Shown here piece by piece: positions 1-64,000 of a DNA stretch of 64,000 bases. Source of the stretch: Candidatus Hecatella orcuttiae. GTDB taxonomy: Archaea; Thermoproteota; Bathyarchaeia; Hecatellales; Hecatellaceae. The stretch spans positions 551,194 to 615,193 of the forward strand of contig MTLY02000003.1 of NCBI GenBank assembly GCA_002011035.2, given 5' to 3'. Within the stretch, counting starts at the first letter, position 1. Each line of letters begins with the position of its first letter. The notes under the pieces were generated by a model. The model was not told the DNA's origin, searched no databases, and saw only the letters and a list, made by a program, of their open reading frames with translations. Both the position numbers and the translations under genes were made by a program.

Positions 1-281
1 TTTTTTCACAGGTCTTGGCATATCTCCGATGGAAGAACAGAGCTTCCATCATCCCCAAATTCATAGACTTTCTGAGGTCCTTACCGACGATTCAAAAGGT
101 TGAAACCAATTTCGACGACCTTATCTTAGCTCGGAAGCTACAGGAAAAAGCCGGGGTGGACTGGAAAGCATGGGACGACCTAATCGTAGCCGCCCAAATG
201 TTAAGAATGGGGGTGACGGAGATATATTCCAACGACAAGGACTTCGACGCCATCCCCAACGTAAAAAGAATATTCTTCTAG
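1..281 (+). CDS. PIN-domain protein, C-terminal part (VapC-like), cut by window edge
   Basis: The frame is open from the first base of the window to a TAG at 279-281, so only the C-terminal ~93 residues are present; the TTG at 15 is unlikely to be the true start. The tail has the layout of VapC-type PIN ribonucleases: an acidic residue in the segment WDDLIVAAQMLRMG, then an IYSNDKDF motif, which matches the typical 'T.D.DF' element ending in I-P-N-(V)-K-R-I-F. PIN toxins cleave RNA through clustered acidic residues binding Mg2+. The usual antitoxin would lie upstream, outside the window. Family assignment rests on motif recall; the partner cannot be seen. Confidence 0.75.
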   Translation, partial: FSQVLAYLRWKNRASIIPKFIDFLRSLPTIQKVETNFDDLILARKLQEKAGVDWKAWDDLIVAAQMLRMGVTEIYSNDKDFDAIPNVKRIFF

Positions 282-298
282 AAAGCTAAGCATCCAGT

Positions 299-1270
299 TT
301 AGGCTTTTTGCAGTATTGTCTTCAGCTTTGTCACAGCTTCTTCGCTGTCTCCCGCCTCTATGACCGTGATCTTGTACATGGCTGCCAGCTGGGAGGCAGT
401 ATGACTCAGTCGGGGTAGCGCTATGAGGACGCTGGAAATCCGGCCGAGGTCGTAGACCTTGGCGAACATGGTGATGATGGGTTGCTCGCCCACGGTTTCT
501 TTCTCTTGAACGATTTCGACAACGAGTTTTTCGTTTTCTCCCCTGACAGCTAGGATGTCGAATCTGTGGTCTACCCCCGAACTGCCTTTAACGATCCCCG
601 GACTCTCCACCTTGTAGTTGGAGGATTCGAGGAAAGAGCGGACAGAGGAAATAACCCCCACAACTTTCCTCACCTCCGCTGTTCCTCCCAAAGTGTAGGA
701 GTAGCATTCTTTCAGCTCCGCATCCCTTATCGTAAACTGGCGTCCGCAGCTCCTACACTGATGAGGGGAGTAGGGTTCATCGAATTTTCTTTTACACGCG
801 TGGCAAACAAACCATATGCCCACCTTTCTTGAATCCTTGCCCGCGGGGTCTAAGGGCGTTTTACATTTAGGGCATACGAGTTTCCCCTCCGTCCGATAAC
901 GGTCCTCGGTGTCGATGTGGCCGCATTTGAAGTGTTCCAGCAAAATCTTCTTCTCTATGTCGTAGGACTTGCAGCGGGGGCAAAGGGCTAGGGTTCCCAC
1001 GTTGGGCGAATGGCAGTGGGGACAAGTGGGGTGCTTGCCAAAAAGCTTCCTGGCCAAAAGCCCTTCTGCGGTTAGCTTCTCTAGAAGGCTTGAAACTTCC
1101 TCGGAGTCCCCTAGGACTTCCTCCACTTCTGGATACCTACACCCTTTAACAGGGTCGAAGACAGGCCTCAGTTCAGGGTATTTTCCGGAAAGCAGCTCCA
1201 CCAAAAGCTTTCTAGGGTCCTCTGGAAGTTTAGCCTTTTCTTCAGGGGTGATCTTGCTACCGGCTGACAA
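299..1270 (-). CDS. Multi-zinc-ribbon protein with C-terminal nuclease-fold-like domain (TackOD1-like)
   Basis: 323 aa. After a ~80-residue N-terminal region that looks helical/winged-helix-like come several CxxC knuckles (CPHCHSPN, CPRCKS, CPKCKTP, CHACK, CRSCG), enough for about three zinc ribbons between residues ~80 and ~180. The C-terminal ~110 residues (FDILAV...KLVVEIVQE) resemble a PD-(D/E)xK-type restriction-endonuclease-like core with D and E in the usual places but a weak final lysine, so it may be a non-catalytic sensor/output domain. The architecture recalls the archaeal TackOD1 output domains. Convergent with the PIN gene (17 nt gap). Function is unknown; a role as DNA- or RNA-binding regulator is inference. 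Confidence 0.6.
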   Translation of the reverse strand: MSAGSKITPEEKAKLPEDPRKLLVELLSGKYPELRPVFDPVKGCRYPEVEEVLGDSEEVSSLLEKLTAEGLLARKLFGKHPTCPHCHSPNVGTLALCPRCKSYDIEKKILLEHFKCGHIDTEDRYRTEGKLVCPKCKTPLDPAGKDSRKVGIWFVCHACKRKFDEPYSPHQCRSCGRQFTIRDAELKECYSYTLGGTAEVRKVVGVISSVRSFLESSNYKVESPGIVKGSSGVDHRFDILAVRGENEKLVVEIVQEKETVGEQPIITMFAKVYDLGRISSVLIALPRLSHTASQLAAMYKITVIEAGDSEEAVTKLKTILQKA

Positions 1271-1470
1271 CCTTAGGGCGCCTTTACGTTAATTATCTAG
1301 TCAATACGGCTTATATTTGGTTATCCCGCAGGAGGGCTGGGATGCACTGTCTAACCTCTCATTTCAGCTATTTAAATCTCAAGTTCTTATCCCCAAACAG
1401 CTGGAGAATCCGGTGGAAACCAGAAAACCTTAATCCTTCCGTGTTGAAGAATCGGTGAAGGCTGAGCCTG

Positions 1471-2250
1471 ATGGCCTCCGAGCAGCTGGACTACGCAGCC
1501 GTCATCTTGGTTTTAACTTTCTTAGCCTACTCCGCTTGGAGCGACTGGCGGACTAGGGAGGTGACCAACCGCGTTTGGATGATCCTCGCCCCTTCTGGGG
1601 TTGCTCTCACCCTTCTCCGAATTCTGCCTACGCACAATTGGACGCTCTACTTAGGATGGGGCCTCATCATGGGGGTTATGACCCTCATTTCCTTCACACT
1701 CTTCTACCTAGGCCTCTGGGGCGGCGCTGACTCCAAAGCCTTCCTCAGCCTAGGCCTCATCCTCCCATGGCCGCCTCGTGCTCCAGACCCTTGGCTGGGA
1801 ATTCGGCTGCCGGTTTTCCCTCTCACCGTTTTAAACAACACCATCCTCCTTTCCACTTCCGCTGTCTTCTACATCTTGGCGAGGAATATAGCTTGGAAGG
1901 CGTTTCACCACCAAAGCCTCTTCCAAGGCTTCGCCCATGAGTCTCGGTGGAAAAAGCTTCTAGCCCTCCTAGTCAGTTACAAGGTTAAAAAAGAGAAGCT
2001 TCAAGGAAAGCGTTTCCTCTCCCTTGCCGAAGAATCCGAAGCCGAGGAAAGCGGAGGGACTCCGCCTCCGAAGCGAAGCTTCAAATTCCAAATAAAAGAA
2101 GCCCCTCCCATTGAAAGATGGGAAGAGCTGCCGGAAGAAGTCTGGGTTACGCCTCAACCGCCCCTGATGGTGTTTATATTCCTCGGCACAGCCGCCGCCC
2201 TCTGGCTGGGAGACCTCCTTCTCTGGCTTATAGCTCAATTCTTCCCCTAA
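1471..2250 (+). CDS. Archaeal prepilin peptidase (aspartic, A24 family)
   Basis: 259 aa integral membrane protein starting at ATG 1471. The first helix is followed by SDWRTREVTNRVW, which carries the first catalytic aspartate of A24 peptidases, and the second conserved site is WGGADSKAFL, a GxGD-type motif (here G-G-A-D). Hydrophobic segments flank both, and a further pair of helices lies near residues 110-130 and at the very C-terminus. Between residues ~155 and ~225 is a charged cytoplasmic insert. Such enzymes cleave the class III signal peptides of archaeal pilins/archaellins at the cytoplasmic face of the membrane. No pilin genes are adjacent. The EppA/FlaK/PibD subfamily cannot be settled by eye. 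Confidence 0.8.
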   Translation: MASEQLDYAAVILVLTFLAYSAWSDWRTREVTNRVWMILAPSGVALTLLRILPTHNWTLYLGWGLIMGVMTLISFTLFYLGLWGGADSKAFLSLGLILPWPPRAPDPWLGIRLPVFPLTVLNNTILLSTSAVFYILARNIAWKAFHHQSLFQGFAHESRWKKLLALLVSYKVKKEKLQGKRFLSLAEESEAEESGGTPPPKRSFKFQIKEAPPIERWEELPEEVWVTPQPPLMVFIFLGTAAALWLGDLLLWLIAQFFP

Positions 2251-2380
2251 TCCATCCACTCTTGACCAAGAGCTCCCAGCCCAAGGAAAAAAGGGTGGGA
2301 AATCTGCCGCCGTTTCACACCTTTCTTTTTTGCGCCGCGCTTCTCTGCGAAGTTTGCTTAGGCCTCAAGGGTGGATAAAA

Positions 2381-2390
2381 AATTTATTTG
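2381..2390 (+). promoter_or_regulatory. TATA-like box of the tRNA gene
   Basis: AATTTATTTG lies 27-36 bases before the tRNA 5' end at 2417, the normal distance for an archaeal TATA box when transcription starts close to the mature end. Confidence 0.5.
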
Positions 2391-2416
2391 AAGGAAACCC
2401 TATCCTCTAATTAGGT

Positions 2417-2618
2417 GGGACCGTAGTCTAGCCAGGCAGGACGACTGCGCTGCAAGCTTCCCCAAAAGGCTTCAACGCAGTCAAGGGCTCCAGCTCAGTT
2501 CAAAAGTTCACCGACCGCCCCGAGGGCTGAATGAGGAGGAGCTGGAGCGGGGAGAAACCCGTAGACGGCTGAAGCAAGCCGGTGGAAGTCGTCGGTTCAA
2601 ATCCGGCCGGTCCCACCA
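2417..2618 (+). tRNA. tRNA gene with a ~125-nt structured interruption (isotype unresolved, possibly Cys GCA)
   Basis: Both tRNA ends are clear: acceptor GGGACCG (2417-2423) pairs with CGGTCCC (2608-2614), followed by A73 and an encoded CCA. The D arm is canonical (GTCT / GGAC with AGCCAGGCA loop). The T arm is GTCGG-TTCAAAT-CCGGC. Between G26 and the T arm there are ~145 nt instead of ~22. The first part forms ACTGCG/CGCAGT (2443 region), enclosing CTGCAAG, which would read as C32-T33-GCA-A37 for Cys, but needs a six-pair anticodon stem. The rest contains a perfect 10-bp helix (GCTCCAGCTC / GAGCTGGAGC), GCCC-CGA-GGGC, and CGGCT-GAAGCA-AGCCG. One intron at 37/38 does not give a good anticodon stem, so two introns are likely. 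A run of seven T follows at 2619. Confidence 0.75.
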
Positions 2619-2625
2619 TTTTTTT
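2619..2625 (+). terminator. Oligo-T terminator after the tRNA
   Basis: Seven consecutive T directly after the encoded CCA, the usual archaeal RNA polymerase stop signal. Confidence 0.5.
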
Positions 2626-2634
2626 CTAGGCTGG

Positions 2635-3060
2635 CTAGTAGTAGTAGAGGTTTGCGAAGGCGTCGTAGGCGTAGTCTTCCCCGCAACCGTTTCCGTAGCC
2701 CACGTTGACGTAGACAGGCTGGCCTTTTTTGATGTAGAAGTAGTCTCCCGGGGGAAGGAAGATGGTTTGGGTTAGGTCGTTGGGGCCGGTGCAGTAGGTG
2801 TAAACGTCTCTTTGCATGTAGAAGAGGAAATCCTTCTTCATGTTGACGAAGTAAGGCTCAAACCTGCCTATCTTCTTCCTAGTTATGGAGATGTAGAGTT
2901 CGAAGTCCCCTTGCGCTTCCTTGACGCATAGGAGGCCCATGAAGGCTCCGATAATGTGAATATCTCGGTTAGGCCTCCAAGTTTCCAGTATGTAGGTTTT
3001 AGCCGTCCGCTTCTTGGCCACGTCGATGGTGTGAAAACATTTCGTCCGTATGTTCACCAA
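2635..3060 (-). CDS. Hypothetical beta-rich protein
   Basis: 141 aa, no family recognised. The sequence alternates short hydrophobic and aromatic strands, has LPPGDYFYIKKGQPVYVNVGYG near residue 100-122 and an aromatic C-terminal tail (ANLYYY), which suggests an all-beta sandwich of the kind used in structural or carbohydrate-binding proteins. There is no signal peptide. It ends 17 nt from the tRNA CCA end and points toward it, a place where integrated elements often leave genes, but no integrase or att duplication is visible. Function not assigned. Confidence 0.6.
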   Translation of the reverse strand: MVNIRTKCFHTIDVAKKRTAKTYILETWRPNRDIHIIGAFMGLLCVKEAQGDFELYISITRKKIGRFEPYFVNMKKDFLFYMQRDVYTYCTGPNDLTQTIFLPPGDYFYIKKGQPVYVNVGYGNGCGEDYAYDAFANLYYY

Positions 3061-3232
3061 CCAACCCCTCTACAGCTTTAACCGTATTTGTAACATTTCA
3101 ATAGATTTTTCAAGACTATTTAATTCCTTCCTCATCACGGCGTTGAAGAATGCGCCAACAAGCCTAGAAAGCCATCTGCAGCTTCAGCTCTCCCATCTGA
3201 AAATCGTCTGAACTCCTACAAAAATGCAACAC

Positions 3233-4246
3233 TCATTCCACCGTCCATCTTCTGCTGAGCATGTTTTCAACTTCTTCGCTGTCTCCAAGGTGATCAGGCT
3301 CTGACGCCCAGTGGAAAAGGAAGACCCCGGTTAAATTGTAGCCTCTGAGAACATCCAAACCGGCTTCATATCCTTCCGCCCTGATAGTTGCGTTAGGCCA
3401 AGCTCCTTGCCATACATCCATACCTAGGGTTGCGACGAATCTGCATTCGACGCCGTATTTTTCTGCCAAGTAATCTATTATCTCTGCGCGCTCTTTCACG
3501 TCCTCCCTGTAATCTTCAAGACTTCTAATGTCCCATGGGCTGTCTTCGTACTTCTTCCAAGGAAAAACAGTCATGCTGATGCAGTCGTATCCTTCAAATG
3601 CGCCGTGGCTGTCTAAAACCTCCCACATTCCAACATATGGATGTTCAGCGATAGCGACCCTGCCGCTGTAGACCTCCCGAATCTTCGGCAATATTTCTCT
3701 GTACCATTCTCCGGCTTCATCCCCACTTAGGATAAGGCTCATCTCAATCCCCGGAGCGAACATCTCCACGTTGTTTTCTTCAGCAAACACCGCTCATCTT
3801 AAAACAACATCCGTCCAGTTTTTCTCATCCAGCTTCCATTCTTTTGTGATCCAGTAGTCTCTTGACTCAACATAAGGTACGAGGAAGACTCCGAGCTCAA
3901 AATCGTGGGCTGTTGCAATGGCTTCTCTCAAATATGTTGCGGCTTCGTTGTAGTCTCCTATTACACCTCCGTCCTCGGTGCCATTGTAGAACGCTCTGAT
4001 GTAAAGATAGTTGGCTCCAACGTTTTTTGCCTTTAGAACCAGTCTGAGGTTGCTTTCCGGACTGTATATTTCCTCGTAAATGCCCGGATGATAATAATAG
4101 GAAACAGTTCTCCAAGTTAAACCTTGAATCTCAAATTCTCTCCTACTCTCTGGAAAACTGTACTCTCCTTTTTGTTGAACATACCCACTAGCTAGAAGGA
4201 TCCCGGCTACCAACCCGATGACCAGCACGATCAGTATCTTTCTCAA
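3233..4246 (-). pseudogene. Secreted glycosidase-like TIM-barrel gene interrupted by an in-frame TGA
   Basis: Two same-frame pieces, 4246-3797 and 3793-3233, are separated only by one TGA codon (3796-3794). The N-terminal piece starts with a clear signal/anchor sequence (MRKILIVLVIGLVAGILLASG) and continues as a beta/alpha barrel (GANYLYIRAFYNG; LGVFLVPYVES). The C-terminal piece continues without overlap: FAEENNVEMFAPGIEM, HPYVG, CRFVATLGM and VFLFHWASEP, the strand ends of a glycoside-hydrolase-type barrel with candidate acidic residues. Joined length would be ~337 codons, normal for the fold. The simplest reading is a nonsense mutation; readthrough or a base error in the assembly are alternatives. 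The two halves keep good coding character, so any inactivation is recent. Substrate unknown. Confidence 0.65.
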
Positions 4247-4402
4247 CTTCCCACGACATAATACTGGTGATGCTCATTTTAAATAAACGCTCGGTAAATT
4301 CGTGCGCCGAGTTGCATTTTGTTGAAGTCGTTTAATGGGTAATTTAATAAGCTCTTTTCACCTAACTTATTGCCGCACAGGGAATAGGTAGGTGAACCAA
4401 CG

Positions 4403-4804
4403 TTGGTGAGAAAAAACAGTTTCAAGTCAAAGCTTGAACATTCCATTTCTCTTGAAAGCGACTTGGCTGAGTATTACCTTCAAAAATCCCTGAAGGCTGA
4501 AAACCCGGTACTGAAGCTGGTGTTCCGGCAGCTGGCGTTGGACACCATGGAGCACAGCGACATTCTGGAAACCGTCAGAGACATGCTCTCCGGCAGGATT
4601 CCCAAAAGCAAGGAGCGTATGAGAACAAAGGAGCTGGAAGAACATTCGAAGATCGAGAAAGAGTTGATGCTCTTCTACAAGGAGGCGGAAAGAAAAGCCG
4701 GAGAAAAGGAAGTCAAACTGCTGTTTCAGAAACTAGTGTCAGATGAAGACCGACACCATAATATGCTGGAGACCCTGATTAAAACCCTTCGGCATCGAAA
4801 ATAG
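4403..4804 (+). CDS. Ferritin-like / rubrerythrin-domain protein
   Basis: 133 aa, entirely helical, four-helix-bundle pattern. Metal ligand candidates are spaced as in ferritin-like diiron proteins: E in ESDLAEYY, E-H in DTMEHSD, E's in the third helix (KIEKELMLFYKEAE) and D-E-D-R-H-H in the fourth. There is no C-terminal rubredoxin domain, so it is shorter than classical rubrerythrin. TTG at 4403 is 7 nt after AGGTGA (4390-4395); GTG 4406 is an alternative start. Likely role is iron or oxygen/peroxide handling in an anaerobe; that is family-based inference. Confidence 0.7.
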   Translation: MVRKNSFKSKLEHSISLESDLAEYYLQKSLKAENPVLKLVFRQLALDTMEHSDILETVRDMLSGRIPKSKERMRTKELEEHSKIEKELMLFYKEAERKAGEKEVKLLFQKLVSDEDRHHNMLETLIKTLRHRK

Positions 4805-4882
4805 CCTGAGCTAATGTTGACTGAGGGTGCGTTTTGAACGAAATCCATATAATGGATGTTTTTTATTATAATTAGGAGTCTT

Positions 4883-5098
4883 ATGGAAGATAAATGCCCA
4901 GGTTCCGCCTTCGTCAAGATCGAAACAACCCAATGCCCCAAATGCGGTGAAGAAGTGGAACTGTTCAGCGACGAATACAAGACTAAGTGTCCTAACTGCG
5001 GGGAGACCGTCTTCCGAGACCTAGCTTCCTGCATCGACTGGTGCCCCTACTCCCAAAAATGCTTAGAGGACCGGCAGAAATACCAAAGTAAAAGCTAA
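4883..5098 (+). CDS. Small zinc-ribbon protein
   Basis: 71 aa from ATG 4883, chosen because AGGAG (4874-4878) sits just upstream; the longer in-frame start at 4856 would put a hydrophobic run before the conserved part. It contains CPKCG and CPNCG knuckles forming one zinc ribbon, followed by a cysteine-bearing tail (CIDWCPYSQKCLE). I recognise the layout as a small conserved protein of anaerobic archaea and bacteria, but no biochemical function is known to me. It follows the ferritin-like gene by 78 nt on the same strand. Confidence 0.65.
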   Translation: MEDKCPGSAFVKIETTQCPKCGEEVELFSDEYKTKCPNCGETVFRDLASCIDWCPYSQKCLEDRQKYQSKS

Positions 5099-5175
5099 AA
5101 CTACTTCCAGCTTCGTAGCAGCCATTTTGCCAGCGAGCCGGTTTTTTAAGAAAAACGAACTCAGCTAACCTTCTA

Positions 5176-5526
5176 TCAGACTTGGATCCTGCGTGTGGAG
5201 AGGTTGTTCTGCACGTTGACCGACGGAATCTCCGCGCCGCTTCTGCTCAGCTTCCCGTATCTCCCCACGTTAAGCCTCAGAGAGCTTTTGAAGACGGAGA
5301 TGTAACCGTTTTCTATCCGGAGGACATCGCCGCTCTTCACCTGGTCGATGACCTCGTCCCAAAGGGTTAGAATGATGCAGCCTGACTCATCGCCCACCAG
5401 AACGTCGGCTACCCGGTGCTGGGAGCCGTCGGCTCTGAAGGTGACCACCCTCTCCTCCAACTTCTCCACGACCTTTAAGTCTATGTTCACCCTCTGGGAT
5501 CCCACGCGGAGTTCATGAACTTTCAA
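5176..5526 (-). CDS. Single-stranded DNA-binding protein, OB fold (archaeal SSB type)
   Basis: 116 aa with one OB fold: strands around NIDLKVVEKLEERVV, HRVADVLVGDESGCIILTLW and the C-terminal DVLRIENGYISVFKSSLRLNVG are the hallmarks of crenarchaeal/SOSS-B-like SSBs. The aromatic W in ILTLWDEV and the F in SVFKSSL are expected DNA-stacking residues. Compared with Sulfolobus SSB the flexible acidic C-terminal tail is short. It is divergent from the TIGR00725 gene; a T/A-rich region (5558-5590) serves both. Role: protection of ssDNA in replication and repair. Confidence 0.8.
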   Translation of the reverse strand: MKVHELRVGSQRVNIDLKVVEKLEERVVTFRADGSQHRVADVLVGDESGCIILTLWDEVIDQVKSGDVLRIENGYISVFKSSLRLNVGRYGKLSRSGAEIPSVNVQNNLSTRRIQV

Positions 5527-5626
5527 TTTTTTCAGCCTTGATGAAATCCGTTGCCGAATATTTTATTTTAGCGGTGAAAACATATAAAGCTTGACGGCGG
5601 TCATACCGGCTTCCGGTGGAGTTGTG

Positions 5627-6145
5627 ATGGGAGAAAAACCTCAAGTTTTAGTCATCGGCTACGCCGATGACCACTGCCCTGACAGCGCCCGCAAGCTGGC
5701 CTATGAGGTAGGCTGCGAAATCGCTCGGAGGGGCGGTATTCTGATAACAGGCGGCTTAAAAGGCGTCATGGAAGCTGCCAGCCGTGGGGCGAAGGAAAAC
5801 GGGGGTTTGGTGGTGGGCATCATTCCCCAAGAAGACAAGGCCTACGCCAACCCCTACTGCGATGTAGTGGTGTGCACAGGTATGGGTTGGGCTCGGGATT
5901 TCATCACCGCCTACACTGCCGACGCCGTCATCATTGTGGGAGGCGGGGCTGGAACCCTCATCGAAGCCATAGCCGCCTACTTTAAGCTCAAGCCCATTGT
6001 TGCCCTCCGGGGCAGCGGAGGCACTGCGGACAAATATGCGGGAGGATACCTCGACGACAGGAAGGCAGTGAAGGTTTGGGGAGAAAACACTCCGGGAAAG
6101 GCAGTGGACCGAGCTTTCCAGCTTCTGAAAGGGGAACACCGTTAA
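5627..6145 (+). CDS. TIGR00725-family Rossmann protein (LOG/DprA-like)
   Basis: 172 aa from ATG 5627, preceded by GGTGGAG (5615-5621); the TTG at 5591 adds an unconserved leader. The protein has the nucleotide-binding pattern ITGGLKGVMEAASRGA, then GGLVVGIIP, MGWARDFITAY and VGGGAGTLIEA. These parallel the GG-x-x-G-x-M, R-D and PGGxGTxxE motifs of LOG/lysine-decarboxylase-like phosphoribohydrolases, but the PGG is changed to VGGG. Family members are called TIGR00725 conserved proteins; their substrate is not established. Free-standing gene between SSB and a transporter. Confidence 0.7.
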   Translation: MGEKPQVLVIGYADDHCPDSARKLAYEVGCEIARRGGILITGGLKGVMEAASRGAKENGGLVVGIIPQEDKAYANPYCDVVVCTGMGWARDFITAYTADAVIIVGGGAGTLIEAIAAYFKLKPIVALRGSGGTADKYAGGYLDDRKAVKVWGENTPGKAVDRAFQLLKGEHR

Positions 6146-6216
6146 ACATGGTTCTGTCGGTTAAAGAATTTTCAGGTAAAAACTTGCTACCCAGCTTGTA
6201 AGGCTGTTCTATCAAG

Positions 6217-7101
6217 ATGAGGTTCACTTTCCATTACGGCTTGCTCGTCCTAGTGGCTGTTGTGCTAGCTTTTCCTCTTCAAAGTTTAGCTTGGACGCTT
6301 AAACCTCTGATCCCCGGCTTCCTCTTCGTTCTCATGCTCTTTGCCAGCGCCGGTTTTGACCCTGAAGAGCTGCGGAGGGTGGCTGAATTCAAGCGGCAGG
6401 TGGGAGCATGCTTGCTGGTCAACTACGGTCTTCTCACAGGATTTCTGGTGGCCGCTGCCTTCCTTTTCTTCGGAGAAATCAGAAACGGAAACCTGGTCAT
6501 AGCGGCCATGCCTCCCGCCATAGCCGTGGTTGCCTTGGTCTCCCTCACCGATAAGGAAAACCTGCCTATGGCCTTGGTCTCAGAGATTTTGACTTACGTG
6601 GCTGCCCTCGGTTTGGCTCCCTTGATTCTGCTGTCTTTCGCCACGAAGGTTTTCAACCCTCTTTTCCTCCTTCAGATTCTCTTCTTCTTCATCCTCTTAC
6701 CCTTGTTCGCTTCCCAGCTTTTGAGAAAGGTCGAGTTTCTGGTGAAGGAGAAGGAGCTTCTGTCCACCTCCGCCTTTTCCCTCATAACCTTCACGGTGGT
6801 AGGCATAAACGTGAGTTTTCTTCTGGAAGGGAAGCCTTCCATGTTGGCTCTCCTAACCTTGATTCACGCTGTGAAAACCTTCGGCTTAGGCTTCCTCCTT
6901 CTAAAGCTCACCGGAAACAGAACCTACGCCTTCTTTGCAAGCTTCAAGAACATGGGCGCTGCGGCAGCCGTCAGCCTGCTTCTCTTCAGCGACCTCGCCA
7001 GCCTCCCCGTGGCCGTAGGCATCATCCTAGAAAGCTTCCTCATAGCCTACTCCCTATCCTACTGGAAGCCGGGAAAACCTAGCGGCGGGGTAAGAGGCTA
7101 A
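6217..7101 (+). CDS. Bile acid:sodium symporter-like (BASS family) membrane transporter
   Basis: 294 aa with about nine to ten hydrophobic helices and few charges. The central MPPAIAVVALVSLTDKENL and the later FFASFKNMGAAAAVSLLLF correspond to the crossed, discontinuous helices of BASS/ASBT transporters, where an N and neighbouring small residues build the sodium site. Substrates of archaeal members are mostly organic anions and cannot be predicted. Start ATG 6217. It converges with the NuoM-like gene and overlaps its stop by 4 nt (7098-7101). Confidence 0.65.
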   Translation: MRFTFHYGLLVLVAVVLAFPLQSLAWTLKPLIPGFLFVLMLFASAGFDPEELRRVAEFKRQVGACLLVNYGLLTGFLVAAAFLFFGEIRNGNLVIAAMPPAIAVVALVSLTDKENLPMALVSEILTYVAALGLAPLILLSFATKVFNPLFLLQILFFFILLPLFASQLLRKVEFLVKEKELLSTSAFSLITFTVVGINVSFLLEGKPSMLALLTLIHAVKTFGLGFLLLKLTGNRTYAFFASFKNMGAAAAVSLLLFSDLASLPVAVGIILESFLIAYSLSYWKPGKPSGGVRG

Positions 7102-8591
7102 GGGACTAGGGCTTCCATCACACGGCTGAGAAGCTGGTTTAAAAACTGAGGATAAACTCCCGTCGCCACCGTCAAGACGGTTAACACCATCAGGGGAACT
7201 ATGAAAAGGTTTGACGCCTCCTTCACCCGGCTTAGGCGGCTGGGAAGCTGTCTGAAGAGAACCCTCCGCACCGTCCACAGGGAATAGCTCAGTGTCAGGG
7301 CTGTGGCCATCACCGCGGCCACGGCTAAGACAACCCTCACAGCTCCCCCCTCAACAACTCCGTGGAGGAAGAAGCCGAGAAAGATCATCCACTCGCTCTG
7401 AAAGCCGTTGAGGGGCGGAACGCCGGAGAGGCTTAGGAAGCCTACCACCATGGCCACGGCTGTGTAGGGCATTTTGGAGGCTAAACCCCCCAGCTGCCTG
7501 ATGCTTCTCGTCCCAGCCTGCCGCGTGAGGACTCCGGAGATCATGAAGAGAGCCGCCTTACTGGTCGCATGGCTGAAGTAGAGGAAGATGGCGCCCACCA
7601 GCCCTAGGGCTGAGGAGGACGCAAGGCCGAAAAGCAGGTAGCCCATCTGGCTGATGCTGGAGTAGGCCAGAAGCCTTTTGATGTCGTCTTGAGCCAAGGC
7701 CATGAGCGCTCCGTAGACCATGGTCACCAAGGCCATGGCCGCCAGCCCCGGGCTGAACTCTAGGATGGTCTGGGGGAAGGCGGTGAAGACAATTCGGAGA
7801 ATGGCGTAGCCGCCTATGCCGCTTGTGGTCGCGGAGAGGAGGGCGGTGATGGGCGTCGGCGCCTCGACGTAGGTGTCCGGAAGCCACGCGTGGAAGGGGA
7901 AGATGGCAAGCTTCACCATCAGCCCCACCAAGAGAGCTGCGACGATAAGCCTCGCCGCCGTGGAGCCCACAGGCTGCCCCTGGGCGGAGGCTTCCTCGAT
8001 AGCGAACAGGCTGAAGCTTCCGTAGGCGGCCCCGGTGGCCAATATGCCTAGGAGGAACAGGAGGGCTCCCATGTGGGTGTAGATGAAATACCGGAAGGCT
8101 ACGCGTTCTCTGTCTCCGGTTCCCCAGCCGTGGACTAGAGCCCAGGAAGGCAGAAGCATCAGCTCGAAGAAGAGGTAGAATTCGATGAGGTCTGAAGCTA
8201 GGACGCTGCCGAGCATTCCCGCGGTGTAGAGCAGATACAGCCCATAGTAGAGGGGCATGTTCTGTTCCCCGTCCATGTAGCGGATGGAGTAGGGGGCTAC
8301 GATGCTGGCCAGCAGGGCTATGGTTAAAGCCATGGTAACCCCCAATCCGTCGGCGTGGAAGCCGAAGGTCAACCCCAGCGAAGGGGCCCAAGGGACTTGA
8401 AACACGTAAGCCTCCACCGTGCCGGTGAAGATGCGGGTAGCCAAGGTTAGAAGGAGGGCGGAAATGTAGGCTGTCACGGCGAAAGCCGCCCACCCGGCTT
8501 GTTTACCCATGCGCTTGGGCAGCAGGGCTAGAAGAGGTGAGACCAGCAGAGGCAGAAACACCGACTGGATGAGAAGCTGTTCAGGGCCCAT
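7098..8591 (-). CDS. NuoM/MrpD-like proton (cation) pumping antiporter subunit
   Basis: 497 aa, about 14 transmembrane helices, of the complex I ND4/MrpD superfamily. Key features are FELMLLPSWALVHGWG (the glutamate helix), VKLAIFPFHAWLPDTYVEAPTPITALLS with the pumping lysine and the conserved HAWLPD, and KRLLAYSSISQMGY with the central lysine. Last gene of the ten-gene operon; 6 nt follow the NuoL-like stop. In Mrp and Mbh complexes such subunits move Na+ or H+ across the membrane. Having this second copy besides MrpD and NuoL is unusual for a plain Mrp antiporter. The coupling ion is unknown. Confidence 0.8.
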   Translation of the reverse strand: MGPEQLLIQSVFLPLLVSPLLALLPKRMGKQAGWAAFAVTAYISALLLTLATRIFTGTVEAYVFQVPWAPSLGLTFGFHADGLGVTMALTIALLASIVAPYSIRYMDGEQNMPLYYGLYLLYTAGMLGSVLASDLIEFYLFFELMLLPSWALVHGWGTGDRERVAFRYFIYTHMGALLFLLGILATGAAYGSFSLFAIEEASAQGQPVGSTAARLIVAALLVGLMVKLAIFPFHAWLPDTYVEAPTPITALLSATTSGIGGYAILRIVFTAFPQTILEFSPGLAAMALVTMVYGALMALAQDDIKRLLAYSSISQMGYLLFGLASSSALGLVGAIFLYFSHATSKAALFMISGVLTRQAGTRSIRQLGGLASKMPYTAVAMVVGFLSLSGVPPLNGFQSEWMIFLGFFLHGVVEGGAVRVVLAVAAVMATALTLSYSLWTVRRVLFRQLPSRLSRVKEASNLFIVPLMVLTVLTVATGVYPQFLNQLLSRVMEALVP

Positions 8592-8597
8592 GGCTGT

Positions 8598-10667
8598 TCA
8601 CCCTCCTAAGCCAAGCCAGACTAGGAGAACTATCAGAAGCGTCAGGCCTCCCATCAAGCCTACCGCGTAGTCGTTGAAGACTCCTGTGTGGGTTTTTCTG
8701 AGGCGGCTGTAGAGGGTGGTAACCCCTGAGGCCACGAGGCTGCTGAACCTGAGTAAACCGTGGAACTCCAGAACCCTGTGGGCTCGGTCGCTGAGCTTGA
8801 GGGCGGGGTCTACAAAAACCCGGTAGTAGGCTTGGTTTATGTACCATCTTCTGAGAAGGAAGACCTGAAGAGCCTTAAGTTCAGGCCGCCTTTCCACCCA
8901 AGCTTTCACGTTCCACCTCCCCGCTACGTAGGCGTAGTAGGCAGGGATACCGCCCAAAGCCAGCATGAGGGTGGAGGTCAAGAGAACCAGCCACTCCCCC
9001 AGCGGAGAATGAGCCTCCATGGCTTCACCTCCCTCTAAGTGGGCGAGGGTTGAGAGAGAGGGGGAGAACATGGAAAGGAAACCCTCCAGCAGTAGGGGTG
9101 CAAGGGCTCCGATGGCCACGGTTATCAGGGCCAAGGCTAGGTATGGAATCCACATGAGGGGCGGAGCTTCATGGACATGGTGGCCCAGCTTTTCAGCCTT
9201 CTGAAGATGGGCGCTCTTGCCTCCGAGGAAAACCAAGCCTACGACCCTTAGGCTGTAGAAGAAGGTTAACCCCACCGTCAGGGCTGCCAGAGTGTAGAGG
9301 AAGGGAGCTTGGGCGCTGGCTTGGAAGGCCTCCACCACAGACTTGAGGATTCCCTCCTTGCTCCAGAAGCCGCTGAGGGGAGGAACCCCGGCGAGGGCTA
9401 GGGCTCCGATGAACATGCTCAGGAAGGAGAAGGGCATAAGCCTCCTAAGCCCACCCATGTCGTCCATGAACCGGGACTCGCAGGCATGGGAGACGGAGCC
9501 GGAGGAAAGGAAGAGGGTGGCCTTAAACAGGGCGTGGCTGACTAGGTGGAAAAGAGCCGCAGCGAAGGCGGCTACCAAGGCGTCCCCTGTCAGGAATCCT
9601 GCTATGCCCAAGGCCAGCATCATGTAGCCTATCTGGCTGACGGTGGAGTAGGCCCATACCTTCTTGATCTCCCGGGAAACCACCGCTTGGGTTGCGGCTA
9701 CAAAGGCGGTCAGAGCCCCTGCCCAAGCTACCGCTTGGAAGAAGACGATGAGGCTGGGCAGACCGGAGTGCATGGCTGAAAAGAATATGGGGAAAACCCT
9801 CGCCACCAAGTAAACTCCAGCCTTAACCATGGTGGCCGCGTGGATGAGGGCGCTGACCGAAGCCGGCCCGGCCATGGCGTCGGGAAGCCACTCCATGAGG
9901 GGAAGCTGCGCCGACTTACCCAAGGGCCCGCCGAGGAGAAAAAGGGCCGCAGGGATCAGCAGCCCCATTTCAGCCAGGCTTCGAGCCCACGCTAGGTTTC
10001 CTTGAAGCTCGAGGAAGCTGAAGGTTCCAGCCTGAGAGTAGATGAGGAAGATGGCGACTAGGAGGAAGATGTCTCCCACCTTGGTGGTGAGGAAGGCCTT
10101 CATGCCGCAGTGGGAGGGCGGATACTCCTCCGCTCCTTCACCGACCCACCTGGTTTTCCTGTCCTCAGGGCTGTCCCTGTGCCAGAACCCTATGAGGGCG
10201 TAGCTGCACAGGCCTACGCCCTCCCAGCCGATGAAGAGGAGGAGAAGGTTATCGGCTAGGACGAGGAGGACCATGTTGCCGATGAAGAGGTTCATGAAAA
10301 ACCAGTACCTTGTAAGCGCCGGGTCCCCCCGCATGTAGCCGAGGCTGTAGACCATGATGAGGAGGCCTATCCAAGCTGCCACGTTGGCCATGAGGACGCT
10401 TAAGGGGTCCACCAGCATCCCTGCTTTAACCTGAACTCCCGCCACCCTGATCCACTCCACTGAAAGAGGGTAAAAGCCGGCGGAAGCCTCACCCTTCAAC
10501 ACTTGAGGATACCCGAGGAACATCAGAAAGGCCATGAAGGCTCCTAGGCCGGAGAAACCCACGGCGGCGTAGTCCCTGACCCGGGGGTGAATCCTAGCCA
10601 AGGCCGGGGTGAGAAGGGCTCCTAGGATGGGGAAGACCCAGCTAAGCCAAGGCGTATACTCCAACAT
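8598..10667 (-). CDS. NuoL/MrpA-like antiporter subunit
   Basis: 689 aa, the longest of the three antiporter-like subunits. It has GWEGVGLCSYALIGFWH, KAFLTTKVGDIFLL, LLGGPLGKSAQLPLMEWLPDAMAGPASVSALIHAATMV and KKVWAYSTVSQIGYMML, all diagnostic of complex I NuoL/ND5. A C-terminal region with extra helices (after ~residue 560, ELKALQVFLLRRWYINQAYYRVF) corresponds to the lateral-helix part of NuoL. This distinguishes it from the MrpD-type subunit next to it. It sits between mrpD (6 nt) and nuoM-like (6 nt). Expected to be an ion-translocating unit of a membrane complex. Confidence 0.85.
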   Translation of the reverse strand: MLEYTPWLSWVFPILGALLTPALARIHPRVRDYAAVGFSGLGAFMAFLMFLGYPQVLKGEASAGFYPLSVEWIRVAGVQVKAGMLVDPLSVLMANVAAWIGLLIMVYSLGYMRGDPALTRYWFFMNLFIGNMVLLVLADNLLLLFIGWEGVGLCSYALIGFWHRDSPEDRKTRWVGEGAEEYPPSHCGMKAFLTTKVGDIFLLVAIFLIYSQAGTFSFLELQGNLAWARSLAEMGLLIPAALFLLGGPLGKSAQLPLMEWLPDAMAGPASVSALIHAATMVKAGVYLVARVFPIFFSAMHSGLPSLIVFFQAVAWAGALTAFVAATQAVVSREIKKVWAYSTVSQIGYMMLALGIAGFLTGDALVAAFAAALFHLVSHALFKATLFLSSGSVSHACESRFMDDMGGLRRLMPFSFLSMFIGALALAGVPPLSGFWSKEGILKSVVEAFQASAQAPFLYTLAALTVGLTFFYSLRVVGLVFLGGKSAHLQKAEKLGHHVHEAPPLMWIPYLALALITVAIGALAPLLLEGFLSMFSPSLSTLAHLEGGEAMEAHSPLGEWLVLLTSTLMLALGGIPAYYAYVAGRWNVKAWVERRPELKALQVFLLRRWYINQAYYRVFVDPALKLSDRAHRVLEFHGLLRFSSLVASGVTTLYSRLRKTHTGVFNDYAVGLMGGLTLLIVLLVWLGLGG

Positions 10668-10673
10668 TCAGCT

Positions 10674-12212
10674 CTAACCTCCCAACACCTGCTCAACGTA
10701 GTTGCCCGGATGTAAAGCCGCCTGCACAGCCGGCTCCACGAAGTTCAAGCCAAGCTGGGGGAACACTCCGAAAACAACAGCCGCCACCATCAGAGCGAGC
10801 ATGGGAACCAGCATCAGAGGGCCGGCTTCCCGAAGGTTTTCATGCTCCCGCCTAAGCTGGCCTAGGAAGACGCTGCGGAAGGCGTTCACTATGTAGGCTA
10901 CGGCGATAACGCTCATAACGGCTCCTAGGAGCACGTAGAAGATGAAAAGCGGCTGCCCTGTTTCAATGGCCGCCTTGAAGATGATCCACTTGCTGACAAA
11001 GCCGTTGAGGGGGGGAACCCCGGCTATTCCAAAGCCTCCGACGGCGAAGGCGCCCATGGTGAGGGGCATCTTCCTCCCCAGCCCGCCGAGCTTGGACATG
11101 TCCCTAACTCCAGTTTGGTGGACGATGACCCCTGCGGCCAAGAAGAGAAGAGACTTCAAAACCGCGTGGTTGAGGAGATGGTACAGGCCCCCGGTGAGGC
11201 CTAGAAGGCTTCCGATCCCCACGCCGAAAAGGATGTAGCCGATGTTCATCACGCTGGAGAAGGCGAGCAGGCGTTTGATGTCGGTTTGGGCTAAAGCCAT
11301 AAACCCTGAGAAAACCATGGTTACCACGCCTAGGGTGGAGAGGAAAATCAACAGCGCTTCTCCCGGCTGAACATGGTAGGCGGTGAACAGAACCCTGACC
11401 ATGGCGTAGAGGCCGACCTTGATGTAGACTCCCGAAAGAATGGCGCTGATGGGGCTGGGAGCCGCGGGGTGAGCGTCGGGAAGCCAGGTGTGCATGGGGA
11501 CAACGGCTGCCTTAACTCCGAAGCCCCAGATGAGAAGCGCCACGGCCAAGGGAGCCACTAAGGCGTTTCCCTCCAAGGTTCCAGGGAGAAACCTTTCCCC
11601 CGCGAGCCTCTGAGCTATGTCCGCCATGTTGAGGGTTCCTAGGGCGCCGTAGAGGAGGGCGATGCCGAGGAGAACCATGGAGGTAGCCGTAGCCCCCATG
11701 ATGCAGTATTTTATGCCGGCTTCAAGGCCTTCGTGGTCGAGGTTGAAGGCTACGAGGGCGTAGGTGGCGACGCTGGACAGCTCCAAGAAGACGAAGAGGT
11801 TGAAAAGGTCCCCGGTTAGGGTTATTCCCATCATGCCGCTTAGGATCAGCATGAGAAGCGCGTAGTAGTAGGTCTGCCCTCCCTCATGTTTCATGTATTC
11901 GATGGAGTAGAGAGCCGCCAGCATGGTGATCCCGGCTACCACCGCGGCTACAAACCCGTTGAGGGAATCCACAGCTAAAACGATGCCGAAGGGCGGCCTC
12001 CACCCAGCCATCTGGTGGGTGACAACTTGCCCGTCCATCACCGCGAAAAGGAGGGAGACCGTTAAGCTGAAGGTCACAGCCGTGGTTGCGAAGGCTGACC
12101 AAGCCTGAAGCCTAACTGGGACGAAGGAGCCCACGGCGACGAGGATAAATCCCGCAGCCAACGGGAGGATGATGGAGAACACTGGAAGCCATTCTAGGGG
12201 GATCACCGTCAA
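10674..12212 (-). CDS. mrpD: MrpD / MbhH-type antiporter subunit
   Basis: 512 aa, ~14 helices. Motifs are FVFLELSSVATYALVAF, WGFGVKAAVVPMHTWLPDAHPAAPSPISAILSG (pump lysine plus HTWLPDAHPAAPS, the MrpD/MbhH signature) and KRLLAFSSVMNIGY. The start overlaps the mrpC stop by 4 nt, so translation is coupled. In Mrp and Mbh complexes this subunit faces the hydrogenase or antiporter core and carries an ion channel. Position after MrpC is the standard Mrp order. Confidence 0.85.
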   Translation of the reverse strand: MTVIPLEWLPVFSIILPLAAGFILVAVGSFVPVRLQAWSAFATTAVTFSLTVSLLFAVMDGQVVTHQMAGWRPPFGIVLAVDSLNGFVAAVVAGITMLAALYSIEYMKHEGGQTYYYALLMLILSGMMGITLTGDLFNLFVFLELSSVATYALVAFNLDHEGLEAGIKYCIMGATATSMVLLGIALLYGALGTLNMADIAQRLAGERFLPGTLEGNALVAPLAVALLIWGFGVKAAVVPMHTWLPDAHPAAPSPISAILSGVYIKVGLYAMVRVLFTAYHVQPGEALLIFLSTLGVVTMVFSGFMALAQTDIKRLLAFSSVMNIGYILFGVGIGSLLGLTGGLYHLLNHAVLKSLLFLAAGVIVHQTGVRDMSKLGGLGRKMPLTMGAFAVGGFGIAGVPPLNGFVSKWIIFKAAIETGQPLFIFYVLLGAVMSVIAVAYIVNAFRSVFLGQLRREHENLREAGPLMLVPMLALMVAAVVFGVFPQLGLNFVEPAVQAALHPGNYVEQVLGG

Positions 12213-12568
12213 CCGTGAAGCCTCCTAATTTTTCTCATGTCTAAGGTTCCGAAACGCTGGTAGATTTTCACAGCCAAGGCCAATGCGAAGGCGGCGATGC
12301 TCATGTTGATGACGATGGCGGTTAAGACCAGAGCTTGAGGCAGAGGGTCTACCGCCGCGGCTGTGAAGGCTGAGAAGTGTTCGATGCGTTCTTCGGTGAG
12401 GACGGGAGATATACCCCCAGCCCTGTAGCCTAGGCTGATGAAGAAGAGGTTCACTCCGTCGGCTAGGACGCCCATTCCCAAGATTATTTTGATGAGGTTT
12501 CTTTTTCGGAGGATGCAGTACAAGCCAAGCAGAATGATTACCATGGACACAGCGTAGGGAAAGTTCAC
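12209..12568 (-). CDS. mrpC: MrpC / MbhG (NuoK-like) subunit
   Basis: 119 aa, three transmembrane helices. GLYCILRKRNLIKIILGMGVLADGVNLFFISLGY and DPLPQALVLTAIVINMSIAAFALAL are the characteristic first and last helix pairs of MnhC/NuoK-like proteins, including the conserved acidic/Asn residues of the ion path. Starts 4 nt after the mrpB stop and overlaps mrpD by 4 nt. Confidence 0.85.
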   Translation of the reverse strand: MNFPYAVSMVIILLGLYCILRKRNLIKIILGMGVLADGVNLFFISLGYRAGGISPVLTEERIEHFSAFTAAAVDPLPQALVLTAIVINMSIAAFALALAVKIYQRFGTLDMRKIRRLHG

Positions 12569-12572
12569 CTCA

Positions 12573-13007
12573 TCACTTCCTCGCGAAGCAGTAGAACACT
12601 ATCAGAAACGCGGCGGCTACGTGGATGGCTTCCCCGATGTCGTAGAGCAGGAGGTTCCCTGAGCTGAAAAACTCGCTGGGAACCCCGAACAGGTAGACAG
12701 CCTCGTTTCTGAAGGGCCAGGAGAAAAACCAGAAGCCGAAGGTCAGCCCCAAAAGGCCCACCAGCAGAATCATCGCCGCGCCCAAGCCTCTGAGGCTGTC
12801 TCCAAACCGGAAACCAAGCTTGCCCTCCATGAAGTCTAAGCCGAAGGCTAGGAGGAGAAGGAGGAAGGTGCTGCCCAGCATGACGCCGCCTTGGAAGCCT
12901 CCTCCCGGCGTGAGATGCCCGTGGAGGGCTACGGAGACCCCTACCAGCAGCATGGCCGGGGCGATAAGCCTGACCACGGTTTTAACGATGATGCTCATTC
13001 CTCTCAC
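12573..13007 (-). CDS. mrpB: MrpB / MbhF subunit (MnhB domain)
   Basis: 144 aa with four helices. RLIAPAMLLVGVSVALHGHLTPGGGFQGG is the signature of MnhB, and GEAIHVAAAFLIVFY closes the protein. The ATG at 13007 lies inside the end of mbhE (26-nt overlap); the ATG three codons later (12998) is an alternative start. It forms part of the ion-transfer wall of Mrp-type complexes together with the MbhD/E domains. Confidence 0.85.
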   Translation of the reverse strand: MRGMSIIVKTVVRLIAPAMLLVGVSVALHGHLTPGGGFQGGVMLGSTFLLLLLAFGLDFMEGKLGFRFGDSLRGLGAAMILLVGLLGLTFGFWFFSWPFRNEAVYLFGVPSEFFSSGNLLLYDIGEAIHVAAAFLIVFYCFARK

Positions 13008-13272
13008 TTTTTACCATCCTCCTAAAGAGGGTGACAACCCCCAGCACAGCCGCGAAGAGCACAGCTGTCTCCCCTAGAGTGTCGTAGCCTCGGTACTCCC
13101 AGATGATAGCCTGCACGCTGTTCCAGGCTTTGACCTCCTCAAGACTCCGCTCCACATAATACTGACCCACCGGAAAGGGATGCGCGCCGAAGGGGGGAAG
13201 ATAGAAGGCTGCGATCAGGATCAGAGTGAAGCTCACCGCTGCCAGAAAAGAAAACTCCACAAGCCTCCTCAA
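12982..13272 (-). CDS. MbhE-like subunit (MrpA C-terminal part equivalent)
   Basis: 96 aa, two hydrophobic segments. The stretch NSVQAIIWEYRGYDTLGETAVLFAAVLGV matches the MbhE domain, which in Bacillus Mrp is the C-terminal end of MrpA but in Pyrococcus Mbh is a separate protein. A periplasmic-looking loop (HPFPVGQYYVERSLEEVKAW) lies between the helices. Gap to mbhD is 2 nt. This split identifies the cluster as Mbh/archaeal-type Mrp and not the bacterial seven-gene type. Confidence 0.75.
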   Translation of the reverse strand: MRRLVEFSFLAAVSFTLILIAAFYLPPFGAHPFPVGQYYVERSLEEVKAWNSVQAIIWEYRGYDTLGETAVLFAAVLGVVTLFRRMVKSERNEHHR

Positions 13273-13274
13273 AC

Positions 13275-13529
13275 CTACTCCTCCTCCATTCTCGAAGTCC
13301 TCATCAGCACAGCCACGAAAAGAGCGGTGAGAATGCCGGCTCCGATGGTAACCTGGGTTAGGGCGATGTCCGGGGCTTTCAGCATGAAGAACAGGAAAGC
13401 CAGCAGAATGCTTTGAACAGCCGCCACGACAACCGCGTAAAGCAAGTCTTTGAGCTCGATGAAAACCAGTATGAGGAAAACCATGACGATGAGGAGAAAG
13501 TTGAAGACTACGCCCGGCGGCTCAAACAT
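13275..13529 (-). CDS. MbhD-like subunit (DUF4040)
   Basis: 84 aa, three short helices. AVVVAAVQSILLAFLFFMLKAPDIALTQVTIGAGILTALFV is the DUF4040/MbhD signature; the APDIALTQ element with its Asp is invariant in the family and lies on the ion pathway. Its start overlaps the mrpG end by 8 nt. Confidence 0.75.
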   Translation of the reverse strand: MFEPPGVVFNFLLIVMVFLILVFIELKDLLYAVVVAAVQSILLAFLFFMLKAPDIALTQVTIGAGILTALFVAVLMRTSRMEEE

Positions 13530-13827
13530 CTTTCTCCCCCTCCTTCAGCATGTCGCACACCGACCTAGGCCAGAGGGGCACCCTGCTTTTATGGGCGGCT
13601 CTCAGAATCGCATGGGACCCAACCGGGGAAGTGAAAAAAATAACCGCGGCGATGATGAGGACTTTCAGGCTGGAGATGGGGTTTGAGGCTCCGAGGAAGA
13701 GGGCGAGGCCGAAGACGGTTACCACGGCTCCCCCGATCACGCTCACCGTGGCCGCGTGCATCCGAGTGTAGGCGTCGGGAAGCCTGAGAAGCCCCAGGGC
13801 TCCTACGAAGGAGGCGAAGATCCCCAA
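13522..13827 (-). CDS. mrpG: MrpG / MbhC subunit
   Basis: 101 aa from the TTG at 13827; family members normally begin about 12-15 residues earlier. The upstream frame is open (LTWLQALGCGIIS) back into the mrpF stop but has no ATG, GTG or TTG, so either the short form is real or a rare CTG starts it. GALGLLRLPDAYTRMHAATVSVIGG and FFTSPVGSHAILRAAHKSRVPL are diagnostic for MnhG. The C-terminal ~15 residues are polar. Confidence 0.8.
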   Translation of the reverse strand: MGIFASFVGALGLLRLPDAYTRMHAATVSVIGGAVVTVFGLALFLGASNPISSLKVLIIAAVIFFTSPVGSHAILRAAHKSRVPLWPRSVCDMLKEGEKDV

Positions 13828-13862
13828 GGAGATTATTCCGCATCCCAGGGCTTGAAGCCAGG

Positions 13863-14138
13863 TCAGTCTCCCAGCCCCCTTTTTTCAAGGTACTTGGAAA
13901 TCGCCAGCGTCCCGATGAAGGAAAGGAAGACGAGGAGAAGAGCCACGTCGAGCATGATGGCTTCCTCGTGGTAGACGCCCAGCAAAACCATGAGGGCCAC
14001 AATCATGCTTACAGCCGTGTCCCCGGCTAAGACCCGGTCGGGGGCGGTGGGGCCTCGGAGAACCCTGTAGAAGACGAGGCAGAGGCTTACCACCAGGCCG
14101 AACAGAGCTGCCAGCAGGAAGGTTTGAAAGGCGTCCAT
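13863..14138 (-). CDS. mrpF: MrpF / MbhB subunit
   Basis: 91 aa, three helices. FYRVLRGPTAPDRVLAGDTAVSMIVALMVLLG is the MnhF signature, with the conserved D in GPTAPDR. The start ATG at 14138 overlaps the mrpE stop by one base (TGATG); a longer in-frame reading to 14243 has no family support and runs into mrpE. Confidence 0.8.
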   Translation of the reverse strand: MDAFQTFLLAALFGLVVSLCLVFYRVLRGPTAPDRVLAGDTAVSMIVALMVLLGVYHEEAIMLDVALLLVFLSFIGTLAISKYLEKRGLGD

Positions 14139-14674
14139 CAACTGAAAAACCTCTTGGTGTATTCCTCGAATTTTGAGCTGATTTCCCTCCGGCAGACTTG
14201 GGGGTCGAGGCTTAGGACGTCGATCCAGTGGACGTAGTAGCATTTCTCCGCCTCGTCCACCTCCACCGTCACTGTTCCCGGAGTATTGGTGATGGAGTTT
14301 GCCACGCAGACTATCCCGCAGTCAGACTGGGTGGTGTAGGGAACCTTAACTATTCCCGGCCGAATGGGTAGGCTGGGGCTGAGTATCCGCTTGATGACGC
14401 TGAAGTGCGCCTTCACCTCCGCGTAAAACCAGTAGTAGACAAAGTAGACAACGGCCCAAAACCACTTGGCAGGGTCAACCTTATCGCGGACGCCGCCGGA
14501 AACCATCAGGCGGGAGGTGAAAAAAGCCACCAGCAAGCTGGAGAGGGCGCCTACCAGCAGCTCATCCGCAGCGAACACGCCCACCAAGGCGCACCACAAT
14601 CCGAAGAGGACGATGAAGACGAGGAAAAGACGGGTTAAGCCTTGGAGTCTCCCAGCCCCATAGGTTCCCTTCAA
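14138..14674 (-). CDS. mrpE: MrpE / MbhA subunit
   Basis: 178 aa. Two N-terminal helices are followed by FWAVVYFVYYWFYAEVKAHFSVIKRILS and a cytoplasmic domain with VCVANSITNTPGTVTVEVDE and YYVHWIDV, the standard MnhE core. First gene of the ten-gene operon; the ATG at 14674 follows a leader with an A/T-rich candidate TATA region (~14727-14737 on the minus strand). MrpE is needed for assembly and activity of Mrp antiporters. Confidence 0.85.
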   Translation of the reverse strand: MKGTYGAGRLQGLTRLFLVFIVLFGLWCALVGVFAADELLVGALSSLLVAFFTSRLMVSGGVRDKVDPAKWFWAVVYFVYYWFYAEVKAHFSVIKRILSPSLPIRPGIVKVPYTTQSDCGIVCVANSITNTPGTVTVEVDEAEKCYYVHWIDVLSLDPQVCRREISSKFEEYTKRFFS

Positions 14675-14880
14675 CAGTCACCCCAGCCACGCGGCGAATT
14701 TGGACTTTAATAGCTAGTTCAAGGTAAATTAAAATTTGCCCTTATAACTCTGATGGACTAAAGAGTTCGACCGGTTTGTTGTCATAAAAATTTATATTAT
14801 TATCTGTCATTCGCTGATGGGAACTTCCCTAAAAGAATAAACCCGGAAAAATCACGCTGAAGTTTTTTATAAAAAAAAGT

Positions 14881-16686
14881 TTAGGGTGTTTTTAGGAGAG
14901 CGAGGGAGCGTTTGAGGATGGGGGCGCTGATCTTGCCGGCCGTGAAGGTGTTTCCTGTCTTCACGTTGTGGAGGGTGATCTTGGCGGGCGCGAAGAGGCC
15001 GGGGTCTATCTTGTAGAAGTCGCCTCCCGCCTCCTTGAAAGTCTCATAGAAGGGTTTCCCGTAGTCCCTGGAAGCGATGGAGGGAGCCTCGTCGATGATG
15101 TTGATGATTTCGTCGTCGGTTTTGCAGGCTACCTCATAGTAGACGTCGCCGCCGTAGAGGATCATGTCGTTGGTGATGCCCATGGCCACCTCGCTCTTGG
15201 GGTGCACGGGGGCTATGGGAGCTGAGCCTTTCCCCTTTAGGATTTTGTTGGGGTTGAAGCCCAGTTCGGTGAGTTTGTGGATGCCTGTCTCCACCACCCT
15301 CCCGGCTATCTGAACTGAGCCCACGAGGCTGGAGGTGGAGGCTATGAGCACGTACAAGCCCTCCAAGGGGACGTTGCAAGTTTCAGCCATCAGCTTCAAC
15401 GCTGACTCCGTGGGAAGGCTGTCGGCTTCCAGCAGGATCACAGCAACCTTGGCTTCATCCTTGTAACAGAGCTTCTGGTAGAGCTTTTTAGGCTGGAGGG
15501 AAAGCGCCCTCGCCGGGCCGGAGCCCATGGCGAAATAGTCCTCCGTCTTGATGGCCCATCCTGCAAACTGAGCCCCCAGCGTGGCTACGGCCGGGTGGCC
15601 TGTGGTCGTCTCGTAGAGAGTCGGCAGCTCCAAGTCTTCACCGTATTTCTCCCTGCCGATGGATATCTCAGCCAAGTTGCCTAGGCAAATGAGGGTCACG
15701 ATCTTCCCCGCTTCTTCGCTGCCTTTGGCTTTAAGGCCTACGTCCACCACCACGGCTCCTGAACTGTGCTTGGTAACTTGGACTCCCAGCCTCTCCGCTT
15801 CGTTGATGAGCTTCTCCACCAAGGGAACGGTCAGCTGGTTGACGCTGACTCCTTCGGGGAAGACTTCCCCTTCAGGGTTGAGGCGGCGGTTTCGACATCG
15901 TGAAACGAAGAGCTTCCCGCTGCCTCCTTCGAGGCTGTCCCCGGTGTAGACGTAGAAGGACGCGGGAATCTTCTCAGCTCCCACCTTGGCTTTGTCCTTT
16001 ATCTCCGTGTAGGTGAAGCTGGGAAGAATCTCAGCGACCTCTCCCTGAACGATGATGCGCCCTCCTTTCATGGCAGCGCCGACGCGGGGGCCGCAGTTTC
16101 CCTTGACGAGGATAACTCCGTCCTGCATCCTGTGGCCTAAAAACTGGCCTGCATTCCCATCCACGGAGATGACTCCGCCTCTCATCCAGAGACCCGCATG
16201 GGTGCCGGTGTTGCCGTGGACGATGATGGAGCCGTTGAGCATGCCTTCTTGAACCCCTCGGTAGGGGGCTGCCAAGTAGTCGCCGGTGTTACCGAAGACT
16301 TCAATCTGGCCGCCGGCCATCATGGAGCCAGTCCAAGAGGCAGCGTTGCCCTTCACCGTTATGGAGCCGCCGGCCATCTCCTCCCCCAGATAGAAGCCGA
16401 CGTTTCCCTCCACCACAAGCTTGCCGCCGTCCATTCCCTTCCCCACATACCTGAACTTGGAAAGGTCCCCTTTCAGGGTGACATCGCATTGGCTGGAGTC
16501 GGCGGCAGGCTCACCTTGGACTTTCACATCGAAGAACTCTCCCAGCTTAGCCGACCGTCCGCCTTCTAGGAGAGGAAGCTCCTCAATTTCTCCGCTGGAT
16601 TTTCCGGCGAAGGCTTTCGGCGACAAGGCCTCCGCGAACACGGGAACTTTTGGGGCTTTTTTCAGTTGAAGTTTGATCTCCACCAA
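14881..16686 (-). CDS. Fusion of formylmethanofuran dehydrogenase subunit C with methenyl-H4MPT cyclohydrolase (FwdC::Mch)
   Basis: 601 aa in one uninterrupted frame. Residues ~1-265 are FwdC: a right-handed beta-helix of repeats such as VVEGNVGFYLGEEMAGG and VHGNTGTHAGLWMRGG, which in Fwd holds the complex together at the amidohydrolase/formate-dehydrogenase tunnel. Residues ~281-601 are a full-length Mch (normal ~320 aa): VLIASTSSLVGSVQIAGRVV, APIAPVHPKSEVAMGITND, and YGKPFYETFKEAGGDFYKID are its core signatures. The linker is ~15 residues (GEVFPEGV). Mch interconverts N5-formyl- and N5,N10-methenyl-H4MPT, two steps after Fwd with Ftr between. The stop is followed by a 206-nt gap before mrpE. 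6 nt separate it from fwdA, so it is the last gene of mtd-fwdDBA-fwdC::mch. No other mch or fwdC occurs in the window. Confidence 0.93.
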   Translation of the reverse strand: MVEIKLQLKKAPKVPVFAEALSPKAFAGKSSGEIEELPLLEGGRSAKLGEFFDVKVQGEPAADSSQCDVTLKGDLSKFRYVGKGMDGGKLVVEGNVGFYLGEEMAGGSITVKGNAASWTGSMMAGGQIEVFGNTGDYLAAPYRGVQEGMLNGSIIVHGNTGTHAGLWMRGGVISVDGNAGQFLGHRMQDGVILVKGNCGPRVGAAMKGGRIIVQGEVAEILPSFTYTEIKDKAKVGAEKIPASFYVYTGDSLEGGSGKLFVSRCRNRRLNPEGEVFPEGVSVNQLTVPLVEKLINEAERLGVQVTKHSSGAVVVDVGLKAKGSEEAGKIVTLICLGNLAEISIGREKYGEDLELPTLYETTTGHPAVATLGAQFAGWAIKTEDYFAMGSGPARALSLQPKKLYQKLCYKDEAKVAVILLEADSLPTESALKLMAETCNVPLEGLYVLIASTSSLVGSVQIAGRVVETGIHKLTELGFNPNKILKGKGSAPIAPVHPKSEVAMGITNDMILYGGDVYYEVACKTDDEIINIIDEAPSIASRDYGKPFYETFKEAGGDFYKIDPGLFAPAKITLHNVKTGNTFTAGKISAPILKRSLALLKTP

Positions 16687-16692
16687 AACTTT

Positions 16693-18375
16693 TCACCCCG
16701 CCTTCAAAACCTGCGGTCGAGCTAGGGCGTCCTCAGGGATGATGAAGTTGTCGAACTCCACGGTGTAGTATTCCCTGAATTTGGCTTTCAAATTCGCCGC
16801 GGCCAGCCGGAGGACATCTTCCTCGATGTCAGGCTTAACCCAGAAAGTCTTCCCCCGAGGCGCAGTCTTGATCTCGCCTTTCTCCACCACCACTTGGCCC
16901 TCTTTCACAACCCAGACCGCGTTTCCGAAGGCCTTCCTCACTTTCTTGTAGTCTTTGGACGGGTCCACCTCCCGGGGGTTAAGAGGATAGACGGCGACGT
17001 CGGCGTCAGCTCCCACACCTAGATGGCCTTTGTTTTTAAGGCCCAGCGACCGGGCTGTTCCCGCCCGGGTTACGACGGCTATCTCCGAGAAGCTGTACTC
17101 CCTGTCCAAGGAGCTGAGGTTAGACCTCTTCCTAGCCATCCGGGGGATTTTGGAGAGAACCCTCTCCCTAGCCTTCCGGCTCATCAGCCAAGCTATTACC
17201 TTCGGATAGGCTGTGAAGGGCCCTGCGTTGGGGTGGTCGGTGGTCAGGAATACCCTCCAAGGGTCTCGGACGGCCAAGGCCAGCTCCAAGCCCACGGTCC
17301 ACTGGATGGCGTTGACGTAGTTGGACCTCTTGTAGAAGTAGGGGACAACCCCTGCGCTAGTCTCCACCTCCACATCGGAGTTAGTCCACTTGTTGCCGGT
17401 GAGCTGGTAGAGCTGGAACTGGAAGGGTCCATCCGCAGTCATGGTGGTGGCGTTTCCGAAGACAAGCTGACCTAGGTCGATGCTGACATGGCCGTGTCTG
17501 TTGACGTAGTTGGCTATCTCCACGCCTTCGGAGCTCATGGAAAGCCAGTCTCGGCCTCCGTAGCCTTCAAACTGCACGTGGGTGAGGTGGATGACAGGCT
17601 TCTCCCCGGCTAGGTCCCTCACGCAATCCATGGTCTCGATGGTGGTCTCGTAGTTGCCGGGGCGGCCTAGGTTGTTGGGATGAAGGTGAATAGGGTGAGG
17701 AAGGTTCAGCATCTTACTGATCTTACAGAGGCTTCGAACTATCTCCCTAGGTGTAATGCCGAAATTTGGAACTTCCTCATCCAACCCCAGTACGTTTCCA
17801 CCCCAGTTCCAAGCCTCCAGCCCTCCGGGGTTGACGATTTTTATGGCATAGCCCTTGACAGCTTCCAGCATCCAAGCCACGTAGCCGGCTGCCTCCTCGA
17901 TTCTCCCCGCCTTCAAATACTCCAGCAAGATGACGTCGTTGCCGAAGAGGGGGAAGCAAGCCTTATCCAAGATGGGTATATCGTCCAGCTCATCGTGGGT
18001 ATGCCTTGCCTTCAACATGGGGGTAGCCGGCTCGAACACCGTGGTGTAGCCCATCTTGGCATAACGGTAGCCGGTGGTGAAGACCGAGGGCACGGTGCTC
18101 CCCACCCCAGACCGGGTGGTAGGCGTCTTAGCCTCCGGGTCCCTGAAGTGGTCCTCAGGCCTCATCAGCCGCCCCGCGTTCACCTTAGACCCAGCGATGT
18201 GGGAGTGAAGGTCCACTCCCCCAGGCATGACCATAAGGTTGGAGGCGTCGATAACCCGGGCTCCGCTGCTCACCGACTCCACCACTTTGCCGTCCCTGAT
18301 GGCTATGTCCATCTTCTGGCCGTCGATCCCGTTGAGGGGGTCGAAGACGATGCCGTTTTTGATCAGAAGCTCCAC
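16693..18375 (-). CDS. fwdA: Formylmethanofuran dehydrogenase subunit A (amidohydrolase)
   Basis: 560 aa, the usual length. It is a binuclear-zinc amidohydrolase: LHSH near residue 55, HLHPNN and LTHVQFEG in the middle, and TTDHPNAGPF holding a late metal-site Asp. FwdA condenses formate, delivered through an internal tunnel from FwdB, with methanofuran. The start follows the fwdB stop immediately (18376/18375). Part of the mtd-fwdDBA-fwdC::mch operon. Confidence 0.92.
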   Translation of the reverse strand: MELLIKNGIVFDPLNGIDGQKMDIAIRDGKVVESVSSGARVIDASNLMVMPGGVDLHSHIAGSKVNAGRLMRPEDHFRDPEAKTPTTRSGVGSTVPSVFTTGYRYAKMGYTTVFEPATPMLKARHTHDELDDIPILDKACFPLFGNDVILLEYLKAGRIEEAAGYVAWMLEAVKGYAIKIVNPGGLEAWNWGGNVLGLDEEVPNFGITPREIVRSLCKISKMLNLPHPIHLHPNNLGRPGNYETTIETMDCVRDLAGEKPVIHLTHVQFEGYGGRDWLSMSSEGVEIANYVNRHGHVSIDLGQLVFGNATTMTADGPFQFQLYQLTGNKWTNSDVEVETSAGVVPYFYKRSNYVNAIQWTVGLELALAVRDPWRVFLTTDHPNAGPFTAYPKVIAWLMSRKARERVLSKIPRMARKRSNLSSLDREYSFSEIAVVTRAGTARSLGLKNKGHLGVGADADVAVYPLNPREVDPSKDYKKVRKAFGNAVWVVKEGQVVVEKGEIKTAPRGKTFWVKPDIEEDVLRLAAANLKAKFREYYTVEFDNFIIPEDALARPQVLKAG

Positions 18376-19677
18376 TCAAGCCACCTCCTTGAGGCTTCTA
18401 ACCTTGTGAAGTATATTTTCCAACACCTCCACATCTGGAAGGCAGTTGGGCGGAGGCTCCACGAATTTTCTGGTCTTCAAAGCCACTCCATCCATCCGGT
18501 AGACTGTTCCTCCATATTCGATGCCGTTGAAGGCCGCGGGAATCCGCACATCCGCCAAAAGGCTTGTGGCCGTGAGGGTTGGGTCCACCACGGCGACGGG
18601 TATGTTGGCTAGGTTTTTCACAGCTGCCCAAGGCATGTGGGAAGCAGGGTCGGAGGCCACCACCAGCGCCGCGTCTACTTCCCCCCGAACCAGCAGGTCG
18701 GCGGCGGAGGTTTCTCCCGGGTTAAACCGGGGATAGCCGTGGCTGAAATCCACGGCGAAAGGATAGCCCGTCTGCCATAAGGCAACCTTGTTGGCTCCTG
18801 TGACGTTGTAGTGGCCTCGCATGGGCAGCATGAGGAATTTGGTTTTGAGGTTGAGGTCCCTCACCAAGGAGATGGCGGCGGCGATGTTTTCGTTTTTTGC
18901 ACTGGACTGGGTTAGGCCGAGGCCGAAGAAAAGCATCCCAAACTCGCAGCTCACCATCATTTCAGCCAGCTCCTCGATTTTTTCCACCGGAACCCCGGCC
19001 ACGGCTTCCGTTTCAAACTCCATGTCCCTCACAGCCATCCTCAGGGCTGAGAGCAACTCGTAGTCCTTTCCGGGGTCAATCTGAAGGAACAGGTCCGCGG
19101 TCTTGGAGGTAACGGTCTTCCGTACGTCCACCACCACGATTTTCCGGTCTTTTCTCTGGCTTCTGAAAAGACCCTTGGTGAAGGCGGTATAACGGGTTGT
19201 ATGCCTGATGTGGGCTTGGGAGGGATTGCAGCCCCAGTAGATGATGAGGTCCGCCCTATGCCTAGCCTTTCCCAAGGTGCCTGTGGGCTCCCCCACGTCC
19301 TGTATGGCCTCCAAGCCGACTCCATGGCAGACGGTAGCAGTGTTGTCGAGGACCCCTCCCACCTCCTCTGTCAATTCTATGCCGACCTTGATGGCCTCGC
19401 AGCTGGTGTTACTCCACCCGTAGAGAAGCGGATACTTGGCCTCAGCCAGGATTCTAGCAGCCTTGTCCAAAGCTTCCTCAAGGCCGACTTTCCGAAAGCC
19501 TCCGTCCGCCCTCATGAGGGGATCCGGGTTTCGTTCTTCTTGAGAATGTAGAAATTTCTCGGTGGCTAGGGCGCAGGCGTATTTTACGCCTGTGATTTTG
19601 TTGTCCTCCACGGAAACTTCCAGGTCGTCGCAGACGCAGCCGCAAAAACTGCATAAGACATTCTTAACCACTACCAT
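18376..19677 (-). CDS. fwdB: Formylmethanofuran dehydrogenase subunit B (W/Mo-bis-MGD)
   Basis: 433 aa. An N-terminal CSFCGCVCDD motif binds a 4Fe-4S cluster; the metal ligand is the Cys in ATVCHGVGLEAIQDVGEP, so this is the cysteine and not the selenocysteine form. LIIYWGCNPSQAHIRHTTRY belongs to the pterin-binding domain. It reduces CO2 to formate with ferredoxin-derived electrons. Start overlaps fwdD by 7 nt. Subunits F and G (polyferredoxins) and a fwdE are not in the window, so electron delivery to this complex is not explained locally. Confidence 0.92.
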   Translation of the reverse strand: MVVVKNVLCSFCGCVCDDLEVSVEDNKITGVKYACALATEKFLHSQEERNPDPLMRADGGFRKVGLEEALDKAARILAEAKYPLLYGWSNTSCEAIKVGIELTEEVGGVLDNTATVCHGVGLEAIQDVGEPTGTLGKARHRADLIIYWGCNPSQAHIRHTTRYTAFTKGLFRSQRKDRKIVVVDVRKTVTSKTADLFLQIDPGKDYELLSALRMAVRDMEFETEAVAGVPVEKIEELAEMMVSCEFGMLFFGLGLTQSSAKNENIAAAISLVRDLNLKTKFLMLPMRGHYNVTGANKVALWQTGYPFAVDFSHGYPRFNPGETSAADLLVRGEVDAALVVASDPASHMPWAAVKNLANIPVAVVDPTLTATSLLADVRIPAAFNGIEYGGTVYRMDGVALKTRKFVEPPPNCLPDVEVLENILHKVRSLKEVA

Positions 19678-20066
19678 TTTTCATTTCCCCCTCTAGCTTC
19701 AGCCATGAGTTCCTCCAGGTCAGGAACCTTCTCCCCCGGAGCAGGTTCAACTTCAACCTCCAGACCCTTATAGCTGGGAGTGCCTGTCCCTCCGGTTTCC
19801 GGCCCGACGAGGCGGTTGGCCCAAGGGCCCACGGGAATGAAAACCAAACCCGGGCGGGGTTCCCTAGATTTAGCCGCCTTAACGGTTATGCTCCCGTAGG
19901 GTGACGTAACCTTCACGGTCTGCCCCGGCTCGATCTTGAGGGCGGCCATGTCGCTTTCATCCATCTCGCACACGGCCACGCTGTCCTTGTACTTGGCGGA
20001 GAGTTTTCCATGTTCCTTCCCCTGAGCTTGAGCTATGGAGGTCCCGGTTATCAAAACTGCTTTCAA
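19671..20066 (-). CDS. fwdD: Formylmethanofuran dehydrogenase subunit D (molybdopterin dinucleotide binding)
   Basis: 131 aa from TTG 20066, chosen because GGTGG lies 7 nt upstream and the family starts at this point; the ATG at 20132 would add 22 unlike residues. The domain is the double-psi-beta-barrel MGD-binding type: CEMDESDMAALKIEPGQTVKVTSPYGSITVKA. It completes the pterin site of FwdB. Cotranscribed with mtd upstream (62 nt). Confidence 0.88.
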   Translation of the reverse strand: MKAVLITGTSIAQAQGKEHGKLSAKYKDSVAVCEMDESDMAALKIEPGQTVKVTSPYGSITVKAAKSREPRPGLVFIPVGPWANRLVGPETGGTGTPSYKGLEVEVEPAPGEKVPDLEELMAEARGGNEKW

Positions 20067-20128
20067 CTCTCTTCCACCTTTTCTGTTATTCTTCTTGCAG
20101 GAATTTAAGTTTCCGTTTAAACCCCCCA

Positions 20129-20974
20129 TCAAAGCTTTTGAGGCTTCTCCATGAGCTTCCGCTTGGCCATGAGGCTTCCGTCCTTGTGGTGCGGCTTCCT
20201 CAGGAGAACATCAGGGGCCTTCTCGATCTCCCTCGCCTCGTCAGCCATCTTGGAGGCCGCCCTAACCATTTCGTGGGCCGCTGCCACCAAGGGAATGTAG
20301 CGTTCTCTTTCCTGAACCACAAAGCAGCCTTCCACATCTAACTCCGCCACCTTCCTCAGCATCTCGTAGGCGGCTAGGGCTTTCACTTTGGCGTAGGGGT
20401 TCTGAAACTCCGCTGCCTCCACGGCCTTTTCCTTGTTCACCACTATCTTGGGGAGCTCCGGCTTCTCTCCCTTCTTCACAGCCTCCACCACCCTATCCAG
20501 CTCAGTGTACAGGAGGTGGAAGCTGCCGGTTATGGCCAGAACCTTGATGATGTCAGCGTTGAACACCGCCATCTCCACGGGATCGAGGAACTCCCTCCTA
20601 GCCCCAATCATGGCGTCCCCCTCCACGATGATGTAGCCGAAGCCTTTCTCCCCCAGTTCTTTGGCTATCTTCTTGGATGGACCGTCGGAGACCACGATGG
20701 TAGGCACCCCGGCTCCAGCCATCTTCTCCCGAACCTTGGCGGGACCCGGCAGGGCAGCGTTGGGGCTGGCCACCACCACGAAGGCAGGTTTGAAGCTTAA
20801 GATGCTGTCAGCCACTTCCCCCGCTTGCTCCGGCCCCAGTTTGGCTCCGGAGCTTACCACTCTCACGTCTATGTCTTCCCTGTCAGCTCTTTCGTCCAGA
20901 AGCATTTCGAGAAGAGGGGCGGATGCGATGTTTCCTAATTTGACGAATCCGATCTTCACAACCACAACCATCAC
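20129..20974 (-). CDS. mtd: F420-dependent methylene-H4MPT dehydrogenase
   Basis: 281 aa. KIGFVKLGNIASAPLLEMLLDERADREDIDVRVV is the N-terminal signature of Mtd, and the protein keeps full family length. It interconverts methenyl- and methylene-H4MPT with F420. The start is uncertain: AGGTGAT, a perfect Shine-Dalgarno, includes the first ATG, so the GTG at 20965 or 20959 is probably used, shortening the product by 3-5 residues. First gene of the minus-strand operon, divergent from ftr. Confidence 0.92.
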   Translation of the reverse strand: MMVVVVKIGFVKLGNIASAPLLEMLLDERADREDIDVRVVSSGAKLGPEQAGEVADSILSFKPAFVVVASPNAALPGPAKVREKMAGAGVPTIVVSDGPSKKIAKELGEKGFGYIIVEGDAMIGARREFLDPVEMAVFNADIIKVLAITGSFHLLYTELDRVVEAVKKGEKPELPKIVVNKEKAVEAAEFQNPYAKVKALAAYEMLRKVAELDVEGCFVVQERERYIPLVAAAHEMVRAASKMADEAREIEKAPDVLLRKPHHKDGSLMAKRKLMEKPQKL

Positions 20975-21004
20975 CTTTAGGGAAAAAATAAGGCGAAAAG
21001 CCTC

Positions 21005-21121
21005 TTTAAACTTTCCATTACCTTCCGGTTATCCGATTTAAGTAAAATTTCATCATAAAAATACCAATCTCCCGTAAATAAGCGAGCACAAGGGCTCTGT
21101 GGAAAATCTTTTAAACTTTCC
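21005..21121. promoter_or_regulatory. Shared mtd/ftr divergent promoter region with a repeated TTTAAACTTTCC
   Basis: TTTAAACTTTCC occurs at 21005-21016 and again at 21110-21121 in the 187-bp region between mtd and ftr. The palindromic TTTAAA can act as a TATA box in either direction. The left copy lies ~31-36 bases before mtd, the right copy ~47-52 bases before ftr. Confidence 0.35.
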
Positions 21122-21161
21122 GCGGCTAAAAAAGAGAATAAACAAAAAGAGAGGAGGAGCG

Positions 21162-22067
21162 ATGTCCAAACAAGTGGAAATTGAAGACACCTTCGCCGAA
21201 GCTTTCCCCATGTGGGTGAGCAGGTTTCTGATAACGGCGGAAAACGAGAAATGGGCCTTAACCTCCGCTAGGGCAGCCACAGGCTTCGCCGTCTCCATAA
21301 TCATGTCCCCTGCTGAAGCTGGGGTTGAAAAGACGGTGAGCGGGGATGAGACCCCTGACGGAAGACCTGGGGCTATCGTTCATATCTACCACAGCAGCGG
21401 CCACGGCCTCAAAGACCAGTTGCTGAGGAGGATCGGCCAATGCGTCTTAACTTGTCCCACCACCGCTGCCTTTGACGCCTTAGGCAGCCAAGCGGTGAAG
21501 AGGCTGAAGATAGGAGCCAGCATCCGATACTTTGGAGACGGCTTCCAGAAAAAGGACACCGTGAAGGACCGAACGGTCTGGCGGATCCCCGTCATGGAGG
21601 GAGAATTCCTCATCGAAAGCCGGTTTGGAGTGAAACTGGGTGTAGCCGGAGGCAACTTCCTTGTGCTGGCGGAAAACGCCAAAGCCGGACTTGAGGCAGC
21701 TGAAAGGGCGGTGGAAGCCGTGGTGGGTAAAGTGGACGGAGTGGTCATGAGCTTCCCAGGCGGCGTCTGCCGGTCGGGCTCTAAGGTCGGCTCCATGAAG
21801 TATAAGCTTCCAGCCTCCACCAACCACCTCTACTGCCCTGTCCTCCGGGATGTGGTCTCCGACACGCTGATCCCTGAAGGCGTCAAATGCGTCTACGAGC
21901 TCATCTTCAACGGCATCAACTTGGCTTCAGTCAAGGAAGCTATGAAGAAAGGTATCGAAGCCTCCGCAGCCGTTCCAGGGGTGGTGAAGATTTCAGCCGC
22001 TAACTTCGGCGGCAAACTTGGCCCCTACAAGATATACCTGAAAAAACTGGGATTATCCCTTCCGTGA
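21162..22067 (+). CDS. ftr: Formylmethanofuran:H4MPT formyltransferase
   Basis: 301 aa from ATG 21162, with GAGGAGGAG directly upstream; a longer in-frame start at 21099 has no support. FPMWVSRFLITAEN, SFPGGVCRSGSKVGSMKY and RIGQCVLTCPTT are family signatures. Ftr moves the formyl group from methanofuran to H4MPT, between Fwd and Mch. It is the only plus-strand gene of the methyl branch, divergent from mtd. Confidence 0.92.
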   Translation: MSKQVEIEDTFAEAFPMWVSRFLITAENEKWALTSARAATGFAVSIIMSPAEAGVEKTVSGDETPDGRPGAIVHIYHSSGHGLKDQLLRRIGQCVLTCPTTAAFDALGSQAVKRLKIGASIRYFGDGFQKKDTVKDRTVWRIPVMEGEFLIESRFGVKLGVAGGNFLVLAENAKAGLEAAERAVEAVVGKVDGVVMSFPGGVCRSGSKVGSMKYKLPASTNHLYCPVLRDVVSDTLIPEGVKCVYELIFNGINLASVKEAMKKGIEASAAVPGVVKISAANFGGKLGPYKIYLKKLGLSLP

Positions 22068-22179
22068 GGCTGAGGATGTAGGGTGACAAAATAATTAACC
22101 CTACACCTAAAACAAAGCGTGTATATCAAACGGGCTGGAGGATGTTGCTGCAGTCTAGACTTCTGTTGGCATCTATCCT

Positions 22180-22914
22180 TCAGCGGCTTCTGAATTTCTG
22201 AAGCCTTTCCAGCAGCTCTTTGTCGCCTTCGTAGTCTCCAGCGCAAGTTGCGATGATGCCGTCCACAACCCCCTCAAGCTTCGCTGCGAATTCTTCAGCG
22301 CGGTCCATGGTGGCGGTGACAGGCCACCCGATCATTTTAACCATCTCCGCATTTTTGGGAGTCCCCACCAAGAAGTAGGAGTAGATAGGCTTGTTCAAGC
22401 GTTTGCACTCTTCAGCTATGACCTTCAACTGGTCGAAGGATTTATCGTCAAGCCTCATGAAGAAGACAAAGTCCCAGTCTCCCCTCACACGGGCGAGGGT
22501 ACTCTCCATGCTGGCGGCCAGCCGTGCACTGAGCAAACAGCCCAGCTTCAGGTTTTTGAGACGCACCGTCTTCTTGAGGAAATCCCGAGCCTCCTCCGAG
22601 TTTTTCAACATCTTGATGGGTTCACCGTATTTTGGAATATCGCCCATGGTAAGCACCAAGCCGTCCAGGGGCACAGCGTCCGCCGCCAGGGCTAAACCGC
22701 CCACCTCAACAGGGCCCTTATAGTGCAGGATGAAGATGGGTATGACTATCTTTTCCGGGTATCTGGTCTTGAGCAGGCAGCTTATGGCGGTGCCGCTGGG
22801 CGCAGGCATTCCTGCAGCGCTGTCGGTGACGTTCCAACCGTCAACTAGGTTCTTGGTTTCTTCGGCAAGTTTCAAAAACTTACGGGTTGGAACAAACTCG
22901 TGCAGTATTTTCAA
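22180..22914 (-). CDS. MetF-like methylene-tetrahydropterin reductase (TIM barrel)
   Basis: 244 aa, shorter than bacterial MetF (~290). The pattern is that of MTHFR-type barrels: DSAAGMPAPSGTAISCLLK near residue 31, AADAVPLDGLVLTMGD, and DFVFFMRLDD. Because H4MPT enzymes surround it and no F420-dependent Mer is in the window, the likely reaction is methylene- to methyl-H4MPT, the last methyl-branch step. Electron donor is unknown: no MetV-like zinc/Fe-S partner is adjacent. It stands alone, 186 nt from cooC, with its own promoter and a dyad at 22988-23008. Confidence 0.72.
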   Translation of the reverse strand: MKILHEFVPTRKFLKLAEETKNLVDGWNVTDSAAGMPAPSGTAISCLLKTRYPEKIVIPIFILHYKGPVEVGGLALAADAVPLDGLVLTMGDIPKYGEPIKMLKNSEEARDFLKKTVRLKNLKLGCLLSARLAASMESTLARVRGDWDFVFFMRLDDKSFDQLKVIAEECKRLNKPIYSYFLVGTPKNAEMVKMIGWPVTATMDRAEEFAAKLEGVVDGIIATCAGDYEGDKELLERLQKFRSR

Positions 22915-22987
22915 GGATAATACCTCAATTTAAACAAAACCATTCAGTATTAAAATTTTTCCCAAACAGCGACGGAATGCGAAATGT

Positions 22988-23008
22988 AACATATATGTCA
23001 TATGTGTT
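22988..23008. promoter_or_regulatory. Imperfect 21-bp dyad upstream of the MetF-like gene (candidate operator)
   Basis: The 21 bases starting AACATATATG and ending ATATGTGTT read nearly the same on both strands; nine of ten arm positions pair around a central base. It lies ~75 bases before the start of the MetF-like gene, a place for a regulator or a second promoter element. Confidence 0.4.
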
Positions 23009-23100
23009 ATACTTTTTCAGCCGAGCTACTTCGGCCTACATAAAGGCCCGTTGGCTTAAAATTTCTCCGCCAGCCGGCCCCTTATCCAAGTCCGCCAGAA

Positions 23101-23886
23101 TTATGGGTTGAGCTTTTTCAAGCTTTCTTCAAGGTTTTTTATGGCCTCGACAGCAGGGCACGAGGGTGAATAGTCGAGAGGAGCCTTTCCCACCCTGTCC
23201 GCCTCAGCCAATTTCAAGTCATAGGGGATCATTTCCAGCAAAGGAATGCCGCATGCGGAGAGGGTTTGGCGGATGAAATCCTCCTCCTCTTTGCTCCTTA
23301 ACTTGTTCCCCACGCCATAGAGTTTGGGTATCCCCAAGTCTTGGGCCAAGTGTTCTATCCGTTTGGCTGTTTCCACCGCTTGGCCTCCCGGCTCCACCAC
23401 CACCAAGAGCGCTTCCACCCCGCGGACGGTGCCTCTGCCCAAGTGCTCCAAGCCGGCTTCCATGTCCATGACCACCGCTTCTCCCCTTTCGAGAAGCAGG
23501 TTTCTAAGAAGAGCGCGGAGGAGAGCGTTAGCCGGGCACATGCAGCCTGTGCCTCCCAGCTTAACCGTTCCCATGACCAGAAGCTGAACTCCGTCAGGGG
23601 CTGGGACGCCGAACTTTTCCGCTAGGTCGCTGACTTTGGGGTTAAGCTTGTAGACGCCTGTGCTCGCGTCGAAGGCCGTCCTCTCCCGGATGAGTTCCGA
23701 GTTTTCGGACAGAGGCACGATCTTAGCGGCTGCCTCCGCTGGGAGCCCTAGAGTGTAGGCCAGGTTCATAGCCGGGTCGGCGTCCACGGCTAACACCCTA
23801 TAGCCCTCCCTCGCCAGCAGTCGGCTTAGGGTTCCGGCCACTGTGGTCTTGCCGACTCCTCCCTTACCGGCCACGGCTACCTTCAT
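23101..23886 (-). CDS. cooC: CooC-type nickel-insertion ATPase for CODH/ACS (copy 1)
   Basis: 261 aa MinD/SIMIBI ATPase. The deviant Walker A is GKGGVGKTT at the N-terminus. A GCMCPAN motif (~residue 115) supplies the C-x-C pair that in CooC dimers binds Ni/Zn, and VVMDMEAGLEHLGRG is the Walker B region with the CooC-type E-A-G-L-E-H. Matures the NiFe centre of CODH or loads nickel into ACS. Last gene of the operon, 2 nt after the other cooC. The presence of ACS but not CODH genes here suggests a role with ACS, which is inference. Confidence 0.85.
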   Translation of the reverse strand: MKVAVAGKGGVGKTTVAGTLSRLLAREGYRVLAVDADPAMNLAYTLGLPAEAAAKIVPLSENSELIRERTAFDASTGVYKLNPKVSDLAEKFGVPAPDGVQLLVMGTVKLGGTGCMCPANALLRALLRNLLLERGEAVVMDMEAGLEHLGRGTVRGVEALLVVVEPGGQAVETAKRIEHLAQDLGIPKLYGVGNKLRSKEEEDFIRQTLSACGIPLLEMIPYDLKLAEADRVGKAPLDYSPSCPAVEAIKNLEESLKKLNP

Positions 23887-23888
23887 GG

Positions 23889-24671
23889 TTAGCTCCTTTC
23901 CAGCATGGGTTTCTGAAGTTTCAGCAGCCTCCCGGCTACCTCTTCAACAAACCGGTAGGTGGTGGAGGCTTCAGGCAGCTTGAATATGGGTGCCCCTTCC
24001 AAGTCCAACCGTTGGATCTGAGGGTCTGGGGGTATCATTCCCAAACTGGGTAGACCTATAGTTTTGGCTTCCTCCTCCAACTGGCCGCTGAACTCGGGGG
24101 GTATCCTGTTTCCGAGGATAAAGAGGCTGCGGAAGCGGAGGTCCAGCTCTCCCACCAGCTCTTTGATTCTTTCCACCGTCGTCAGGCCTCTCTTGGTCGC
24201 GTCGGTGAGGATGAGGAGGACGTCTAGGTCTCGGGTGGTTCTGCGGCTGAAATGCTCTAGTCCCGCCTCGCAGTCCACCACCATGAAGGCGTATCTGCCT
24301 TCCAGGGAATCCAAAAGTCTTCGGAGGATGGTGTTGACGTAGCAGTAGCAGCCCGGCCCCTCGGGTCTGCCCATGGTAAGCAGGTCGAAGCCCTCCGCCT
24401 CGACGATGGAGGACAGAATCATGTAGTTGAGGTATTCATCCTTAGTCTGCTCTGGAGGAAGCCGGTCTTTCTCCCTCAGAAGGTCTTCCCTGATGTCGCC
24501 CACCGTCTTCGACGGGCGGACTCCTAGAAACTCTCCCAAGTTGGAATTCGGGTCAGCGTCCACGGCTAAGACCAGTTTCCCTGTTTTCTCCCACAGAATC
24601 CTCGTCAGTAGGGCTGCTATGGTGGTTTTGCCTGTTCCTCCTTTGCCTGAAACCGCCACGGAGAAGGTCAA
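23889..24671 (-). CDS. cooC: CooC-type nickel-insertion ATPase (copy 2)
   Basis: 260 aa paralogue of the next gene. Walker A is GKGGTGKTT, the paired cysteines are in GPGCYCYVNT, and VVDCEAGLEHFSRRT is the Walker B region. The two copies are clearly different in sequence, so they could serve different metal sites (for example CODH C-cluster and ACS A-cluster) as proposed for CooC/AcsF pairs. Overlaps the cooT-like stop by 4 nt. Confidence 0.85.
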   Translation of the reverse strand: MTFSVAVSGKGGTGKTTIAALLTRILWEKTGKLVLAVDADPNSNLGEFLGVRPSKTVGDIREDLLREKDRLPPEQTKDEYLNYMILSSIVEAEGFDLLTMGRPEGPGCYCYVNTILRRLLDSLEGRYAFMVVDCEAGLEHFSRRTTRDLDVLLILTDATKRGLTTVERIKELVGELDLRFRSLFILGNRIPPEFSGQLEEEAKTIGLPSLGMIPPDPQIQRLDLEGAPIFKLPEASTTYRFVEEVAGRLLKLQKPMLERS

Positions 24672-25012
24672 CCTGCCTTATCCCCTGCTTTCACCCTCAG
24701 GGAGCGTATCAGCTCCTCGCCCTTGGCCTTAACCTTCCCCCACGCGGATTCCAGCTCCTCCAAGCTCGCCTGACAGGTTTCCCACCGGCTGTAGGAGTCG
24801 ATGAAACCCAGCAGCTCTTGGAAGAGGGGCGAAGGAGTCAGCTTCATAACTTCCCCGCCCACGTCCACCTCGCTGATGAAGACTCCCCCCACCTTCTTCC
24901 AGTTCCCTATGACGTCGCGGAGAACAGTTCCCCCCTCTTCCATACAGGCGTAGAGTATGTCCTCAGCGATTCTTTCTTCACGGTTTTTCAGGTAGACTTT
25001 AAATTCGCACAT
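24668..25012 (-). CDS. CooT-like small nickel-binding protein with extra C-terminal helix
   Basis: 114 aa. The N-terminal ~65 residues follow the CooT pattern: M-C at positions 1-2 (Cys2 is the Ni ligand in Rhodospirillum CooT), then EDILYACMEEGGTVLRDVIGNWKKVGGVFISEVDV and a LTP segment. The C-terminal ~45 residues are helical and absent from classical CooT. Sits directly between AOR and the two cooC genes, which supports a role in nickel supply to CODH/ACS. Overlaps AOR by none (2 nt gap). Confidence 0.7.
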   Translation of the reverse strand: MCEFKVYLKNREERIAEDILYACMEEGGTVLRDVIGNWKKVGGVFISEVDVGGEVMKLTPSPLFQELLGFIDSYSRWETCQASLEELESAWGKVKAKGEELIRSLRVKAGDKAG

Positions 25013-25014
25013 GG

Positions 25015-26850
25015 TTAGGTTTCCTCTCCTCTGGATTTTTTAGGCGCCAAGAGGTCCATGAGCATTTTTTCCTCAGGCACCAGTTTCAAACCTTCCCTCC
25101 GCCTGAGCTTGACGTAGTGGGAGAGAATCTCTTCCACCTGGGAAGGTTCAAGTTTCCCCAGCGATGTTTCCCCCTCAAAAAACCTCCCGGGAACATCCTT
25201 GAAAGAAGGCCTGAAGCCCTCTTGGAGTTTAAACTTGTAGAGGTTGTGGAAAATCTTCCTGCCTAAAGCCTTAAGCTCCTCGACGGTCGTTTCCACCCCC
25301 TCCGCCTTCAGAGCCTTGACCACAGCTTCCTCGGTGTAAACTCTCCTAGAAAAGTAGCAGGCTCCGAGGGAGTAGAGGACGTAGAGCCAGTTTTCCTCAG
25401 CCACCAGCCGCTCCGCCATCTCCCTAGGAGTCAGGGGCTTTTTCAAAGCCCTCTGGTCCACGGAGTAGCCTGCGTTGCTGAGATGGGAATGCCGAGCTCC
25501 CACAAGGCCTCCCACGATAAAGGCGGGGCCGGTCATGTAGCCTGCCGGCCCGTTTTTCCCCAGGTTCATGGCGAAGTCCAGTCCCCCGTACTTCTCAGCC
25601 GCCGCCTTCACTCCTTGAGCCAGCTTGGCGTAGAAGGGATTTCTGGTTTCCACGATGTTTTCCAGCATCCGAGCGTAGCTTTCCCAGTCCCCCCACCGGG
25701 GGACAACGCCTAAACTGTCTTCCCTGCTCACCAAGCCTTTCTCATAGGCTTCAGTAGCCCAAGCGAGGACGTTTCCCGCTATCATGGCGTCTAGGGCGTG
25801 ATATTCGCAGAGGAAAATGAGGCGAAGCAGCCCCTCAGGGTCGCTGATCTCCAAATTGGAGCCCAAGGCATACATGGGCTCGTAGTTATAGGGCACCTGA
25901 AACTCTTCCGTGAAGATTTCCCGCCTAGCCTTCTCATGCTCAGGGGCGAAGGGCACCGCCAGCCGGGCTACATGGATGCAGGCGACGGGACATCCGGGGC
26001 AGGAGATTTTTCTCCTCAGAAAGGCCTCCGCGTAAACGTCTCCGGAAATTTTCTCCACACCCTCAAACCGGGGCTTCTGAAAGTTTCTGGTGGGCAAGGC
26101 GCCCATCTCGTTCAGGACGAGGAGGTTTTCCGGGGTTCCTAAGTTGTGGTATTTAGCCATCACCTCGCCTTCCACTATCTTCCGGTGGAACTCCTCGTAG
26201 AGGGCTTTGGCCTCATCCGCCTTTTTCAGAGGCCGCTCTCTGGTTCCGGTGACCTGCAAAGCTTTAAGCTTCTTACTTCCCAGCACAGCCCCCAAGCCCA
26301 GTCTGCCAAAGTGATGGTAGCGGTCTACCAGAGCCCCTGCGTAGTAGACGAGGTTTTCTCCCGCCCGGCCGATGGACACTACGCTTCTCATCCCCTCAGG
26401 GGAGCCTCTCAAAGTTTTTTCCACCTGAAAAGTGGAAACCCCCCAAAGGGATGAAGCCTGCTCCAGCTTCACCTCCTCATCCGAGATCCTGAGGACCGAG
26501 GGCTTCTCGGCGGCTCCCTTGACCACCACAGCCCCATAGCCGGCTAGGGTGAGAGCTGTGGCCAGATGGCCGCCGGCGTGGCTTTCGCCTAGGTTGCCTG
26601 TCAAGGGTGATTTGAAGAAGGCGAAGGCCTTGACCATGCAGGGGAAAACAGCCGTCAAAGCCCCGACGGTAAAGATTACAGGAGCCTCGGGGGAGAAGGG
26701 GTCAACGCGAGGTGGGCATTCTTCTAAAAGTAGTTTAGAACCTACACCCGGGCCTCCCAAGTATTTTTTGAACAGCTCCCCGCCTTCCACCACCTTGGTG
26801 CTTTGCTCCGTCAAGTCGATGTAGAGAATTCTTTCGCGCATTTTCCTCAC
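25015..26850 (-). CDS. Aldehyde:ferredoxin oxidoreductase family (tungsten), ACS-cluster copy
   Basis: 611 aa, full family length. RERILYIDLTEQSTKV starts domain 1; GGPGVGSKLL and the LYYAGAL/GLGAVLGSKKLKAL region bind the bis-tungstopterin; CPGCPVAC near residue 300 plus a later Cys (LGACYFSRR) bind a 4Fe-4S cluster. AORs oxidise aldehydes to acids with ferredoxin or reduce acids in reverse. Preceded 3 nt upstream by a ferredoxin gene and embedded in the acetyl-CoA synthase operon, so it may reduce acetate or handle acetaldehyde. The substrate is not known from sequence. Confidence 0.85.
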   Translation of the reverse strand: MRKMRERILYIDLTEQSTKVVEGGELFKKYLGGPGVGSKLLLEECPPRVDPFSPEAPVIFTVGALTAVFPCMVKAFAFFKSPLTGNLGESHAGGHLATALTLAGYGAVVVKGAAEKPSVLRISDEEVKLEQASSLWGVSTFQVEKTLRGSPEGMRSVVSIGRAGENLVYYAGALVDRYHHFGRLGLGAVLGSKKLKALQVTGTRERPLKKADEAKALYEEFHRKIVEGEVMAKYHNLGTPENLLVLNEMGALPTRNFQKPRFEGVEKISGDVYAEAFLRRKISCPGCPVACIHVARLAVPFAPEHEKARREIFTEEFQVPYNYEPMYALGSNLEISDPEGLLRLIFLCEYHALDAMIAGNVLAWATEAYEKGLVSREDSLGVVPRWGDWESYARMLENIVETRNPFYAKLAQGVKAAAEKYGGLDFAMNLGKNGPAGYMTGPAFIVGGLVGARHSHLSNAGYSVDQRALKKPLTPREMAERLVAEENWLYVLYSLGACYFSRRVYTEEAVVKALKAEGVETTVEELKALGRKIFHNLYKFKLQEGFRPSFKDVPGRFFEGETSLGKLEPSQVEEILSHYVKLRRREGLKLVPEEKMLMDLLAPKKSRGEET

Positions 26851-26853
26851 AGG

Positions 26854-27288
26854 TCACTCTTTCATTTCTTCGTATTTGAAGACGTTGTGGGGGCAGAACT
26901 TGGCGCAGTCTCCGCATCGGTCGCAGACAATGGGGGAAGGTATCTTAGCCTTGAAGTCTATGGCCAAGGCCCCAAGCTTACAGGCGTGAACGCAGTCGTA
27001 GGTTTTACATCCCTCACATTTGGCAGGGGTCAGCGATATGCCTCCCTCGGGAAGAGCGCTGAGGGCCTCCTGCGGACAGGCTTTGACGCATTCAGGGTCT
27101 TTGCAAAACCGGCATGCTATCACATGGTAGGGGTTCTCTAGGCTTCCAGTTTCTCGAACGAAGACTGCTGTGCGGTTGACATCCACGGCATTGTAAAGAT
27201 GCCTGGAGCAGGCGTAGACGCAGTTGTAGCAGCCGATGCACCTGTTGGGGTGGAGGACTTCTATGTGAAAACGCATCCCGATTACCAT
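26854..27288 (-). CDS. 4Fe-4S ferredoxin-like protein (HycB/NuoI-type), AOR partner
   Basis: 144 aa, with cysteines for about four clusters: CIGCYNCVYAC, CRFCKDPECVKAC, CEGCKTYDCVHAC and CDRCGDCAKFCP. The pattern is the tandem-ferredoxin electron-transfer subunit found with AORs and hydrogenases. The ATG at 27276 (MRFHIEVLHPNRCIGC) is an alternative start. Between cdhE (11 nt) and AOR (3 nt), so cotranscribed. Likely passes electrons between AOR and soluble ferredoxin. Confidence 0.85.
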   Translation of the reverse strand: MVIGMRFHIEVLHPNRCIGCYNCVYACSRHLYNAVDVNRTAVFVRETGSLENPYHVIACRFCKDPECVKACPQEALSALPEGGISLTPAKCEGCKTYDCVHACKLGALAIDFKAKIPSPIVCDRCGDCAKFCPHNVFKYEEMKE

Positions 27289-27299
27289 GTATCAGATTT

Positions 27300-28754
27300 T
27301 CAGGTTTTTCGACCCTCTGGAGGCCGGGCCTCAGGAACTTGCCAGCTTTTCGACAGGAAATCCTTGATCTGGGATGAATCCTGAGGGCCTACCATAACCT
27401 CCCAGTGAGTGTCATCTTCCACATCTCCCCTCAGCCTAGCCGCTTTTCCAGGGAGGATCAGCTTCCTATGCTCCACTTTCTTTTCGATACCTGAAGATTC
27501 AACCACCTGTTTTACACGGGCGGAAGTGAACTGGCCGCCGGCCACGGAAACCTCCACAGCCAAGCCTTCTGTGTCGATCACCAGCACGTAGCCTGAAATC
27601 CCCGCCGACTCCAAGTCGCCCAACACCGTGTAGGCAGTCAGGGCGAAGTTGGTGGTCACGAACACGGGGGACAGTCTATCAGGTTTACCCACCTCCCTTA
27701 AACCCGGCTCTATGGCCACAGGCTTCCGAGGGTCAGTGTAGATGTTCTGCCTCAGGGAGACGAGAGGGAGAAGGGTCCAAGGCTCCAAGGCGTGGAGGAT
27801 GAGGATGTCTGAAAACCTGACGAGGAAGAGCGACGCCATGTAGGCTTCTTTAAAGGCAAGAGCCTGAGGATCCCCAGGGTTCTCCCCAGCCATCCAAACG
27901 GTGAGGGGCGCTGCCAAGAGGGGGTAGCCCAGCTCTTCGTCTTCCTGCTCGATGGCAGCCCGCCGGATCATGGTGAAGTTGTTGAAGGTCTCCCCGAGAA
28001 GATGCCCTTCGGTGTAGGTTCCGGGGTCTAAGACCAGCTCTCTCAGCCCCATGGCTTGGAGGGTTCGGCTTAGGGATTTGAGAAGCGGGAGATTGTTGGG
28101 GGCGAAAACAGCCAAAGGCAGCTTATATTGAAGAGCTAAGGTGGCGACTTCCCTCCAGTTATCCTTGGTAGCCGCGTAGAGAAGCGGCCTCCGGTCGAAG
28201 ACTCCCTTCTGCTCCACCGCCAGCCTCAAAGCTTCAGGGTTGAAGGAGCATAGAATCATGGGGAGGCTGCAGTTTTTAGCCGCCAAAGCCACGGCCTGAG
28301 CGAACCTTTCAGGGTTGTCGGAAGCGCAGCGGATGGCCACCATATCCAACCTAAGAGGCATTCCCATCCGTGTGACTTGGTATTCCTCCACCTTTCTGCA
28401 CCGTTCCACTATCTCAGAGTCTTCCAACTTATCGCTGACATCGACGGCTAAGGCGGTGGGGTTGTGGTAGGTTAACTCATGCCTATACATCACTTCCTTC
28501 CCGCCCACTTTGACAGCTCTGTCCCCGACGCCTATGACAACCTCCCGAACCGGCGGGGCGAGGAGCTTGACCAACTGCTGGTGTTGCTTCCCGTACTTGG
28601 AAGCCTCCTCGATGAGGGGTTTACACTCCTCCACCGCCGCCTTCCTGTCCAGTAGCTTGGCGGCGAAGGACATGCAGCTTACTTCACCGCACTTGCCGCA
28701 GTTGGTTTGGGGAAGCAGCTTATAGACCGTGAGCATGGTAACCTTTTCCGGCAT
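27300..28754 (-). CDS. cdhE: Acetyl-CoA decarbonylase/synthase gamma subunit (corrinoid Fe-S protein large subunit)
   Basis: 484 aa. The N-terminal 4Fe-4S motif has Cys19, Cys22, Cys27 and Cys44 (TNCGKCGEVSC...EECKP). The middle is a TIM barrel (LDMVAIRCASDN and AAIEQEDEELGYPLLAAPLTVW) and the C-terminal ~150 residues hold the corrinoid. It accepts methyl from methyl-H4MPT and gives it to CdhC. 7 nt after cdhD. Length and motifs are standard. Confidence 0.92.
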   Translation of the reverse strand: MPEKVTMLTVYKLLPQTNCGKCGEVSCMSFAAKLLDRKAAVEECKPLIEEASKYGKQHQQLVKLLAPPVREVVIGVGDRAVKVGGKEVMYRHELTYHNPTALAVDVSDKLEDSEIVERCRKVEEYQVTRMGMPLRLDMVAIRCASDNPERFAQAVALAAKNCSLPMILCSFNPEALRLAVEQKGVFDRRPLLYAATKDNWREVATLALQYKLPLAVFAPNNLPLLKSLSRTLQAMGLRELVLDPGTYTEGHLLGETFNNFTMIRRAAIEQEDEELGYPLLAAPLTVWMAGENPGDPQALAFKEAYMASLFLVRFSDILILHALEPWTLLPLVSLRQNIYTDPRKPVAIEPGLREVGKPDRLSPVFVTTNFALTAYTVLGDLESAGISGYVLVIDTEGLAVEVSVAGGQFTSARVKQVVESSGIEKKVEHRKLILPGKAARLRGDVEDDTHWEVMVGPQDSSQIKDFLSKSWQVPEARPPEGRKT

Positions 28755-28761
28755 GGCTCCA

Positions 28762-29961
28762 TCACCCTAAGGCTGTGATCCAGTTTTCGATATTCTGCTC
28801 AGCCTTCCTTTCTCCCCAAAAACATTCCACCAGCTGCTTCATCACCAGAAGGGCAGCGGGGTGGCTCATCAAGAAGATGTCGCAGCCGGCTGAGAGAAGA
28901 GTGGTGGCTGTGACGACCTCCCACAGAGGTCCTCGAACCTCTCTAGGACCCCAGTCTTCGATTTTAAGCCAAGCTTCCCGGGCTCCCCAAGCGTTGGACA
29001 CAGGGCCTACCAGCGGCATCTGAAGCTCTGGGTCGCCTTTGAGAGCCGCCTGCCTCATCCGCTCCATGAAGCTGAAGGTGTACTCCAGACCGTAGCCTAG
29101 GGCCGCCGTGGTAGGGTCCATGACGATCTGCTCGGGGGTGAGGCCTTCGTCCAGCAGAAGCCTGTTGAGCTTTTTCTGGTTGTTGATGTCCATGGAGGTA
29201 AAAGAGAGCACCACGTGGCCGTGTTTCTTCACAGCCTCCGCCACCCTTTTGTAGTCGATGTCCAGCATGGCTCCGTTGATGATGCAGCGTTCCCCATGGG
29301 CTGCTTCCGCAGCCGCCTCCAAGACCAAAGGGTCCTTCTGCTTGTTTCCCGACCCCCCAATCATGAGGGGGACGTCAACGGCCTGCAAGACTTCTTCGAC
29401 CACCTTGGTTGCTTCTCGAGGGGAGGCATCCTTCAACCCCGGGTCTGTGCTGACCAAGTTCAAGTCCACCATATCAGCGCCGAACTCTTCCACGCATTTT
29501 TTAGCCCATTCCCCAGGGTCGTCCATTACATCTTCGTAATGTTGCCTAACCGGCTTGGCGAGGGTGAGAGGCATGTCGAAGATGTCGATAGCGAAAACAG
29601 GCCGGTGGGGGTTTAGCCCCTCGAAGCCGTAGAGAGGAGGATATTTTTCACCTCCTACTTTCAGCACTTTCCCTCGGCTGCCCCCCTCAGCTTTCGTGGC
29701 GCCCAGTTGAACCTCCACTACTTGGCCTTGATACTGGTGAATTGGGGGAGTGAAGGAAGCTTCCATAAGCTGCGTGACGGCTTCAGGTTTGGGAGCAGCA
29801 GCTTCGACGGGGGGACGTACAGCCGCTGTGAGGGTGGGCTGAAATATTAGGGTTAGCTCTTCAGCAGTTATTTCCACTCCTTCTATTTCAATTTCTCCCA
29901 GCTTCTCCAGTAGCTCATGAAGTTTCCGTCCGAGAATCTGAACCTCGGAGTCTTCGCCCAT
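28762..29961 (-). CDS. cdhD: Acetyl-CoA decarbonylase/synthase delta subunit
   Basis: 399 aa TIM-barrel subunit of the corrinoid protein. LNPHRPVFAIDIFDMPLTLAKPVRQHYEDV, CVEEFGADMVDLNLVSTDPG and MDPTTAALGYGLEYTFSFMERMR are family signatures. The ~90 N-terminal residues are family-typical but variable. It starts 1 nt before the cdhC stop ends (29961/29963), so it is tightly coupled to cdhC. Confidence 0.92.
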   Translation of the reverse strand: MGEDSEVQILGRKLHELLEKLGEIEIEGVEITAEELTLIFQPTLTAAVRPPVEAAAPKPEAVTQLMEASFTPPIHQYQGQVVEVQLGATKAEGGSRGKVLKVGGEKYPPLYGFEGLNPHRPVFAIDIFDMPLTLAKPVRQHYEDVMDDPGEWAKKCVEEFGADMVDLNLVSTDPGLKDASPREATKVVEEVLQAVDVPLMIGGSGNKQKDPLVLEAAAEAAHGERCIINGAMLDIDYKRVAEAVKKHGHVVLSFTSMDINNQKKLNRLLLDEGLTPEQIVMDPTTAALGYGLEYTFSFMERMRQAALKGDPELQMPLVGPVSNAWGAREAWLKIEDWGPREVRGPLWEVVTATTLLSAGCDIFLMSHPAALLVMKQLVECFWGERKAEQNIENWITALG

Positions 29962-29962
29962 T

Positions 29963-31360
29963 TTACTTCTTTTCCTCCCGCTTGATTATCACTTTCTCAG
30001 CGATGATCTTGGCGTTTTTCAAGATAATCCTAAACCCTCCTCCTGTGGGGGAAACAGCGGTGAGGTAAGCCTCAGAGGGAAGAGGCACCGTTTCCATGGG
30101 CGCCGCTTCTAAGCCAGCCTCCACCTCCACCTCGGCAGCCGGCTTTTCCGGGGCCTTCCACCGTTGAACCACCGGATGGTCGACTTTTTGGAGGAAAACC
30201 TTTAACTCTTCTATGTTGCCGGCTTCCTTCTCTGTGGCTATTCGGCTCCGCAGGTCTTCGGGGATGGCGTCTAAAATTCTTTCCTTAATCTGCGAAGGCA
30301 GCCATACCACCCGCTCCCAGCCTCCGTCGGCCTTGAGAAACTTTTTAGACCTGAGGTACTCGATGGCGATTCCTAGGAAACCTTCGTTCTGAACCCCGCC
30401 GCTGGTATGCCCTGCCAGCGTGGAGAAGCTGAGGCCGTTGACCGCGGAGCCTTTGAACTCTCTGTGAACCACTCCGATACCGTCGACCTCCGGAATGTAG
30501 AAGGCGATGGCCTCGAAGCAGCCGCATGAAGTGTGGGGGTGATGGAAAAGGGTGTGAAGCCAAACGTCTTGGATGGCTCCCAAAGACCTTTCGTTCACCG
30601 TCTTAGTAACTCCCTCGTAGGCGCCTTTCACCGGGTCAAGGCATTGCCCCTTGGGAACTGGAAAGTTGGGGCCTTTCGGGTCTATTCGGTAGGCTGCTCG
30701 GGCGTCAAACCAGCTTATGGAGCCGCAGCCGCCCATCCTGTTGGGGGTTATGATGCAGACGTGGGAGGGAGCGAAGGACTGGCACATGAGGCAGCCGTAA
30801 AACTCGTCCACATCCTCCTCCATCATCCCCCGGGCTTTGGCGTCTCTGGCCGCGTAGGTGTCCAAGGCTTTTGGGTAGAATTCCTCCACCTTCTCCGGGT
30901 CTGTGAAGAAGGTGACCTGAATCTTTTCGATGATGGGGAAGGTTTTCTTGAAAAGCATAATAAGCGCCCGCCCGATCCAGTTGAGGGAGTTCAGTCCCTT
31001 GGCGTAGGCCTTCTTGCTGATGCGGATCCATATGTCCGACCTCTGGTTAAGGTGCATCACACCCTCAATGTAGTTGAGAAAATAGTGGGTTCGACGCTCG
31101 AGAACACCTTCCAGATCCTTTTCCACCTTCTCCCCCGCTACCTCTATGAGGATTCCCAGCCTGTAGCTTCGCCCCTCCTCTAATTGGGGAAGGTCTGGTC
31201 CTACGATGGTTATTTTTCCATCTTCCACTTGGCCGGGAGGCTGGACTAGGGCTACTTCAAATTTTTTATCCACATTTAAGCCCCCGAACTCCAGCCGCAT
31301 TTCCGGTTTCCGAATTCTTTCCCCTTCATGGATCTCGCTTATTTCTACAGGGAACTCCAT
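29963..31360 (-). CDS. cdhC: Acetyl-CoA synthase beta subunit (A-cluster)
   Basis: 465 aa. A-cluster ligands are visible: Cys190, Cys193, Cys202 and Cys212 (CLMCQSFAPSHVC...GGCG) for the 4Fe-4S and Cys279 and Cys281 (SCGCFE) for the proximal/distal nickel pair. Condenses methyl, CO and CoA to acetyl-CoA. The C-terminal ~60 residues after residue ~400 are a variable extension. Second gene of the operon, 11 nt behind the ArsR-like regulator. CdhA and CdhB (CODH) are missing from this operon. Confidence 0.93.
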   Translation of the reverse strand: MEFPVEISEIHEGERIRKPEMRLEFGGLNVDKKFEVALVQPPGQVEDGKITIVGPDLPQLEEGRSYRLGILIEVAGEKVEKDLEGVLERRTHYFLNYIEGVMHLNQRSDIWIRISKKAYAKGLNSLNWIGRALIMLFKKTFPIIEKIQVTFFTDPEKVEEFYPKALDTYAARDAKARGMMEEDVDEFYGCLMCQSFAPSHVCIITPNRMGGCGSISWFDARAAYRIDPKGPNFPVPKGQCLDPVKGAYEGVTKTVNERSLGAIQDVWLHTLFHHPHTSCGCFEAIAFYIPEVDGIGVVHREFKGSAVNGLSFSTLAGHTSGGVQNEGFLGIAIEYLRSKKFLKADGGWERVVWLPSQIKERILDAIPEDLRSRIATEKEAGNIEELKVFLQKVDHPVVQRWKAPEKPAAEVEVEAGLEAAPMETVPLPSEAYLTAVSPTGGGFRIILKNAKIIAEKVIIKREEKK

Positions 31361-31371
31361 TCGGCTTCACC

Positions 31372-31716
31372 TCAAGTTTTTTCTTCCCACCCCTTCAATC
31401 GGCTTTCTTTATACCTCCTAATCTGACGCAGTAACTCGCTTTTCAAGTTTTGCAGGACTGTTCGACCTAAGGGGGTCAGAACGTAGACTTGGTGAATGTA
31501 GGATTTCACTATCAATTTCCCTTCCGCCAAGGTGTTCAAGTTGTCGCTGAGCACTTTGGGGTTGTCTTTCATTTTCTTCAAAAGTTCGGTGAAGGTAGCG
31601 GAGTTTTTTTGAAGATGAAACAGGATTCGCAGTCTTTTTGGGTTGGCTAAAGTTTTAAATAACCCAGCTAACTCCTCGCACTCTTTGGACTCCTCTTGGA
31701 CGAGCTGTTCCAACAT
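31372..31716 (-). CDS. ArsR-type winged-helix regulator heading the acetyl-CoA synthase operon
   Basis: 114 aa. LAGLFKTLANPKRLRILFHLQKN is the ArsR start of the DNA-binding domain, and FTELLKKMKDNPKVLSDNLNTLAEGKLIV the recognition helix and wing. No metal-binding cysteines of the classic ArsR sensors are seen, so a different signal (redox, ligand) may act. Its start lies 18 bases from a perfect GGTAATTACC palindrome, suggesting autoregulation of the whole cdh operon. Confidence 0.8.
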   Translation of the reverse strand: MLEQLVQEESKECEELAGLFKTLANPKRLRILFHLQKNSATFTELLKKMKDNPKVLSDNLNTLAEGKLIVKSYIHQVYVLTPLGRTVLQNLKSELLRQIRRYKESRLKGWEEKT

Positions 31717-31733
31717 TTTCGCCTTTTATTAAA

Positions 31734-31743
31734 GGTAATTACC
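31734..31743. promoter_or_regulatory. GGTAATTACC palindrome before the ArsR-cdh operon (candidate operator)
   Basis: Perfect 10-bp palindrome, flanked by TTATTA (31728-31733) and TAATAA (31750-31755) as a wider, asymmetric inverted pair. It lies 18-27 bases upstream of the regulator start codon, overlapping the region where RNA polymerase would bind. Confidence 0.4.
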
Positions 31744-31923
31744 CCTCTGTAATAAGTGAAGGAGGGCTGAAAAGAAAACACATGTTTACTATTTAAGACT
31801 TTTGTAGGATGAAAGGAATACCTAAAATTAAGTATGTAAAGAAACAACCCTAAAAACGTACAGAAATGAAAAATTTAAATATGATTAGTAAAAAACTGCA
31901 TTATATATCTGCATAAAACCGCG

Positions 31924-33138
31924 GTGGAAACTACGGTGGACACAGAAATGGACCCGGAGGAAGATTGTTTCCTTAGTCCATATACCAGAGAGCCGAACCT
32001 AAACGGCCAAATCCAAATCTGCGACACAACCCTAAGGGACGGCCATCAGACACCCGGGGTAGTCTTCACCGTCGAAGAAAAGGTGGAGATAGCCAAGCTT
32101 CTGGATGAAATAGGCATTCACCAAATAGAGGCAGGTGTACCGGTCAGCTCCCCCCGGGAAGAGGAAGCCCTCCGACGGATAGTCAAGGAGGTAAAACATG
32201 CCAGCGTCATGGGGTGGTGTCGAGCTGTCCCTAGGGATGTGGACTCCGTGGTCCGCTGCGGCGCTGACGCCGTAACTGTCTCCATGGCCACCTCAGACCT
32301 CCACCTGAAACATAAACTGAAAATCTCAAGGCAAGAGGCCATAGAACGGATGAAGCAAAGCGTCCTCAAAGCGAAATCCGCCGGCCTTTACGTTTCGGTG
32401 ACGGCGGAAGACGGCACCCGTACGTCCTACGAGGCTCTGCTTCAATTCACCCAAGCCGCCAAGGAGGCGGGAGCCGACCGTCTGAGGCTGGCTGACACTG
32501 TGGGGGCCATGCATCCCACCGCTGTTTCATCCTTGGTCAGGAGGCTTTTGAAGGACGGAGGCCTGCCCATTGAGATCCACGCTCACAACGACTTAGGGCT
32601 GGCGGTGGCCAATTCCTTCGCAGCAGTCGAAGGGGGGGCCTCGTGGATTAGTACCACCGTCAACGGTTTAGGGGAAAGAGCCGGTAATGCCGCTTTAGAG
32701 CCTGTGGTGGTGGGGCTGAAGTTCCTCTATCGGAAGGATTTGGGATTAAACCTCAAACGGCTGCCGGAGCTTTCCAGCCTCGTGGAGAAGGCTTCAGGGA
32801 TACCTGTGGGGCATTTCGCCCCCATCGTAGGAGCCAACATGTTCAACCACTCCAGCGGCATCCATGTTCACGGGCTGATAAGCCATCCTCGCACCTACCA
32901 GCTGGTGGTTCCGGAGGATGTGGGGCGGGAGATGAACATCACCATCGACAAATACAGCGGTAAGGCAGCTGTCCAAGCCAAACTGGAACGGCTGGGAATA
33001 AGCTTCCCTGAAAAACTGGTAGACCAGCTGCGGGAGAGGCTGGTGGAAAAATCCTATCAACTCAAAAGAGGTTTAACGGACAGGGAGTTTGAGGACACTC
33101 TTCAAGAATTCACCGGAGACATCCGCCTTCAGAGGTAG
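31924..33138 (+). CDS. Homocitrate synthase / 2-isopropylmalate synthase family enzyme
   Basis: 404 aa from GTG 31924 (ATG 31948 is an alternative). [16 protein letters not shown] with the catalytic [56 protein letters not shown] (metal-binding HxH) and GIHVHG are diagnostic for the DRE-TIM aldolase group. NifV/AksA-type homocitrate synthases, citramalate synthase and Re-citrate synthase share this layout, so the acyl acceptor cannot be fixed by eye. It lacks the LeuA regulatory domain (ends at ~404). Homocitrate (2-oxoglutarate) for AksA-type cofactor synthesis or Re-citrate synthesis would suit an acetyl-CoA-based archaeon. Confidence 0.8.
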
Positions 33139-33142
33139 CAGG

Positions 33143-33601
33143 TCAGCTTCTGCCCCGAAGGCGGAAGCCTGCCTCTGAAACCCAGTAGGCGGTTCCGTTT
33201 TCCAGTATTTCCTTCTTGTAGATGGGTACCTCCGCCTTCATTCTGTCGACGGTTGCTTGAAGGGTTGGGAAGACATCCTCCCGAGAGCTCCCAGCCACCA
33301 GCACGTAGACGATGTCCTCCCCAAGGTTGAGGTCGTCCACCACGTGGTGAATCTGAACCTCGATGACGCTGGGCTTGGCGAGGGTTTCTTTTCGAATTTT
33401 CTCCATGGCCGCAGGGGCTTCATCCTCATAGGCTTCGTAGCTTAGGCTTCTGACAGGTTTGCCTTCGGAGGAAAACCCGCGGACGATGCCTATGAAAATT
33501 CCTATGGCTCCTACCTCGTGAAAACGAGGGTTCTCCCTCAGTTTCTCCAGCATTTTTTCCACTGAAATCTCCCCCTTCTTATGGATGCCGACCCAGCCCA
33601 A
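33143..33601 (-). CDS. moaE: Molybdopterin synthase catalytic subunit
   Basis: 152 aa from TTG 33601, chosen because GAGGTG ends 4 nt upstream and because the family begins at GIHKKGEISVEKML; a longer TTG start (33625) swallows the ribosome site. VGAIGIFIGIVRG, LSYEAYEDEAPAAMEKI, HHVVDDLNLGEDIVYVLVAGSSREDVFPTL and MKAEVPIYKKE (catalytic lysines) are MoaE signatures. Converts cyclic pyranopterin to molybdopterin with MoaD, which is not nearby. Needed for the many pterin enzymes in this window (Fwd, two AORs, Mo hydroxylase). Confidence 0.88.
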   Translation of the reverse strand: MGWVGIHKKGEISVEKMLEKLRENPRFHEVGAIGIFIGIVRGFSSEGKPVRSLSYEAYEDEAPAAMEKIRKETLAKPSVIEVQIHHVVDDLNLGEDIVYVLVAGSSREDVFPTLQATVDRMKAEVPIYKKEILENGTAYWVSEAGFRLRGRS

Positions 33602-33795
33602 AGTTTCCACCTCGGTTAACAGCAAAAAAGCCGCTGGAGGTAGGTAAACTTTTCCTAAAGCAACCGTGCATATGTGGATTCTGCTTTTTCTCTTGTAAAA
33701 GCAATCTGGCTATGTCCGTCGGCTTCCCTATCGATGATGCCTTCATTCTCCTCCCTGATCCCGTGGAAGAGTGTTTCTCACGCAGGGTTCTAGAG

Positions 33796-34125
33796 CTATT
33801 TCTGCATGTAGCTTTTTATGGCTTCAACCTTGTCTTCCATGGTTCGAGGTTTATCTCTCCGGTCGTCGATTCTCAGCGTTGACTCCATCCTTTGGACTCC
33901 CATCTTGGAGACCGCCTCATGAGCCGCCTTAACCGCCTCCAATATGACTTCCAGCTTCTCCGCCTCAAGGATGGTGCCCATGGCAGTTACCTGACAGCGG
34001 ACGCCTTCCACTTTGTTCATGGCGTTGACAGCCTCTCCGATGTACCTCCCCAAACTGGTCGTTCCCAGCCCGATGGGTGTGATGCTGAAATCGGCTATGA
34101 CGGAAATTTTCTTGGAAACAGCCAA
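33796..34125 (-). CDS. Thiamine-binding / MTH1187-YkoF family protein
   Basis: 109 aa, ferredoxin-like alpha/beta fold. VIADFSITPIGLGTTSLGRYIGEAVNAM and HEAVSKMGVQRMESTLRIDDRRD match the MTH1187/YqgV (UPF0045) family, whose members bind thiamine or its pyrimidine part. TTG at 34125 is preceded by GGTGAACGGG. Free-standing gene; the physiological role is uncertain. Confidence 0.75.
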   Translation of the reverse strand: MAVSKKISVIADFSITPIGLGTTSLGRYIGEAVNAMNKVEGVRCQVTAMGTILEAEKLEVILEAVKAAHEAVSKMGVQRMESTLRIDDRRDKPRTMEDKVEAIKSYMQK

Positions 34126-34235
34126 ACCCGTTCACCGACCATCTAGGGTCAACGAAGGCTTAAATCCTTTTTGCAGGTTAACTCCCTTCACCAAAAACTC
34201 CGAGAGACAGGAAAACAGCAGGGACACCGACCTGT

Positions 34236-35435
34236 TTAAAACTCAGGGCACGGCTCTCCCAGCTTTCTGAAGCGGGCTATAAAATAGCCTGAGCCGTGAA
34301 GATGAGGGTGAAACCTCTGCATGAACGCTGCCTCTGGGAAAAGGGATACTTGGCCTCGGCAGCCCAGATGGCAGGGCTGAGGCTCAGGCCTCAAGCCGCA
34401 GTGGTCCATGGCATATCTGGCCACTTTCTCACATTCCAGCAGCGTCACGGTGCAGACGCTGTAGACAAGCACCCCGCCGGGTTTAAGCATCTTGGAGGCT
34501 GCTTTCAGAAACTGTTTCTGATATTCAGCCAAAGCTTGAAGGTCCTCCTCAGTTTTGCCGTCGTAAAGCTTGGGCGTAACTCCCAAGGCGCTGCAAGGAG
34601 GGTCGACGAGGCAGCGGTCAGCCTTGAGCTCGGGGAGTTCCAAATCCAAAAACCGAGAGTCCTTTACCATCAATTTCACCCCTCTGCATCCTAGCCTGTT
34701 CAAGTTTTCCTTGGTGGCGGAAATTTTCCTAGCGTTTCTGTCCACCCCTAGGATCTCTCCAAGACCTTCCATCAACTGGTAGATGTGAGAAAGCTTTCCC
34801 CCCGGCGCGCAGTTAAAGTCCACCACTGTCTCCCCGGGTTTTGGATCTAGAACTCTAACTGTAACCATGGCGGGCAGCGACTGAGGGTAGATGAGGCCCT
34901 CTTTAAACTCCTCCGTCTCCCTGAGGCTGGGAACAGTGTAAACCGGATGAGTAAGCTTAACAGCCAAACCTCTCCGGAGAGTCAGCACCTCTGTCTCCCC
35001 CATGGCGGCCACGCCTCCGCCTACCAAGTTGCCGTTGACGTCTACGATGGAAACCTCCTCCCCTTTCTTCAGCCCTCTGCAGCTCACGATGCCGGGTGCA
35101 TACACGCTGGCTCCGGTTAAGACAGATTCCGCGGTGAACTTGTCCACAACCACCTTGAGAAGTCGAGGATCCACCGGGAAAGGTCCCTCCGCAGGAAGCC
35201 AAATCGCCTCCGCCACCGAAGGATGCTGGAAGGCTTGGATGCCTTTCCCCCTCAGCCTTTTCACAACGCCTTCAGGGGTCTCCTTTAAAGTGTTAACCCT
35301 GAGATAGTACCGTTCAGCCGGTCTAGCCATGGCTGAGAGAACTTGCTCAACTTGGCTTCCGTAAACCTCTTGAAGCTGTCTGAGGATGTCGGGGGAAAGA
35401 AAAGCCCTGAGAGGGTTTGAAAACGGCTTCATCAT
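34236..35435 (-). CDS. NOL1/NOP2/Sun-family RNA cytosine-C5 methyltransferase with PUA domain
   Basis: 399 aa. The first ~165 residues include a PUA-like segment (VVDKFTAESVLTGASVYAPGIVSC... VGGGVAAMGETEVL). The catalytic half has DFNCAPGGKLSHIYQLM (SAM site), RCLVDPPCSALGVTPKL (first cysteine) and VYSVCTVTLLECEKV (TC catalytic cysteine). Family members make m5C in tRNA or rRNA. The target cannot be read from sequence. ATG 35435 overlaps the neighbouring start by none; a 56-nt gap precedes the OPRT-like gene. Confidence 0.85.
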   Translation of the reverse strand: MMKPFSNPLRAFLSPDILRQLQEVYGSQVEQVLSAMARPAERYYLRVNTLKETPEGVVKRLRGKGIQAFQHPSVAEAIWLPAEGPFPVDPRLLKVVVDKFTAESVLTGASVYAPGIVSCRGLKKGEEVSIVDVNGNLVGGGVAAMGETEVLTLRRGLAVKLTHPVYTVPSLRETEEFKEGLIYPQSLPAMVTVRVLDPKPGETVVDFNCAPGGKLSHIYQLMEGLGEILGVDRNARKISATKENLNRLGCRGVKLMVKDSRFLDLELPELKADRCLVDPPCSALGVTPKLYDGKTEEDLQALAEYQKQFLKAASKMLKPGGVLVYSVCTVTLLECEKVARYAMDHCGLRPEPQPCHLGCRGQVSLFPEAAFMQRFHPHLHGSGYFIARFRKLGEPCPEF

Positions 35436-35491
35436 CGAAAAGAATGATCCCTTCGAGGAAAAAGGGTCTTCAGGAGCCCGGAGAAGGGCTG

Positions 35492-36124
35492 TTATTTTTT
35501 AAGGGGCGTCATGTTGAAGAGAGCCTTGACAGGCACCCCGGATATTTCGCCGCCCCCCCTCTTATCCACCACCGTTACCACGCCCACAGGCTCCGCGTTG
35601 ATCTCCCGCAGGTAGTCTAAGACTTCCTTGACGATCAATCCTCGACTAATGACGTCGGAAACCACAAGGACTTTGCATCCTTCAACCGGGGAGAAGTTGA
35701 GGGACAGAATACCTCCCGCTGGCAGAGGTTCACCGCCCCCCTCAGGCCGGGAAAACCGCACCAATGAGAAGGGCTTTCCCAAGTCGTCGGCAACGACCAA
35801 GCCTAGGGGACCTCCCGGAAGATCCATGCCCACGACCACGTCGAAGTCGTCGAACTCCCTGTTTTCAAGAGCTTCCTTCACCATGTCGGCTAGAGCCCAT
35901 CCTATCAGGCTCAGTCTTCGAGTACTTCGGCCGACGGCGGACCAGTCTACGCTGTAATCAAAGGGGACAGGAGTTTTTTTCCTCTCTTTTTCTCGGAGGG
36001 AAAGCCAAAGGACGGTGTCTATTTGAAGGTTTAATTCGTTGGCTATCTCGCTGATCGACAGTCCTTTGGCTTTGAGCTCCTTGGTTCTCTCTACGAGTTT
36101 CTCAAGCGCTGAGGTTTTGGTCAA
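35492..36124 (-). CDS. Orotate phosphoribosyltransferase-like transcriptional regulator (GfcR/PyrE-like with N-terminal HTH)
   Basis: 210 aa from TTG 36124. Residues ~8-40 form a helix-turn-helix (KAKGLSISEIANELNLQIDTVLWLS). The rest is a PRTase fold with DVVVGMDLPGGPLGLVVADDLGKP and a PRPP loop VLVVSDVISRGLIVKEVLDYL. The VVVSDVIT-like D-V-I-S retains the acidic residues. Haloarchaeal GfcR has the same HTH + PRTase layout and regulates sugar genes; the ligand here is unknown. Confidence 0.78.
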   Translation of the reverse strand: MTKTSALEKLVERTKELKAKGLSISEIANELNLQIDTVLWLSLREKERKKTPVPFDYSVDWSAVGRSTRRLSLIGWALADMVKEALENREFDDFDVVVGMDLPGGPLGLVVADDLGKPFSLVRFSRPEGGGEPLPAGGILSLNFSPVEGCKVLVVSDVISRGLIVKEVLDYLREINAEPVGVVTVVDKRGGGEISGVPVKALFNMTPLKK

Positions 36125-36258
36125 TCAATTCACCTCATCCAAGTTTGAGACTTCGTTCTCTCCTTTACGGTAAATAAGACCTCCTCCAAGACTTATAAGC
36201 TAAACTGGTAAGTCTCCCATAACCGACGGGCGAGATGGTAGGAGACTTCGGCCCTCTG

Positions 36259-36678
36259 TTAAGAGTTGACATACTTGTATTTGCCGTTTTCCTTAATCCT
36301 TTTTATGCCCAACTCGGGATGCCGCAGTATCGCCTTCTGGATCATGTCCTGCTTATGATACCAGCCTTTAACCCTTAGCAAGTCTTCTATCTCCCCCAAA
36401 GTTTTAGGTTCGTTAAAGACCCCCTCCTCCTTCAAAACCGGGAGCCTCGCCAGCAGTTCCTTGGTTTCCCCCGTTCTCTTTGCCATCCTTTCCCCCGCTC
36501 TTTTTTCGTCTTTGGCTGTTCTCTGTTTCTCCACTTGGCTGCTGACCGCTATCTTCGGGAAATCTTCCAGCAGGCTGGAAAGCTTGTATTGCTCCACCAG
36601 ACCTTTCACAGCTTCTTCCGTTCCCTTGATCTCCAACTCGTTTTCCCCGATCTTTATCCTCAGGCTTGTTTCACTCAT
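36259..36678 (-). CDS. Hypothetical archaeal protein with C-terminal helical (HTH-like) region
   Basis: 139 aa from ATG 36678. A longer TTG start (36777) would run through a TTTTTATATC promoter-like stretch, so it is unlikely. N-terminal beta segment SLRIKIGENELEIKGTEEAVKGLVEQY, then a charged coiled region, then GEIEDLLRVKGWYHKQDMIQKAILRHPELGIKRI, which looks like a winged/HTH module with a KYKYVNS tail. I recognise the layout as common in archaea, but do not know a function. Divergent from DNA polymerase IV. Confidence 0.6.
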   Translation of the reverse strand: MSETSLRIKIGENELEIKGTEEAVKGLVEQYKLSSLLEDFPKIAVSSQVEKQRTAKDEKRAGERMAKRTGETKELLARLPVLKEEGVFNEPKTLGEIEDLLRVKGWYHKQDMIQKAILRHPELGIKRIKENGKYKYVNS

Positions 36679-36824
36679 TTTGGAAACCTTTTCCAGACGG
36701 CTTTCCTTTAAGCCAAAGGTAAGAAGCGCAGTGATATAAAAAGCAGAGAGAACGATGAAAATATTGACTTTCCTCAAAAGTTAGAGCTATATCGGACGGA
36801 AACGTTTTCCTGTTGAAGTCTCTC

Positions 36825-37901
36825 ATGGGGAGAGTCATCTTCCACGTCGACATGGATTCCTTCTTCGCATCCGTGGAGAAGCGGAAAAACCCTGCCTTAG
36901 AAGGCCTACCGGTCATCATCGGAGCTGACCCTAAAGGGGGAAAAGGAAGAGGCGTAGTCTCAACATGCTCCTACGAGGCGAGGAAGTTCGGAGTTCACTC
37001 AGCTCAGCCCATTTCCAAGGCATACAAGCTTTGCCCTCACGCGGTTTTTCTTCCCGTCAACATGGAACTCTACCAGAAAGTCTCCGAAAGGGTCATGGCC
37101 CTTCTGAGGAGTTTCTCCGATAGGTTCGAACAAGTCAGCATCGACGAAGCCTTTCTGGACGTTTCAGAGAAAGTAAAACAGTACACCAGCCCCCAGCAGC
37201 TGGCTGAGAGGATCAAAGACGAAATCCGTCGAAAGGAGGGGCTGAGCTGCTCCATAGGGGTGGCGCCCAACAAATCCGCGGCGAAAATAGCCTCCAGCCT
37301 CCGGAAGCCCGACGGCTTGACGGTGGTAAACCCTGAAAAGGTGAAAGAATTCCTCAACCCCCTCCCAGCATCAAAAATCAGCGGGGTTGGGAGAAAGATG
37401 CAGGAGCGTCTCGCTTCGCTGGGGATTAAAACCATCGGGCAGCTTGCCCGGCAACCCTTAGACAAGCTGACTGAGCATTTCGGCCGATGGGGGCTCCGCC
37501 TCTGGGAGGTGGCCAACGGGCTTGAAGAGGATGAGGTTGAAGACTCTTACCCCATAAAATCCCTCGGCACCGAACACACTTTCGAAGAGGATGTGGGTGA
37601 CTGGGCGGTGGTGGAAGACTGTCTGAACTCCCTAGTCGAGAAAGTGCACCGCCGAGTTTTGGAGGAAGGCTTTCTCTTCAGGACTGTAGGCGTCAAAATC
37701 CGCTTCGAAGATTTCGAAACCTTCACCCGGTCTAAAAGCCGCCAGATACCCACCAACCAGAAGGAGGTCCTCCACGAATACGCGGAGTTGCTTCTTAAGG
37801 AATTTAAAGACGACTCGAGGAAGCTGCGCCTCATAGGCGTGAAGGTATCCAACCTCCAAAAGGTAGGTAAAACACGTAACCTCCTAGAGTGGTCACGTTG
37901 A
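36825..37901 (+). CDS. dinB: DNA polymerase IV (Y family)
   Basis: 358 aa from ATG 36825, just inside an in-frame TTG at 36813. IFHVDMDSFFASVEKRKNPALEG carries the first two catalytic acids, QVSIDEAFLD the third pair, and SCSIGVAPNKSAAKIASSLRKPDG and GVGRKMQERLASLGI the HhH thumb. Length and motifs match Sulfolobus Dpo4-type translesion polymerases. The C-terminal end lacks an obvious PCNA motif of the usual QxxLxxFF type by eye. Confidence 0.9.
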   Translation: MGRVIFHVDMDSFFASVEKRKNPALEGLPVIIGADPKGGKGRGVVSTCSYEARKFGVHSAQPISKAYKLCPHAVFLPVNMELYQKVSERVMALLRSFSDRFEQVSIDEAFLDVSEKVKQYTSPQQLAERIKDEIRRKEGLSCSIGVAPNKSAAKIASSLRKPDGLTVVNPEKVKEFLNPLPASKISGVGRKMQERLASLGIKTIGQLARQPLDKLTEHFGRWGLRLWEVANGLEEDEVEDSYPIKSLGTEHTFEEDVGDWAVVEDCLNSLVEKVHRRVLEEGFLFRTVGVKIRFEDFETFTRSKSRQIPTNQKEVLHEYAELLLKEFKDDSRKLRLIGVKVSNLQKVGKTRNLLEWSR

Positions 37902-37962
37902 AACGCTGAGGAACCGGAGCTAAAGGGGTTGCTCCAAAGGACTGAAGATTTTTCCTGTCAGT

Positions 37963-39012
37963 TTATGATAGGTTGACAATCACCTTAATCGGATTCTCTT
38001 TTCTATTTTTTTCAGGATTGCTGAATATTTCAAACGCCTCGTTTATGTTTTCGAGCGCAATTTCATGGGTTACGAAGTCTAGCAGATTCACGTTACGAGT
38101 TTTCACAAGTTCAAGAGCTCTTCTTATGTGGTTCGTCGACCCTGGGTTTAGAACTCCGATAATAGTTCTTTCTAAGGATGTTACGTAGCTGAGGTTTATT
38201 TCCACCGGTTTACTTACAATCGCTACTTGAACATATCTCCCAGAAGGTTTGATAGACTCGAGTGTTGATGTCACAGTGGCTGGAACTCCAGCAGTTTCTA
38301 ATCCCACGTCCACGCCAGCTCCCTCGGTCAAATTCATAACCTCCTTTACCACGTTTACTTCTCCCTTGGCATTAATTACATGGTCTGCTCCGAATTTTCT
38401 AGCCAATTCCAAGGGTTTTTCCCTTATGTCCACACCTATCACTTTGGAAGCTCCGGCTAGTTTTGACGCGATAAGCGCTGATAATCCTATAGGGCCTAGG
38501 CCTGACACCAGCACGGTGAAACCTAAGCTTACTCCACCTCTTTCAGCAGCATAAAACCCTGTAAGAAACATGTCGGGGACCAATACCGCCTGCTTAGGAT
38601 CCATGTTTTCAGGGATTTTCACCAGAACTCTCTCGGCATGGGGAACCCTCATGAATTGAGCAAAGGCCCCATCATAATTCAAGCCGAAGAGTATGCGACG
38701 CTCACATAGTTGCTGTTTTCCAGCTGTGCAGTATTTGCAGACGCCGCATGAAGCCACATAAGAGCCGATGACATTGTCCCCCACTTTAAACATCCTTACG
38801 CCCTGACCTACTTGGAAAACTTTGCCTGCGTACTCATGTCCAAGGATCAGAGGCGTCTTGGCCGGTATGTGGCCGAGGTAAGCATGCAGATCGGTTCCGC
38901 ATACAGCGCAATGCTTGACTCTGACTATAACTTCTCCAAGAGATGGAGGGCCAGGAGTGGGAGTCTCCTCAACTCTGAGGTCATTTGGATTGTGAAGGAC
39001 TGCTGCTTTCAA
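37963..39012 (-). CDS. Zinc-dependent medium-chain dehydrogenase
   Basis: 349 aa. CAVCGTDLHAYLGHIPAKTPLILGHEYAG supplies the catalytic zinc ligands (C, H, E), CGVCKYCTAGKQQLC the four structural-zinc cysteines, and VLVSGLGPIGLSALIASKLAGASKVIGVDIREKPLEL is the NAD(P) site. Resembles threonine and sorbitol dehydrogenases; the substrate is not predictable. It lies 28 nt from a threonine-synthase-like gene on the same strand, so a 2-amino-3-ketobutyrate route (threonine dehydrogenase) is plausible but speculative. Start ATG 39012. Confidence 0.82.
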   Translation of the reverse strand: MKAAVLHNPNDLRVEETPTPGPPSLGEVIVRVKHCAVCGTDLHAYLGHIPAKTPLILGHEYAGKVFQVGQGVRMFKVGDNVIGSYVASCGVCKYCTAGKQQLCERRILFGLNYDGAFAQFMRVPHAERVLVKIPENMDPKQAVLVPDMFLTGFYAAERGGVSLGFTVLVSGLGPIGLSALIASKLAGASKVIGVDIREKPLELARKFGADHVINAKGEVNVVKEVMNLTEGAGVDVGLETAGVPATVTSTLESIKPSGRYVQVAIVSKPVEINLSYVTSLERTIIGVLNPGSTNHIRRALELVKTRNVNLLDFVTHEIALENINEAFEIFSNPEKNRKENPIKVIVNLS

Positions 39013-39039
39013 GGCACAGATTAATGGAATCTGAGATGT

Positions 39040-40278
39040 TTATATATTTTTTCTAAGCGCCTTCATGGACGGAGCTATGGTCTTCGGTTTTTTTACCATT
39101 TTCGAGTAGGTTTCCACCGTTTTGAGGCCGCTGCCGGTCAGCATGCAGAGGACTCTATCATTCTTATCTATTAATCCCTCATCCAACATTTTTTTGGTAC
39201 CGGCAACTGACGCCGCGGAAGAAGGCTCCACGAAGAGGCCCTCTATTTTAGCTATCCACGACGCAGCTTCAACGATCTGCTGGTCTTTAATGGTTTCAGA
39301 TAAACCGCCTGTTTCTCTCAGAGCTTTCAAAACAAGCTTCCCTTTTAGTGGATATCCGATCATCAAACCTTCAGCTATGGTTTTAGGCTTTCTAACATAC
39401 CTTATTTCATTCCGACCTTTTTTGTAAGCTTTTGCAATGGGTGCGCATCCTTCAGGCTGAATGCATACGAGTCTAGGAATCTTTGAAATCCAACCTATCT
39501 GAGCAACTTCACTGAAGCCTTTTCTGCAGCCTAGCAACCCGCTGCCTGTCCCTACGGGGTGAACCACCCATTCAGGTGGGTCGTTGTTGAATTGCTCGCA
39601 GATTTCATGTCCGATGGTTTTCATTCCTTCTGTCACGTAGGGATTCGTTTGGAAACCGCAATAATACCATCCGAACTTCTGACAGGCTTCCCTAGCGATA
39701 TCGTAAGAATCTTTCCTAGTCCCCTTTACTCGGAAGACGGATGCTCCATTCATCATGGCTTGGATAATTTTGCCGAGGCTGGCGTAGGAGGGTGTGAAAA
39801 TGTAACATTCTAATCCCGCCTTCGCTGCATAGGCTGCGACGGATGTTGCAGCGTTACCTGAGGAATCTATCGCCAAGGTGGCGGCTCTAAGCTCGCTAGC
39901 CCTTGAAACCATCAGGGCTGAGCCGCGGTCCTTAAAAGAGCCGGTAGGAAACATGTAATCCAGTTTGAAAAAAAGGTTTTTGATGCCTATCTTTTCGCTT
40001 AATTTTTTCGCCTTATAAATAGGGGTCAGTGTCTCCCCCAAACTTACCTTGCGACTAACATCGATAGGGAGAAACTCGGCGTAACGCCACATAGTCTTCG
40101 GTCTTCTGAGTATGTCGGCGATCTTCACTCTGTTTTTTATGGACTCGTAGTCTAACATGACATCAAGCAGTCCACCGCACTTAGAGCAAAAATACGTGGT
40201 TTCTCTAAGGTCATGAACAGCGTCGCAATTCAAACACCTCAACGACACTGCATAATTCTGCCGGCATCCACCTGTCAC
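39040..40278 (-). CDS. Threonine synthase-like PLP enzyme with N-terminal zinc ribbon
   Basis: 412 aa from GTG 40278. N-terminal CLNCDAVHDL...FCSKCGGLL is a zinc ribbon typical of archaeal threonine synthase. The PLP lysine is in FPTGSFKDRGSALMVSRA and the phosphate-binding loop in SSGNAATSVAAYAA. VHPVGTGSGLLGCRKGFSEV and CMLTGSGLKTVET close the site. Threonine synthase, cysteate synthase and related beta-replacing enzymes share these, so 'threonine synthase' is the best guess. Upstream of the MDR dehydrogenase in the same orientation (27 nt). Confidence 0.75.
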   Translation of the reverse strand: MTGGCRQNYAVSLRCLNCDAVHDLRETTYFCSKCGGLLDVMLDYESIKNRVKIADILRRPKTMWRYAEFLPIDVSRKVSLGETLTPIYKAKKLSEKIGIKNLFFKLDYMFPTGSFKDRGSALMVSRASELRAATLAIDSSGNAATSVAAYAAKAGLECYIFTPSYASLGKIIQAMMNGASVFRVKGTRKDSYDIAREACQKFGWYYCGFQTNPYVTEGMKTIGHEICEQFNNDPPEWVVHPVGTGSGLLGCRKGFSEVAQIGWISKIPRLVCIQPEGCAPIAKAYKKGRNEIRYVRKPKTIAEGLMIGYPLKGKLVLKALRETGGLSETIKDQQIVEAASWIAKIEGLFVEPSSAASVAGTKKMLDEGLIDKNDRVLCMLTGSGLKTVETYSKMVKKPKTIAPSMKALRKNI

Positions 40279-40437
40279 TTTCAGAAATCCCTCAACATAT
40301 TTTTTGTCCAGAGAATTTATACTCTTTCACGGAGACCTTAACTCTAAAATTTGACCTTTTACCGAATGGCTTTTGTTTGCTTTTGAAGCATCTTTATCTA
40401 CCGAATCCGGAAAAGGCTTTTAAGAAAGCTGGTTCTC

Positions 40438-41745
40438 TCAGCTTAAAGCCTTCAGCGAATCGTCAAGTCTCTCCAATACGGTTTTTATCTGTTCCTCCGT
40501 TATGCAGAGGGGCGGCTGCAACCTTATGACGTTACCGTAGACTCCGCCTACGTTCACCAGTACGCCTTTTTTCGCCATGTTTACTCTGATATTATTCGCC
40601 TCCTCTTTTGCAGGCTCCTTGGTTTTCTGGTCTCTAACAAGCTCGACTCCGAGCATCAAACCTCTTCCTCGCACATCCCCGATCAACGGATATTTTTCTG
40701 CAAGTTCTCCGAGTCCTTCCATAAAGACTCTTCCTCGTTGAGCACTCTTCTCCACCAATTTTTCTTCGAGCAAAACGTTGATGTTTTCCAGCGCTCCGGC
40801 ACATACGATAGCGTTGCCGCCGTATGTTCCACAGTGGTCAACAGAAACGAAGACTTCAGCTACTTCGTCAGTTACTATGGTTGCTGCGATGGGTAAGCCG
40901 CTTGCAATGCCCTTGGCAACAGCCATTATGTCCGGCTCTACGTTGAAGAGTTCCACAGCGAACATTTTACCCGTTCTACCGAAACCGGTTTGTATTTCGT
41001 CGGCGATATAAAGGGCGCCATGTTCCTTGAAAATCTTCACTACCACTGAAAGGTATTCATCGGGCGGAACGATGATTCCCCCCTCCCCGAATATTGGCTC
41101 AGAAATGAAGGCGGCGACATCGCCTGTGGTTTCGTACTTAATCAAGTTTTCCACGTAACTTGCGCATTGGAGACCACATTCAGGGTATGTCAGCCTGTAA
41201 AAGCAACGATAACAGTAGGGAGCTGGAGCGTGGATCACGCCCGGATGCACGTAGGTGCTGAGGCCTTGCTTGTACTTATTTTGGCCTGTCAGAGCCATGG
41301 CGTAGGATGTTCTCCCATGAAAAGACCCCGTTAACGCAACAATTTCAGCGCCGCCTCTTCCACGTTTTTTGAAGGCGTATTTTTTGGCGAGCTTCACAGC
41401 GTTCTCAACAGCCTCAGCTCCCGAGCTGACGAACATGGTTCTATTTAAGTTTCCCGGAGTTATCTGCGCCAGTTTCTCGGCCAGCAGAGATGTAGGTATC
41501 AAATAATAGTCCCAGGAGACATGCCATATTTTGGCTACCTGCTCCTGTATGCTCTTAACGATACGAGGATGACAGTATCCAACGTTTGTAACTGAATATC
41601 CGCCATGGCAGTCGATGTACTCTTTACCGTTGACGTCGGTCAGCACCGCGTTCTTTCCTTTCTCAAAAACTATAGGATGTCTTCCCGTCGTATCTCCAGG
41701 CAAAATATACCTTGTTTGTTTCTTAATAATCTCCTCACTAGACAT
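40438..41745 (-). CDS. Class III aminotransferase (acetylornithine/4-aminobutyrate family)
   Basis: 435 aa. DVNGKEYIDCHGGYSVTNVGYCHPRIV, MFVSSGAEAVENAVKLAKKYAFKKRG, LYIADEIQTGFGRTGKMFAVE and DIMAVAKGIASGLPIAATIV (PLP lysine) place it with 4-aminobutyrate/alanine-glyoxylate/acetylornithine aminotransferases. LPGDTTGRHPIVFEKGKNA opens it. It faces away from the M20 gene, with 92 nt between the starts. The amino donor is unknown; an omega-amino or polyamine-derived substrate would fit the polyamine-type importer further along. Confidence 0.85.
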   Translation of the reverse strand: MSSEEIIKKQTRYILPGDTTGRHPIVFEKGKNAVLTDVNGKEYIDCHGGYSVTNVGYCHPRIVKSIQEQVAKIWHVSWDYYLIPTSLLAEKLAQITPGNLNRTMFVSSGAEAVENAVKLAKKYAFKKRGRGGAEIVALTGSFHGRTSYAMALTGQNKYKQGLSTYVHPGVIHAPAPYCYRCFYRLTYPECGLQCASYVENLIKYETTGDVAAFISEPIFGEGGIIVPPDEYLSVVVKIFKEHGALYIADEIQTGFGRTGKMFAVELFNVEPDIMAVAKGIASGLPIAATIVTDEVAEVFVSVDHCGTYGGNAIVCAGALENINVLLEEKLVEKSAQRGRVFMEGLGELAEKYPLIGDVRGRGLMLGVELVRDQKTKEPAKEEANNIRVNMAKKGVLVNVGGVYGNVIRLQPPLCITEEQIKTVLERLDDSLKALS

Positions 41746-41837
41746 GGTATCATCCTATTGAAATATGGTAGACTGATACGTTATTAAAATATTTTTATAC
41801 AGATTTCGTACTAAAAAATGGCGGGTGGCTGGATGAG

Positions 41838-43094
41838 ATGGAGGTCAAAAAAAAGATTCTTCAACATATTGATCAACATAAAAACGAAATCGTGGAGTTT
41901 CTGCGAAGTCTGATAAGAATACCCAGCGTAACCGGCTCGGAGAAAGAAATTTCAAATTTTATCGCAAAAAAACTTGATTCTCTCGGTCTTGAAGTTGATG
42001 TTTGGGAGCCGAACTTAAACGAGCTGAAGAAACATCCAGGATACGTATCGGTGGAGATGGACTATAAAGACCGGCCTAACGTGGTAGGCGTATGGAAGGG
42101 TGCCGGCGGAGGAAAATCTCTGCTTTTCAACGGGCATCTGGATGTGATTAACGCTGATCCCAGCGTATGGAAACATAACCCTTGGGGCGGAGAGATCGAA
42201 AATGGCCAACTGTATGGTAGAGGAGCGTCTGACATGAAAAGTGGATTAGCCGCCATGACAATGGCCTTAGCCTGCATAATCGAAGTAGGAATCAGACTCA
42301 AAGGCGATGTAATCTTGGAATATGTGGTAGACGAAGAGTTCACTGGCCACGGAACATTAGACTGTATCTTGAGAAACTATAAGGCGGATGCGGGAGTAAG
42401 CTGCGAGGCAAGCGACCTTGAAGTTCAGCCAGCAGCCACGGGCAGTATGTGGTTTGAAATAAAGGTCGACGGCAAATCAGCTTCCATGTCGAGGATATGG
42501 GAGGCGGTAAGCGCCATCGAAAAGGGTCATGTGGTCCACAAGGCAATTCAAGATTATCAAACTGTCAGATTCGAGAAACGTCATCCCTTATATCCGGATC
42601 CAAAGGGTGCTCTTGCCTGTTTTGCAGGCATTTTTCAAGCTGGGTCTTATCCTAGTTCTCCTCCTGATACTTGTACAATAAAAGGGAGGATGGGGGTTCT
42701 GCCTAACGAGGATCCCGCCGATGTTAAACGGGAATTCATAGAATACATTGAAAATGCCGCGAAAAAGGATCCTTGGCTCAGGGAACATTTACCTAGGGTG
42801 GAGTTTACAGGTTATTATGCTGAGCCAGCGGAAATTCCAGCAGATCATCCCATCTGTACCACTGTAATTAGCTCTTTCGAGGAAGCGACCATGAAAAAGC
42901 CTGTTGTACGCGGTCATGAAGGCGCAGCTGACACTCGATTCCTGATAAAGTATGGTGCAACGCCTACTGTCATTTTTGGTCCTGGAACCATAACGCAGAT
43001 GCATGCCACAGACGAGTGGGTGAGAATAGAGGATTTGATAACCTCGGTAAAAGTTCTAGCTTTAACGATTCTCAACTGGTGTGGTTGGGAGTAA
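41838..43094 (+). CDS. M20 family metallo-amidohydrolase (ArgE/DapE type)
   Basis: 418 aa. Catalytic features are SLLFNGHLDVINADPSVW (metal ligands H, D), YGRGASDMKSGLAAMTM (bridging D) and VVDEEFTGHGTLD (E-E base/ligand), and the C-terminal THATDE-like QMHATDEWV histidine. The middle domain is the dimerisation lid. Acts on N-acyl amino acids or related amides (acetylornithine, succinyl-diaminopimelate, carnosine type). Divergent from the aminotransferase. GGTGGCTGGATG is a modest Shine-Dalgarno. Confidence 0.85.
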   Translation: MEVKKKILQHIDQHKNEIVEFLRSLIRIPSVTGSEKEISNFIAKKLDSLGLEVDVWEPNLNELKKHPGYVSVEMDYKDRPNVVGVWKGAGGGKSLLFNGHLDVINADPSVWKHNPWGGEIENGQLYGRGASDMKSGLAAMTMALACIIEVGIRLKGDVILEYVVDEEFTGHGTLDCILRNYKADAGVSCEASDLEVQPAATGSMWFEIKVDGKSASMSRIWEAVSAIEKGHVVHKAIQDYQTVRFEKRHPLYPDPKGALACFAGIFQAGSYPSSPPDTCTIKGRMGVLPNEDPADVKREFIEYIENAAKKDPWLREHLPRVEFTGYYAEPAEIPADHPICTTVISSFEEATMKKPVVRGHEGAADTRFLIKYGATPTVIFGPGTITQMHATDEWVRIEDLITSVKVLALTILNWCGWE

Positions 43095-43269
43095 AGCGGT
43101 ATACGCTCAATTAATCTTACATAGAGCTGAGTGCTGTAGCAATTTCTGAGACAATCATAAGCTGACTGATTTTTCATAAATTTTCTATCAACAGCCTTTT
43201 TGATTTTTTTTAGTTATCAAGGAGTTAGTGAACAATAAATTTAATTAATGGAATCCCTTAATTTTTATC

Positions 43270-44589
43270 ATGAGTCGCGTAGCCATTTCGAAACTCGTTT
43301 CACCTGTCGATGAAAGCAAAATATTTGATGCCGTCAAGTCAGTACTCGACAAGCTTGGAGGCATAGAGAAGTTCGTCAGTCCAGGGGAAATGGTTTTAAT
43401 AAAACCGAATTTTGTAAGTCCCAGACCACCACCGGTCACAACTGACATCCGCGTTATTAAAGCATTGGCCCTTCAGATAAAAGAAACTGGAGCTAAGCCC
43501 ATAATCGGCGAGGGATCCTCAGCTATGACTCATTGGTGGCGCGAAGGAATGACTACAGAGGATGTCATGGACCTCTTGGGCGTTTCAGACATGGCCAAAG
43601 AGATAGGGGTTGAACTCATACCTTTCGATAGAAAAGGTGTATTCAAAAGCCGAATGACGCTGATACCCGACGCTGTTTTGATGAAAAAGGCGGAGATAGC
43701 TGAATTGGCGTTGGAAGCTGATAAAATAATACCTTTGCCGGTTTTAAAAACAAGCATGGAAGGCGGGGGTATAACCTGTTGCATAAAAGTTTTGCATGCA
43801 CTTACCAATGCTCAGAGTGACAGGCTGCGTTGGCATCGTTCAGACCTATGGCAAAAGCTGATTGATCTCTTCAGACTTGTAAAGCCGAAAATACCTTTCT
43901 GCTTGGTCGACGGCCTTGTAGGCATGGAGGGCGATGGGCCGATCCACGGTACGCCCGTGAACATGAATTTGATTCTGGCAGGCGATGACCCTGTATCCAC
44001 AGATGCCATAGCTGCTAAGATTATAGGTTTTGAATATCCCCATCGAGAGATAGGACCGATAGCGTTGGCGCATTCTCAAGGATTAGGAATGGGGGATCCT
44101 TCTCAAATCGAGGTGATGGGAGAGAAAGTCGATGAGGTTAAAAAGAGGTTTCTGATGGCTTCATGCGAAATAATCACTCCCCCCTTTGAAAACGTTCTAG
44201 TCTACGAAGGTGCAACTTGCAGGGGGTGTAAAGCTTGGATAAAATTCTTGTTATACATGTTGAGAGACACAGGGATCTTCGAAGACTTGAAGAGGCTGGA
44301 TAAAAAACTCTTCTTCTTTACAGGGCTTGAACCGCCCTTCCCAACAGATTTGGAGGAACTTCGAGAACTTTCTAAAAAAGGAGTGATACTGGTGTACGGT
44401 GACTGTTCAACGAATACCACAAAACATTCTTACTGGGTTCTGAAGCAAGGAGAATTGAAAGGGAAAATTATCCTCATACCGGGTTGCCCGCCTTTTGATA
44501 GCGCCCAGCAAGCAACACAAATCAGGGACGCATTAGGTCTGGAAACCACGGAAAAGGAAGAGGAAGCCTTCAAATACGTTCCAACATGA
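43270..44589 (+). CDS. DUF362-family protein with C-terminal cysteine-rich domain
   Basis: 439 aa. The N-terminal ~300 residues are DUF362: IKPNFVSPRPPPVTTDIRVIKALALQI, PIIGEGSSA, IIPLPVLKTSMEGGGITCCIKVLHAL and DDPVSTDAIAAKIIGFEYPHREIG. The last ~130 residues add CRGC, YGDCSTNTT and LIPGCPPFDSAQQ, a spacing that could hold an Fe-S cluster (the GCPP pattern recalls NuoB-like electron-transfer proteins). Function of DUF362 is unknown, though members are often linked to electron transfer or anaerobic C1 and corrinoid metabolism. ATG 43270. Confidence 0.75.
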   Translation: MSRVAISKLVSPVDESKIFDAVKSVLDKLGGIEKFVSPGEMVLIKPNFVSPRPPPVTTDIRVIKALALQIKETGAKPIIGEGSSAMTHWWREGMTTEDVMDLLGVSDMAKEIGVELIPFDRKGVFKSRMTLIPDAVLMKKAEIAELALEADKIIPLPVLKTSMEGGGITCCIKVLHALTNAQSDRLRWHRSDLWQKLIDLFRLVKPKIPFCLVDGLVGMEGDGPIHGTPVNMNLILAGDDPVSTDAIAAKIIGFEYPHREIGPIALAHSQGLGMGDPSQIEVMGEKVDEVKKRFLMASCEIITPPFENVLVYEGATCRGCKAWIKFLLYMLRDTGIFEDLKRLDKKLFFFTGLEPPFPTDLEELRELSKKGVILVYGDCSTNTTKHSYWVLKQGELKGKIILIPGCPPFDSAQQATQIRDALGLETTEKEEEAFKYVPT

Positions 44590-44670
44590 AGTTTCCAAAA
44601 TACGTCGAAAACAAAATCTTTATTAAAATTTAGAAAAATTCTCATTGGTGGGAAAAAGGGATTCGCATCG

Positions 44671-44787
44671 ATGGCTAACAGCACCATGAGATGCGCCGGA
44701 TGCGGCAGAGAAATAGCTAAGGGGCAGGAGTTTATCATACGCGGTAAAGCATACTGTTTAAACTGCCGATTTCCCATCGGAGGGTAA
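44671..44787 (+). CDS. Very small zinc-ribbon-like protein
   Basis: 38 aa, translated from ATG 44671 to TAA 44785-44787; too short to be picked up by length filters. It has CAGCG and, 21 residues after it, CLNC, giving four cysteines in a classic ribbon spacing, plus a conserved-looking GKAYCLNC. GGTGGGAAAAAGGG (44647-44660) is a good ribosome site. It follows the DUF362 gene by 81 nt. It may be a single zinc-knuckle accessory or regulator; no function recognised. Confidence 0.55.
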   Translation: MANSTMRCAGCGREIAKGQEFIIRGKAYCLNCRFPIGG

Positions 44788-44995
44788 ACCTCTGTATCGT
44801 CTTTACTTTTATACTAAGCTCACCATTAATTTTCTCTTTTAAGCTGAATATTACCTAACGATCTTGCGGCCATCCACCTTATTTGTGGATAACCGGGGAA
44901 GTTAACGTCGGAGTGGAATGGGGGATCCGAGGCCAGCTTGAAGACTTGTTTACGAACCGTAAAACTTAAATTCCCTGTGTAGTGATCGCATCCCT

Positions 44996-45865
44996 ATGAG
45001 GAAGTTTTTTAGACCTAGAGAGTATTTTAAACCCGAAACCCTCGAGGAGGCTTTGAATTTACTTGCTAAATATGGGGAATCGGCGAGACCTATTGCAGGC
45101 GGCACCGATCTGCTGGTTAAGAAGCCGCCTGAAGTTGAGTATTTAATAGACATCGCTTCCTTGCCCTTGGATTACATCAAAAACGATGGGGAATACCTGA
45201 AGATCGGCTCTTTGTCCACCTTCCACAGCATAGAGACTTCCAGTCTGTTTAAGGAAGGCGCGTATCGGATATTGGCGGAATCGGCTCATGATTTTGGCCA
45301 AGCCACCGTTAAGAATATGGCGACCATCGGGGGTAACGTGTGCAGCGCTGTTCCTTCCGCGGATTTTCCCCCGGTTTTGATGGTCTTAGACGCTAAAGCT
45401 AAGATAGTCAGTCTGGCTGGGGAGAGGATTGTTTCCATGGAAGAATTTTTTGCGGGCGTAAGGAAAACCGTTCTGAGGAGCGACGAGTTGCTTGTAGAGT
45501 TTCAGATACCTAAACCTCCGCCCCATACAGGAGCGGCATTCTACAAGCTGGGAAGGACCAGCGTGGACATCGCCCTTGTGAACGCGGCCGCACGAATAAC
45601 CTTAAGGTCGGACGGTGTCTGCGAAGATGCGAGGATAGCTCTAGGCGCAGTCGCTCCTACCCCTATCAGAGCCAAGGGGGCAGAAAAATTACTTCGGAAA
45701 AAGGAGATAGACGAGGCTCTTGTGGAAGAAGCAAGTCAAACAGCGTCCGAAGAGACGAAGCCTATAAGTGATGTTCGTTCCTCAGCCGAGTATAGAAAGG
45801 AGATGAGTAAGGTTTTGGTAAAGAGGGTATTACAAAAATCCCTGAAAAGGGCGAAGGGAGAGTGA
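44996..45865 (+). CDS. Molybdenum hydroxylase FAD-binding (medium) subunit
   Basis: 289 aa. KYGESARPIAGGTDLLVKKPPEVEYLIDI is the FAD-pyrophosphate site; ATIGGNVCSAVPSADF is the second FAD motif. C-terminal CO-dehydrogenase-flavoprotein domain. First of three overlapping or closely spaced genes of a xanthine-oxidase-family enzyme. An AAAACTTAAA box (44961-44970) lies ~30 bases before the ATG, suggesting a very short or absent leader. Confidence 0.88.
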   Translation: MRKFFRPREYFKPETLEEALNLLAKYGESARPIAGGTDLLVKKPPEVEYLIDIASLPLDYIKNDGEYLKIGSLSTFHSIETSSLFKEGAYRILAESAHDFGQATVKNMATIGGNVCSAVPSADFPPVLMVLDAKAKIVSLAGERIVSMEEFFAGVRKTVLRSDELLVEFQIPKPPPHTGAAFYKLGRTSVDIALVNAAARITLRSDGVCEDARIALGAVAPTPIRAKGAEKLLRKKEIDEALVEEASQTASEETKPISDVRSSAEYRKEMSKVLVKRVLQKSLKRAKGE

Positions 45866-45884
45866 AGAAAGATTGGGGGATTCT

Positions 45885-46358
45885 TTGATCAAATTAAATG
45901 TGAACGGGGAAATCCACGAGGTGAGGGTAAAGCCGTATTGGACGCTGCTCCGCGTTCTCAGAAACGAGCTGGGTCTAACTGGGGCAAAGCTGGGCTGTGG
46001 CAGAGGGGAATGTGGCGCTTGCACTGTCCTCATGGATGGGAAGCCGATTCTTTCCTGTTTGACACTGGCGGCTAGGGCTGAAGGTAAGAAAATAGTCACC
46101 ATCGAAGGATTGGCGGAAGGACTCAAACTACATCCTTTACAGGAGGCTTTTATTAAAAACGGCGCAATCCAATGTGGTTTTTGCACATCTGGAATGATAC
46201 TTTCCGCCAAAGCCTTGTTAGACCGGAATCTCAACCCAACCGAAGAAGAGGTAAGAGAAGCCCTTTCAGGTAACCTCTGCAGGTGTACCGGCTATGTTAA
46301 GCCGGTTAAAGCAGTACTGGAAGCCGCTGAAATAATGAGGAAAGGTGGAAGTAGGTGA
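45885..46358 (+). CDS. Molybdenum hydroxylase [2Fe-2S] (small) subunit
   Basis: 157 aa from TTG 45885, because GGGGGA (45875-45880) ends 4 nt before it; the in-frame TTG at 45873 lies before this site and has none of its own. Plant-type ferredoxin cluster GCGRGECGACTVLMDGKPILSC and a second cluster QCGFCTSGMILSAKALL...CRCTGYVKPV, all eight cysteines present. It passes electrons from the Mo site to FAD. The stop overlaps the large-subunit start by 4 nt. Confidence 0.88.
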   Translation: MIKLNVNGEIHEVRVKPYWTLLRVLRNELGLTGAKLGCGRGECGACTVLMDGKPILSCLTLAARAEGKKIVTIEGLAEGLKLHPLQEAFIKNGAIQCGFCTSGMILSAKALLDRNLNPTEEEVREALSGNLCRCTGYVKPVKAVLEAAEIMRKGGSR

Positions 46359-48631
46359 GCGAGAAAGAGCTGTCAGTAGTCGGAAAACCTCTCCCAAAGA
46401 TAGATGCCTATGAGAAAGCTGTTGGAAAAGCGAGATATACAGTAGACCTAAACCTACCAGGAATGCTTCACGCTAAAATCCTGAGAAGTCCCTACGCTCA
46501 TGCGAGGATCTTAAAAATAGACACAAGTAAAGCTGAGAGACTGCCGGGCGTGAAAGCCGTTCTTTCTCACAAGGAGGCTCGCATAATTTTGGGGGATGAA
46601 GCTGTCTTAGACGATAAAGTACGGTATGTGGGTGATAAGGTAGCCGCTGTAGCGGCCACAAGCGAGGAGGCAGCGGAAGAGGCATTGGAGTTGATAGAGG
46701 TGAAATATGAAGTTTTACCAGCGGTCTTCGACCCTGAGGAAGCTATGAAGCCGGAGGCGCCCATAATTCACCCAGATGTGCCTTTGGTAAAGGGCAAAGG
46801 CAACCTGAGGGATCCTGTATTTGACTATGGTGTAGGTGACGTGGAAAAAGGGTTCAAAGAGGCTGATTACGTATTTGAGAACAGGTACACGACTCAGCGG
46901 CAAGCTCACTGTTGCCTTGAACCAGACGTGGGTATAGCCAGCTGGGATCCCAGCGGAAAGTTAACATACTGGACATCGGTGCAAGGCGCGTTCATTGTGC
47001 GCGGCATCCTAGCCAGAGGTCTAAACATGCCTGAGAACATGATCAGAGTTATTGTGCCTCCTGTCGGTGGAGGTTTTGGAGCTAAATACGGCCGTTTGGA
47101 GGATGTTCTTTGCGCTTTGCTAGCTAAGAAGACTGGCAGACCCGTGAAGCTGGAGTGCAGCAGAGAAGAAGAATTCGTCACCACCCGAGTACGTTCCTAC
47201 AGTGTCTTCTGGACTAAAACAGGCGTAAAAAAAGACGGCACTTTCACCGCGAGATATGTGAGAGCCATCATAGACATGGGAGCTTACGCCTACGGCATCT
47301 ACATGGCGCAGAGAGCCGGAGCTTGGCTGATAACTCCCTACAGCTGTCCTAACTGCAGATATGAAGGCTACGCTGTCTACACCAACACGCCCAGCTCTGG
47401 GGCGTTTCGAGGATTTAGCAGTGTGCCTATTCACTTCGCTTTGGAATCGGAAATAAACAGAATCGCTGAAGAGCTGGGGATAGATCCTCTTGAATTTCGG
47501 ATGAAAAACCGTAGAAAAACAGGCGAGATAAACCCTTATAACAACGTCCCAATTGACGCAAAAGGTTTTGATGAATGTATGGTGAAGGGAGCTGAGCGCA
47601 TAGGGTGGCGGAGAAAACGTGGGAGAAGGGAGAAGGTTGAAGGCGTAAAGAGGAGAGGCGTGGGGATGGCCATCTCGGTTCATTTCGCCCCTGCTCTCCA
47701 CCCTGATATGCTAGTTCCCGGGGTCGCTGAGATAAACGTTAACGCTGATGGTACAATTCACTTGTTGATAGGAGTAACGGATATAGGTCAAGGAATAAAC
47801 ACAACCTGCGCTCAAATTGCAGCTGAAGAGCTGGGAGTCCGCTTAGAAGATGTAACTGTCTCAAACATAGACACAGATGTCAATCCTTGGGGCTGGCTGG
47901 TGGCTGCTAGCTCCACTCTGATGCAGACAGGAGGAGCGGTGAGGGCTGCTGCTGCGAAGGTCAAAAAACAATTGTTCGAGCATGCCGCTAAAATGTTGGA
48001 AGTACCCCCTGAAGAGCTTGAGGCCAAGGATCGGAGAATCTATGTCAAAAAGGAGTCTGAAAGGGGGATAGAAATCTCAGATGTGATCAGGCAGGCGGGT
48101 GCTCCCTCCATTTCTCCCTATTTCGTCGACGCCAAGGCAGCTTATACTTTTGGCGCAAAGGCCACCTATACCGTGCCTATGTACATTCCTCCTTGGGGCG
48201 CCCAGTTTGCCGAAATAGAGGTGGACACTGAAACCGGCCAAGTGAAGGTATTGAGGTTGGTGGCTGCTCATGACGTTGGCAAGGCAATAAACGTCAGCAT
48301 CGTAGAAGGGCAGATCGAAGGCTCTCTGCAAAACAGCATAGGTTATGCCCTGACCGAAGAACTTATGCTGGATAAAACTACAGGACAGGTGTTAAATCCT
48401 GACTTCTTAGATTACAAGATCCTTCATACTACTGATATGCCTAAAATCGATGTAATCCTTGTTGAAACAAACAGTCCCGCCGGGGTCTTTGGAGCTAAGG
48501 GAGTCGGTGAGATGGGCCATATTCCCACAGCCGCTGCTATCGCCGACGCTGTATACGATGCAGTGGGCGTGCGGATCAAGGAGCTTCCGCTAACCCCTGA
48601 AAAAATCCTTAAGGCATTGAGAGAAAGATAG
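46355..48631 (+). CDS. Molybdenum hydroxylase large subunit (xanthine dehydrogenase / aldehyde oxidoreductase family)
   Basis: 758 aa from GTG 46355. AYEKAVGKARYTVDLNLPGMLHAKILRSPYAHARI opens the domain; VGGGFGAKYG, NTPSSGAFRGFSSVPIHFALES and TDIGQGINTT are substrate/cofactor loops; FGAKGVGEMGHIPTAAAI carries the catalytic Glu. The active-site loop GAFRGFSS is of the xanthine/aldehyde type, not the CSFR loop of aerobic CO dehydrogenase. Likely hydroxylates an N-heterocycle or aldehyde; the real substrate is unknown. Convergent with the ABC importer genes. Confidence 0.88.
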   Translation: MSEKELSVVGKPLPKIDAYEKAVGKARYTVDLNLPGMLHAKILRSPYAHARILKIDTSKAERLPGVKAVLSHKEARIILGDEAVLDDKVRYVGDKVAAVAATSEEAAEEALELIEVKYEVLPAVFDPEEAMKPEAPIIHPDVPLVKGKGNLRDPVFDYGVGDVEKGFKEADYVFENRYTTQRQAHCCLEPDVGIASWDPSGKLTYWTSVQGAFIVRGILARGLNMPENMIRVIVPPVGGGFGAKYGRLEDVLCALLAKKTGRPVKLECSREEEFVTTRVRSYSVFWTKTGVKKDGTFTARYVRAIIDMGAYAYGIYMAQRAGAWLITPYSCPNCRYEGYAVYTNTPSSGAFRGFSSVPIHFALESEINRIAEELGIDPLEFRMKNRRKTGEINPYNNVPIDAKGFDECMVKGAERIGWRRKRGRREKVEGVKRRGVGMAISVHFAPALHPDMLVPGVAEINVNADGTIHLLIGVTDIGQGINTTCAQIAAEELGVRLEDVTVSNIDTDVNPWGWLVAASSTLMQTGGAVRAAAAKVKKQLFEHAAKMLEVPPEELEAKDRRIYVKKESERGIEISDVIRQAGAPSISPYFVDAKAAYTFGAKATYTVPMYIPPWGAQFAEIEVDTETGQVKVLRLVAAHDVGKAINVSIVEGQIEGSLQNSIGYALTEELMLDKTTGQVLNPDFLDYKILHTTDMPKIDVILVETNSPAGVFGAKGVGEMGHIPTAAAIADAVYDAVGVRIKELPLTPEKILKALRER

Positions 48632-48751
48632 ATCTGCCAACGTTTATCATCTATCATCTTTAGCAGCGAAGTTTCCCTCGCAGAGTTCAGCAAGAAGCTG
48701 ATATACAGCGGTTATGATCGAATTTGCCGCGCCTTCCCTTTTCAAGAGCTG

Positions 48752-49561
48752 TTAACGAGTTCTTTTTTCGAGAAGCCCTATGAAGACGCTTAAACCGATG
48801 GTTTTGCTTATGATGAAAATCAGGATAGTGTAGATGAGAATCAAAAAGATCGAAGCAGCTGCGAAGGTTGGGTCAACTTGCTCTCTCATGAAGGTTAAAA
48901 GCACCACTGGCAGAATTAACGCATCGCTACGGGAGAGAAACACTGAAGCGGTTACCTCGTCTAGAGAGATCACAAAGGCAAAGACTGAAGCTGCTATGAT
49001 GCCGGGCTTTATCATGGGGAGAGTAATTCTTCTGAACGCCCGTAGACCGCTCGAACCTAGGACTTTTGCCGATTCCTCTAAGGTTATGTCAAACCCGCTT
49101 AGAGTGGCTGCGATTGCGCGGATAGAAAAGGGTATTGTCAAAATCACGTGAGCTATGGTTAGGTTGAAGAAGCTTATGTAGATTCCCAGGATTCCTCTGA
49201 GAAGAAAAAGTAACGCCGACCCTGTGACAACAGCGGGAACTATTAATGGCATAAAGAATAACATATTCAAAAAATCTTTCCCTCTGAAATTATAACGAAC
49301 CATACCGTAGGAGGTTAAAAGCCCTGTTACCACGGATATCGAAACTACCACAGCAGCCAAAATAAGGCTGACTCTGAAGGCGTTGATGAAAACCTCTTCC
49401 TGGATAAATTTATTGACCCATTTCAGGGAAAAGCCTGGAGGAGGAAATGTGGGCGTGGTCTCCGGGCTGAAAACGATTCCCACCGTCAAAGGCAGAGGAA
49501 TGAGAAGGAAGACGACGCTGAATGCTAATACGATTTTAACTAAAATTTTGTGAAGTTCCAT
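48752..49561 (-). CDS. ABC transporter permease, PotC-like
   Basis: 269 aa with six helices. RAIAATLSGFDITLEESAKVLGSSGLRAFRRITLPMIKPGI is the EAA loop that touches the ATPase. The protein matches the PotC/spermidine-putrescine permease group. Last gene of the potD-potA-potB-potC set; 9 nt separate it from potB-like. Confidence 0.82.
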   Translation of the reverse strand: MELHKILVKIVLAFSVVFLLIPLPLTVGIVFSPETTPTFPPPGFSLKWVNKFIQEEVFINAFRVSLILAAVVVSISVVTGLLTSYGMVRYNFRGKDFLNMLFFMPLIVPAVVTGSALLFLLRGILGIYISFFNLTIAHVILTIPFSIRAIAATLSGFDITLEESAKVLGSSGLRAFRRITLPMIKPGIIAASVFAFVISLDEVTASVFLSRSDALILPVVLLTFMREQVDPTFAAASIFLILIYTILIFIISKTIGLSVFIGLLEKRTR

Positions 49562-49570
49562 CTTTTCTTC

Positions 49571-50476
49571 TCACCTGCCGCCTACGGTCAATCTCGCTGG
49601 CATTTTTTTGCTTGTGAAATAGTTAACTCCGTACCATATTGCCAGAGTATAGGTGAGAAGAACGAAAGCCATGGCAGCGCCCAGTGGATAATTAAGAGTG
49701 AACATGAATCTCTCGTATATGAAATTGGCTATGAGTGTCACTACCCCGCCGCCTACTATCATGGGAGTGACAAAAGAAGCCACGTTCCACGCGAAAAGAG
49801 CTGAGAACACTCCGATGACTCCTGGAAGACTGAGAGGCAGAGTGACCCTGATAAAAGTTCTCACAGGGTCTGATCCCAAGGTTTTTGCAGCGTCTTCTAG
49901 CGTGGGGTCGATGTTTTGAAGGGGTCCTATCAGGAAAAGAACAGCGAATACAGCACCCCATTGGCCTAAAGCTATAGTCACAGCGGCTTCATTGTACAGC
50001 AGTATGACTCTCGACATTCCTAAAAGGCTGAAAAGGTTGTTGATGGTTCCATAATATCCGAGGAGGACTATCCAAGAATAAAGGCGAATGAGGAACGATA
50101 TAAGAAATGAAATGGTCACCGCTACGATGACGAAGCTTCTAGTTTTGGAAGGTTTTGCTCTGACGATCCAAAAGCTTAAGGGATACCCTAAACCTAGGGC
50201 GATGAGTGTCGCTAGGAGAGCTACTCTCAACGTAACTATCATGACCCTTTGGTAAGCGGGTTCAGTGAATATCAGTATATAATTTTCTAGAGTAAACGCT
50301 TTCTCTATTTGTAAACCTACTAAATGCCTATAAAAACTGAGTTCTCCCATCATAGCTAAGGATACTATGAAAAAACCCATTATAATAAATACGGGGAAGA
50401 AAACCATGAATTTTAGTTTTTGAAAACTGAATATCGCCTTCAACCTTCCAGTATTAGAGAATCTTCGCATTGCCAT
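49571..50476 (-). CDS. ABC transporter permease, PotB-like
   Basis: 301 aa with six helices. The EAA loop is IDPTLEDAAKTLGSDPVRTFIRVTLPLSLPGVIG. The annotated ATG overlaps the end of the ATPase gene by 37 nt; the later ATG at 50470 also fits. The protein pairs with the PotC-like permease. N-terminal ~20 residues are polar, then FMVFFPVFIIMGFFIVSLAMMG. Confidence 0.82.
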   Translation of the reverse strand: MAMRRFSNTGRLKAIFSFQKLKFMVFFPVFIIMGFFIVSLAMMGELSFYRHLVGLQIEKAFTLENYILIFTEPAYQRVMIVTLRVALLATLIALGLGYPLSFWIVRAKPSKTRSFVIVAVTISFLISFLIRLYSWIVLLGYYGTINNLFSLLGMSRVILLYNEAAVTIALGQWGAVFAVLFLIGPLQNIDPTLEDAAKTLGSDPVRTFIRVTLPLSLPGVIGVFSALFAWNVASFVTPMIVGGGVVTLIANFIYERFMFTLNYPLGAAMAFVLLTYTLAIWYGVNYFTSKKMPARLTVGGR

Positions 50477-51510
50477 TCAACGACCACCGTTTCACCTGGA
50501 GGAAAGAACTCTTCTTCAATGCTGACCGCTGAAATCGGAGTGTCCTTCACATCTATACAATAGGTTTTGAACATTCCCTTGAAAGATGCGCTCTGAACAC
50601 TGCCTATGAAACTGTTCTTTTCTTTGACTTCCCCTTTACACCTGATCTTAATTCTTTCCGGCCTTACAACCACTGTGACCTTATCGTTTTCTTTAAGCTT
50701 TGAACCTGAATTTAACATGGAATGTAGAATGAGACCTTTCTCCGTTCGGACGCACACGTAGGGCGCTTGTATTTTTGTCACTCTCCCTTCAAAAAGATTC
50801 GCCTCACCGATGAAATCAGCTACAAAGCTGGATTTCGGCAACTTATAAATCTCATGCGGATTTCCAACCTGCACTATCTTGCCTTTTCTCATCACTGCGA
50901 TGACGTCGGACATGGTAAGGGCTTCCCCTTGGTCGTGGGTGACATAAACAGCGGTTACGCCTATCTGGTTGATGATCCTTTTTATCTCCAACTGCATGGC
51001 TAAACGCAGCTTCAGATCGAGGTTGCTGAGGGGTTCATCAAGTAGTATTATTTTAGGTTCAACAACCAAAGCTCTTGCCAACGCTACCCGCTGCTGTTCT
51101 CCCCCGCTCAGTTGGTAGGGGTACCTCTGTTCATAGCCGGGAAGCTTTACTATTTCTAAAATTCGTGCAACTTTGTCTCTAATTTTGTCTTTGCTCAGCT
51201 TTCGTTCCTCTAATCCGTAAGCTATGTTCTTGAAGACGGTCATATGGGGGAAAAGCGCGTAATTCTGAAATACCATGCTGAGGTTTCTTTTGTAGGGAGG
51301 AAGGTTGTCGACCCGGCGGCCGTCCATGTAAATACTGCCACTATCCTGCTTGGTTAAGCCAGCTATTATCCTAAGCAACGTCGTCTTTCCACAGCCGCTA
51401 GGCCCCAAGAGGGTGAGAAACTGTTTTTCTTTCAAGCTGACGGAAACGTCGTCGAGCACTTTAACTCCATCATAATATTTGACGATACCTTGGACACGCA
51501 TTGCCTCCAA
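50440..51510 (-). CDS. ABC transporter ATPase, PotA-like
   Basis: 356 aa. Walker A GPSGCGKTT, Q-loop YALFPHMTVFKN, signature LSGGEQQRVALARAL, Walker B IILLDEPLSNLD and H-loop YVTHDQGEAL. The last ~100 residues are a TOBE (substrate-sensing) domain typical of PotA/CUT1/spermidine-putrescine importers. TTG 51510 follows AAAGGAGAGC; ATG 51501 is an alternative start. The C-terminal part overlaps the next gene's start. Confidence 0.88.
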   Translation of the reverse strand: MEAMRVQGIVKYYDGVKVLDDVSVSLKEKQFLTLLGPSGCGKTTLLRIIAGLTKQDSGSIYMDGRRVDNLPPYKRNLSMVFQNYALFPHMTVFKNIAYGLEERKLSKDKIRDKVARILEIVKLPGYEQRYPYQLSGGEQQRVALARALVVEPKIILLDEPLSNLDLKLRLAMQLEIKRIINQIGVTAVYVTHDQGEALTMSDVIAVMRKGKIVQVGNPHEIYKLPKSSFVADFIGEANLFEGRVTKIQAPYVCVRTEKGLILHSMLNSGSKLKENDKVTVVVRPERIKIRCKGEVKEKNSFIGSVQSASFKGMFKTYCIDVKDTPISAVSIEEEFFPPGETVVVEWQCEDSLILEG

Positions 51511-51764
51511 TTTCTGCTCTCCTTTTTATAAATTCTTGAAAGCAAATTAAAAAGCTTACTGCTATTTGACGGTGTGAAATGATCAAATTTGACACAAATA
51601 CATCTACCTAAACGAATTACGATGAATTTTGTATGCTTTTTCTTAACGAAAATTCAAAAACCGGCTGCTCTTTTTCATTTAAAGCTTCTTTACGGAAAAC
51701 CATTAAAAACTACAGAATGGAAAAAATGGGCAGGAATAAATATCATAAAAAAAGGGGGAGAGAT

Positions 51765-52907
51765 TTAACCTTTCACTCCTAGAAGTGGACGGATTTCTTC
51801 GTCAAACCGTGCAGTCCACTCTTCCATTTTCTCCCGCGCCACCAGCGGATCGTATGCATACGCGTATTTTTCAATCTCTTCCTTGGTCAAGGCGTAGGGA
51901 TACGCAGCGGCCTCTGCATTTATGTTTGTTGGGAACTGGCCTAGTCGTGCAGCTGATTCTTCGTTTATCTCTCGGTCCAAAGCTAGGTTCACGTATTTGA
52001 AGGCCCATTCTTTTCTGGGACTGTTTGTCACGTGCAGAGTCCATTCTCCTAAGTGAACTGGATGCTTCTCGGAGGCGGCGGCGAATGCCACGGCAACCCC
52101 TCTCTCCAGTAATGGTAGGAGGCTGTCGTTTGTTGAACCTAGGTGCACGTTGATTTCTCCCCTTTCGATAGAACTGATGATGTCCCCTACTGTTGGGGTG
52201 ATGAGCGTGATGTTCGGCGCTATCTTTTTCAGCAATTCCCATCCGGGCTCTGGATTATATTCGTCTCCACCCATAGCATAAGCCAGCCGCAGCAAGGTTA
52301 CTCCGCCATAATAGCCAATGGGAACTATTCCTATCCTGTATTGAGGGTCAGCAAGGTCTTCCATGGACACCGGCTCGTCAACTAGATCGGTACGATATAG
52401 TGTTCGTACGTGAGACATGAAATTGGCTACACCGTAGATTTTACCATTGTATACCGTCATGTATTCGTCGGGGATTTCTTCCAAATTCGGCATTTCCTCC
52501 ACCGGGAAGGGGGCTATGATGTTGTCTATAGCGGCTTCCAAACCTGCGACATGGGTAGCACCCCAGACATCGTTGAAATAGTTAGGTAGGTCAGCTCTGA
52601 TCTTGGCCAGCCCCTCTGTGGAATAAGCCTCTACCTCATACCTTACAGGAATACCGAATTCTGCTTCGAACATTTCGTTAATATATTCAAACGCTGCCCT
52701 GGATTTGGGGTCTCCCCAAGCTAAGAGTGTTATAAAGTCCGGCTTCGGTACTGGCGTAGGCGTGGGTGTAGGCGTCGGTGTTGGAGCCGGGGCTGGGGGC
52801 CTTGTGGCCTGCCAGGCGGCGTAGCCGCCCACACCAGCCACCACCACAGCCACAACCGCAGCAACACCGTATTTTAGGGCGCTTCTACGAGATTCGGAAG
52901 ATGTCAA
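51765..52907 (-). CDS. Secreted solute-binding protein, PotD-like, with Tat-like signal and P-T linker
   Basis: 380 aa. The N-terminus has RRSALKYGVAAVVAVVVAGVGG, i.e. a twin-arginine-type RR motif before a hydrophobic segment, then a P-T repeat linker (PAPTPTPTPTPTPVP) and the binding domain. TLLAWGDPKSRAAFEYINEMFEAEFGI, WGATHVAGLEAAI, GIVPIGYYGGVTLLRL and INVHLGSTNDSLLPLLERG fit the extracellular polyamine/Fe-siderophore/phosphonate-type family. It probably stays membrane-anchored. Separate transcription unit from the other pot genes (254 nt gap). Divergent from the corrinoid gene, so both could be co-regulated. Confidence 0.82.
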   Translation of the reverse strand: MTSSESRRSALKYGVAAVVAVVVAGVGGYAAWQATRPPAPAPTPTPTPTPTPVPKPDFITLLAWGDPKSRAAFEYINEMFEAEFGIPVRYEVEAYSTEGLAKIRADLPNYFNDVWGATHVAGLEAAIDNIIAPFPVEEMPNLEEIPDEYMTVYNGKIYGVANFMSHVRTLYRTDLVDEPVSMEDLADPQYRIGIVPIGYYGGVTLLRLAYAMGGDEYNPEPGWELLKKIAPNITLITPTVGDIISSIERGEINVHLGSTNDSLLPLLERGVAVAFAAASEKHPVHLGEWTLHVTNSPRKEWAFKYVNLALDREINEESAARLGQFPTNINAEAAAYPYALTKEEIEKYAYAYDPLVAREKMEEWTARFDEEIRPLLGVKG

Positions 52908-52941
52908 GAACTTTCACCGGTTTAGTCTATTACCAGATATC

Positions 52942-52951
52942 TTATATATAA
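52942..52951 (-). promoter_or_regulatory. TTATATATAA box serving the PotD-like gene
   Basis: A perfect palindromic TATA box ~35 bases before the potD-like start (52907). Because the sequence is symmetric it could also work in the other direction. Confidence 0.45.
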
Positions 52952-53005
52952 AAGTTTCGAGAAAAAATAGATGGAAATATTAATCAGCATCCCCATTAGA
53001 AAATC

Positions 53006-53012
53006 TTATATA
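53006..53012 (+). promoter_or_regulatory. TATA box of the corrinoid protein/methyltransferase operon
   Basis: TTATATA (within ATCTTATATAG) sits ~48-54 bases before the TTG start at 53060. The same ATCTTATATA occurs at 52939-52948 near the potD-like promoter. Confidence 0.45.
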
Positions 53013-53032
53013 GATAATGAAATGAAAATTAT

Positions 53033-53054
53033 ATCCCCTCATAATTTGGGGGAT
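53033..53054 (+). promoter_or_regulatory. Hairpin covering the ribosome-binding site of the corrinoid gene
   Basis: ATCCCC (53033-53038) can pair with GGGGAT (53049-53054), loop of 10 bases. The GGGGGA run is also the best Shine-Dalgarno for the TTG at 53060, so the hairpin could control translation. Confidence 0.3.
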
Positions 53055-53059
53055 TTCCT

Positions 53060-53707
53060 TTGTCCAAAGAAGAAGTTTTGGAAAAGCTACGCAGAAGTTT
53101 TCTCAGCTACGATGAGGAAGCCACTCGAAAGGCTGCGGCGGAGGCTCTCGCTGCGGGAGTAGACCCCTTGGAGGCTGTAAGCGTCCTTACAGAGACTATC
53201 AGAGAGCTAGGTGAGAAATTTTCTAAGATGGAAATCTTTCTCCCCGACTTGATGCTGGCGGCAGATGCCATGAGAGCTGGATTAACCGTGTTGAAGCCGG
53301 AGTTGATGAAAAGAAAGGCGGAGACCAGAACTCTAGGTAAGATTCTAATAGGTGTGGTGAAGGGGGACATCCACGACATCGGTAAAACCATTCTGGTCAC
53401 GATGCTAGAGGCCGAGGGTTTCGAAGTGATCGACTTGGGAAAAGATGTTCCCATAAGAAAATTTGTGGAAGAAGCTCAAACTCACAACCCTGACATCATT
53501 GCCGCTTCCGCTTTGATGACGACGACGAGGCCTGAGCAAAGAGGACTTATTGAATATCTTAAACATCTGGGCTTCAGGGACAAATATAAGGTTATGGTGG
53601 GAGGCGGTGCGGTGACAAGTCAGTATGCCGAAGAGATAGGCGCTGATGGATACGGTGAAAACGCCCCTGAAGCTGTGGAAGTTGCAAAAAAACTGATTTC
53701 TAAGTGA
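53060..53707 (+). CDS. Corrinoid (methyl-carrying) protein of the MtmC/MttC family
   Basis: 215 aa from TTG 53060. Residues 1-~90 are the four-helix B12-binding cap; residues ~95-215 the Rossmann-like cobalamin domain with GDIHDIGK (Asp103, His105 as lower cobalt ligand, Gly108) and MVGGGAVT. This is the single-carbon carrier that accepts methyl from a substrate-specific MtxB protein. 14 nt before the first MtmB homologue, so it is the natural partner of both. A reductive activase (RamA) and an MtbA-like second methyltransferase are not in the window. Confidence 0.9.
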   Translation: MSKEEVLEKLRRSFLSYDEEATRKAAAEALAAGVDPLEAVSVLTETIRELGEKFSKMEIFLPDLMLAADAMRAGLTVLKPELMKRKAETRTLGKILIGVVKGDIHDIGKTILVTMLEAEGFEVIDLGKDVPIRKFVEEAQTHNPDIIAASALMTTTRPEQRGLIEYLKHLGFRDKYKVMVGGGAVTSQYAEEIGADGYGENAPEAVEVAKKLISK

Positions 53708-53721
53708 AGGGGAGTTCAGTT

Positions 53722-53899
53722 TTGTCGAGGTCTAGGGTGTGGGAGCTTTGGCGGAGGGCTGAGACGGGTCCTCTCTGCCCGGAGCGGGAGTTTGACCTGA
53801 AGAGGTTTTATCCGGCTGTGAAGAGGCTGGTGAAGGAGTACGACATAACATACGACCCTGAAACCGTCATCCCCACCGACAACACCCTCATCGACGACG
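53722..53899 (+). repeat. 178-bp perfect direct repeat, first copy (5' end of MtmB homologue 1)
   Basis: Identical base for base to 55139-55316. It covers the start codon and first ~59 codons; both flanks differ sharply (53900 onward and before 53722). Confidence 0.95.
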
Positions 53900-55110
53900 T
53901 TTTCAAGGCGGGGATCGATCTACTGACCGAAGTGGGGGTGCTTTGCCCGGATACCGAGAAGATTATTCAGTTGGAGGAGCGGGAGGTCAAAGAATCCTTA
54001 GCTACCCTCTCCGGTGAAATGACGGTAGGGGAAGGAAAGGACGCCTGCCTTCTGAAACATAGAAAGATGGAAGACCATGAGCCTGCACGCGTCTTCGCAG
54101 GGCCTTCAGGAAATCCCATATCCGAGGAGATGGCTATCCCCATATACCAGTCTTGCGCTCAAGAACCAACCGTCGACCTGCTTATGTACGGTACACCTAC
54201 CACAATTGCGGGTATGGTGTCAAAGGACGGTTCGCCCATGGAGATGTACGCGGAGGTCGCCAATGTACGCTGGCTGAGGGAGGCTGCCAGAAGAGCAGGA
54301 AGACCGGGTATGTTCATTATCGGTTCTGGAGCAGTAGGTGTGGCACCCGCAATACTGGCCAGCTTGGTAGAGAACGGCTATAGGAAAACCGACGGAATAC
54401 AGCTCGCAGGACTACCGCAGTTAAAAATACCTTACTTTGAACTTTGCAAGGCTGAATTCTGCATCGAGTACGGGTGCAGAGGCTGGGTTACCTCCCCAGC
54501 TTACATAGGGGGGTTACCGGGCGGACCTGAAGCGGCTGCCGTCACAGAGGTAGCTGAGTGCATAGCTGCCAATCTTGTGTTTCGCACACCTTGGGTCTGT
54601 GTGGACATTCACGACCTTCTGTATCCGCCCGGCACGTCGAGGAGGGATGTAATGAGCATGGTGAACTTGGTTACAGCTGCTCTTGCAAAGCATACCAAGT
54701 TGATTGTCTCCACCCTCTGCGACCGCGTTTATGCAGGATGTTGCACGGACATGGCTTTCTATGAATTTGCAGTGGCAGCCCTTGGAGCTGCTGTTGCTGG
54801 AGGAGACCCTATGAGTGGATGTTGCAGAGAAGGCAGGTACACCGACTACGTAACCGGTATGGAGGGAAGATGCACAGGTGAGATTGCTAAATCGGTTACA
54901 GGAATGAGGAGGGTGGATGCAAACGACATAGCGAAGGCCATCTTAGCCAAGTATGAAGACCGCCTTCCACCGAAAGGGAAACCACCCATTGGGAAGGAGT
55001 TTCGAGAATGTTACAATCCGAAAACGGTTACACCTAACAAAGAATATGTAGAACTTTATGGGAAAATTAAGAAAGAACTGGAAGATATGGGGATTAGCTA
55101 CAAATTTTAG
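53722..55110 (+). CDS. MtmB-family corrinoid methyltransferase, pyrrolysine-free (copy 1)
   Basis: 462 aa from TTG 53722, preceded by GGGGAG; full length of the monomethylamine methyltransferase MtmB (458). The signatures are ISEEMAIPIYQS, GSPMEMYAE and the C-terminal GKEFRECYNPKTVTPNKEY. In methanogen MtmB the pyrrolysine sits in AGRPGMGV-Pyl-GPETS (residue 202). Here the aligned segment is AGRPGMFI-Ile-GSGAV, with ATC at 54319-54321 encoding Ile200. No internal TAG is needed. MtmB transfers methyl from monomethylamine to its corrinoid protein; without pyrrolysine the substrate is open (as with MtgB, the Pyl-free MttB homologue that uses glycine betaine). Terminates with TAG at 55108-55110. 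Confidence 0.85.
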   Translation: MSRSRVWELWRRAETGPLCPEREFDLKRFYPAVKRLVKEYDITYDPETVIPTDNTLIDDVFKAGIDLLTEVGVLCPDTEKIIQLEEREVKESLATLSGEMTVGEGKDACLLKHRKMEDHEPARVFAGPSGNPISEEMAIPIYQSCAQEPTVDLLMYGTPTTIAGMVSKDGSPMEMYAEVANVRWLREAARRAGRPGMFIIGSGAVGVAPAILASLVENGYRKTDGIQLAGLPQLKIPYFELCKAEFCIEYGCRGWVTSPAYIGGLPGGPEAAAVTEVAECIAANLVFRTPWVCVDIHDLLYPPGTSRRDVMSMVNLVTAALAKHTKLIVSTLCDRVYAGCCTDMAFYEFAVAALGAAVAGGDPMSGCCREGRYTDYVTGMEGRCTGEIAKSVTGMRRVDANDIAKAILAKYEDRLPPKGKPPIGKEFRECYNPKTVTPNKEYVELYGKIKKELEDMGISYKF

Positions 55111-55138
55111 GTTTGTGACGCTGAGGGTAGGTGTGGAG

Positions 55139-55316
55139 TTGTCGAGGTCTAGGGTGTGGGAGCTTTGGCGGAGGGCTGAGACGGGTCCTCTCTGCCCGGA
55201 GCGGGAGTTTGACCTGAAGAGGTTTTATCCGGCTGTGAAGAGGCTGGTGAAGGAGTACGACATAACATACGACCCTGAAACCGTCATCCCCACCGACAAC
55301 ACCCTCATCGACGACG
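55139..55316 (+). repeat. 178-bp perfect direct repeat, second copy (5' end of MtmB homologue 2)
   Basis: Second copy of the block at 53722-53899, 1417 bases apart. The identity ends abruptly at 55317, with no third copy seen. Confidence 0.95.
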
Positions 55317-56533
55317 CCTTCAAAGCCGCCATCGACCTACTACTGGAAGTAGGTGTCCTTTGCACGGACACAGAAAAAATAATCAAGCTTGAAGAAGGAG
55401 AGATCAAGGAAGCTCTTGCCACTTTCCCAAAGGAGATCACCGTCGGCGAAGGCAAGGATGCTGTTACTCTAACTCATAGGAAGATCGAAGACGATAAGCC
55501 TCCTAGGATCATGGGAGGACCCAACGGTAGCCCTATATCCGAGGAGATGGCGATTCCCATCTATCAAAGCTACATCCAAGAACCTATGCTCGACATACTT
55601 TTTTATGGGACGCCGACGACGGTGGAGGGTATGGAGGTGAAAGCCGGCTCCCCCGTGGAGTTGTACGCTGAAATAGCCAATGTCTACTGGATGAAAGAAG
55701 CTGCGAGGAGAGCTGGAAGACCCGGCATATGCACTCTTGGAGCCGCGGGGGCGACTGCGGCTCCCCAGATACTGGCCAGCTTAGTGGAGGGTGGTTACAA
55801 AAAAACCGACGCTATGCAACTCAGTCCTCCTCCTCAATTGAAGGCTCCTTACTTCATGCTCTGTGAAGCAGCCCATTGCATTGAATATGGGTGCAGAGGC
55901 GTAGTCATCCCCAGTTCCATCATAGGCGGCCTAGCTGGAGGGCCTGAGGGCGCCGCCATAACCAACATTGCTGAATGCATAGCCTTCGCCATACTTTTCA
56001 ACACTCCTTGGGTGCATCCCTTCATGCCTGAGGCACTCCATGCCCCTGGATGCTCCGCTTATCCTCCGGAAATGGCTATGGAACTTCTGTCAATAGCCGC
56101 TTTAGTCAAACATGCGAATCTCATAATTACCAGTGGTGCGAACTCTAGGACCTTCTCAGGACTTTGCACTGATACGACCTTCTATGAGATTGCAGCACCC
56201 GCTATAGGCAAAACAGTGATAGGCGCCAACCTCCATGCAGGTTCAGCGAGGAAAGGCTACTACACCGATTACATGGCAGGCATATCAGCTCGGTGCACCG
56301 GAGAAGTAGGGTGGGCCGCTGTGGGGCTGAAACGGGAGGATGCCAACGAGATGGTTAAAACAATTATGGCAAAATACGAAGATATACTGCCACCCAAAGG
56401 AACGCCGCCCGTTGGAAAGAAATTTCAAGAGTGCTACGACGTCCAAACTGTCACACCGACAAAGGAACATGAAGACTTATATAAGAAAGTGAAAAAAGAG
56501 CTTGAAAACATAGGGTTAGCCTTTAAATATTGA
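55139..56533 (+). CDS. MtmB-family corrinoid methyltransferase, pyrrolysine-free (copy 2)
   Basis: 464 aa from TTG 55139, AGGTG just upstream; the 27-codon longer reading into copy 1 is spurious. Same family signatures: ISEEMAIPIYQSY, GSPVELYAEIANVYW and GKKFQECYDVQTVTPTKE. At the pyrrolysine position the segment is AGRPGICT-Leu-GAAGA (CTT, 55736-55738, Leu200). The first ~59 codons are identical in DNA to copy 1, the rest clearly diverged, so the two copies probably differ in substrate. 28 nt after copy 1, in one operon with the corrinoid protein. Confidence 0.85.
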   Translation: MSRSRVWELWRRAETGPLCPEREFDLKRFYPAVKRLVKEYDITYDPETVIPTDNTLIDDAFKAAIDLLLEVGVLCTDTEKIIKLEEGEIKEALATFPKEITVGEGKDAVTLTHRKIEDDKPPRIMGGPNGSPISEEMAIPIYQSYIQEPMLDILFYGTPTTVEGMEVKAGSPVELYAEIANVYWMKEAARRAGRPGICTLGAAGATAAPQILASLVEGGYKKTDAMQLSPPPQLKAPYFMLCEAAHCIEYGCRGVVIPSSIIGGLAGGPEGAAITNIAECIAFAILFNTPWVHPFMPEALHAPGCSAYPPEMAMELLSIAALVKHANLIITSGANSRTFSGLCTDTTFYEIAAPAIGKTVIGANLHAGSARKGYYTDYMAGISARCTGEVGWAAVGLKREDANEMVKTIMAKYEDILPPKGTPPVGKKFQECYDVQTVTPTKEHEDLYKKVKKELENIGLAFKY

Positions 56534-56738
56534 TTTCTTAATCCTTAAACGGGGTCTGTTTAAAAGATAGACTGAAAAGCTGAAGCTTGATTTGTGGAAA
56601 TAGCTTTTTCATTCTCATGAGTCTTGCAGGAGACGCTTTAATCTGTCCCTAAATATGCTATATCGCCCCAAAAAAATGACGGCTACTCCCTTTCCAGCAT
56701 TAGTTTCTTTGAGTAGCCTATAACTGCTTTGGTTGAAA

Positions 56739-57236
56739 TCAGCGTAATCTTGGTTTTTTAACGTTGTTCACCAGAAGTTTAATCAGTTCTTTTTCTTGGG
56801 ATCTAGCTGAAAGGGCCTCTAGGTTTGTGAGTTCCAATGCTTCTTTGGGGCAAGCCTTAATGCAGGCAGGATCTCCACCGCAGAGGTCGCAGACAACTAC
56901 AACTTTTCTATCAGGATGTAAGGTTAACGCTCCGATGTCGCAAGCGTCGATGCATAGGCCGCAGCCTGTGCACTTTTCATCGTCAACGATTATTATACCT
57001 GTCGAAGGATCTTTGGTTAAAGCTTCCAGGGGGCAGCTTTCGACGCAAGGCGGGTTTTCACATAGTTTACATGCTAAAGCCATATTGCCGACAGCTTCAG
57101 CTTCAACAATACGAACTGTCTTTATCCGACTCAGCAGAGGGTTGAACTTTCCCTCCTTCACAGCTGAGCATATCAGTTCGCAGATACGGCAGCCTGTACA
57201 TTTCTCAGGACTCGCTACTACATAGCTACGTTCCAT
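56739..57236 (-). CDS. 4Fe-4S ferredoxin-like electron-transfer protein (AOR partner)
   Basis: 165 aa. Motifs: CTGCRICELICSA, CKLCENPPCVESCP, CTGCGLCIDAC and CDLCGGDPACIKACP, for up to four 4Fe-4S clusters. Starts immediately after the AOR stop (57237/57236), so it is cotranscribed with and most likely the electron acceptor of this AOR. The last ~20 residues are basic. Confidence 0.85.
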   Translation of the reverse strand: MERSYVVASPEKCTGCRICELICSAVKEGKFNPLLSRIKTVRIVEAEAVGNMALACKLCENPPCVESCPLEALTKDPSTGIIIVDDEKCTGCGLCIDACDIGALTLHPDRKVVVVCDLCGGDPACIKACPKEALELTNLEALSARSQEKELIKLLVNNVKKPRLR

Positions 57237-59075
57237 CTAGTTCCCTCCATACGTCACCATATCAAGCCCTAATTTGGCGAGTTTTTCCTTCGGAGGTATA
57301 CCCTCCGCACTCCAGCCGCGAGCTTTAAAGTAGGCTTCCAAAAGGAGGCTTCGCTCCTCCTCGGTAAATCTGATCCCCTTCAACGGACCGTTACCTATGG
57401 GTTCTTTGAAGATTCGAGCGGGATAGGTTTCATCTTTCAGGGTCCACCCTTCTCTGATGTTGTAACTTTTTTCAAGTGTGTAGATTCTTTCCCCGGCTAA
57501 GCTCAGTTCTTCAACACTCAGAAATAACCCGGTTGCCAACCGGTAGAGTTCAGCTATCTGCTCATAGCCTGTAATCACTTTTCTCGTAAACTTGCAGAGG
57601 ATCAAGGAATCGATGACAGCCCAAAGGTTTTCCCTGTCAGCCACTAACCTGCCATAGGCTGGATCCGCCTTAGTCCCTTCGACCTTACCTGCCAAGTCAA
57701 AGTCGTAGGCGCTGGCGGTCATATGGTGGCCGCCGCGAGTTGAGGTCATAAATGCAAGAGCACAAACCTTCAGACCTCTTACCTCGTAGTCTGGTAACTC
57801 CAATCCCTTACTGTGCATGGCGAAATGCTGGGAGTCCTTCCCAAGCTTTTCAGAGGCTCTTTTCACACCTTCAGCCAAGAGGTCTCCTATGCCCTTGCGG
57901 TAGGCTATCTTTCTGATAATTTCCAAAACGGCCTCCCCGTTTCCGAATTTGAGCTCAAGACCGCCTGTGTCTTCCCGGGTCAGCAAGCCTTTTTGGTAAC
58001 ATTCCATAGCCCAGCCTATGGTAACTCCGACGCTTATGGTATCAACACCGTATCGGTCAGAAAACTCTGTAGCCTTGACCATCAACTGATAGTTACCTAC
58101 TCCTGTGGAGAGGCCTAACCCGTAGAGGCTTTCCTGCTCGACGCTGGCTGTAGTCCCTTTATAAGGTCCGTTCTTCAGAACGGTTACGGGATCGCAGGCT
58201 ATGGGGCAACCTTGACATGCTATCATCTTCGGGTGATAACGTTCTTTCGTGGTTTCTCCGGTAAACTCTTCATGAAGCACATGGTCGCTGGACTGCTGCC
58301 AGTTTCTCGTCGGCGAGATGCCCATTTCGCTAAGGGAAATCATTCCTCCGGGAGTGCCGTATAGCCTGTAGTATTTCGTGGCATCACCTTGGCAATCCTT
58401 GTAGAGTCTATTGCAATACTCAACCAATTCATCTATTTTCGCCACCTCTAAAGACTTGGAGCCGCGAACTGCCAGGGCTTTGAGTTTTTTAGACCCCATC
58501 ACAGCACCCATCCCTGTTCTGCCTGCTTGTCTACTCTTGTCGCTGGTTATACAGGCATATCTGACTAGGTTTTCCCCCGCGGGGCCTATTGCCGCAACGC
58601 TGATGTCCCTGTCGCCTATTGTCTCCTTTATCATGTCTTCCGTTTCCCATGAATCCCTCCCCCATAGGTCCTTCGCATCTTTAAACTGCACCGAGTCGTC
58701 GTCGATGAAGAGGTAGGTTGGCTGGGCGGCCTTTCCGGTTATCACCACAGCGTCATATCCAGCCCATTTGAGCGTCGGACCCCAAGAGCCTGAACATACG
58801 CTTTCCCCCATGAGAAAGGTGAGGGGAGACTTGGCGTGAACTATATACTTGCCTGCGGAAGGAATGCAGGTTCCAGCAAAGGGTCCTGTGGCAAAGATTA
58901 AAACATTGGCTGGGTCGAAGGGTTCCACCCTAGGCGGAGCGTTTTTGCACAGATAGTATATGCCGAAACCGTTTCCGCCTATGTATTTCCTGCAAAATTC
59001 TTCCTGCAGTGTTTCCGATTCGATTCTCTGACGGGTTAGGTCAACATGTAAGACCTTGTTTCTATAGCTGTACAC
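57237..59075 (-). CDS. Aldehyde:ferredoxin oxidoreductase family (tungsten), methyltransferase-cluster copy
   Basis: 612 aa. Domain 1 starts RNKVLHVDLTRQRIES; GGNGFGIYYL is the pterin loop; GMGAVMGSKKLKALAVRG and ACQGCPIACD (4Fe-4S cysteines) with the later Cys in LILCKFTRK complete the site. Only moderately similar to the other AOR in this window. A likely CTATAATTTG-type promoter is in 59095-59120. It is convergent with the second MtmB homologue, 205 nt away. Substrate could be an aldehyde released in catabolism of a methylated amine or amino acid. Confidence 0.85.
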   Translation of the reverse strand: MYSYRNKVLHVDLTRQRIESETLQEEFCRKYIGGNGFGIYYLCKNAPPRVEPFDPANVLIFATGPFAGTCIPSAGKYIVHAKSPLTFLMGESVCSGSWGPTLKWAGYDAVVITGKAAQPTYLFIDDDSVQFKDAKDLWGRDSWETEDMIKETIGDRDISVAAIGPAGENLVRYACITSDKSRQAGRTGMGAVMGSKKLKALAVRGSKSLEVAKIDELVEYCNRLYKDCQGDATKYYRLYGTPGGMISLSEMGISPTRNWQQSSDHVLHEEFTGETTKERYHPKMIACQGCPIACDPVTVLKNGPYKGTTASVEQESLYGLGLSTGVGNYQLMVKATEFSDRYGVDTISVGVTIGWAMECYQKGLLTREDTGGLELKFGNGEAVLEIIRKIAYRKGIGDLLAEGVKRASEKLGKDSQHFAMHSKGLELPDYEVRGLKVCALAFMTSTRGGHHMTASAYDFDLAGKVEGTKADPAYGRLVADRENLWAVIDSLILCKFTRKVITGYEQIAELYRLATGLFLSVEELSLAGERIYTLEKSYNIREGWTLKDETYPARIFKEPIGNGPLKGIRFTEEERSLLLEAYFKARGWSAEGIPPKEKLAKLGLDMVTYGGN

Positions 59076-59372
59076 AGCGACCCCTCCCTTATTAGAGATA
59101 ATAACAAATTATAGTAGTGTTTAGATTTTTGCCATTTAAGGCTTTAGGGTTTCTGCTAGTGTCTCTGATAGGTTCAGCATCAACTCACGCCTACCCCACC
59201 GCTACCAACTTACCTTCACTTCAAGCTGAGAAGGCGATGGCTCGCTTAGTCTAGAATCCGCAGTCCCCTCCTTCCTGCGCACCCTAAACCGCCCTAGTTC
59301 TGAGGCTCAAACTGCCAAGCCAAGCCCCAAAAGCAGGACAATACCTCCCCAGCATAGAAAATAAAGAAATTT
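59076..59372. other. Intergenic region with AOR promoter only
   Basis: 297 bases without a reading frame that looks coding. The AOR promoter lies in its first ~50 bases; the rest is C-rich and shows no repeat or hairpin of note. The Lhr helicase stop is at 59373. Confidence 0.5.
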
Positions 59373-62243
59373 TTAGAATGAGGCTTCAGTGTCCCAAAAC
59401 ATCCTCGTTCGGAGGTAGGTTCTCTCCGCCTTCAGGATGGCTGCGTAGAATTTCTCCTCCGAGTCATGAGGCTTGCTTAGGATTCTCACCGCGGTAGCGG
59501 GGCCTATTCCCCGGGCTGAGAGAGCTATCACCGCCTCTTTACCGTAGGTTTGAACTAGGCTGGCGTTTTTCCAAGCGGTATGCCAAAGTTTTTCTTCCTC
59601 GCCGCTGAGCTTTTTCCCCTGCAGTTTCTTCTTCACGGTCTTCAAGGTTTCGCTGTCCTTGGGGTTGAGCACCGCGATGAGGGTTGAGTTGCAGCGGGGG
59701 CATCGAATGGTGGAAGGTAGGCTGGAGACCCGACGGTGGGCTTCCCAGTCTCCCTTGAAGACGCAGAGCAGTTTAACGGTCTTGGAGCCCAGCCGCTCTT
59801 TGAGCATTGGTATGATCTCCCCCTTCTCCACCGCCGGCCTCAGGAGGTCATGGGGGGCTATCTTGTCGAGGAGGGGAAGCGCCAAGGGGGAAGGTTCAGG
59901 GCGGTGGAGCGCTGTTTCCACTTCCACTTCTCCACTCCTGATCTTCGCCAAGACTCTCTGAACAGTTTCCAAGTCGATGTCTTCGAGGAAGATTTCCCGA
60001 AAGGTCTCCTTGTAAACTGGGGTCCCCCGCAGTGCTTTCCGAAGGGCTTGCGCCTGTCTTTGGCGGAACTCCGCTTTCTTGGAGATAACTCCGAACCTCT
60101 TGGCGTTGTTCCAAAGCCTCCACTGGAAGAGGGATGTCTGGTCTAGGATGGTCTCCAAGATTTCAGAGGCCTCCTCTGGACGGAGGCTTCTCAACTCCTC
60201 CTCCACCAAAGAAGGGTCCAAAGCATGGGGGGTGATGAAAGCCATCCGGTAAGGGTCTGACTGCACAGCGACGTCGATTCCCAGTTTAGCCGTGAGGAGG
60301 CCTGCCAGAACCCTGCTTAAACCCCGGTTAGCCCTATCACCGAAGCACCCGTGGATGAGAGTGTAATTTTCAAAAGCTTCCACCACCACCCTCCGGTCGT
60401 GGGGGAGGGGGAATTCCTCCTCCACGTGCCTCTGGATAGCCGTAGCCACCTTGACCTTGGAGGCCTCGTCTAGAGGGTACCCGGAAAGCGGCTCAAGGGG
60501 ATCTCCGCCGTCAAGAACCTTGGCACCTATCTCTCTTCGCAGCCTTCCCACCTCCAAAGCTACGGTGTAAGGGACAGGGATGACTTCTCCTTCCCAGGCA
60601 GGGATGGCTGCTGGGCTGGCTTCTACAGCTTCCACCTCCACCACCCGCCTCTCCTCGTCGACGTGGAGAACCTGCCACGCGGAGCCGTGGAGAATGAACT
60701 GGTTTCCGGGTTTTCCATGTTTGGCTACGAAGTCTTGGTCTAAGCTTCCTATTTTCCTCCTCGCCGCGTAGTCTACCACCGTAAACCGGGATACCTCGGG
60801 GATCATGGAAAGGTTTTCAAAATAATACTGGTGGGAGGAAGGCGGCTTCACCCTGAGTCTGTCCCCGTGCACGCTCAGCTTCCTCTCCTCCTTCAGCTGG
60901 TTTACAGTTTCCATGAAGGCTTCCGGAGGTAGCTGCCTGTAAGGGTAAGCCTTCCGGACGGTGGAATAGGCTTCTTCTAGGGTTAGGGAGCCCTGATCTA
61001 GGGCGAGACCCACCAGCTGATGGGCTAGGACGTCTAGGGCCTCCCGGTGGAGCAGAGGCCTCTCCAACTCTTCAGCCAAAGCCTGTTTTAAGATGACGGC
61101 GGATTCGAGGATGTCGTCGGGCCAAGCGGCCAGAACACATCCCTTAGGCCTCCCGGCTACAGCGTGGCCGCTTCGCCCTATTCGTTGAACAAGCTTCACC
61201 ACTTGCTTCGGAGACTGGTACTGGACCACCATGTCCACGGTTCCGATGTCTATCCCCAGCTCTAGGGAGGAGGTGCAGACAACCACCTTCAGCGCCCCCT
61301 GTTTCATCCGACGCTCCGTCTCCACCCTGACTTCCCGAGATAGTGAACCATGGTGGATGCCCAAGGGAAGCTTGGGGGCTAAAGCCTTCAGCTTGGACCC
61401 CAAAGACTCAGCATGCTCCCGGGTGTTGGTGAAGACCAAAAGGGAGCGATAAGCTTGGGCGAGTTGAAGGATCCTCCTAAGCCTGGCCACCGTGCCCGCG
61501 GAGATGAGCAGCTCAGCGGCAGCCGCCGAGTCCGCCTGGGTTAGGGACGGACTTTCCACCCAAGCCTCCACATCCCTGAAGGCCTCTGCCTTGAGGATTC
61601 GAACCTCTCGCCCCTCTCCTACGAGAAACCGGGCAACCGTTTCAGGCTCCCCGATGGTTGCGGAGAGGCCGATTCTTTGAAAGTCCCGCTGGGTTAGGCT
61701 TGAAAGACGTTCGAGGGCGAGGGAAAGCTGGACGCCTCGCTTGTCGTCGGCCATTTCGTGGATTTCGTCTACCACAACCCATCTCACCGCGGAGAGATGC
61801 CGTCTCATCTTCCGCCCGACTAGGATGGCTTGAAGGGTTTCCGGGGTGGTGATCAGCATGTGAGGAGGTTTCTCAGCCTGAAGCTTTCTAGCCGCCTCCG
61901 GGGTGTCTCCATGCCTCAGGCCGATTTTTATCCCCAAGACATCTCCCACTTCTGGGAGTCTTCGGAAAAGGTCCCGGTTGAGGGAGCGGAGTGGAGTCAC
62001 GTAGAGGGCGGCGATGCCTCGAAGCTGCGTTTCCTGCCTTAGGCGGTGGAGGCTTTCGAAGATGGGCAGCACGGCCGCCTCGGTTTTACCCATCCCCGTG
62101 GGGGCGATGAGGAGGACGTTCTCACCTTGGAGGATAGGCTGGAAAGCCAGCTGCTGGATGAGGGTAGGTTTCTCTATTCCCAGCTTTTCCAAGGCCTTGA
62201 GGAGAGGCTGGGAAAGCTGCTGAAAGAAATTCACCCTAGACAT
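59373..62243 (-). CDS. Lhr-type superfamily 2 DNA helicase
   Basis: 956 aa. Motif I APTGMGKTEAA, motif II DEIHEMADDKRG (DEIH), motif III LSATIGEP, motif V/VI QYQSPKQVVKLVQRIGRSGHAV. The C-terminal half contains the winged-helix and Lhr-core cassette plus an extra domain with the zinc-finger-like CPRCNS. Archaeal Lhr-type helicases unwind DNA:RNA hybrids and branched DNA. Length near 900-950 is usual for this type. Convergent overlap: the FDOR gene starts 33 nt upstream on the same strand. Confidence 0.88.
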   Translation of the reverse strand: MSRVNFFQQLSQPLLKALEKLGIEKPTLIQQLAFQPILQGENVLLIAPTGMGKTEAAVLPIFESLHRLRQETQLRGIAALYVTPLRSLNRDLFRRLPEVGDVLGIKIGLRHGDTPEAARKLQAEKPPHMLITTPETLQAILVGRKMRRHLSAVRWVVVDEIHEMADDKRGVQLSLALERLSSLTQRDFQRIGLSATIGEPETVARFLVGEGREVRILKAEAFRDVEAWVESPSLTQADSAAAAELLISAGTVARLRRILQLAQAYRSLLVFTNTREHAESLGSKLKALAPKLPLGIHHGSLSREVRVETERRMKQGALKVVVCTSSLELGIDIGTVDMVVQYQSPKQVVKLVQRIGRSGHAVAGRPKGCVLAAWPDDILESAVILKQALAEELERPLLHREALDVLAHQLVGLALDQGSLTLEEAYSTVRKAYPYRQLPPEAFMETVNQLKEERKLSVHGDRLRVKPPSSHQYYFENLSMIPEVSRFTVVDYAARRKIGSLDQDFVAKHGKPGNQFILHGSAWQVLHVDEERRVVEVEAVEASPAAIPAWEGEVIPVPYTVALEVGRLRREIGAKVLDGGDPLEPLSGYPLDEASKVKVATAIQRHVEEEFPLPHDRRVVVEAFENYTLIHGCFGDRANRGLSRVLAGLLTAKLGIDVAVQSDPYRMAFITPHALDPSLVEEELRSLRPEEASEILETILDQTSLFQWRLWNNAKRFGVISKKAEFRQRQAQALRKALRGTPVYKETFREIFLEDIDLETVQRVLAKIRSGEVEVETALHRPEPSPLALPLLDKIAPHDLLRPAVEKGEIIPMLKERLGSKTVKLLCVFKGDWEAHRRVSSLPSTIRCPRCNSTLIAVLNPKDSETLKTVKKKLQGKKLSGEEEKLWHTAWKNASLVQTYGKEAVIALSARGIGPATAVRILSKPHDSEEKFYAAILKAERTYLRTRMFWDTEASF

Positions 62244-62275
62244 CCGCCCCTAGGATGGCATGGAGCCAACGAGGT

Positions 62276-62662
62276 TTAACCAGCGGTTGCTTTCAACTCT
62301 AAGAACACTTCACCCTTCCATCTGCGAAGGCTTCTCAGGAAGTCGAATATGTGGTATTTCCTCCGGTAGGCGCTTTGAACCATCCGAATGGTCGCTTCGT
62401 CTTCAACCAATTCGGCTTGGGCTGAGAATTTTAAGCTGTCTACCTCCGCTTGGACTTGAGGGTGGACTCTCACGTTTTTGTACCATTGAGTTTCTCGGGT
62501 GGTACGGAGGAAAAGCCGGCTGTCTAGGCAGATAAACCATACTCTTACAGGTCTGGGCAGGCCTGTTTTTCTCCCTTTCGTTATCAAGCGGAGGGTGAAT
62601 TTGGATCCAGCCCGCTTCAGTCTTTTCCAGATGTCTGAACTTGAAGGCTCCAATCTTAACAT
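62276..62662 (-). CDS. Split-beta-barrel flavin/F420-type protein (nitroreductase/DUF2255-like)
   Basis: 128 aa. FTLRLITKGRKTGLPRPVRVWFICLDSRLFLRTTRETQWYKNVRVHPQVQAEV has the pattern of F420-dependent quinone or nitro reductases (FDOR/DDN-like): R-K-T-G with R-x-x-x-W nearby and N-V-x-x-x-P. In F420-bearing archaea these act as small redox enzymes. Substrate unknown. Upstream of Lhr in the same orientation (32 nt). Confidence 0.7.
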   Translation of the reverse strand: MLRLEPSSSDIWKRLKRAGSKFTLRLITKGRKTGLPRPVRVWFICLDSRLFLRTTRETQWYKNVRVHPQVQAEVDSLKFSAQAELVEDEATIRMVQSAYRRKYHIFDFLRSLRRWKGEVFLELKATAG

Positions 62663-62712
62663 CCTACAGCCTCCCAGCCATATATAGGTAGCTGGGCTGC
62701 CTCTAATCTGGT

Positions 62713-62979
62713 TTAAGGATTCTCCCTCAAAAAACGTCGAAGATATTGGGAGTAAATTTTCAGGTCAGTTTGCTTCAACGTGTCTCTCTGACCTTTACAC
62801 TCCCTTTCCAACGCCTCTATCAACTGGGTGAAAGTTTTTACCTTGGAAAGGAGGTCGTTCAAAAGCCCTCGAAGCCATTCCAAATTTTGAAGGTAGGGAG
62901 TTACCTCGCACAGGGCTTCTAAGGCCCTTTGGCTTAGGGAGGTTTTTTGGCCTGACATCATCGCCTTCATCCACTTCAT
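62713..62979 (-). CDS. Hypothetical small helical protein
   Basis: 88 aa, with no recognised domain. Residues ~20-80 are helical with heptad-like leucines (LQNLEWLRGLLNDLLSKVKTFTQLIEALE), so a coiled coil is likely. The ATG (62979) overlaps the stop of a 37-aa upstream gene in ATGA style, so both are coupled. Function unknown. Confidence 0.5.
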   Translation of the reverse strand: MKWMKAMMSGQKTSLSQRALEALCEVTPYLQNLEWLRGLLNDLLSKVKTFTQLIEALERECKGQRDTLKQTDLKIYSQYLRRFLRENP

Positions 62980-63089
62980 CGAGCTACTTCGTAACTTCCG
63001 AAAAGTCTTAAGAAGATTAAAGCCAGAGCTATGAGGGAGAGAATGAAGACTACAGTTTTAACGATATCGTAGGTTTGGAAGGCTGACAA
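62976..63089 (-). CDS. 37-aa single-helix membrane peptide upstream of the coiled-coil gene
   Basis: TTG at 63089 to TGA at 62978-62976; the product is a short polar start, then one hydrophobic helix (VVFIL-SLIALALIFLRLF) and a polar tail. GGAGGAG lies upstream of the start and the stop overlaps the next ATG by four bases (ATGA), both good signs of translation. Too short for ordinary gene finders. No family recognised; small membrane-anchored partner of the 88-aa protein is inference. Confidence 0.5.
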   Translation of the reverse strand: MSAFQTYDIVKTVVFILSLIALALIFLRLFGSYEVAR

Positions 63090-63240
63090 GCCCTCTTCTC
63101 CTCCAAAAAAGGGTGAAGCTTTTCGTTAAAAATTTTCTGATCCCCAGAAAACCAAGAGTAAACGGCAAATAGGCTTCTTCAGATGTAAAATTACCTTAAC
63201 CTTTATCCGTTTCCACCCTATTTATGGATCGTAGAAAACC

Positions 63241-64000
63241 ATGAATTGGCTCGGCATTCTTTGCGTGGTTCTGCTGGTAGGCGGGTTAGCTTCCACCGCC
63301 CCCTCTCCCTCAGCCTCCGATCTGAAATACTATGCCACCGGCACCATATCCCTGGATAAAGAAGTTTACAGTCCCGAGGACGGAGCAATCTTAACCGTCA
63401 CAGTCGTGGACGCTGACAGAAACCTTGACTCAGGCGCCGTCGACGGCTTCACAGGCACCGAAGCCCCAGGGGTTATCATCCAAGTTACTAGGGACGACGT
63501 CCCCCTCGCCGCCTACGACCCGCCTGTAGCCATTACCATGGCTGAAACCGGGAAAAACACCAACACTTTCCAAGGGAGACATACTCTCTCCTCGGAGGTG
63601 GAGGATGGAGACGTCATCGTTGTGATGTACTTGGACTCGGAGGATGTTTCCGGAGACCCTCGAACCATAACCGCCTACGCCTCGGTGAGAGCCCACACCG
63701 GGGAGCTGGTTTTGGATAAAGCCGAATACCGGATGGGTGAAAGTGTGAAGGTAACGGTCACAGACATCGACTTGGACCTAGACCCGCAGGTCAAAGACAC
63801 CATCGCTGCGGGGACCGTGGGAGCTGAAGGCGTGGTGGATGTTCGGACATCTACAGACCGCACCGGCATGACCATCAGCCTCACCGAGACCGCTGTGGAC
63901 TCCGGGGTTTTTGAAGGAAGCTTCACGCTGGGAACGTTCACCGCCGGTTCCACCATCAAAGCGTCCAAGCATGACACCATAACCGTGAGGTATAACGACG
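63241..64000 (+). CDS. Secreted repeat protein, 3' end beyond the window
   Basis: Frame open from ATG 63241 to the last base (>=253 codons). Starts with a signal-like segment (MNWLGILCVVLLVGGLAST), then two copies of a ~120-residue unit: 'SLDKEVYSPEDGAILTVTVVD' (residues ~36-55) and 'VLDKAEYRMGESVKVTVTD' (~157-175). Each is followed by an acidic stretch and a V-x-E-T-x-x-x-S/T-x-x-F-x-G motif. Such units are common in archaeal extracellular or surface-layer proteins. A single upstream TTTATCC promoter-like stretch lies near 63202. Function cannot be given from this part. Confidence 0.65.
   Translation, partial: MNWLGILCVVLLVGGLASTAPSPSASDLKYYATGTISLDKEVYSPEDGAILTVTVVDADRNLDSGAVDGFTGTEAPGVIIQVTRDDVPLAAYDPPVAITMAETGKNTNTFQGRHTLSSEVEDGDVIVVMYLDSEDVSGDPRTITAYASVRAHTGELVLDKAEYRMGESVKVTVTDIDLDLDPQVKDTIAAGTVGAEGVVDVRTSTDRTGMTISLTETAVDSGVFEGSFTLGTFTAGSTIKASKHDTITVRYND

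Follow-up and report, generated by a model that had tools for sequence, protein, structure and literature searches.

A pyrrolysine-free MtmB-type methyltransferase pair with its corrinoid protein and a divergent Pot-like importer in the Bathyarchaeon Candidatus Hecatella orcuttiae

Two adjacent genes of the MtmB family in Candidatus Hecatella orcuttiae lack pyrrolysine (Pyl), which raises the question of what the encoded proteins demethylate and where the methyl group goes in an archaeon for which no methyl-coenzyme M reductase was found. The locus was analyzed within a stretch of 64,000 nucleotides of contig MTLY02000003.1, referred to as the window, and its features are as follows (window coordinates, strand, description):

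14881..31360, - (Ftr on +): H4MPT branch and CODH/ACS (Fwd, Mch, Mtd; CdhC/D/E), assigned by Pfam
25015-27288, within the H4MPT-CODH/ACS region: second AOR and ferredoxin of the window (AOR/Fd clusters c5/c6)
44996..48631, +: XDH-type molybdenum hydroxylase (FAD, 2Fe-2S and Mo subunits); XdhA model 637 bits, below the equivalog cut-off of 780
48752..49561, -: ABC permease, PotC-like; best NCBIfam PotC, 137 bits, cut-off 326
49571..50476, -: ABC permease, PotB/PotH-like; best NCBIfam PotB, 115 bits, cut-off 348
50440..51510, -: ABC ATPase, PotA-like; TIGR01187 potA, 370.7 bits, subfamily cut-off 355.6
51765..52907, -: substrate-binding protein of the importer; SBP_bac_8, 33.8 bits; no NCBIfam match
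52908..53059, no strand: putative divergent promoter region, read from the sequence
53060..53707, +: corrinoid protein of MtxC type with the B12 motif GDIHDIGK; PF02310 and PF02607; TIGR02370, 223.4 bits, cut-off 215.3
53704..55110, +: MtmB homologue copy 1 (W1), 468 aa; PF05369, 323.5 bits
55133..56533, +: MtmB homologue copy 2 (W2); PF05369, 328 bits
56739..57236, -: 4Fe-4S ferredoxin-type protein paired with the AOR; Fer4 families
57237..59075, -: tungsten aldehyde:ferredoxin oxidoreductase (AOR) family protein; PF01314/PF02730; 1AOR, E 4e-114

Organization of the locus and its importer

An earlier sequence-only reading had described a corrinoid gene followed by two full-length MtmB homologues, with a divergent Pot-type ABC operon and a convergent AOR and ferredoxin pair, and both its coordinates and its layout proved correct. 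The corrinoid protein has MttC in 7XCN as its best solved relative (E 3e-60), and its DxHxxG-bearing gene adjoins the methyltransferase genes, as is expected of corrinoid two-component systems. The first 4 bp of copy 1 are shared with the end of the corrinoid gene. The longest ORF of copy 2 (491 aa) begins at ATG 55058, but GTG 55133, 22 nt after copy 1, matches the homologues better and is the likely start. Both copies match the PF05369 profile (cut-off 25 bits) at full length, and copy 2 is 63% identical to copy 1. The Pot-type operon (48752-52907, minus strand) diverges from the corrinoid/MtmB operon across a gap of 152 bp, in which two putative TATA-like elements were read, TTATATATAAAAG at 52942-52954 and CTTATATAGA at 53005-53014; the ferredoxin and AOR genes (56739-59075, minus strand) converge on the operon from the other side. 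Neither a second methyltransferase nor RamA is encoded within the operon 53060-56533. Two small proteins of the window were also scanned with PADLOC and gave no match.

The description of the importer as polyamine-type held for the ATPase and the permeases and failed for the binding protein. The PotA-like ATPase scores under every equivalog cut-off shown. The best solved relative of the binding protein is 4EDP (E 1.5e-7), and no PotD or PotF match was obtained at E 0.01 against polyamine-binding structures; the same search matched PotF for the other Pot-type locus of the host. Judged by its binding protein, which matches only SBP_bac_8-type families, a polyamine importer is thus unsupported, and sequence comparison indicates a transporter that is Pot-like in ATPase and permeases with a binding protein not recognisably of polyamine type.

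Pyrrolysine site, pocket residues and fold

Alignment to Methanosarcina barkeri MtmB (1L2Q) placed an Ile of copy 1 (residue 206 of the 468-aa ORF) and a Leu of copy 2 (residue 227 of the 491-aa ORF, 202 from the GTG) in the Pyl202 column. These are the residues and the column claimed before, and the number 200 given then for both differs because of start-codon choice only. No in-frame internal TAG was found in either copy. Copy 1 ends in TAG, which is an ordinary stop since TAG terminates 22% of the sampled genes of the genome. Pyl at another column or codon had been named as an observation that would count against the reading; the Pyl column is as claimed and, with no other internal Pyl codon, Pyl elsewhere in either protein is ruled out.

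The loss extends to the other pocket columns: Glu229 is replaced by Q, Glu259 by T or I, Gln333 by L or G and Tyr335 by R, all four residues being kept in the Pyl-containing MtmB of the host itself. With no TAG at 202 and the Pyl-partner residues replaced, the pair was rejected as Pyl-dependent monomethylamine methyltransferases. Sequence and model nevertheless agree in placing both proteins in the MtmB family (PF05369). Copy 1 matched 1L2Q at E 1e-61, its AlphaFold2 model reached a pLDDT of 90, and comparison of the model with 1L2Q by Foldseek gave a TM of 0.91 (E 1e-43), so that the predicted structure retains the MtmB fold despite the lost Pyl pocket.

The host genome and the proposed route of the methyl group

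The host assembly, a draft of 97% completeness and 4% contamination, was searched by family, and the stretches around methyltransferases as well as 20 blindly chosen control stretches were also read. It encodes tRNA-Pyl, PylS and a PylBCD cassette together with one Pyl-MtmB in which all catalytic residues are kept (C1:354.1-355.5 kb), one Pyl-MttB and two Pyl-MtbB. Being Pyl-free, as claimed for the system at the outset, is therefore a property of the two window paralogues and not of the organism, which has pylTSBCD and Pyl-containing enzymes. Eleven of the 12 host MtmBs are Pyl-free, and many of these are adjoined by importers and purine/hydantoin-type genes; one such pair is located inside a cluster of SsnA, dihydropyrimidinase, carbamoyltransferase, carbamate kinase and PreT-like genes.

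McrA (PF02249) had no match in the 97% complete genome, and the host was accordingly dismissed as a methanogen, in line with the earlier reading of a non-methanogen with the H4MPT route, whose genes lie in the window together with those for CODH/ACS. The host possesses MtrA, C, D, E and F, two MtrH and a complete H4MPT/CODH-ACS pathway (Mch, Mtd, Ftr, Fwd and CODH/ACS); RamA gave no match by tblastn (E 1e-15) in the approximately 43% of the genome examined. Since the pathway and Mtr are complete and Mcr was not found, the entry of methyl groups into the Wood-Ljungdahl pathway, as had been suggested for this locus, is plausible, and the genes at 14881..31360 are the likely sink. The suggestion is not new: passages of PMC9635834 describe Bathyarchaeia of the Hecatellales that have a complete Mtr, lack Mcr and combine methylamine methyltransferases with the Wood-Ljungdahl pathway, and propose methyl oxidation or assimilation with entry via Mtr.

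On balance, we favour the view that 53060-56533 encodes a Pyl-free corrinoid methyltransferase system of MtmB kind that passes the methyl group of an imported N-methyl solute to the H4MPT/CODH-ACS pathway. For its enzymatic activity, coupling to import, acceptor and substrate we infer the following steps. The divergent Pot-like transporter would take up an N-methylated organic solute that exceeds methylamine in size, and copies 1 and 2 would each methylate the Co(I) of the corrinoid protein with an N-methyl group of that solute; that there are two diverged copies suggests two methyl positions, a pair of related substrates or a mixed oligomer. Because without Pyl nothing binds and activates a neutral amine, the substrate itself should donate its methyl group readily; quaternary or cationic N-methyl compounds would do so, as is the case with MtqB and MtgB. 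The methyl group may then be transferred to coenzyme M or H4MPT via an MtbA-like or MtrH-type second methyltransferase and Mtr, and would finally enter the H4MPT/CODH-ACS pathway of this non-methanogenic Bathyarchaeon.

Candidate substrates and relation to known methyltransferases

The statement that no Pyl-free MtmB has been characterized was overtaken in 2026, when MtqB of Methanococcoides methylutens Q3c, the sole Pyl-free MtmB of demonstrated function, proved able to demethylate both tetramethylammonium and choline in vitro (PMC13044021). Pyl-free MtmBs are an already recognised class, in which phylogeny places the window pair on a separate branch. In a tree of 84 rows, the pair and the MtqB-type proteins (rows L205, L207 and L209, assigned from their family, gene order and motif instead of by accession) formed separate supported clades at about 31-32% identity. 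These three rows carry CMC at approximately MtmB 259-261, the position of the Met-Cys pocket motif being inferred from the text of PMC13044021, whereas the window pair has GWVTSPA and GVVIPSS instead. Orthology to MtqB is ruled out by the tree and the absent motif; the pair lies outside the MtqB clade, and the new substrate class inferred earlier is a hypothesis. The closest relative, from Bathyarchaeota bin796 (42%), likewise has a corrinoid gene directly upstream, and no Pot-type importer was found near that locus. In related Bathyarchaeal loci, MtrH and/or RamA adjoin MtmB and the corrinoid gene.

Functional equivalence to MtqB, i.e., choline or tetramethylammonium demethylation by a new subclade, would agree with the common family, the common corrinoid-then-MtmB order, the lack of Pyl and the only functional precedent (PMC13044021), but it is unlikely given the low identity, the separate clades, the missing CMC motif and an importer outside the choline/betaine families. 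We assign a similarly small likelihood to N-methylated heterocycles (purines, pyrimidines, hydantoins), which are suspected as substrates of other Pyl-free MtmBs of the host: PnrA/Bmp nucleoside-type ABC importers adjoin Pyl-free MtmBs in four groups (Bathyarchaeia, Methanomethylicia-type, another Thermoproteota MAG and Chloroflexota), one host pair is found in the SsnA/dihydropyrimidinase-type cluster, and the window pair itself has, at distances of 5-14 kb, an enzyme of XDH type, a hydrolase of ArgE/YgeY type and a PLP enzyme. However, the window importer is Pot-type and not nucleoside-type, and the clade carrying such neighbours excludes the window pair. The proximity of XDH-type genes to Pyl-free methyltransferases is a weak association (within 12 kb in four of eight cases, P ~0.02, the distance having been chosen afterwards), and the hydroxylase at 44996..48631 is at most a possible partner. 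A literature search for methylated nucleosides or caffeine as substrates of corrinoid demethylation found no relevant report.

Slightly less improbable, yet still doubtful, is a polyamine or amino compound bearing N-methyl groups, which would be demethylated and then transaminated, the resulting aldehyde being oxidised by the adjacent AOR with reduction of ferredoxin. A PotF-like importer adjoins another Pyl-free MtmB (C3:404.8 kb), as the Pot-like importer does here, and a class III aminotransferase and AOR/ferredoxin genes occur near both loci; against this, the window binding protein has no detectable polyamine-binding relative, and the AOR and ferredoxin pair, which recurs next to corrinoid genes, also adjoins CODH/ACS corrinoid genes and Pyl-MtbB/MtbC, where no aldehyde is expected. 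Decayed or moonlighting paralogues devoid of methyltransferase activity would explain the loss of every known catalytic Pyl-partner residue of MtmB, but appear very improbable, as neither gene is truncated or disrupted, the models retain the fold at high confidence, the operon is shared with a corrinoid protein and the MtqB precedent shows that Pyl is dispensable. Beyond the favoured corrinoid methyltransferase system, we mention as speculation of low probability that Pyl-free MtmBs form a large diversified set demethylating imported organic N-methyl compounds of kinds new for corrinoid methyltransferases (for some, N-methyl nucleobases or nucleosides; for the window pair, another cationic N-methyl compound), and that the adjacent tungsten AOR and ferredoxin serve the corrinoid protein, not the substrate, as a low-potential reductive activator replacing RamA; a literature search for AOR as corrinoid activator found no relevant report.

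Pyl-free MtmBs number in the hundreds, with a known substrate for MtqB only, and a single cell here combines a full-pocket Pyl-MtmB with eleven Pyl-free paralogues, most having importers or catabolic neighbours of their own. The question of what losing pyrrolysine opened up is therefore directly testable in this genome, and each Pyl-free locus offers a candidate substrate class and binding protein. If the substrates are methylated nucleobases, polyamines or similar compounds, acetogenic-type archaea that produce no methane would have a source of methyl groups in buried biomass.

Among known systems, MtqB/MtqC shares with the window pair a Pyl-free MtmB fold beside a cognate corrinoid gene, whereas the window differs in its active-site motif, its two tandem copies, its non-methanogen host and its dedicated ABC importer. 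The Pyl-MtmBs of M. barkeri (1L2Q) and of the host have the Pfam family and the fold in common with the pair, which lacks Pyl and has Glu229, Glu259, Gln333 and Tyr335 substituted. MtgB and other Pyl-free quaternary-amine enzymes of the MttB family follow the same logic of lost Pyl, an activated N-methyl group on the substrate and a corrinoid acceptor, but belong to a different family, with a fold match of only TM ~0.48. Finally, the proposal made for the archaea of PMC9635834 covers methanol and methylamines, and the passages describing it do not include eleven Pyl-free MtmBs with importers of their own.

Corrinoid-MtmB operon and the pyrrolysine pocket

Pfam matches above cut-off confirmed the corrinoid protein and the two full-length MtmB homologues proposed by the sequence-only reading, and the three genes form one tight operon:

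53060-53707, + strand, corrinoid protein (PF02310/PF02607)
53704-55110, + strand, MtmB copy 1 (PF05369, 323.5 bits against a cut-off of 25)
55133 (likely GTG start) to 56533, + strand, MtmB copy 2 (PF05369, 328 bits, same cut-off)

Alignment to M. barkeri MtmB (1L2Q) placed Ile (copy 1) and Leu (copy 2) in pyrrolysine (Pyl) column 202, and neither gene contains an internal TAG, as had been claimed; the column itself stands, although the residue number of 200 given for it varies with the start codon chosen. In the pair, Glu229 is replaced by Gln and Glu259 by Thr/Ile, and Gln333 and Tyr335 are also substituted; all four, which surround Pyl in the MtmB crystal structures, are retained in the Pyl-containing MtmB of the host in the same alignment. 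Since these further residues are replaced besides Pyl, the pocket is, judged from the alignment, rebuilt and not just one residue short. The AlphaFold2 model of copy 1 (mean pLDDT 90) had MtmB structures as its top PDB matches (TM 0.91), with MttB and MtgB far lower. The pair thus belongs to the MtmB family, but Ile/Leu at 202, the lack of an internal TAG and the replaced partner residues rule out Pyl-MtmB.

The first ~175 nt of both copies (53704-53890 and 55133-55320) are essentially identical, beyond which identity is ~40-75% per 60-nt block; these near-identical 5' ends point to recent gene conversion or partial duplication.

Relation to MtqB and to pyrrolysine decoding in the host

MtmB homologues were found in 20 of 257 genomes of Bathyarchaeia, the class of the host, and in none of the seven other genomes of its family. 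Copy 1 had matches in 48 of 398 genomes drawn from the phylum, none of them more than 38% identical outside Bathyarchaeia. The closest relative, from Bathyarchaeota archaeon bin796 (CP070659; 42% identity), is likewise preceded by a corrinoid gene, and a Pot importer is absent there. A tree of 84 rows recovered copies 1 and 2 as sister branches, and their grouping with bin796 is fully supported. The notion that no Pyl-free MtmB had been characterised did not hold, as MtqB is the first with demonstrated function, and in the same paper most of 1,061 MtmB sequences are classed as functionally unknown (PMC13044021). Three Methanosarcinaceae Pyl-free MtmBs (L205, L207 and L209; genomes of 2.3-2.5 Mb), located behind a corrinoid gene and carrying a Met-Cys motif, fit the MtqB description, an assignment made by context and motif and not by accession. 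The pair is 31-32% identical to these and falls in a different clade, which excludes it from MtqB. Given this separate clade and the mostly uncharacterised family, the pair represents, by its tree position, a new branch of a recognised class.

A family search of the whole host genome (1.75 Mb, 97% complete) recovered 12 MtmB genes and, in one of these, a lone in-frame TAG. This gene is adjoined by tRNA-Pyl, PylS (279 bits against a cut-off of 178) and three following genes (radical SAM, ATP-grasp and PylD), which make up PylBCD; one Pyl-MttB and two Pyl-MtbB genes carry TAG at the expected sites. Hence, "Pyl-free" describes the window paralogues but not the organism. TAG ends 22% of sampled host genes of at least 200 aa, compared to 31% for the other Bathyarchaeia sampled and 3 of 57 genes in Methanosarcinaceae stretches; it is therefore not globally reassigned, and given the full Pyl system, Pyl and stop meanings must coexist in the host. 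Pyl cassettes have already been reported for Bathyarchaeia (PMC9723677). Host contig C3 also carries, at 128342-128494, a short remnant of an MtmB gene that is broken by three internal stop codons.

Importers, AOR and other neighbouring genes

The importer ATPase scored above the potA subfamily cut-off, and the permeases resemble PotB/PotC, under equivalog cut-offs. The binding protein had no NCBIfam match; its best solved-structure match was 4EDP (E 1.5e-7), and PotD/PotF were not among such matches. By contrast, a second host Pot-type locus (C3:404.8 kb), beside another Pyl-free MtmB, encodes a PotF-like binding protein. The label "polyamine-type" therefore suits the ATPase and permeases but is weak for the window importer as a whole. 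Several host ABC binding proteins (window 51765-52907; loci L013, L014, L017 and L129) share a near-identical N-terminus (SRRSALKYGVAAVVA..GGYAAWQATRP) and, after it, a Thr-Pro repeat linker.

Tandem MtmB pairs with a corrinoid gene recur across several lineages. Three of the host's Pyl-free MtmB loci adjoin a PnrA/Bmp nucleoside-type ABC importer, as do Pyl-free MtmB loci in Methanomethylicia-type genomes, in a further Thermoproteota MAG and in Chloroflexota. Such importers are not confined to these loci, since one (L228) occurred in 20 blindly chosen 20-kb host control stretches. At host C1:520.1-535.3 kb, two Pyl-free MtmBs lie in a cluster with SsnA-like, dihydropyrimidinase, carbamate kinase, PreA/PreT-like and PLP enzymes and two carbamoyltransferases, whose gene content resembles anaerobic purine catabolism. 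These neighbours serve as leads for the other paralogues and bear only indirectly on the window pair.

Further arrangements were observed. At host C1:97-113 kb a Pyl-free MttB and corrinoid protein adjoin hydantoinase A/B, an M24 (creatinase-like) peptidase and an amino-acid-type ABC importer. A conserved Methanosarcinaceae Pyl-free MtmB without corrinoid gene (L206, L208, L210, L212-L214) adjoins a Cdc6-like AAA protein and a hydantoinase A-like protein. At L215 and L216, a Pyl-free MtmB and corrinoid gene neighbour what by eye resembles an ECF-type transporter, with a two-domain ATPase and two small membrane proteins.

The AOR and ferredoxin were indeed convergent with the MtmB pair, and the combination occurs four times in the examined host DNA (under half of the genome):

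Window, 25015-27288, beside CODH/ACS corrinoid subunits
Window, convergent with copies 1 and 2
Host, upstream of MtbC/Pyl-MtbB
Host, upstream of a corrinoid/UroD pair

It was absent from 400 kb of host control DNA. The Methanosuratincola-type order is Fd-AOR-corrinoid-MtmB-MtmB, with 135-164 bp to the corrinoid gene. As the corrinoid gene is constant while the methyltransferase partner varies, a role of AOR and ferredoxin in corrinoid reactivation is conceivable. RamA occurs at seven MtmB loci and AOR at none of these, numbers too small to establish exclusion. The conventional reading is still that AOR oxidises an aldehyde derived from the demethylated product.

Metabolic setting and proposed mechanism

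The window encodes Fwd, a FwdC-Mch fusion, Mtd, Ftr and CODH/ACS, and MtrE, D, C, A (+F) and MtrH are grouped together elsewhere in the host; McrA was not found by family search of the 97% complete genome. With this gene set, the suggested entry of methyl groups into the Wood-Ljungdahl pathway is reasonable, but the idea is not new: Adam et al. (PMC9635834) had put it forward for those Bathyarchaeia whose Mtr is complete. MtrH and RamA adjoin MtmB and corrinoid genes in other members of the class, which supports a methyl-transfer reading. In the fusion, a 601-aa protein (14881-16686, - strand), a FwdC-type GXGXG domain is joined to methenyl-H4MPT cyclohydrolase (Mch). The MtrA encoded at host locus L134 (6374-7156; C2 ~110.4-111.2 kb) includes an MtrF domain, and Mtr looks complete without Mcr.

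The system most probably operates in the manner of MtqB and MtgB, with a substrate that would itself supply an activated N-methyl group. The Pyl-less barrel would offer this group to Co(I), and the methyl would then be handed to CoM or H4MPT.
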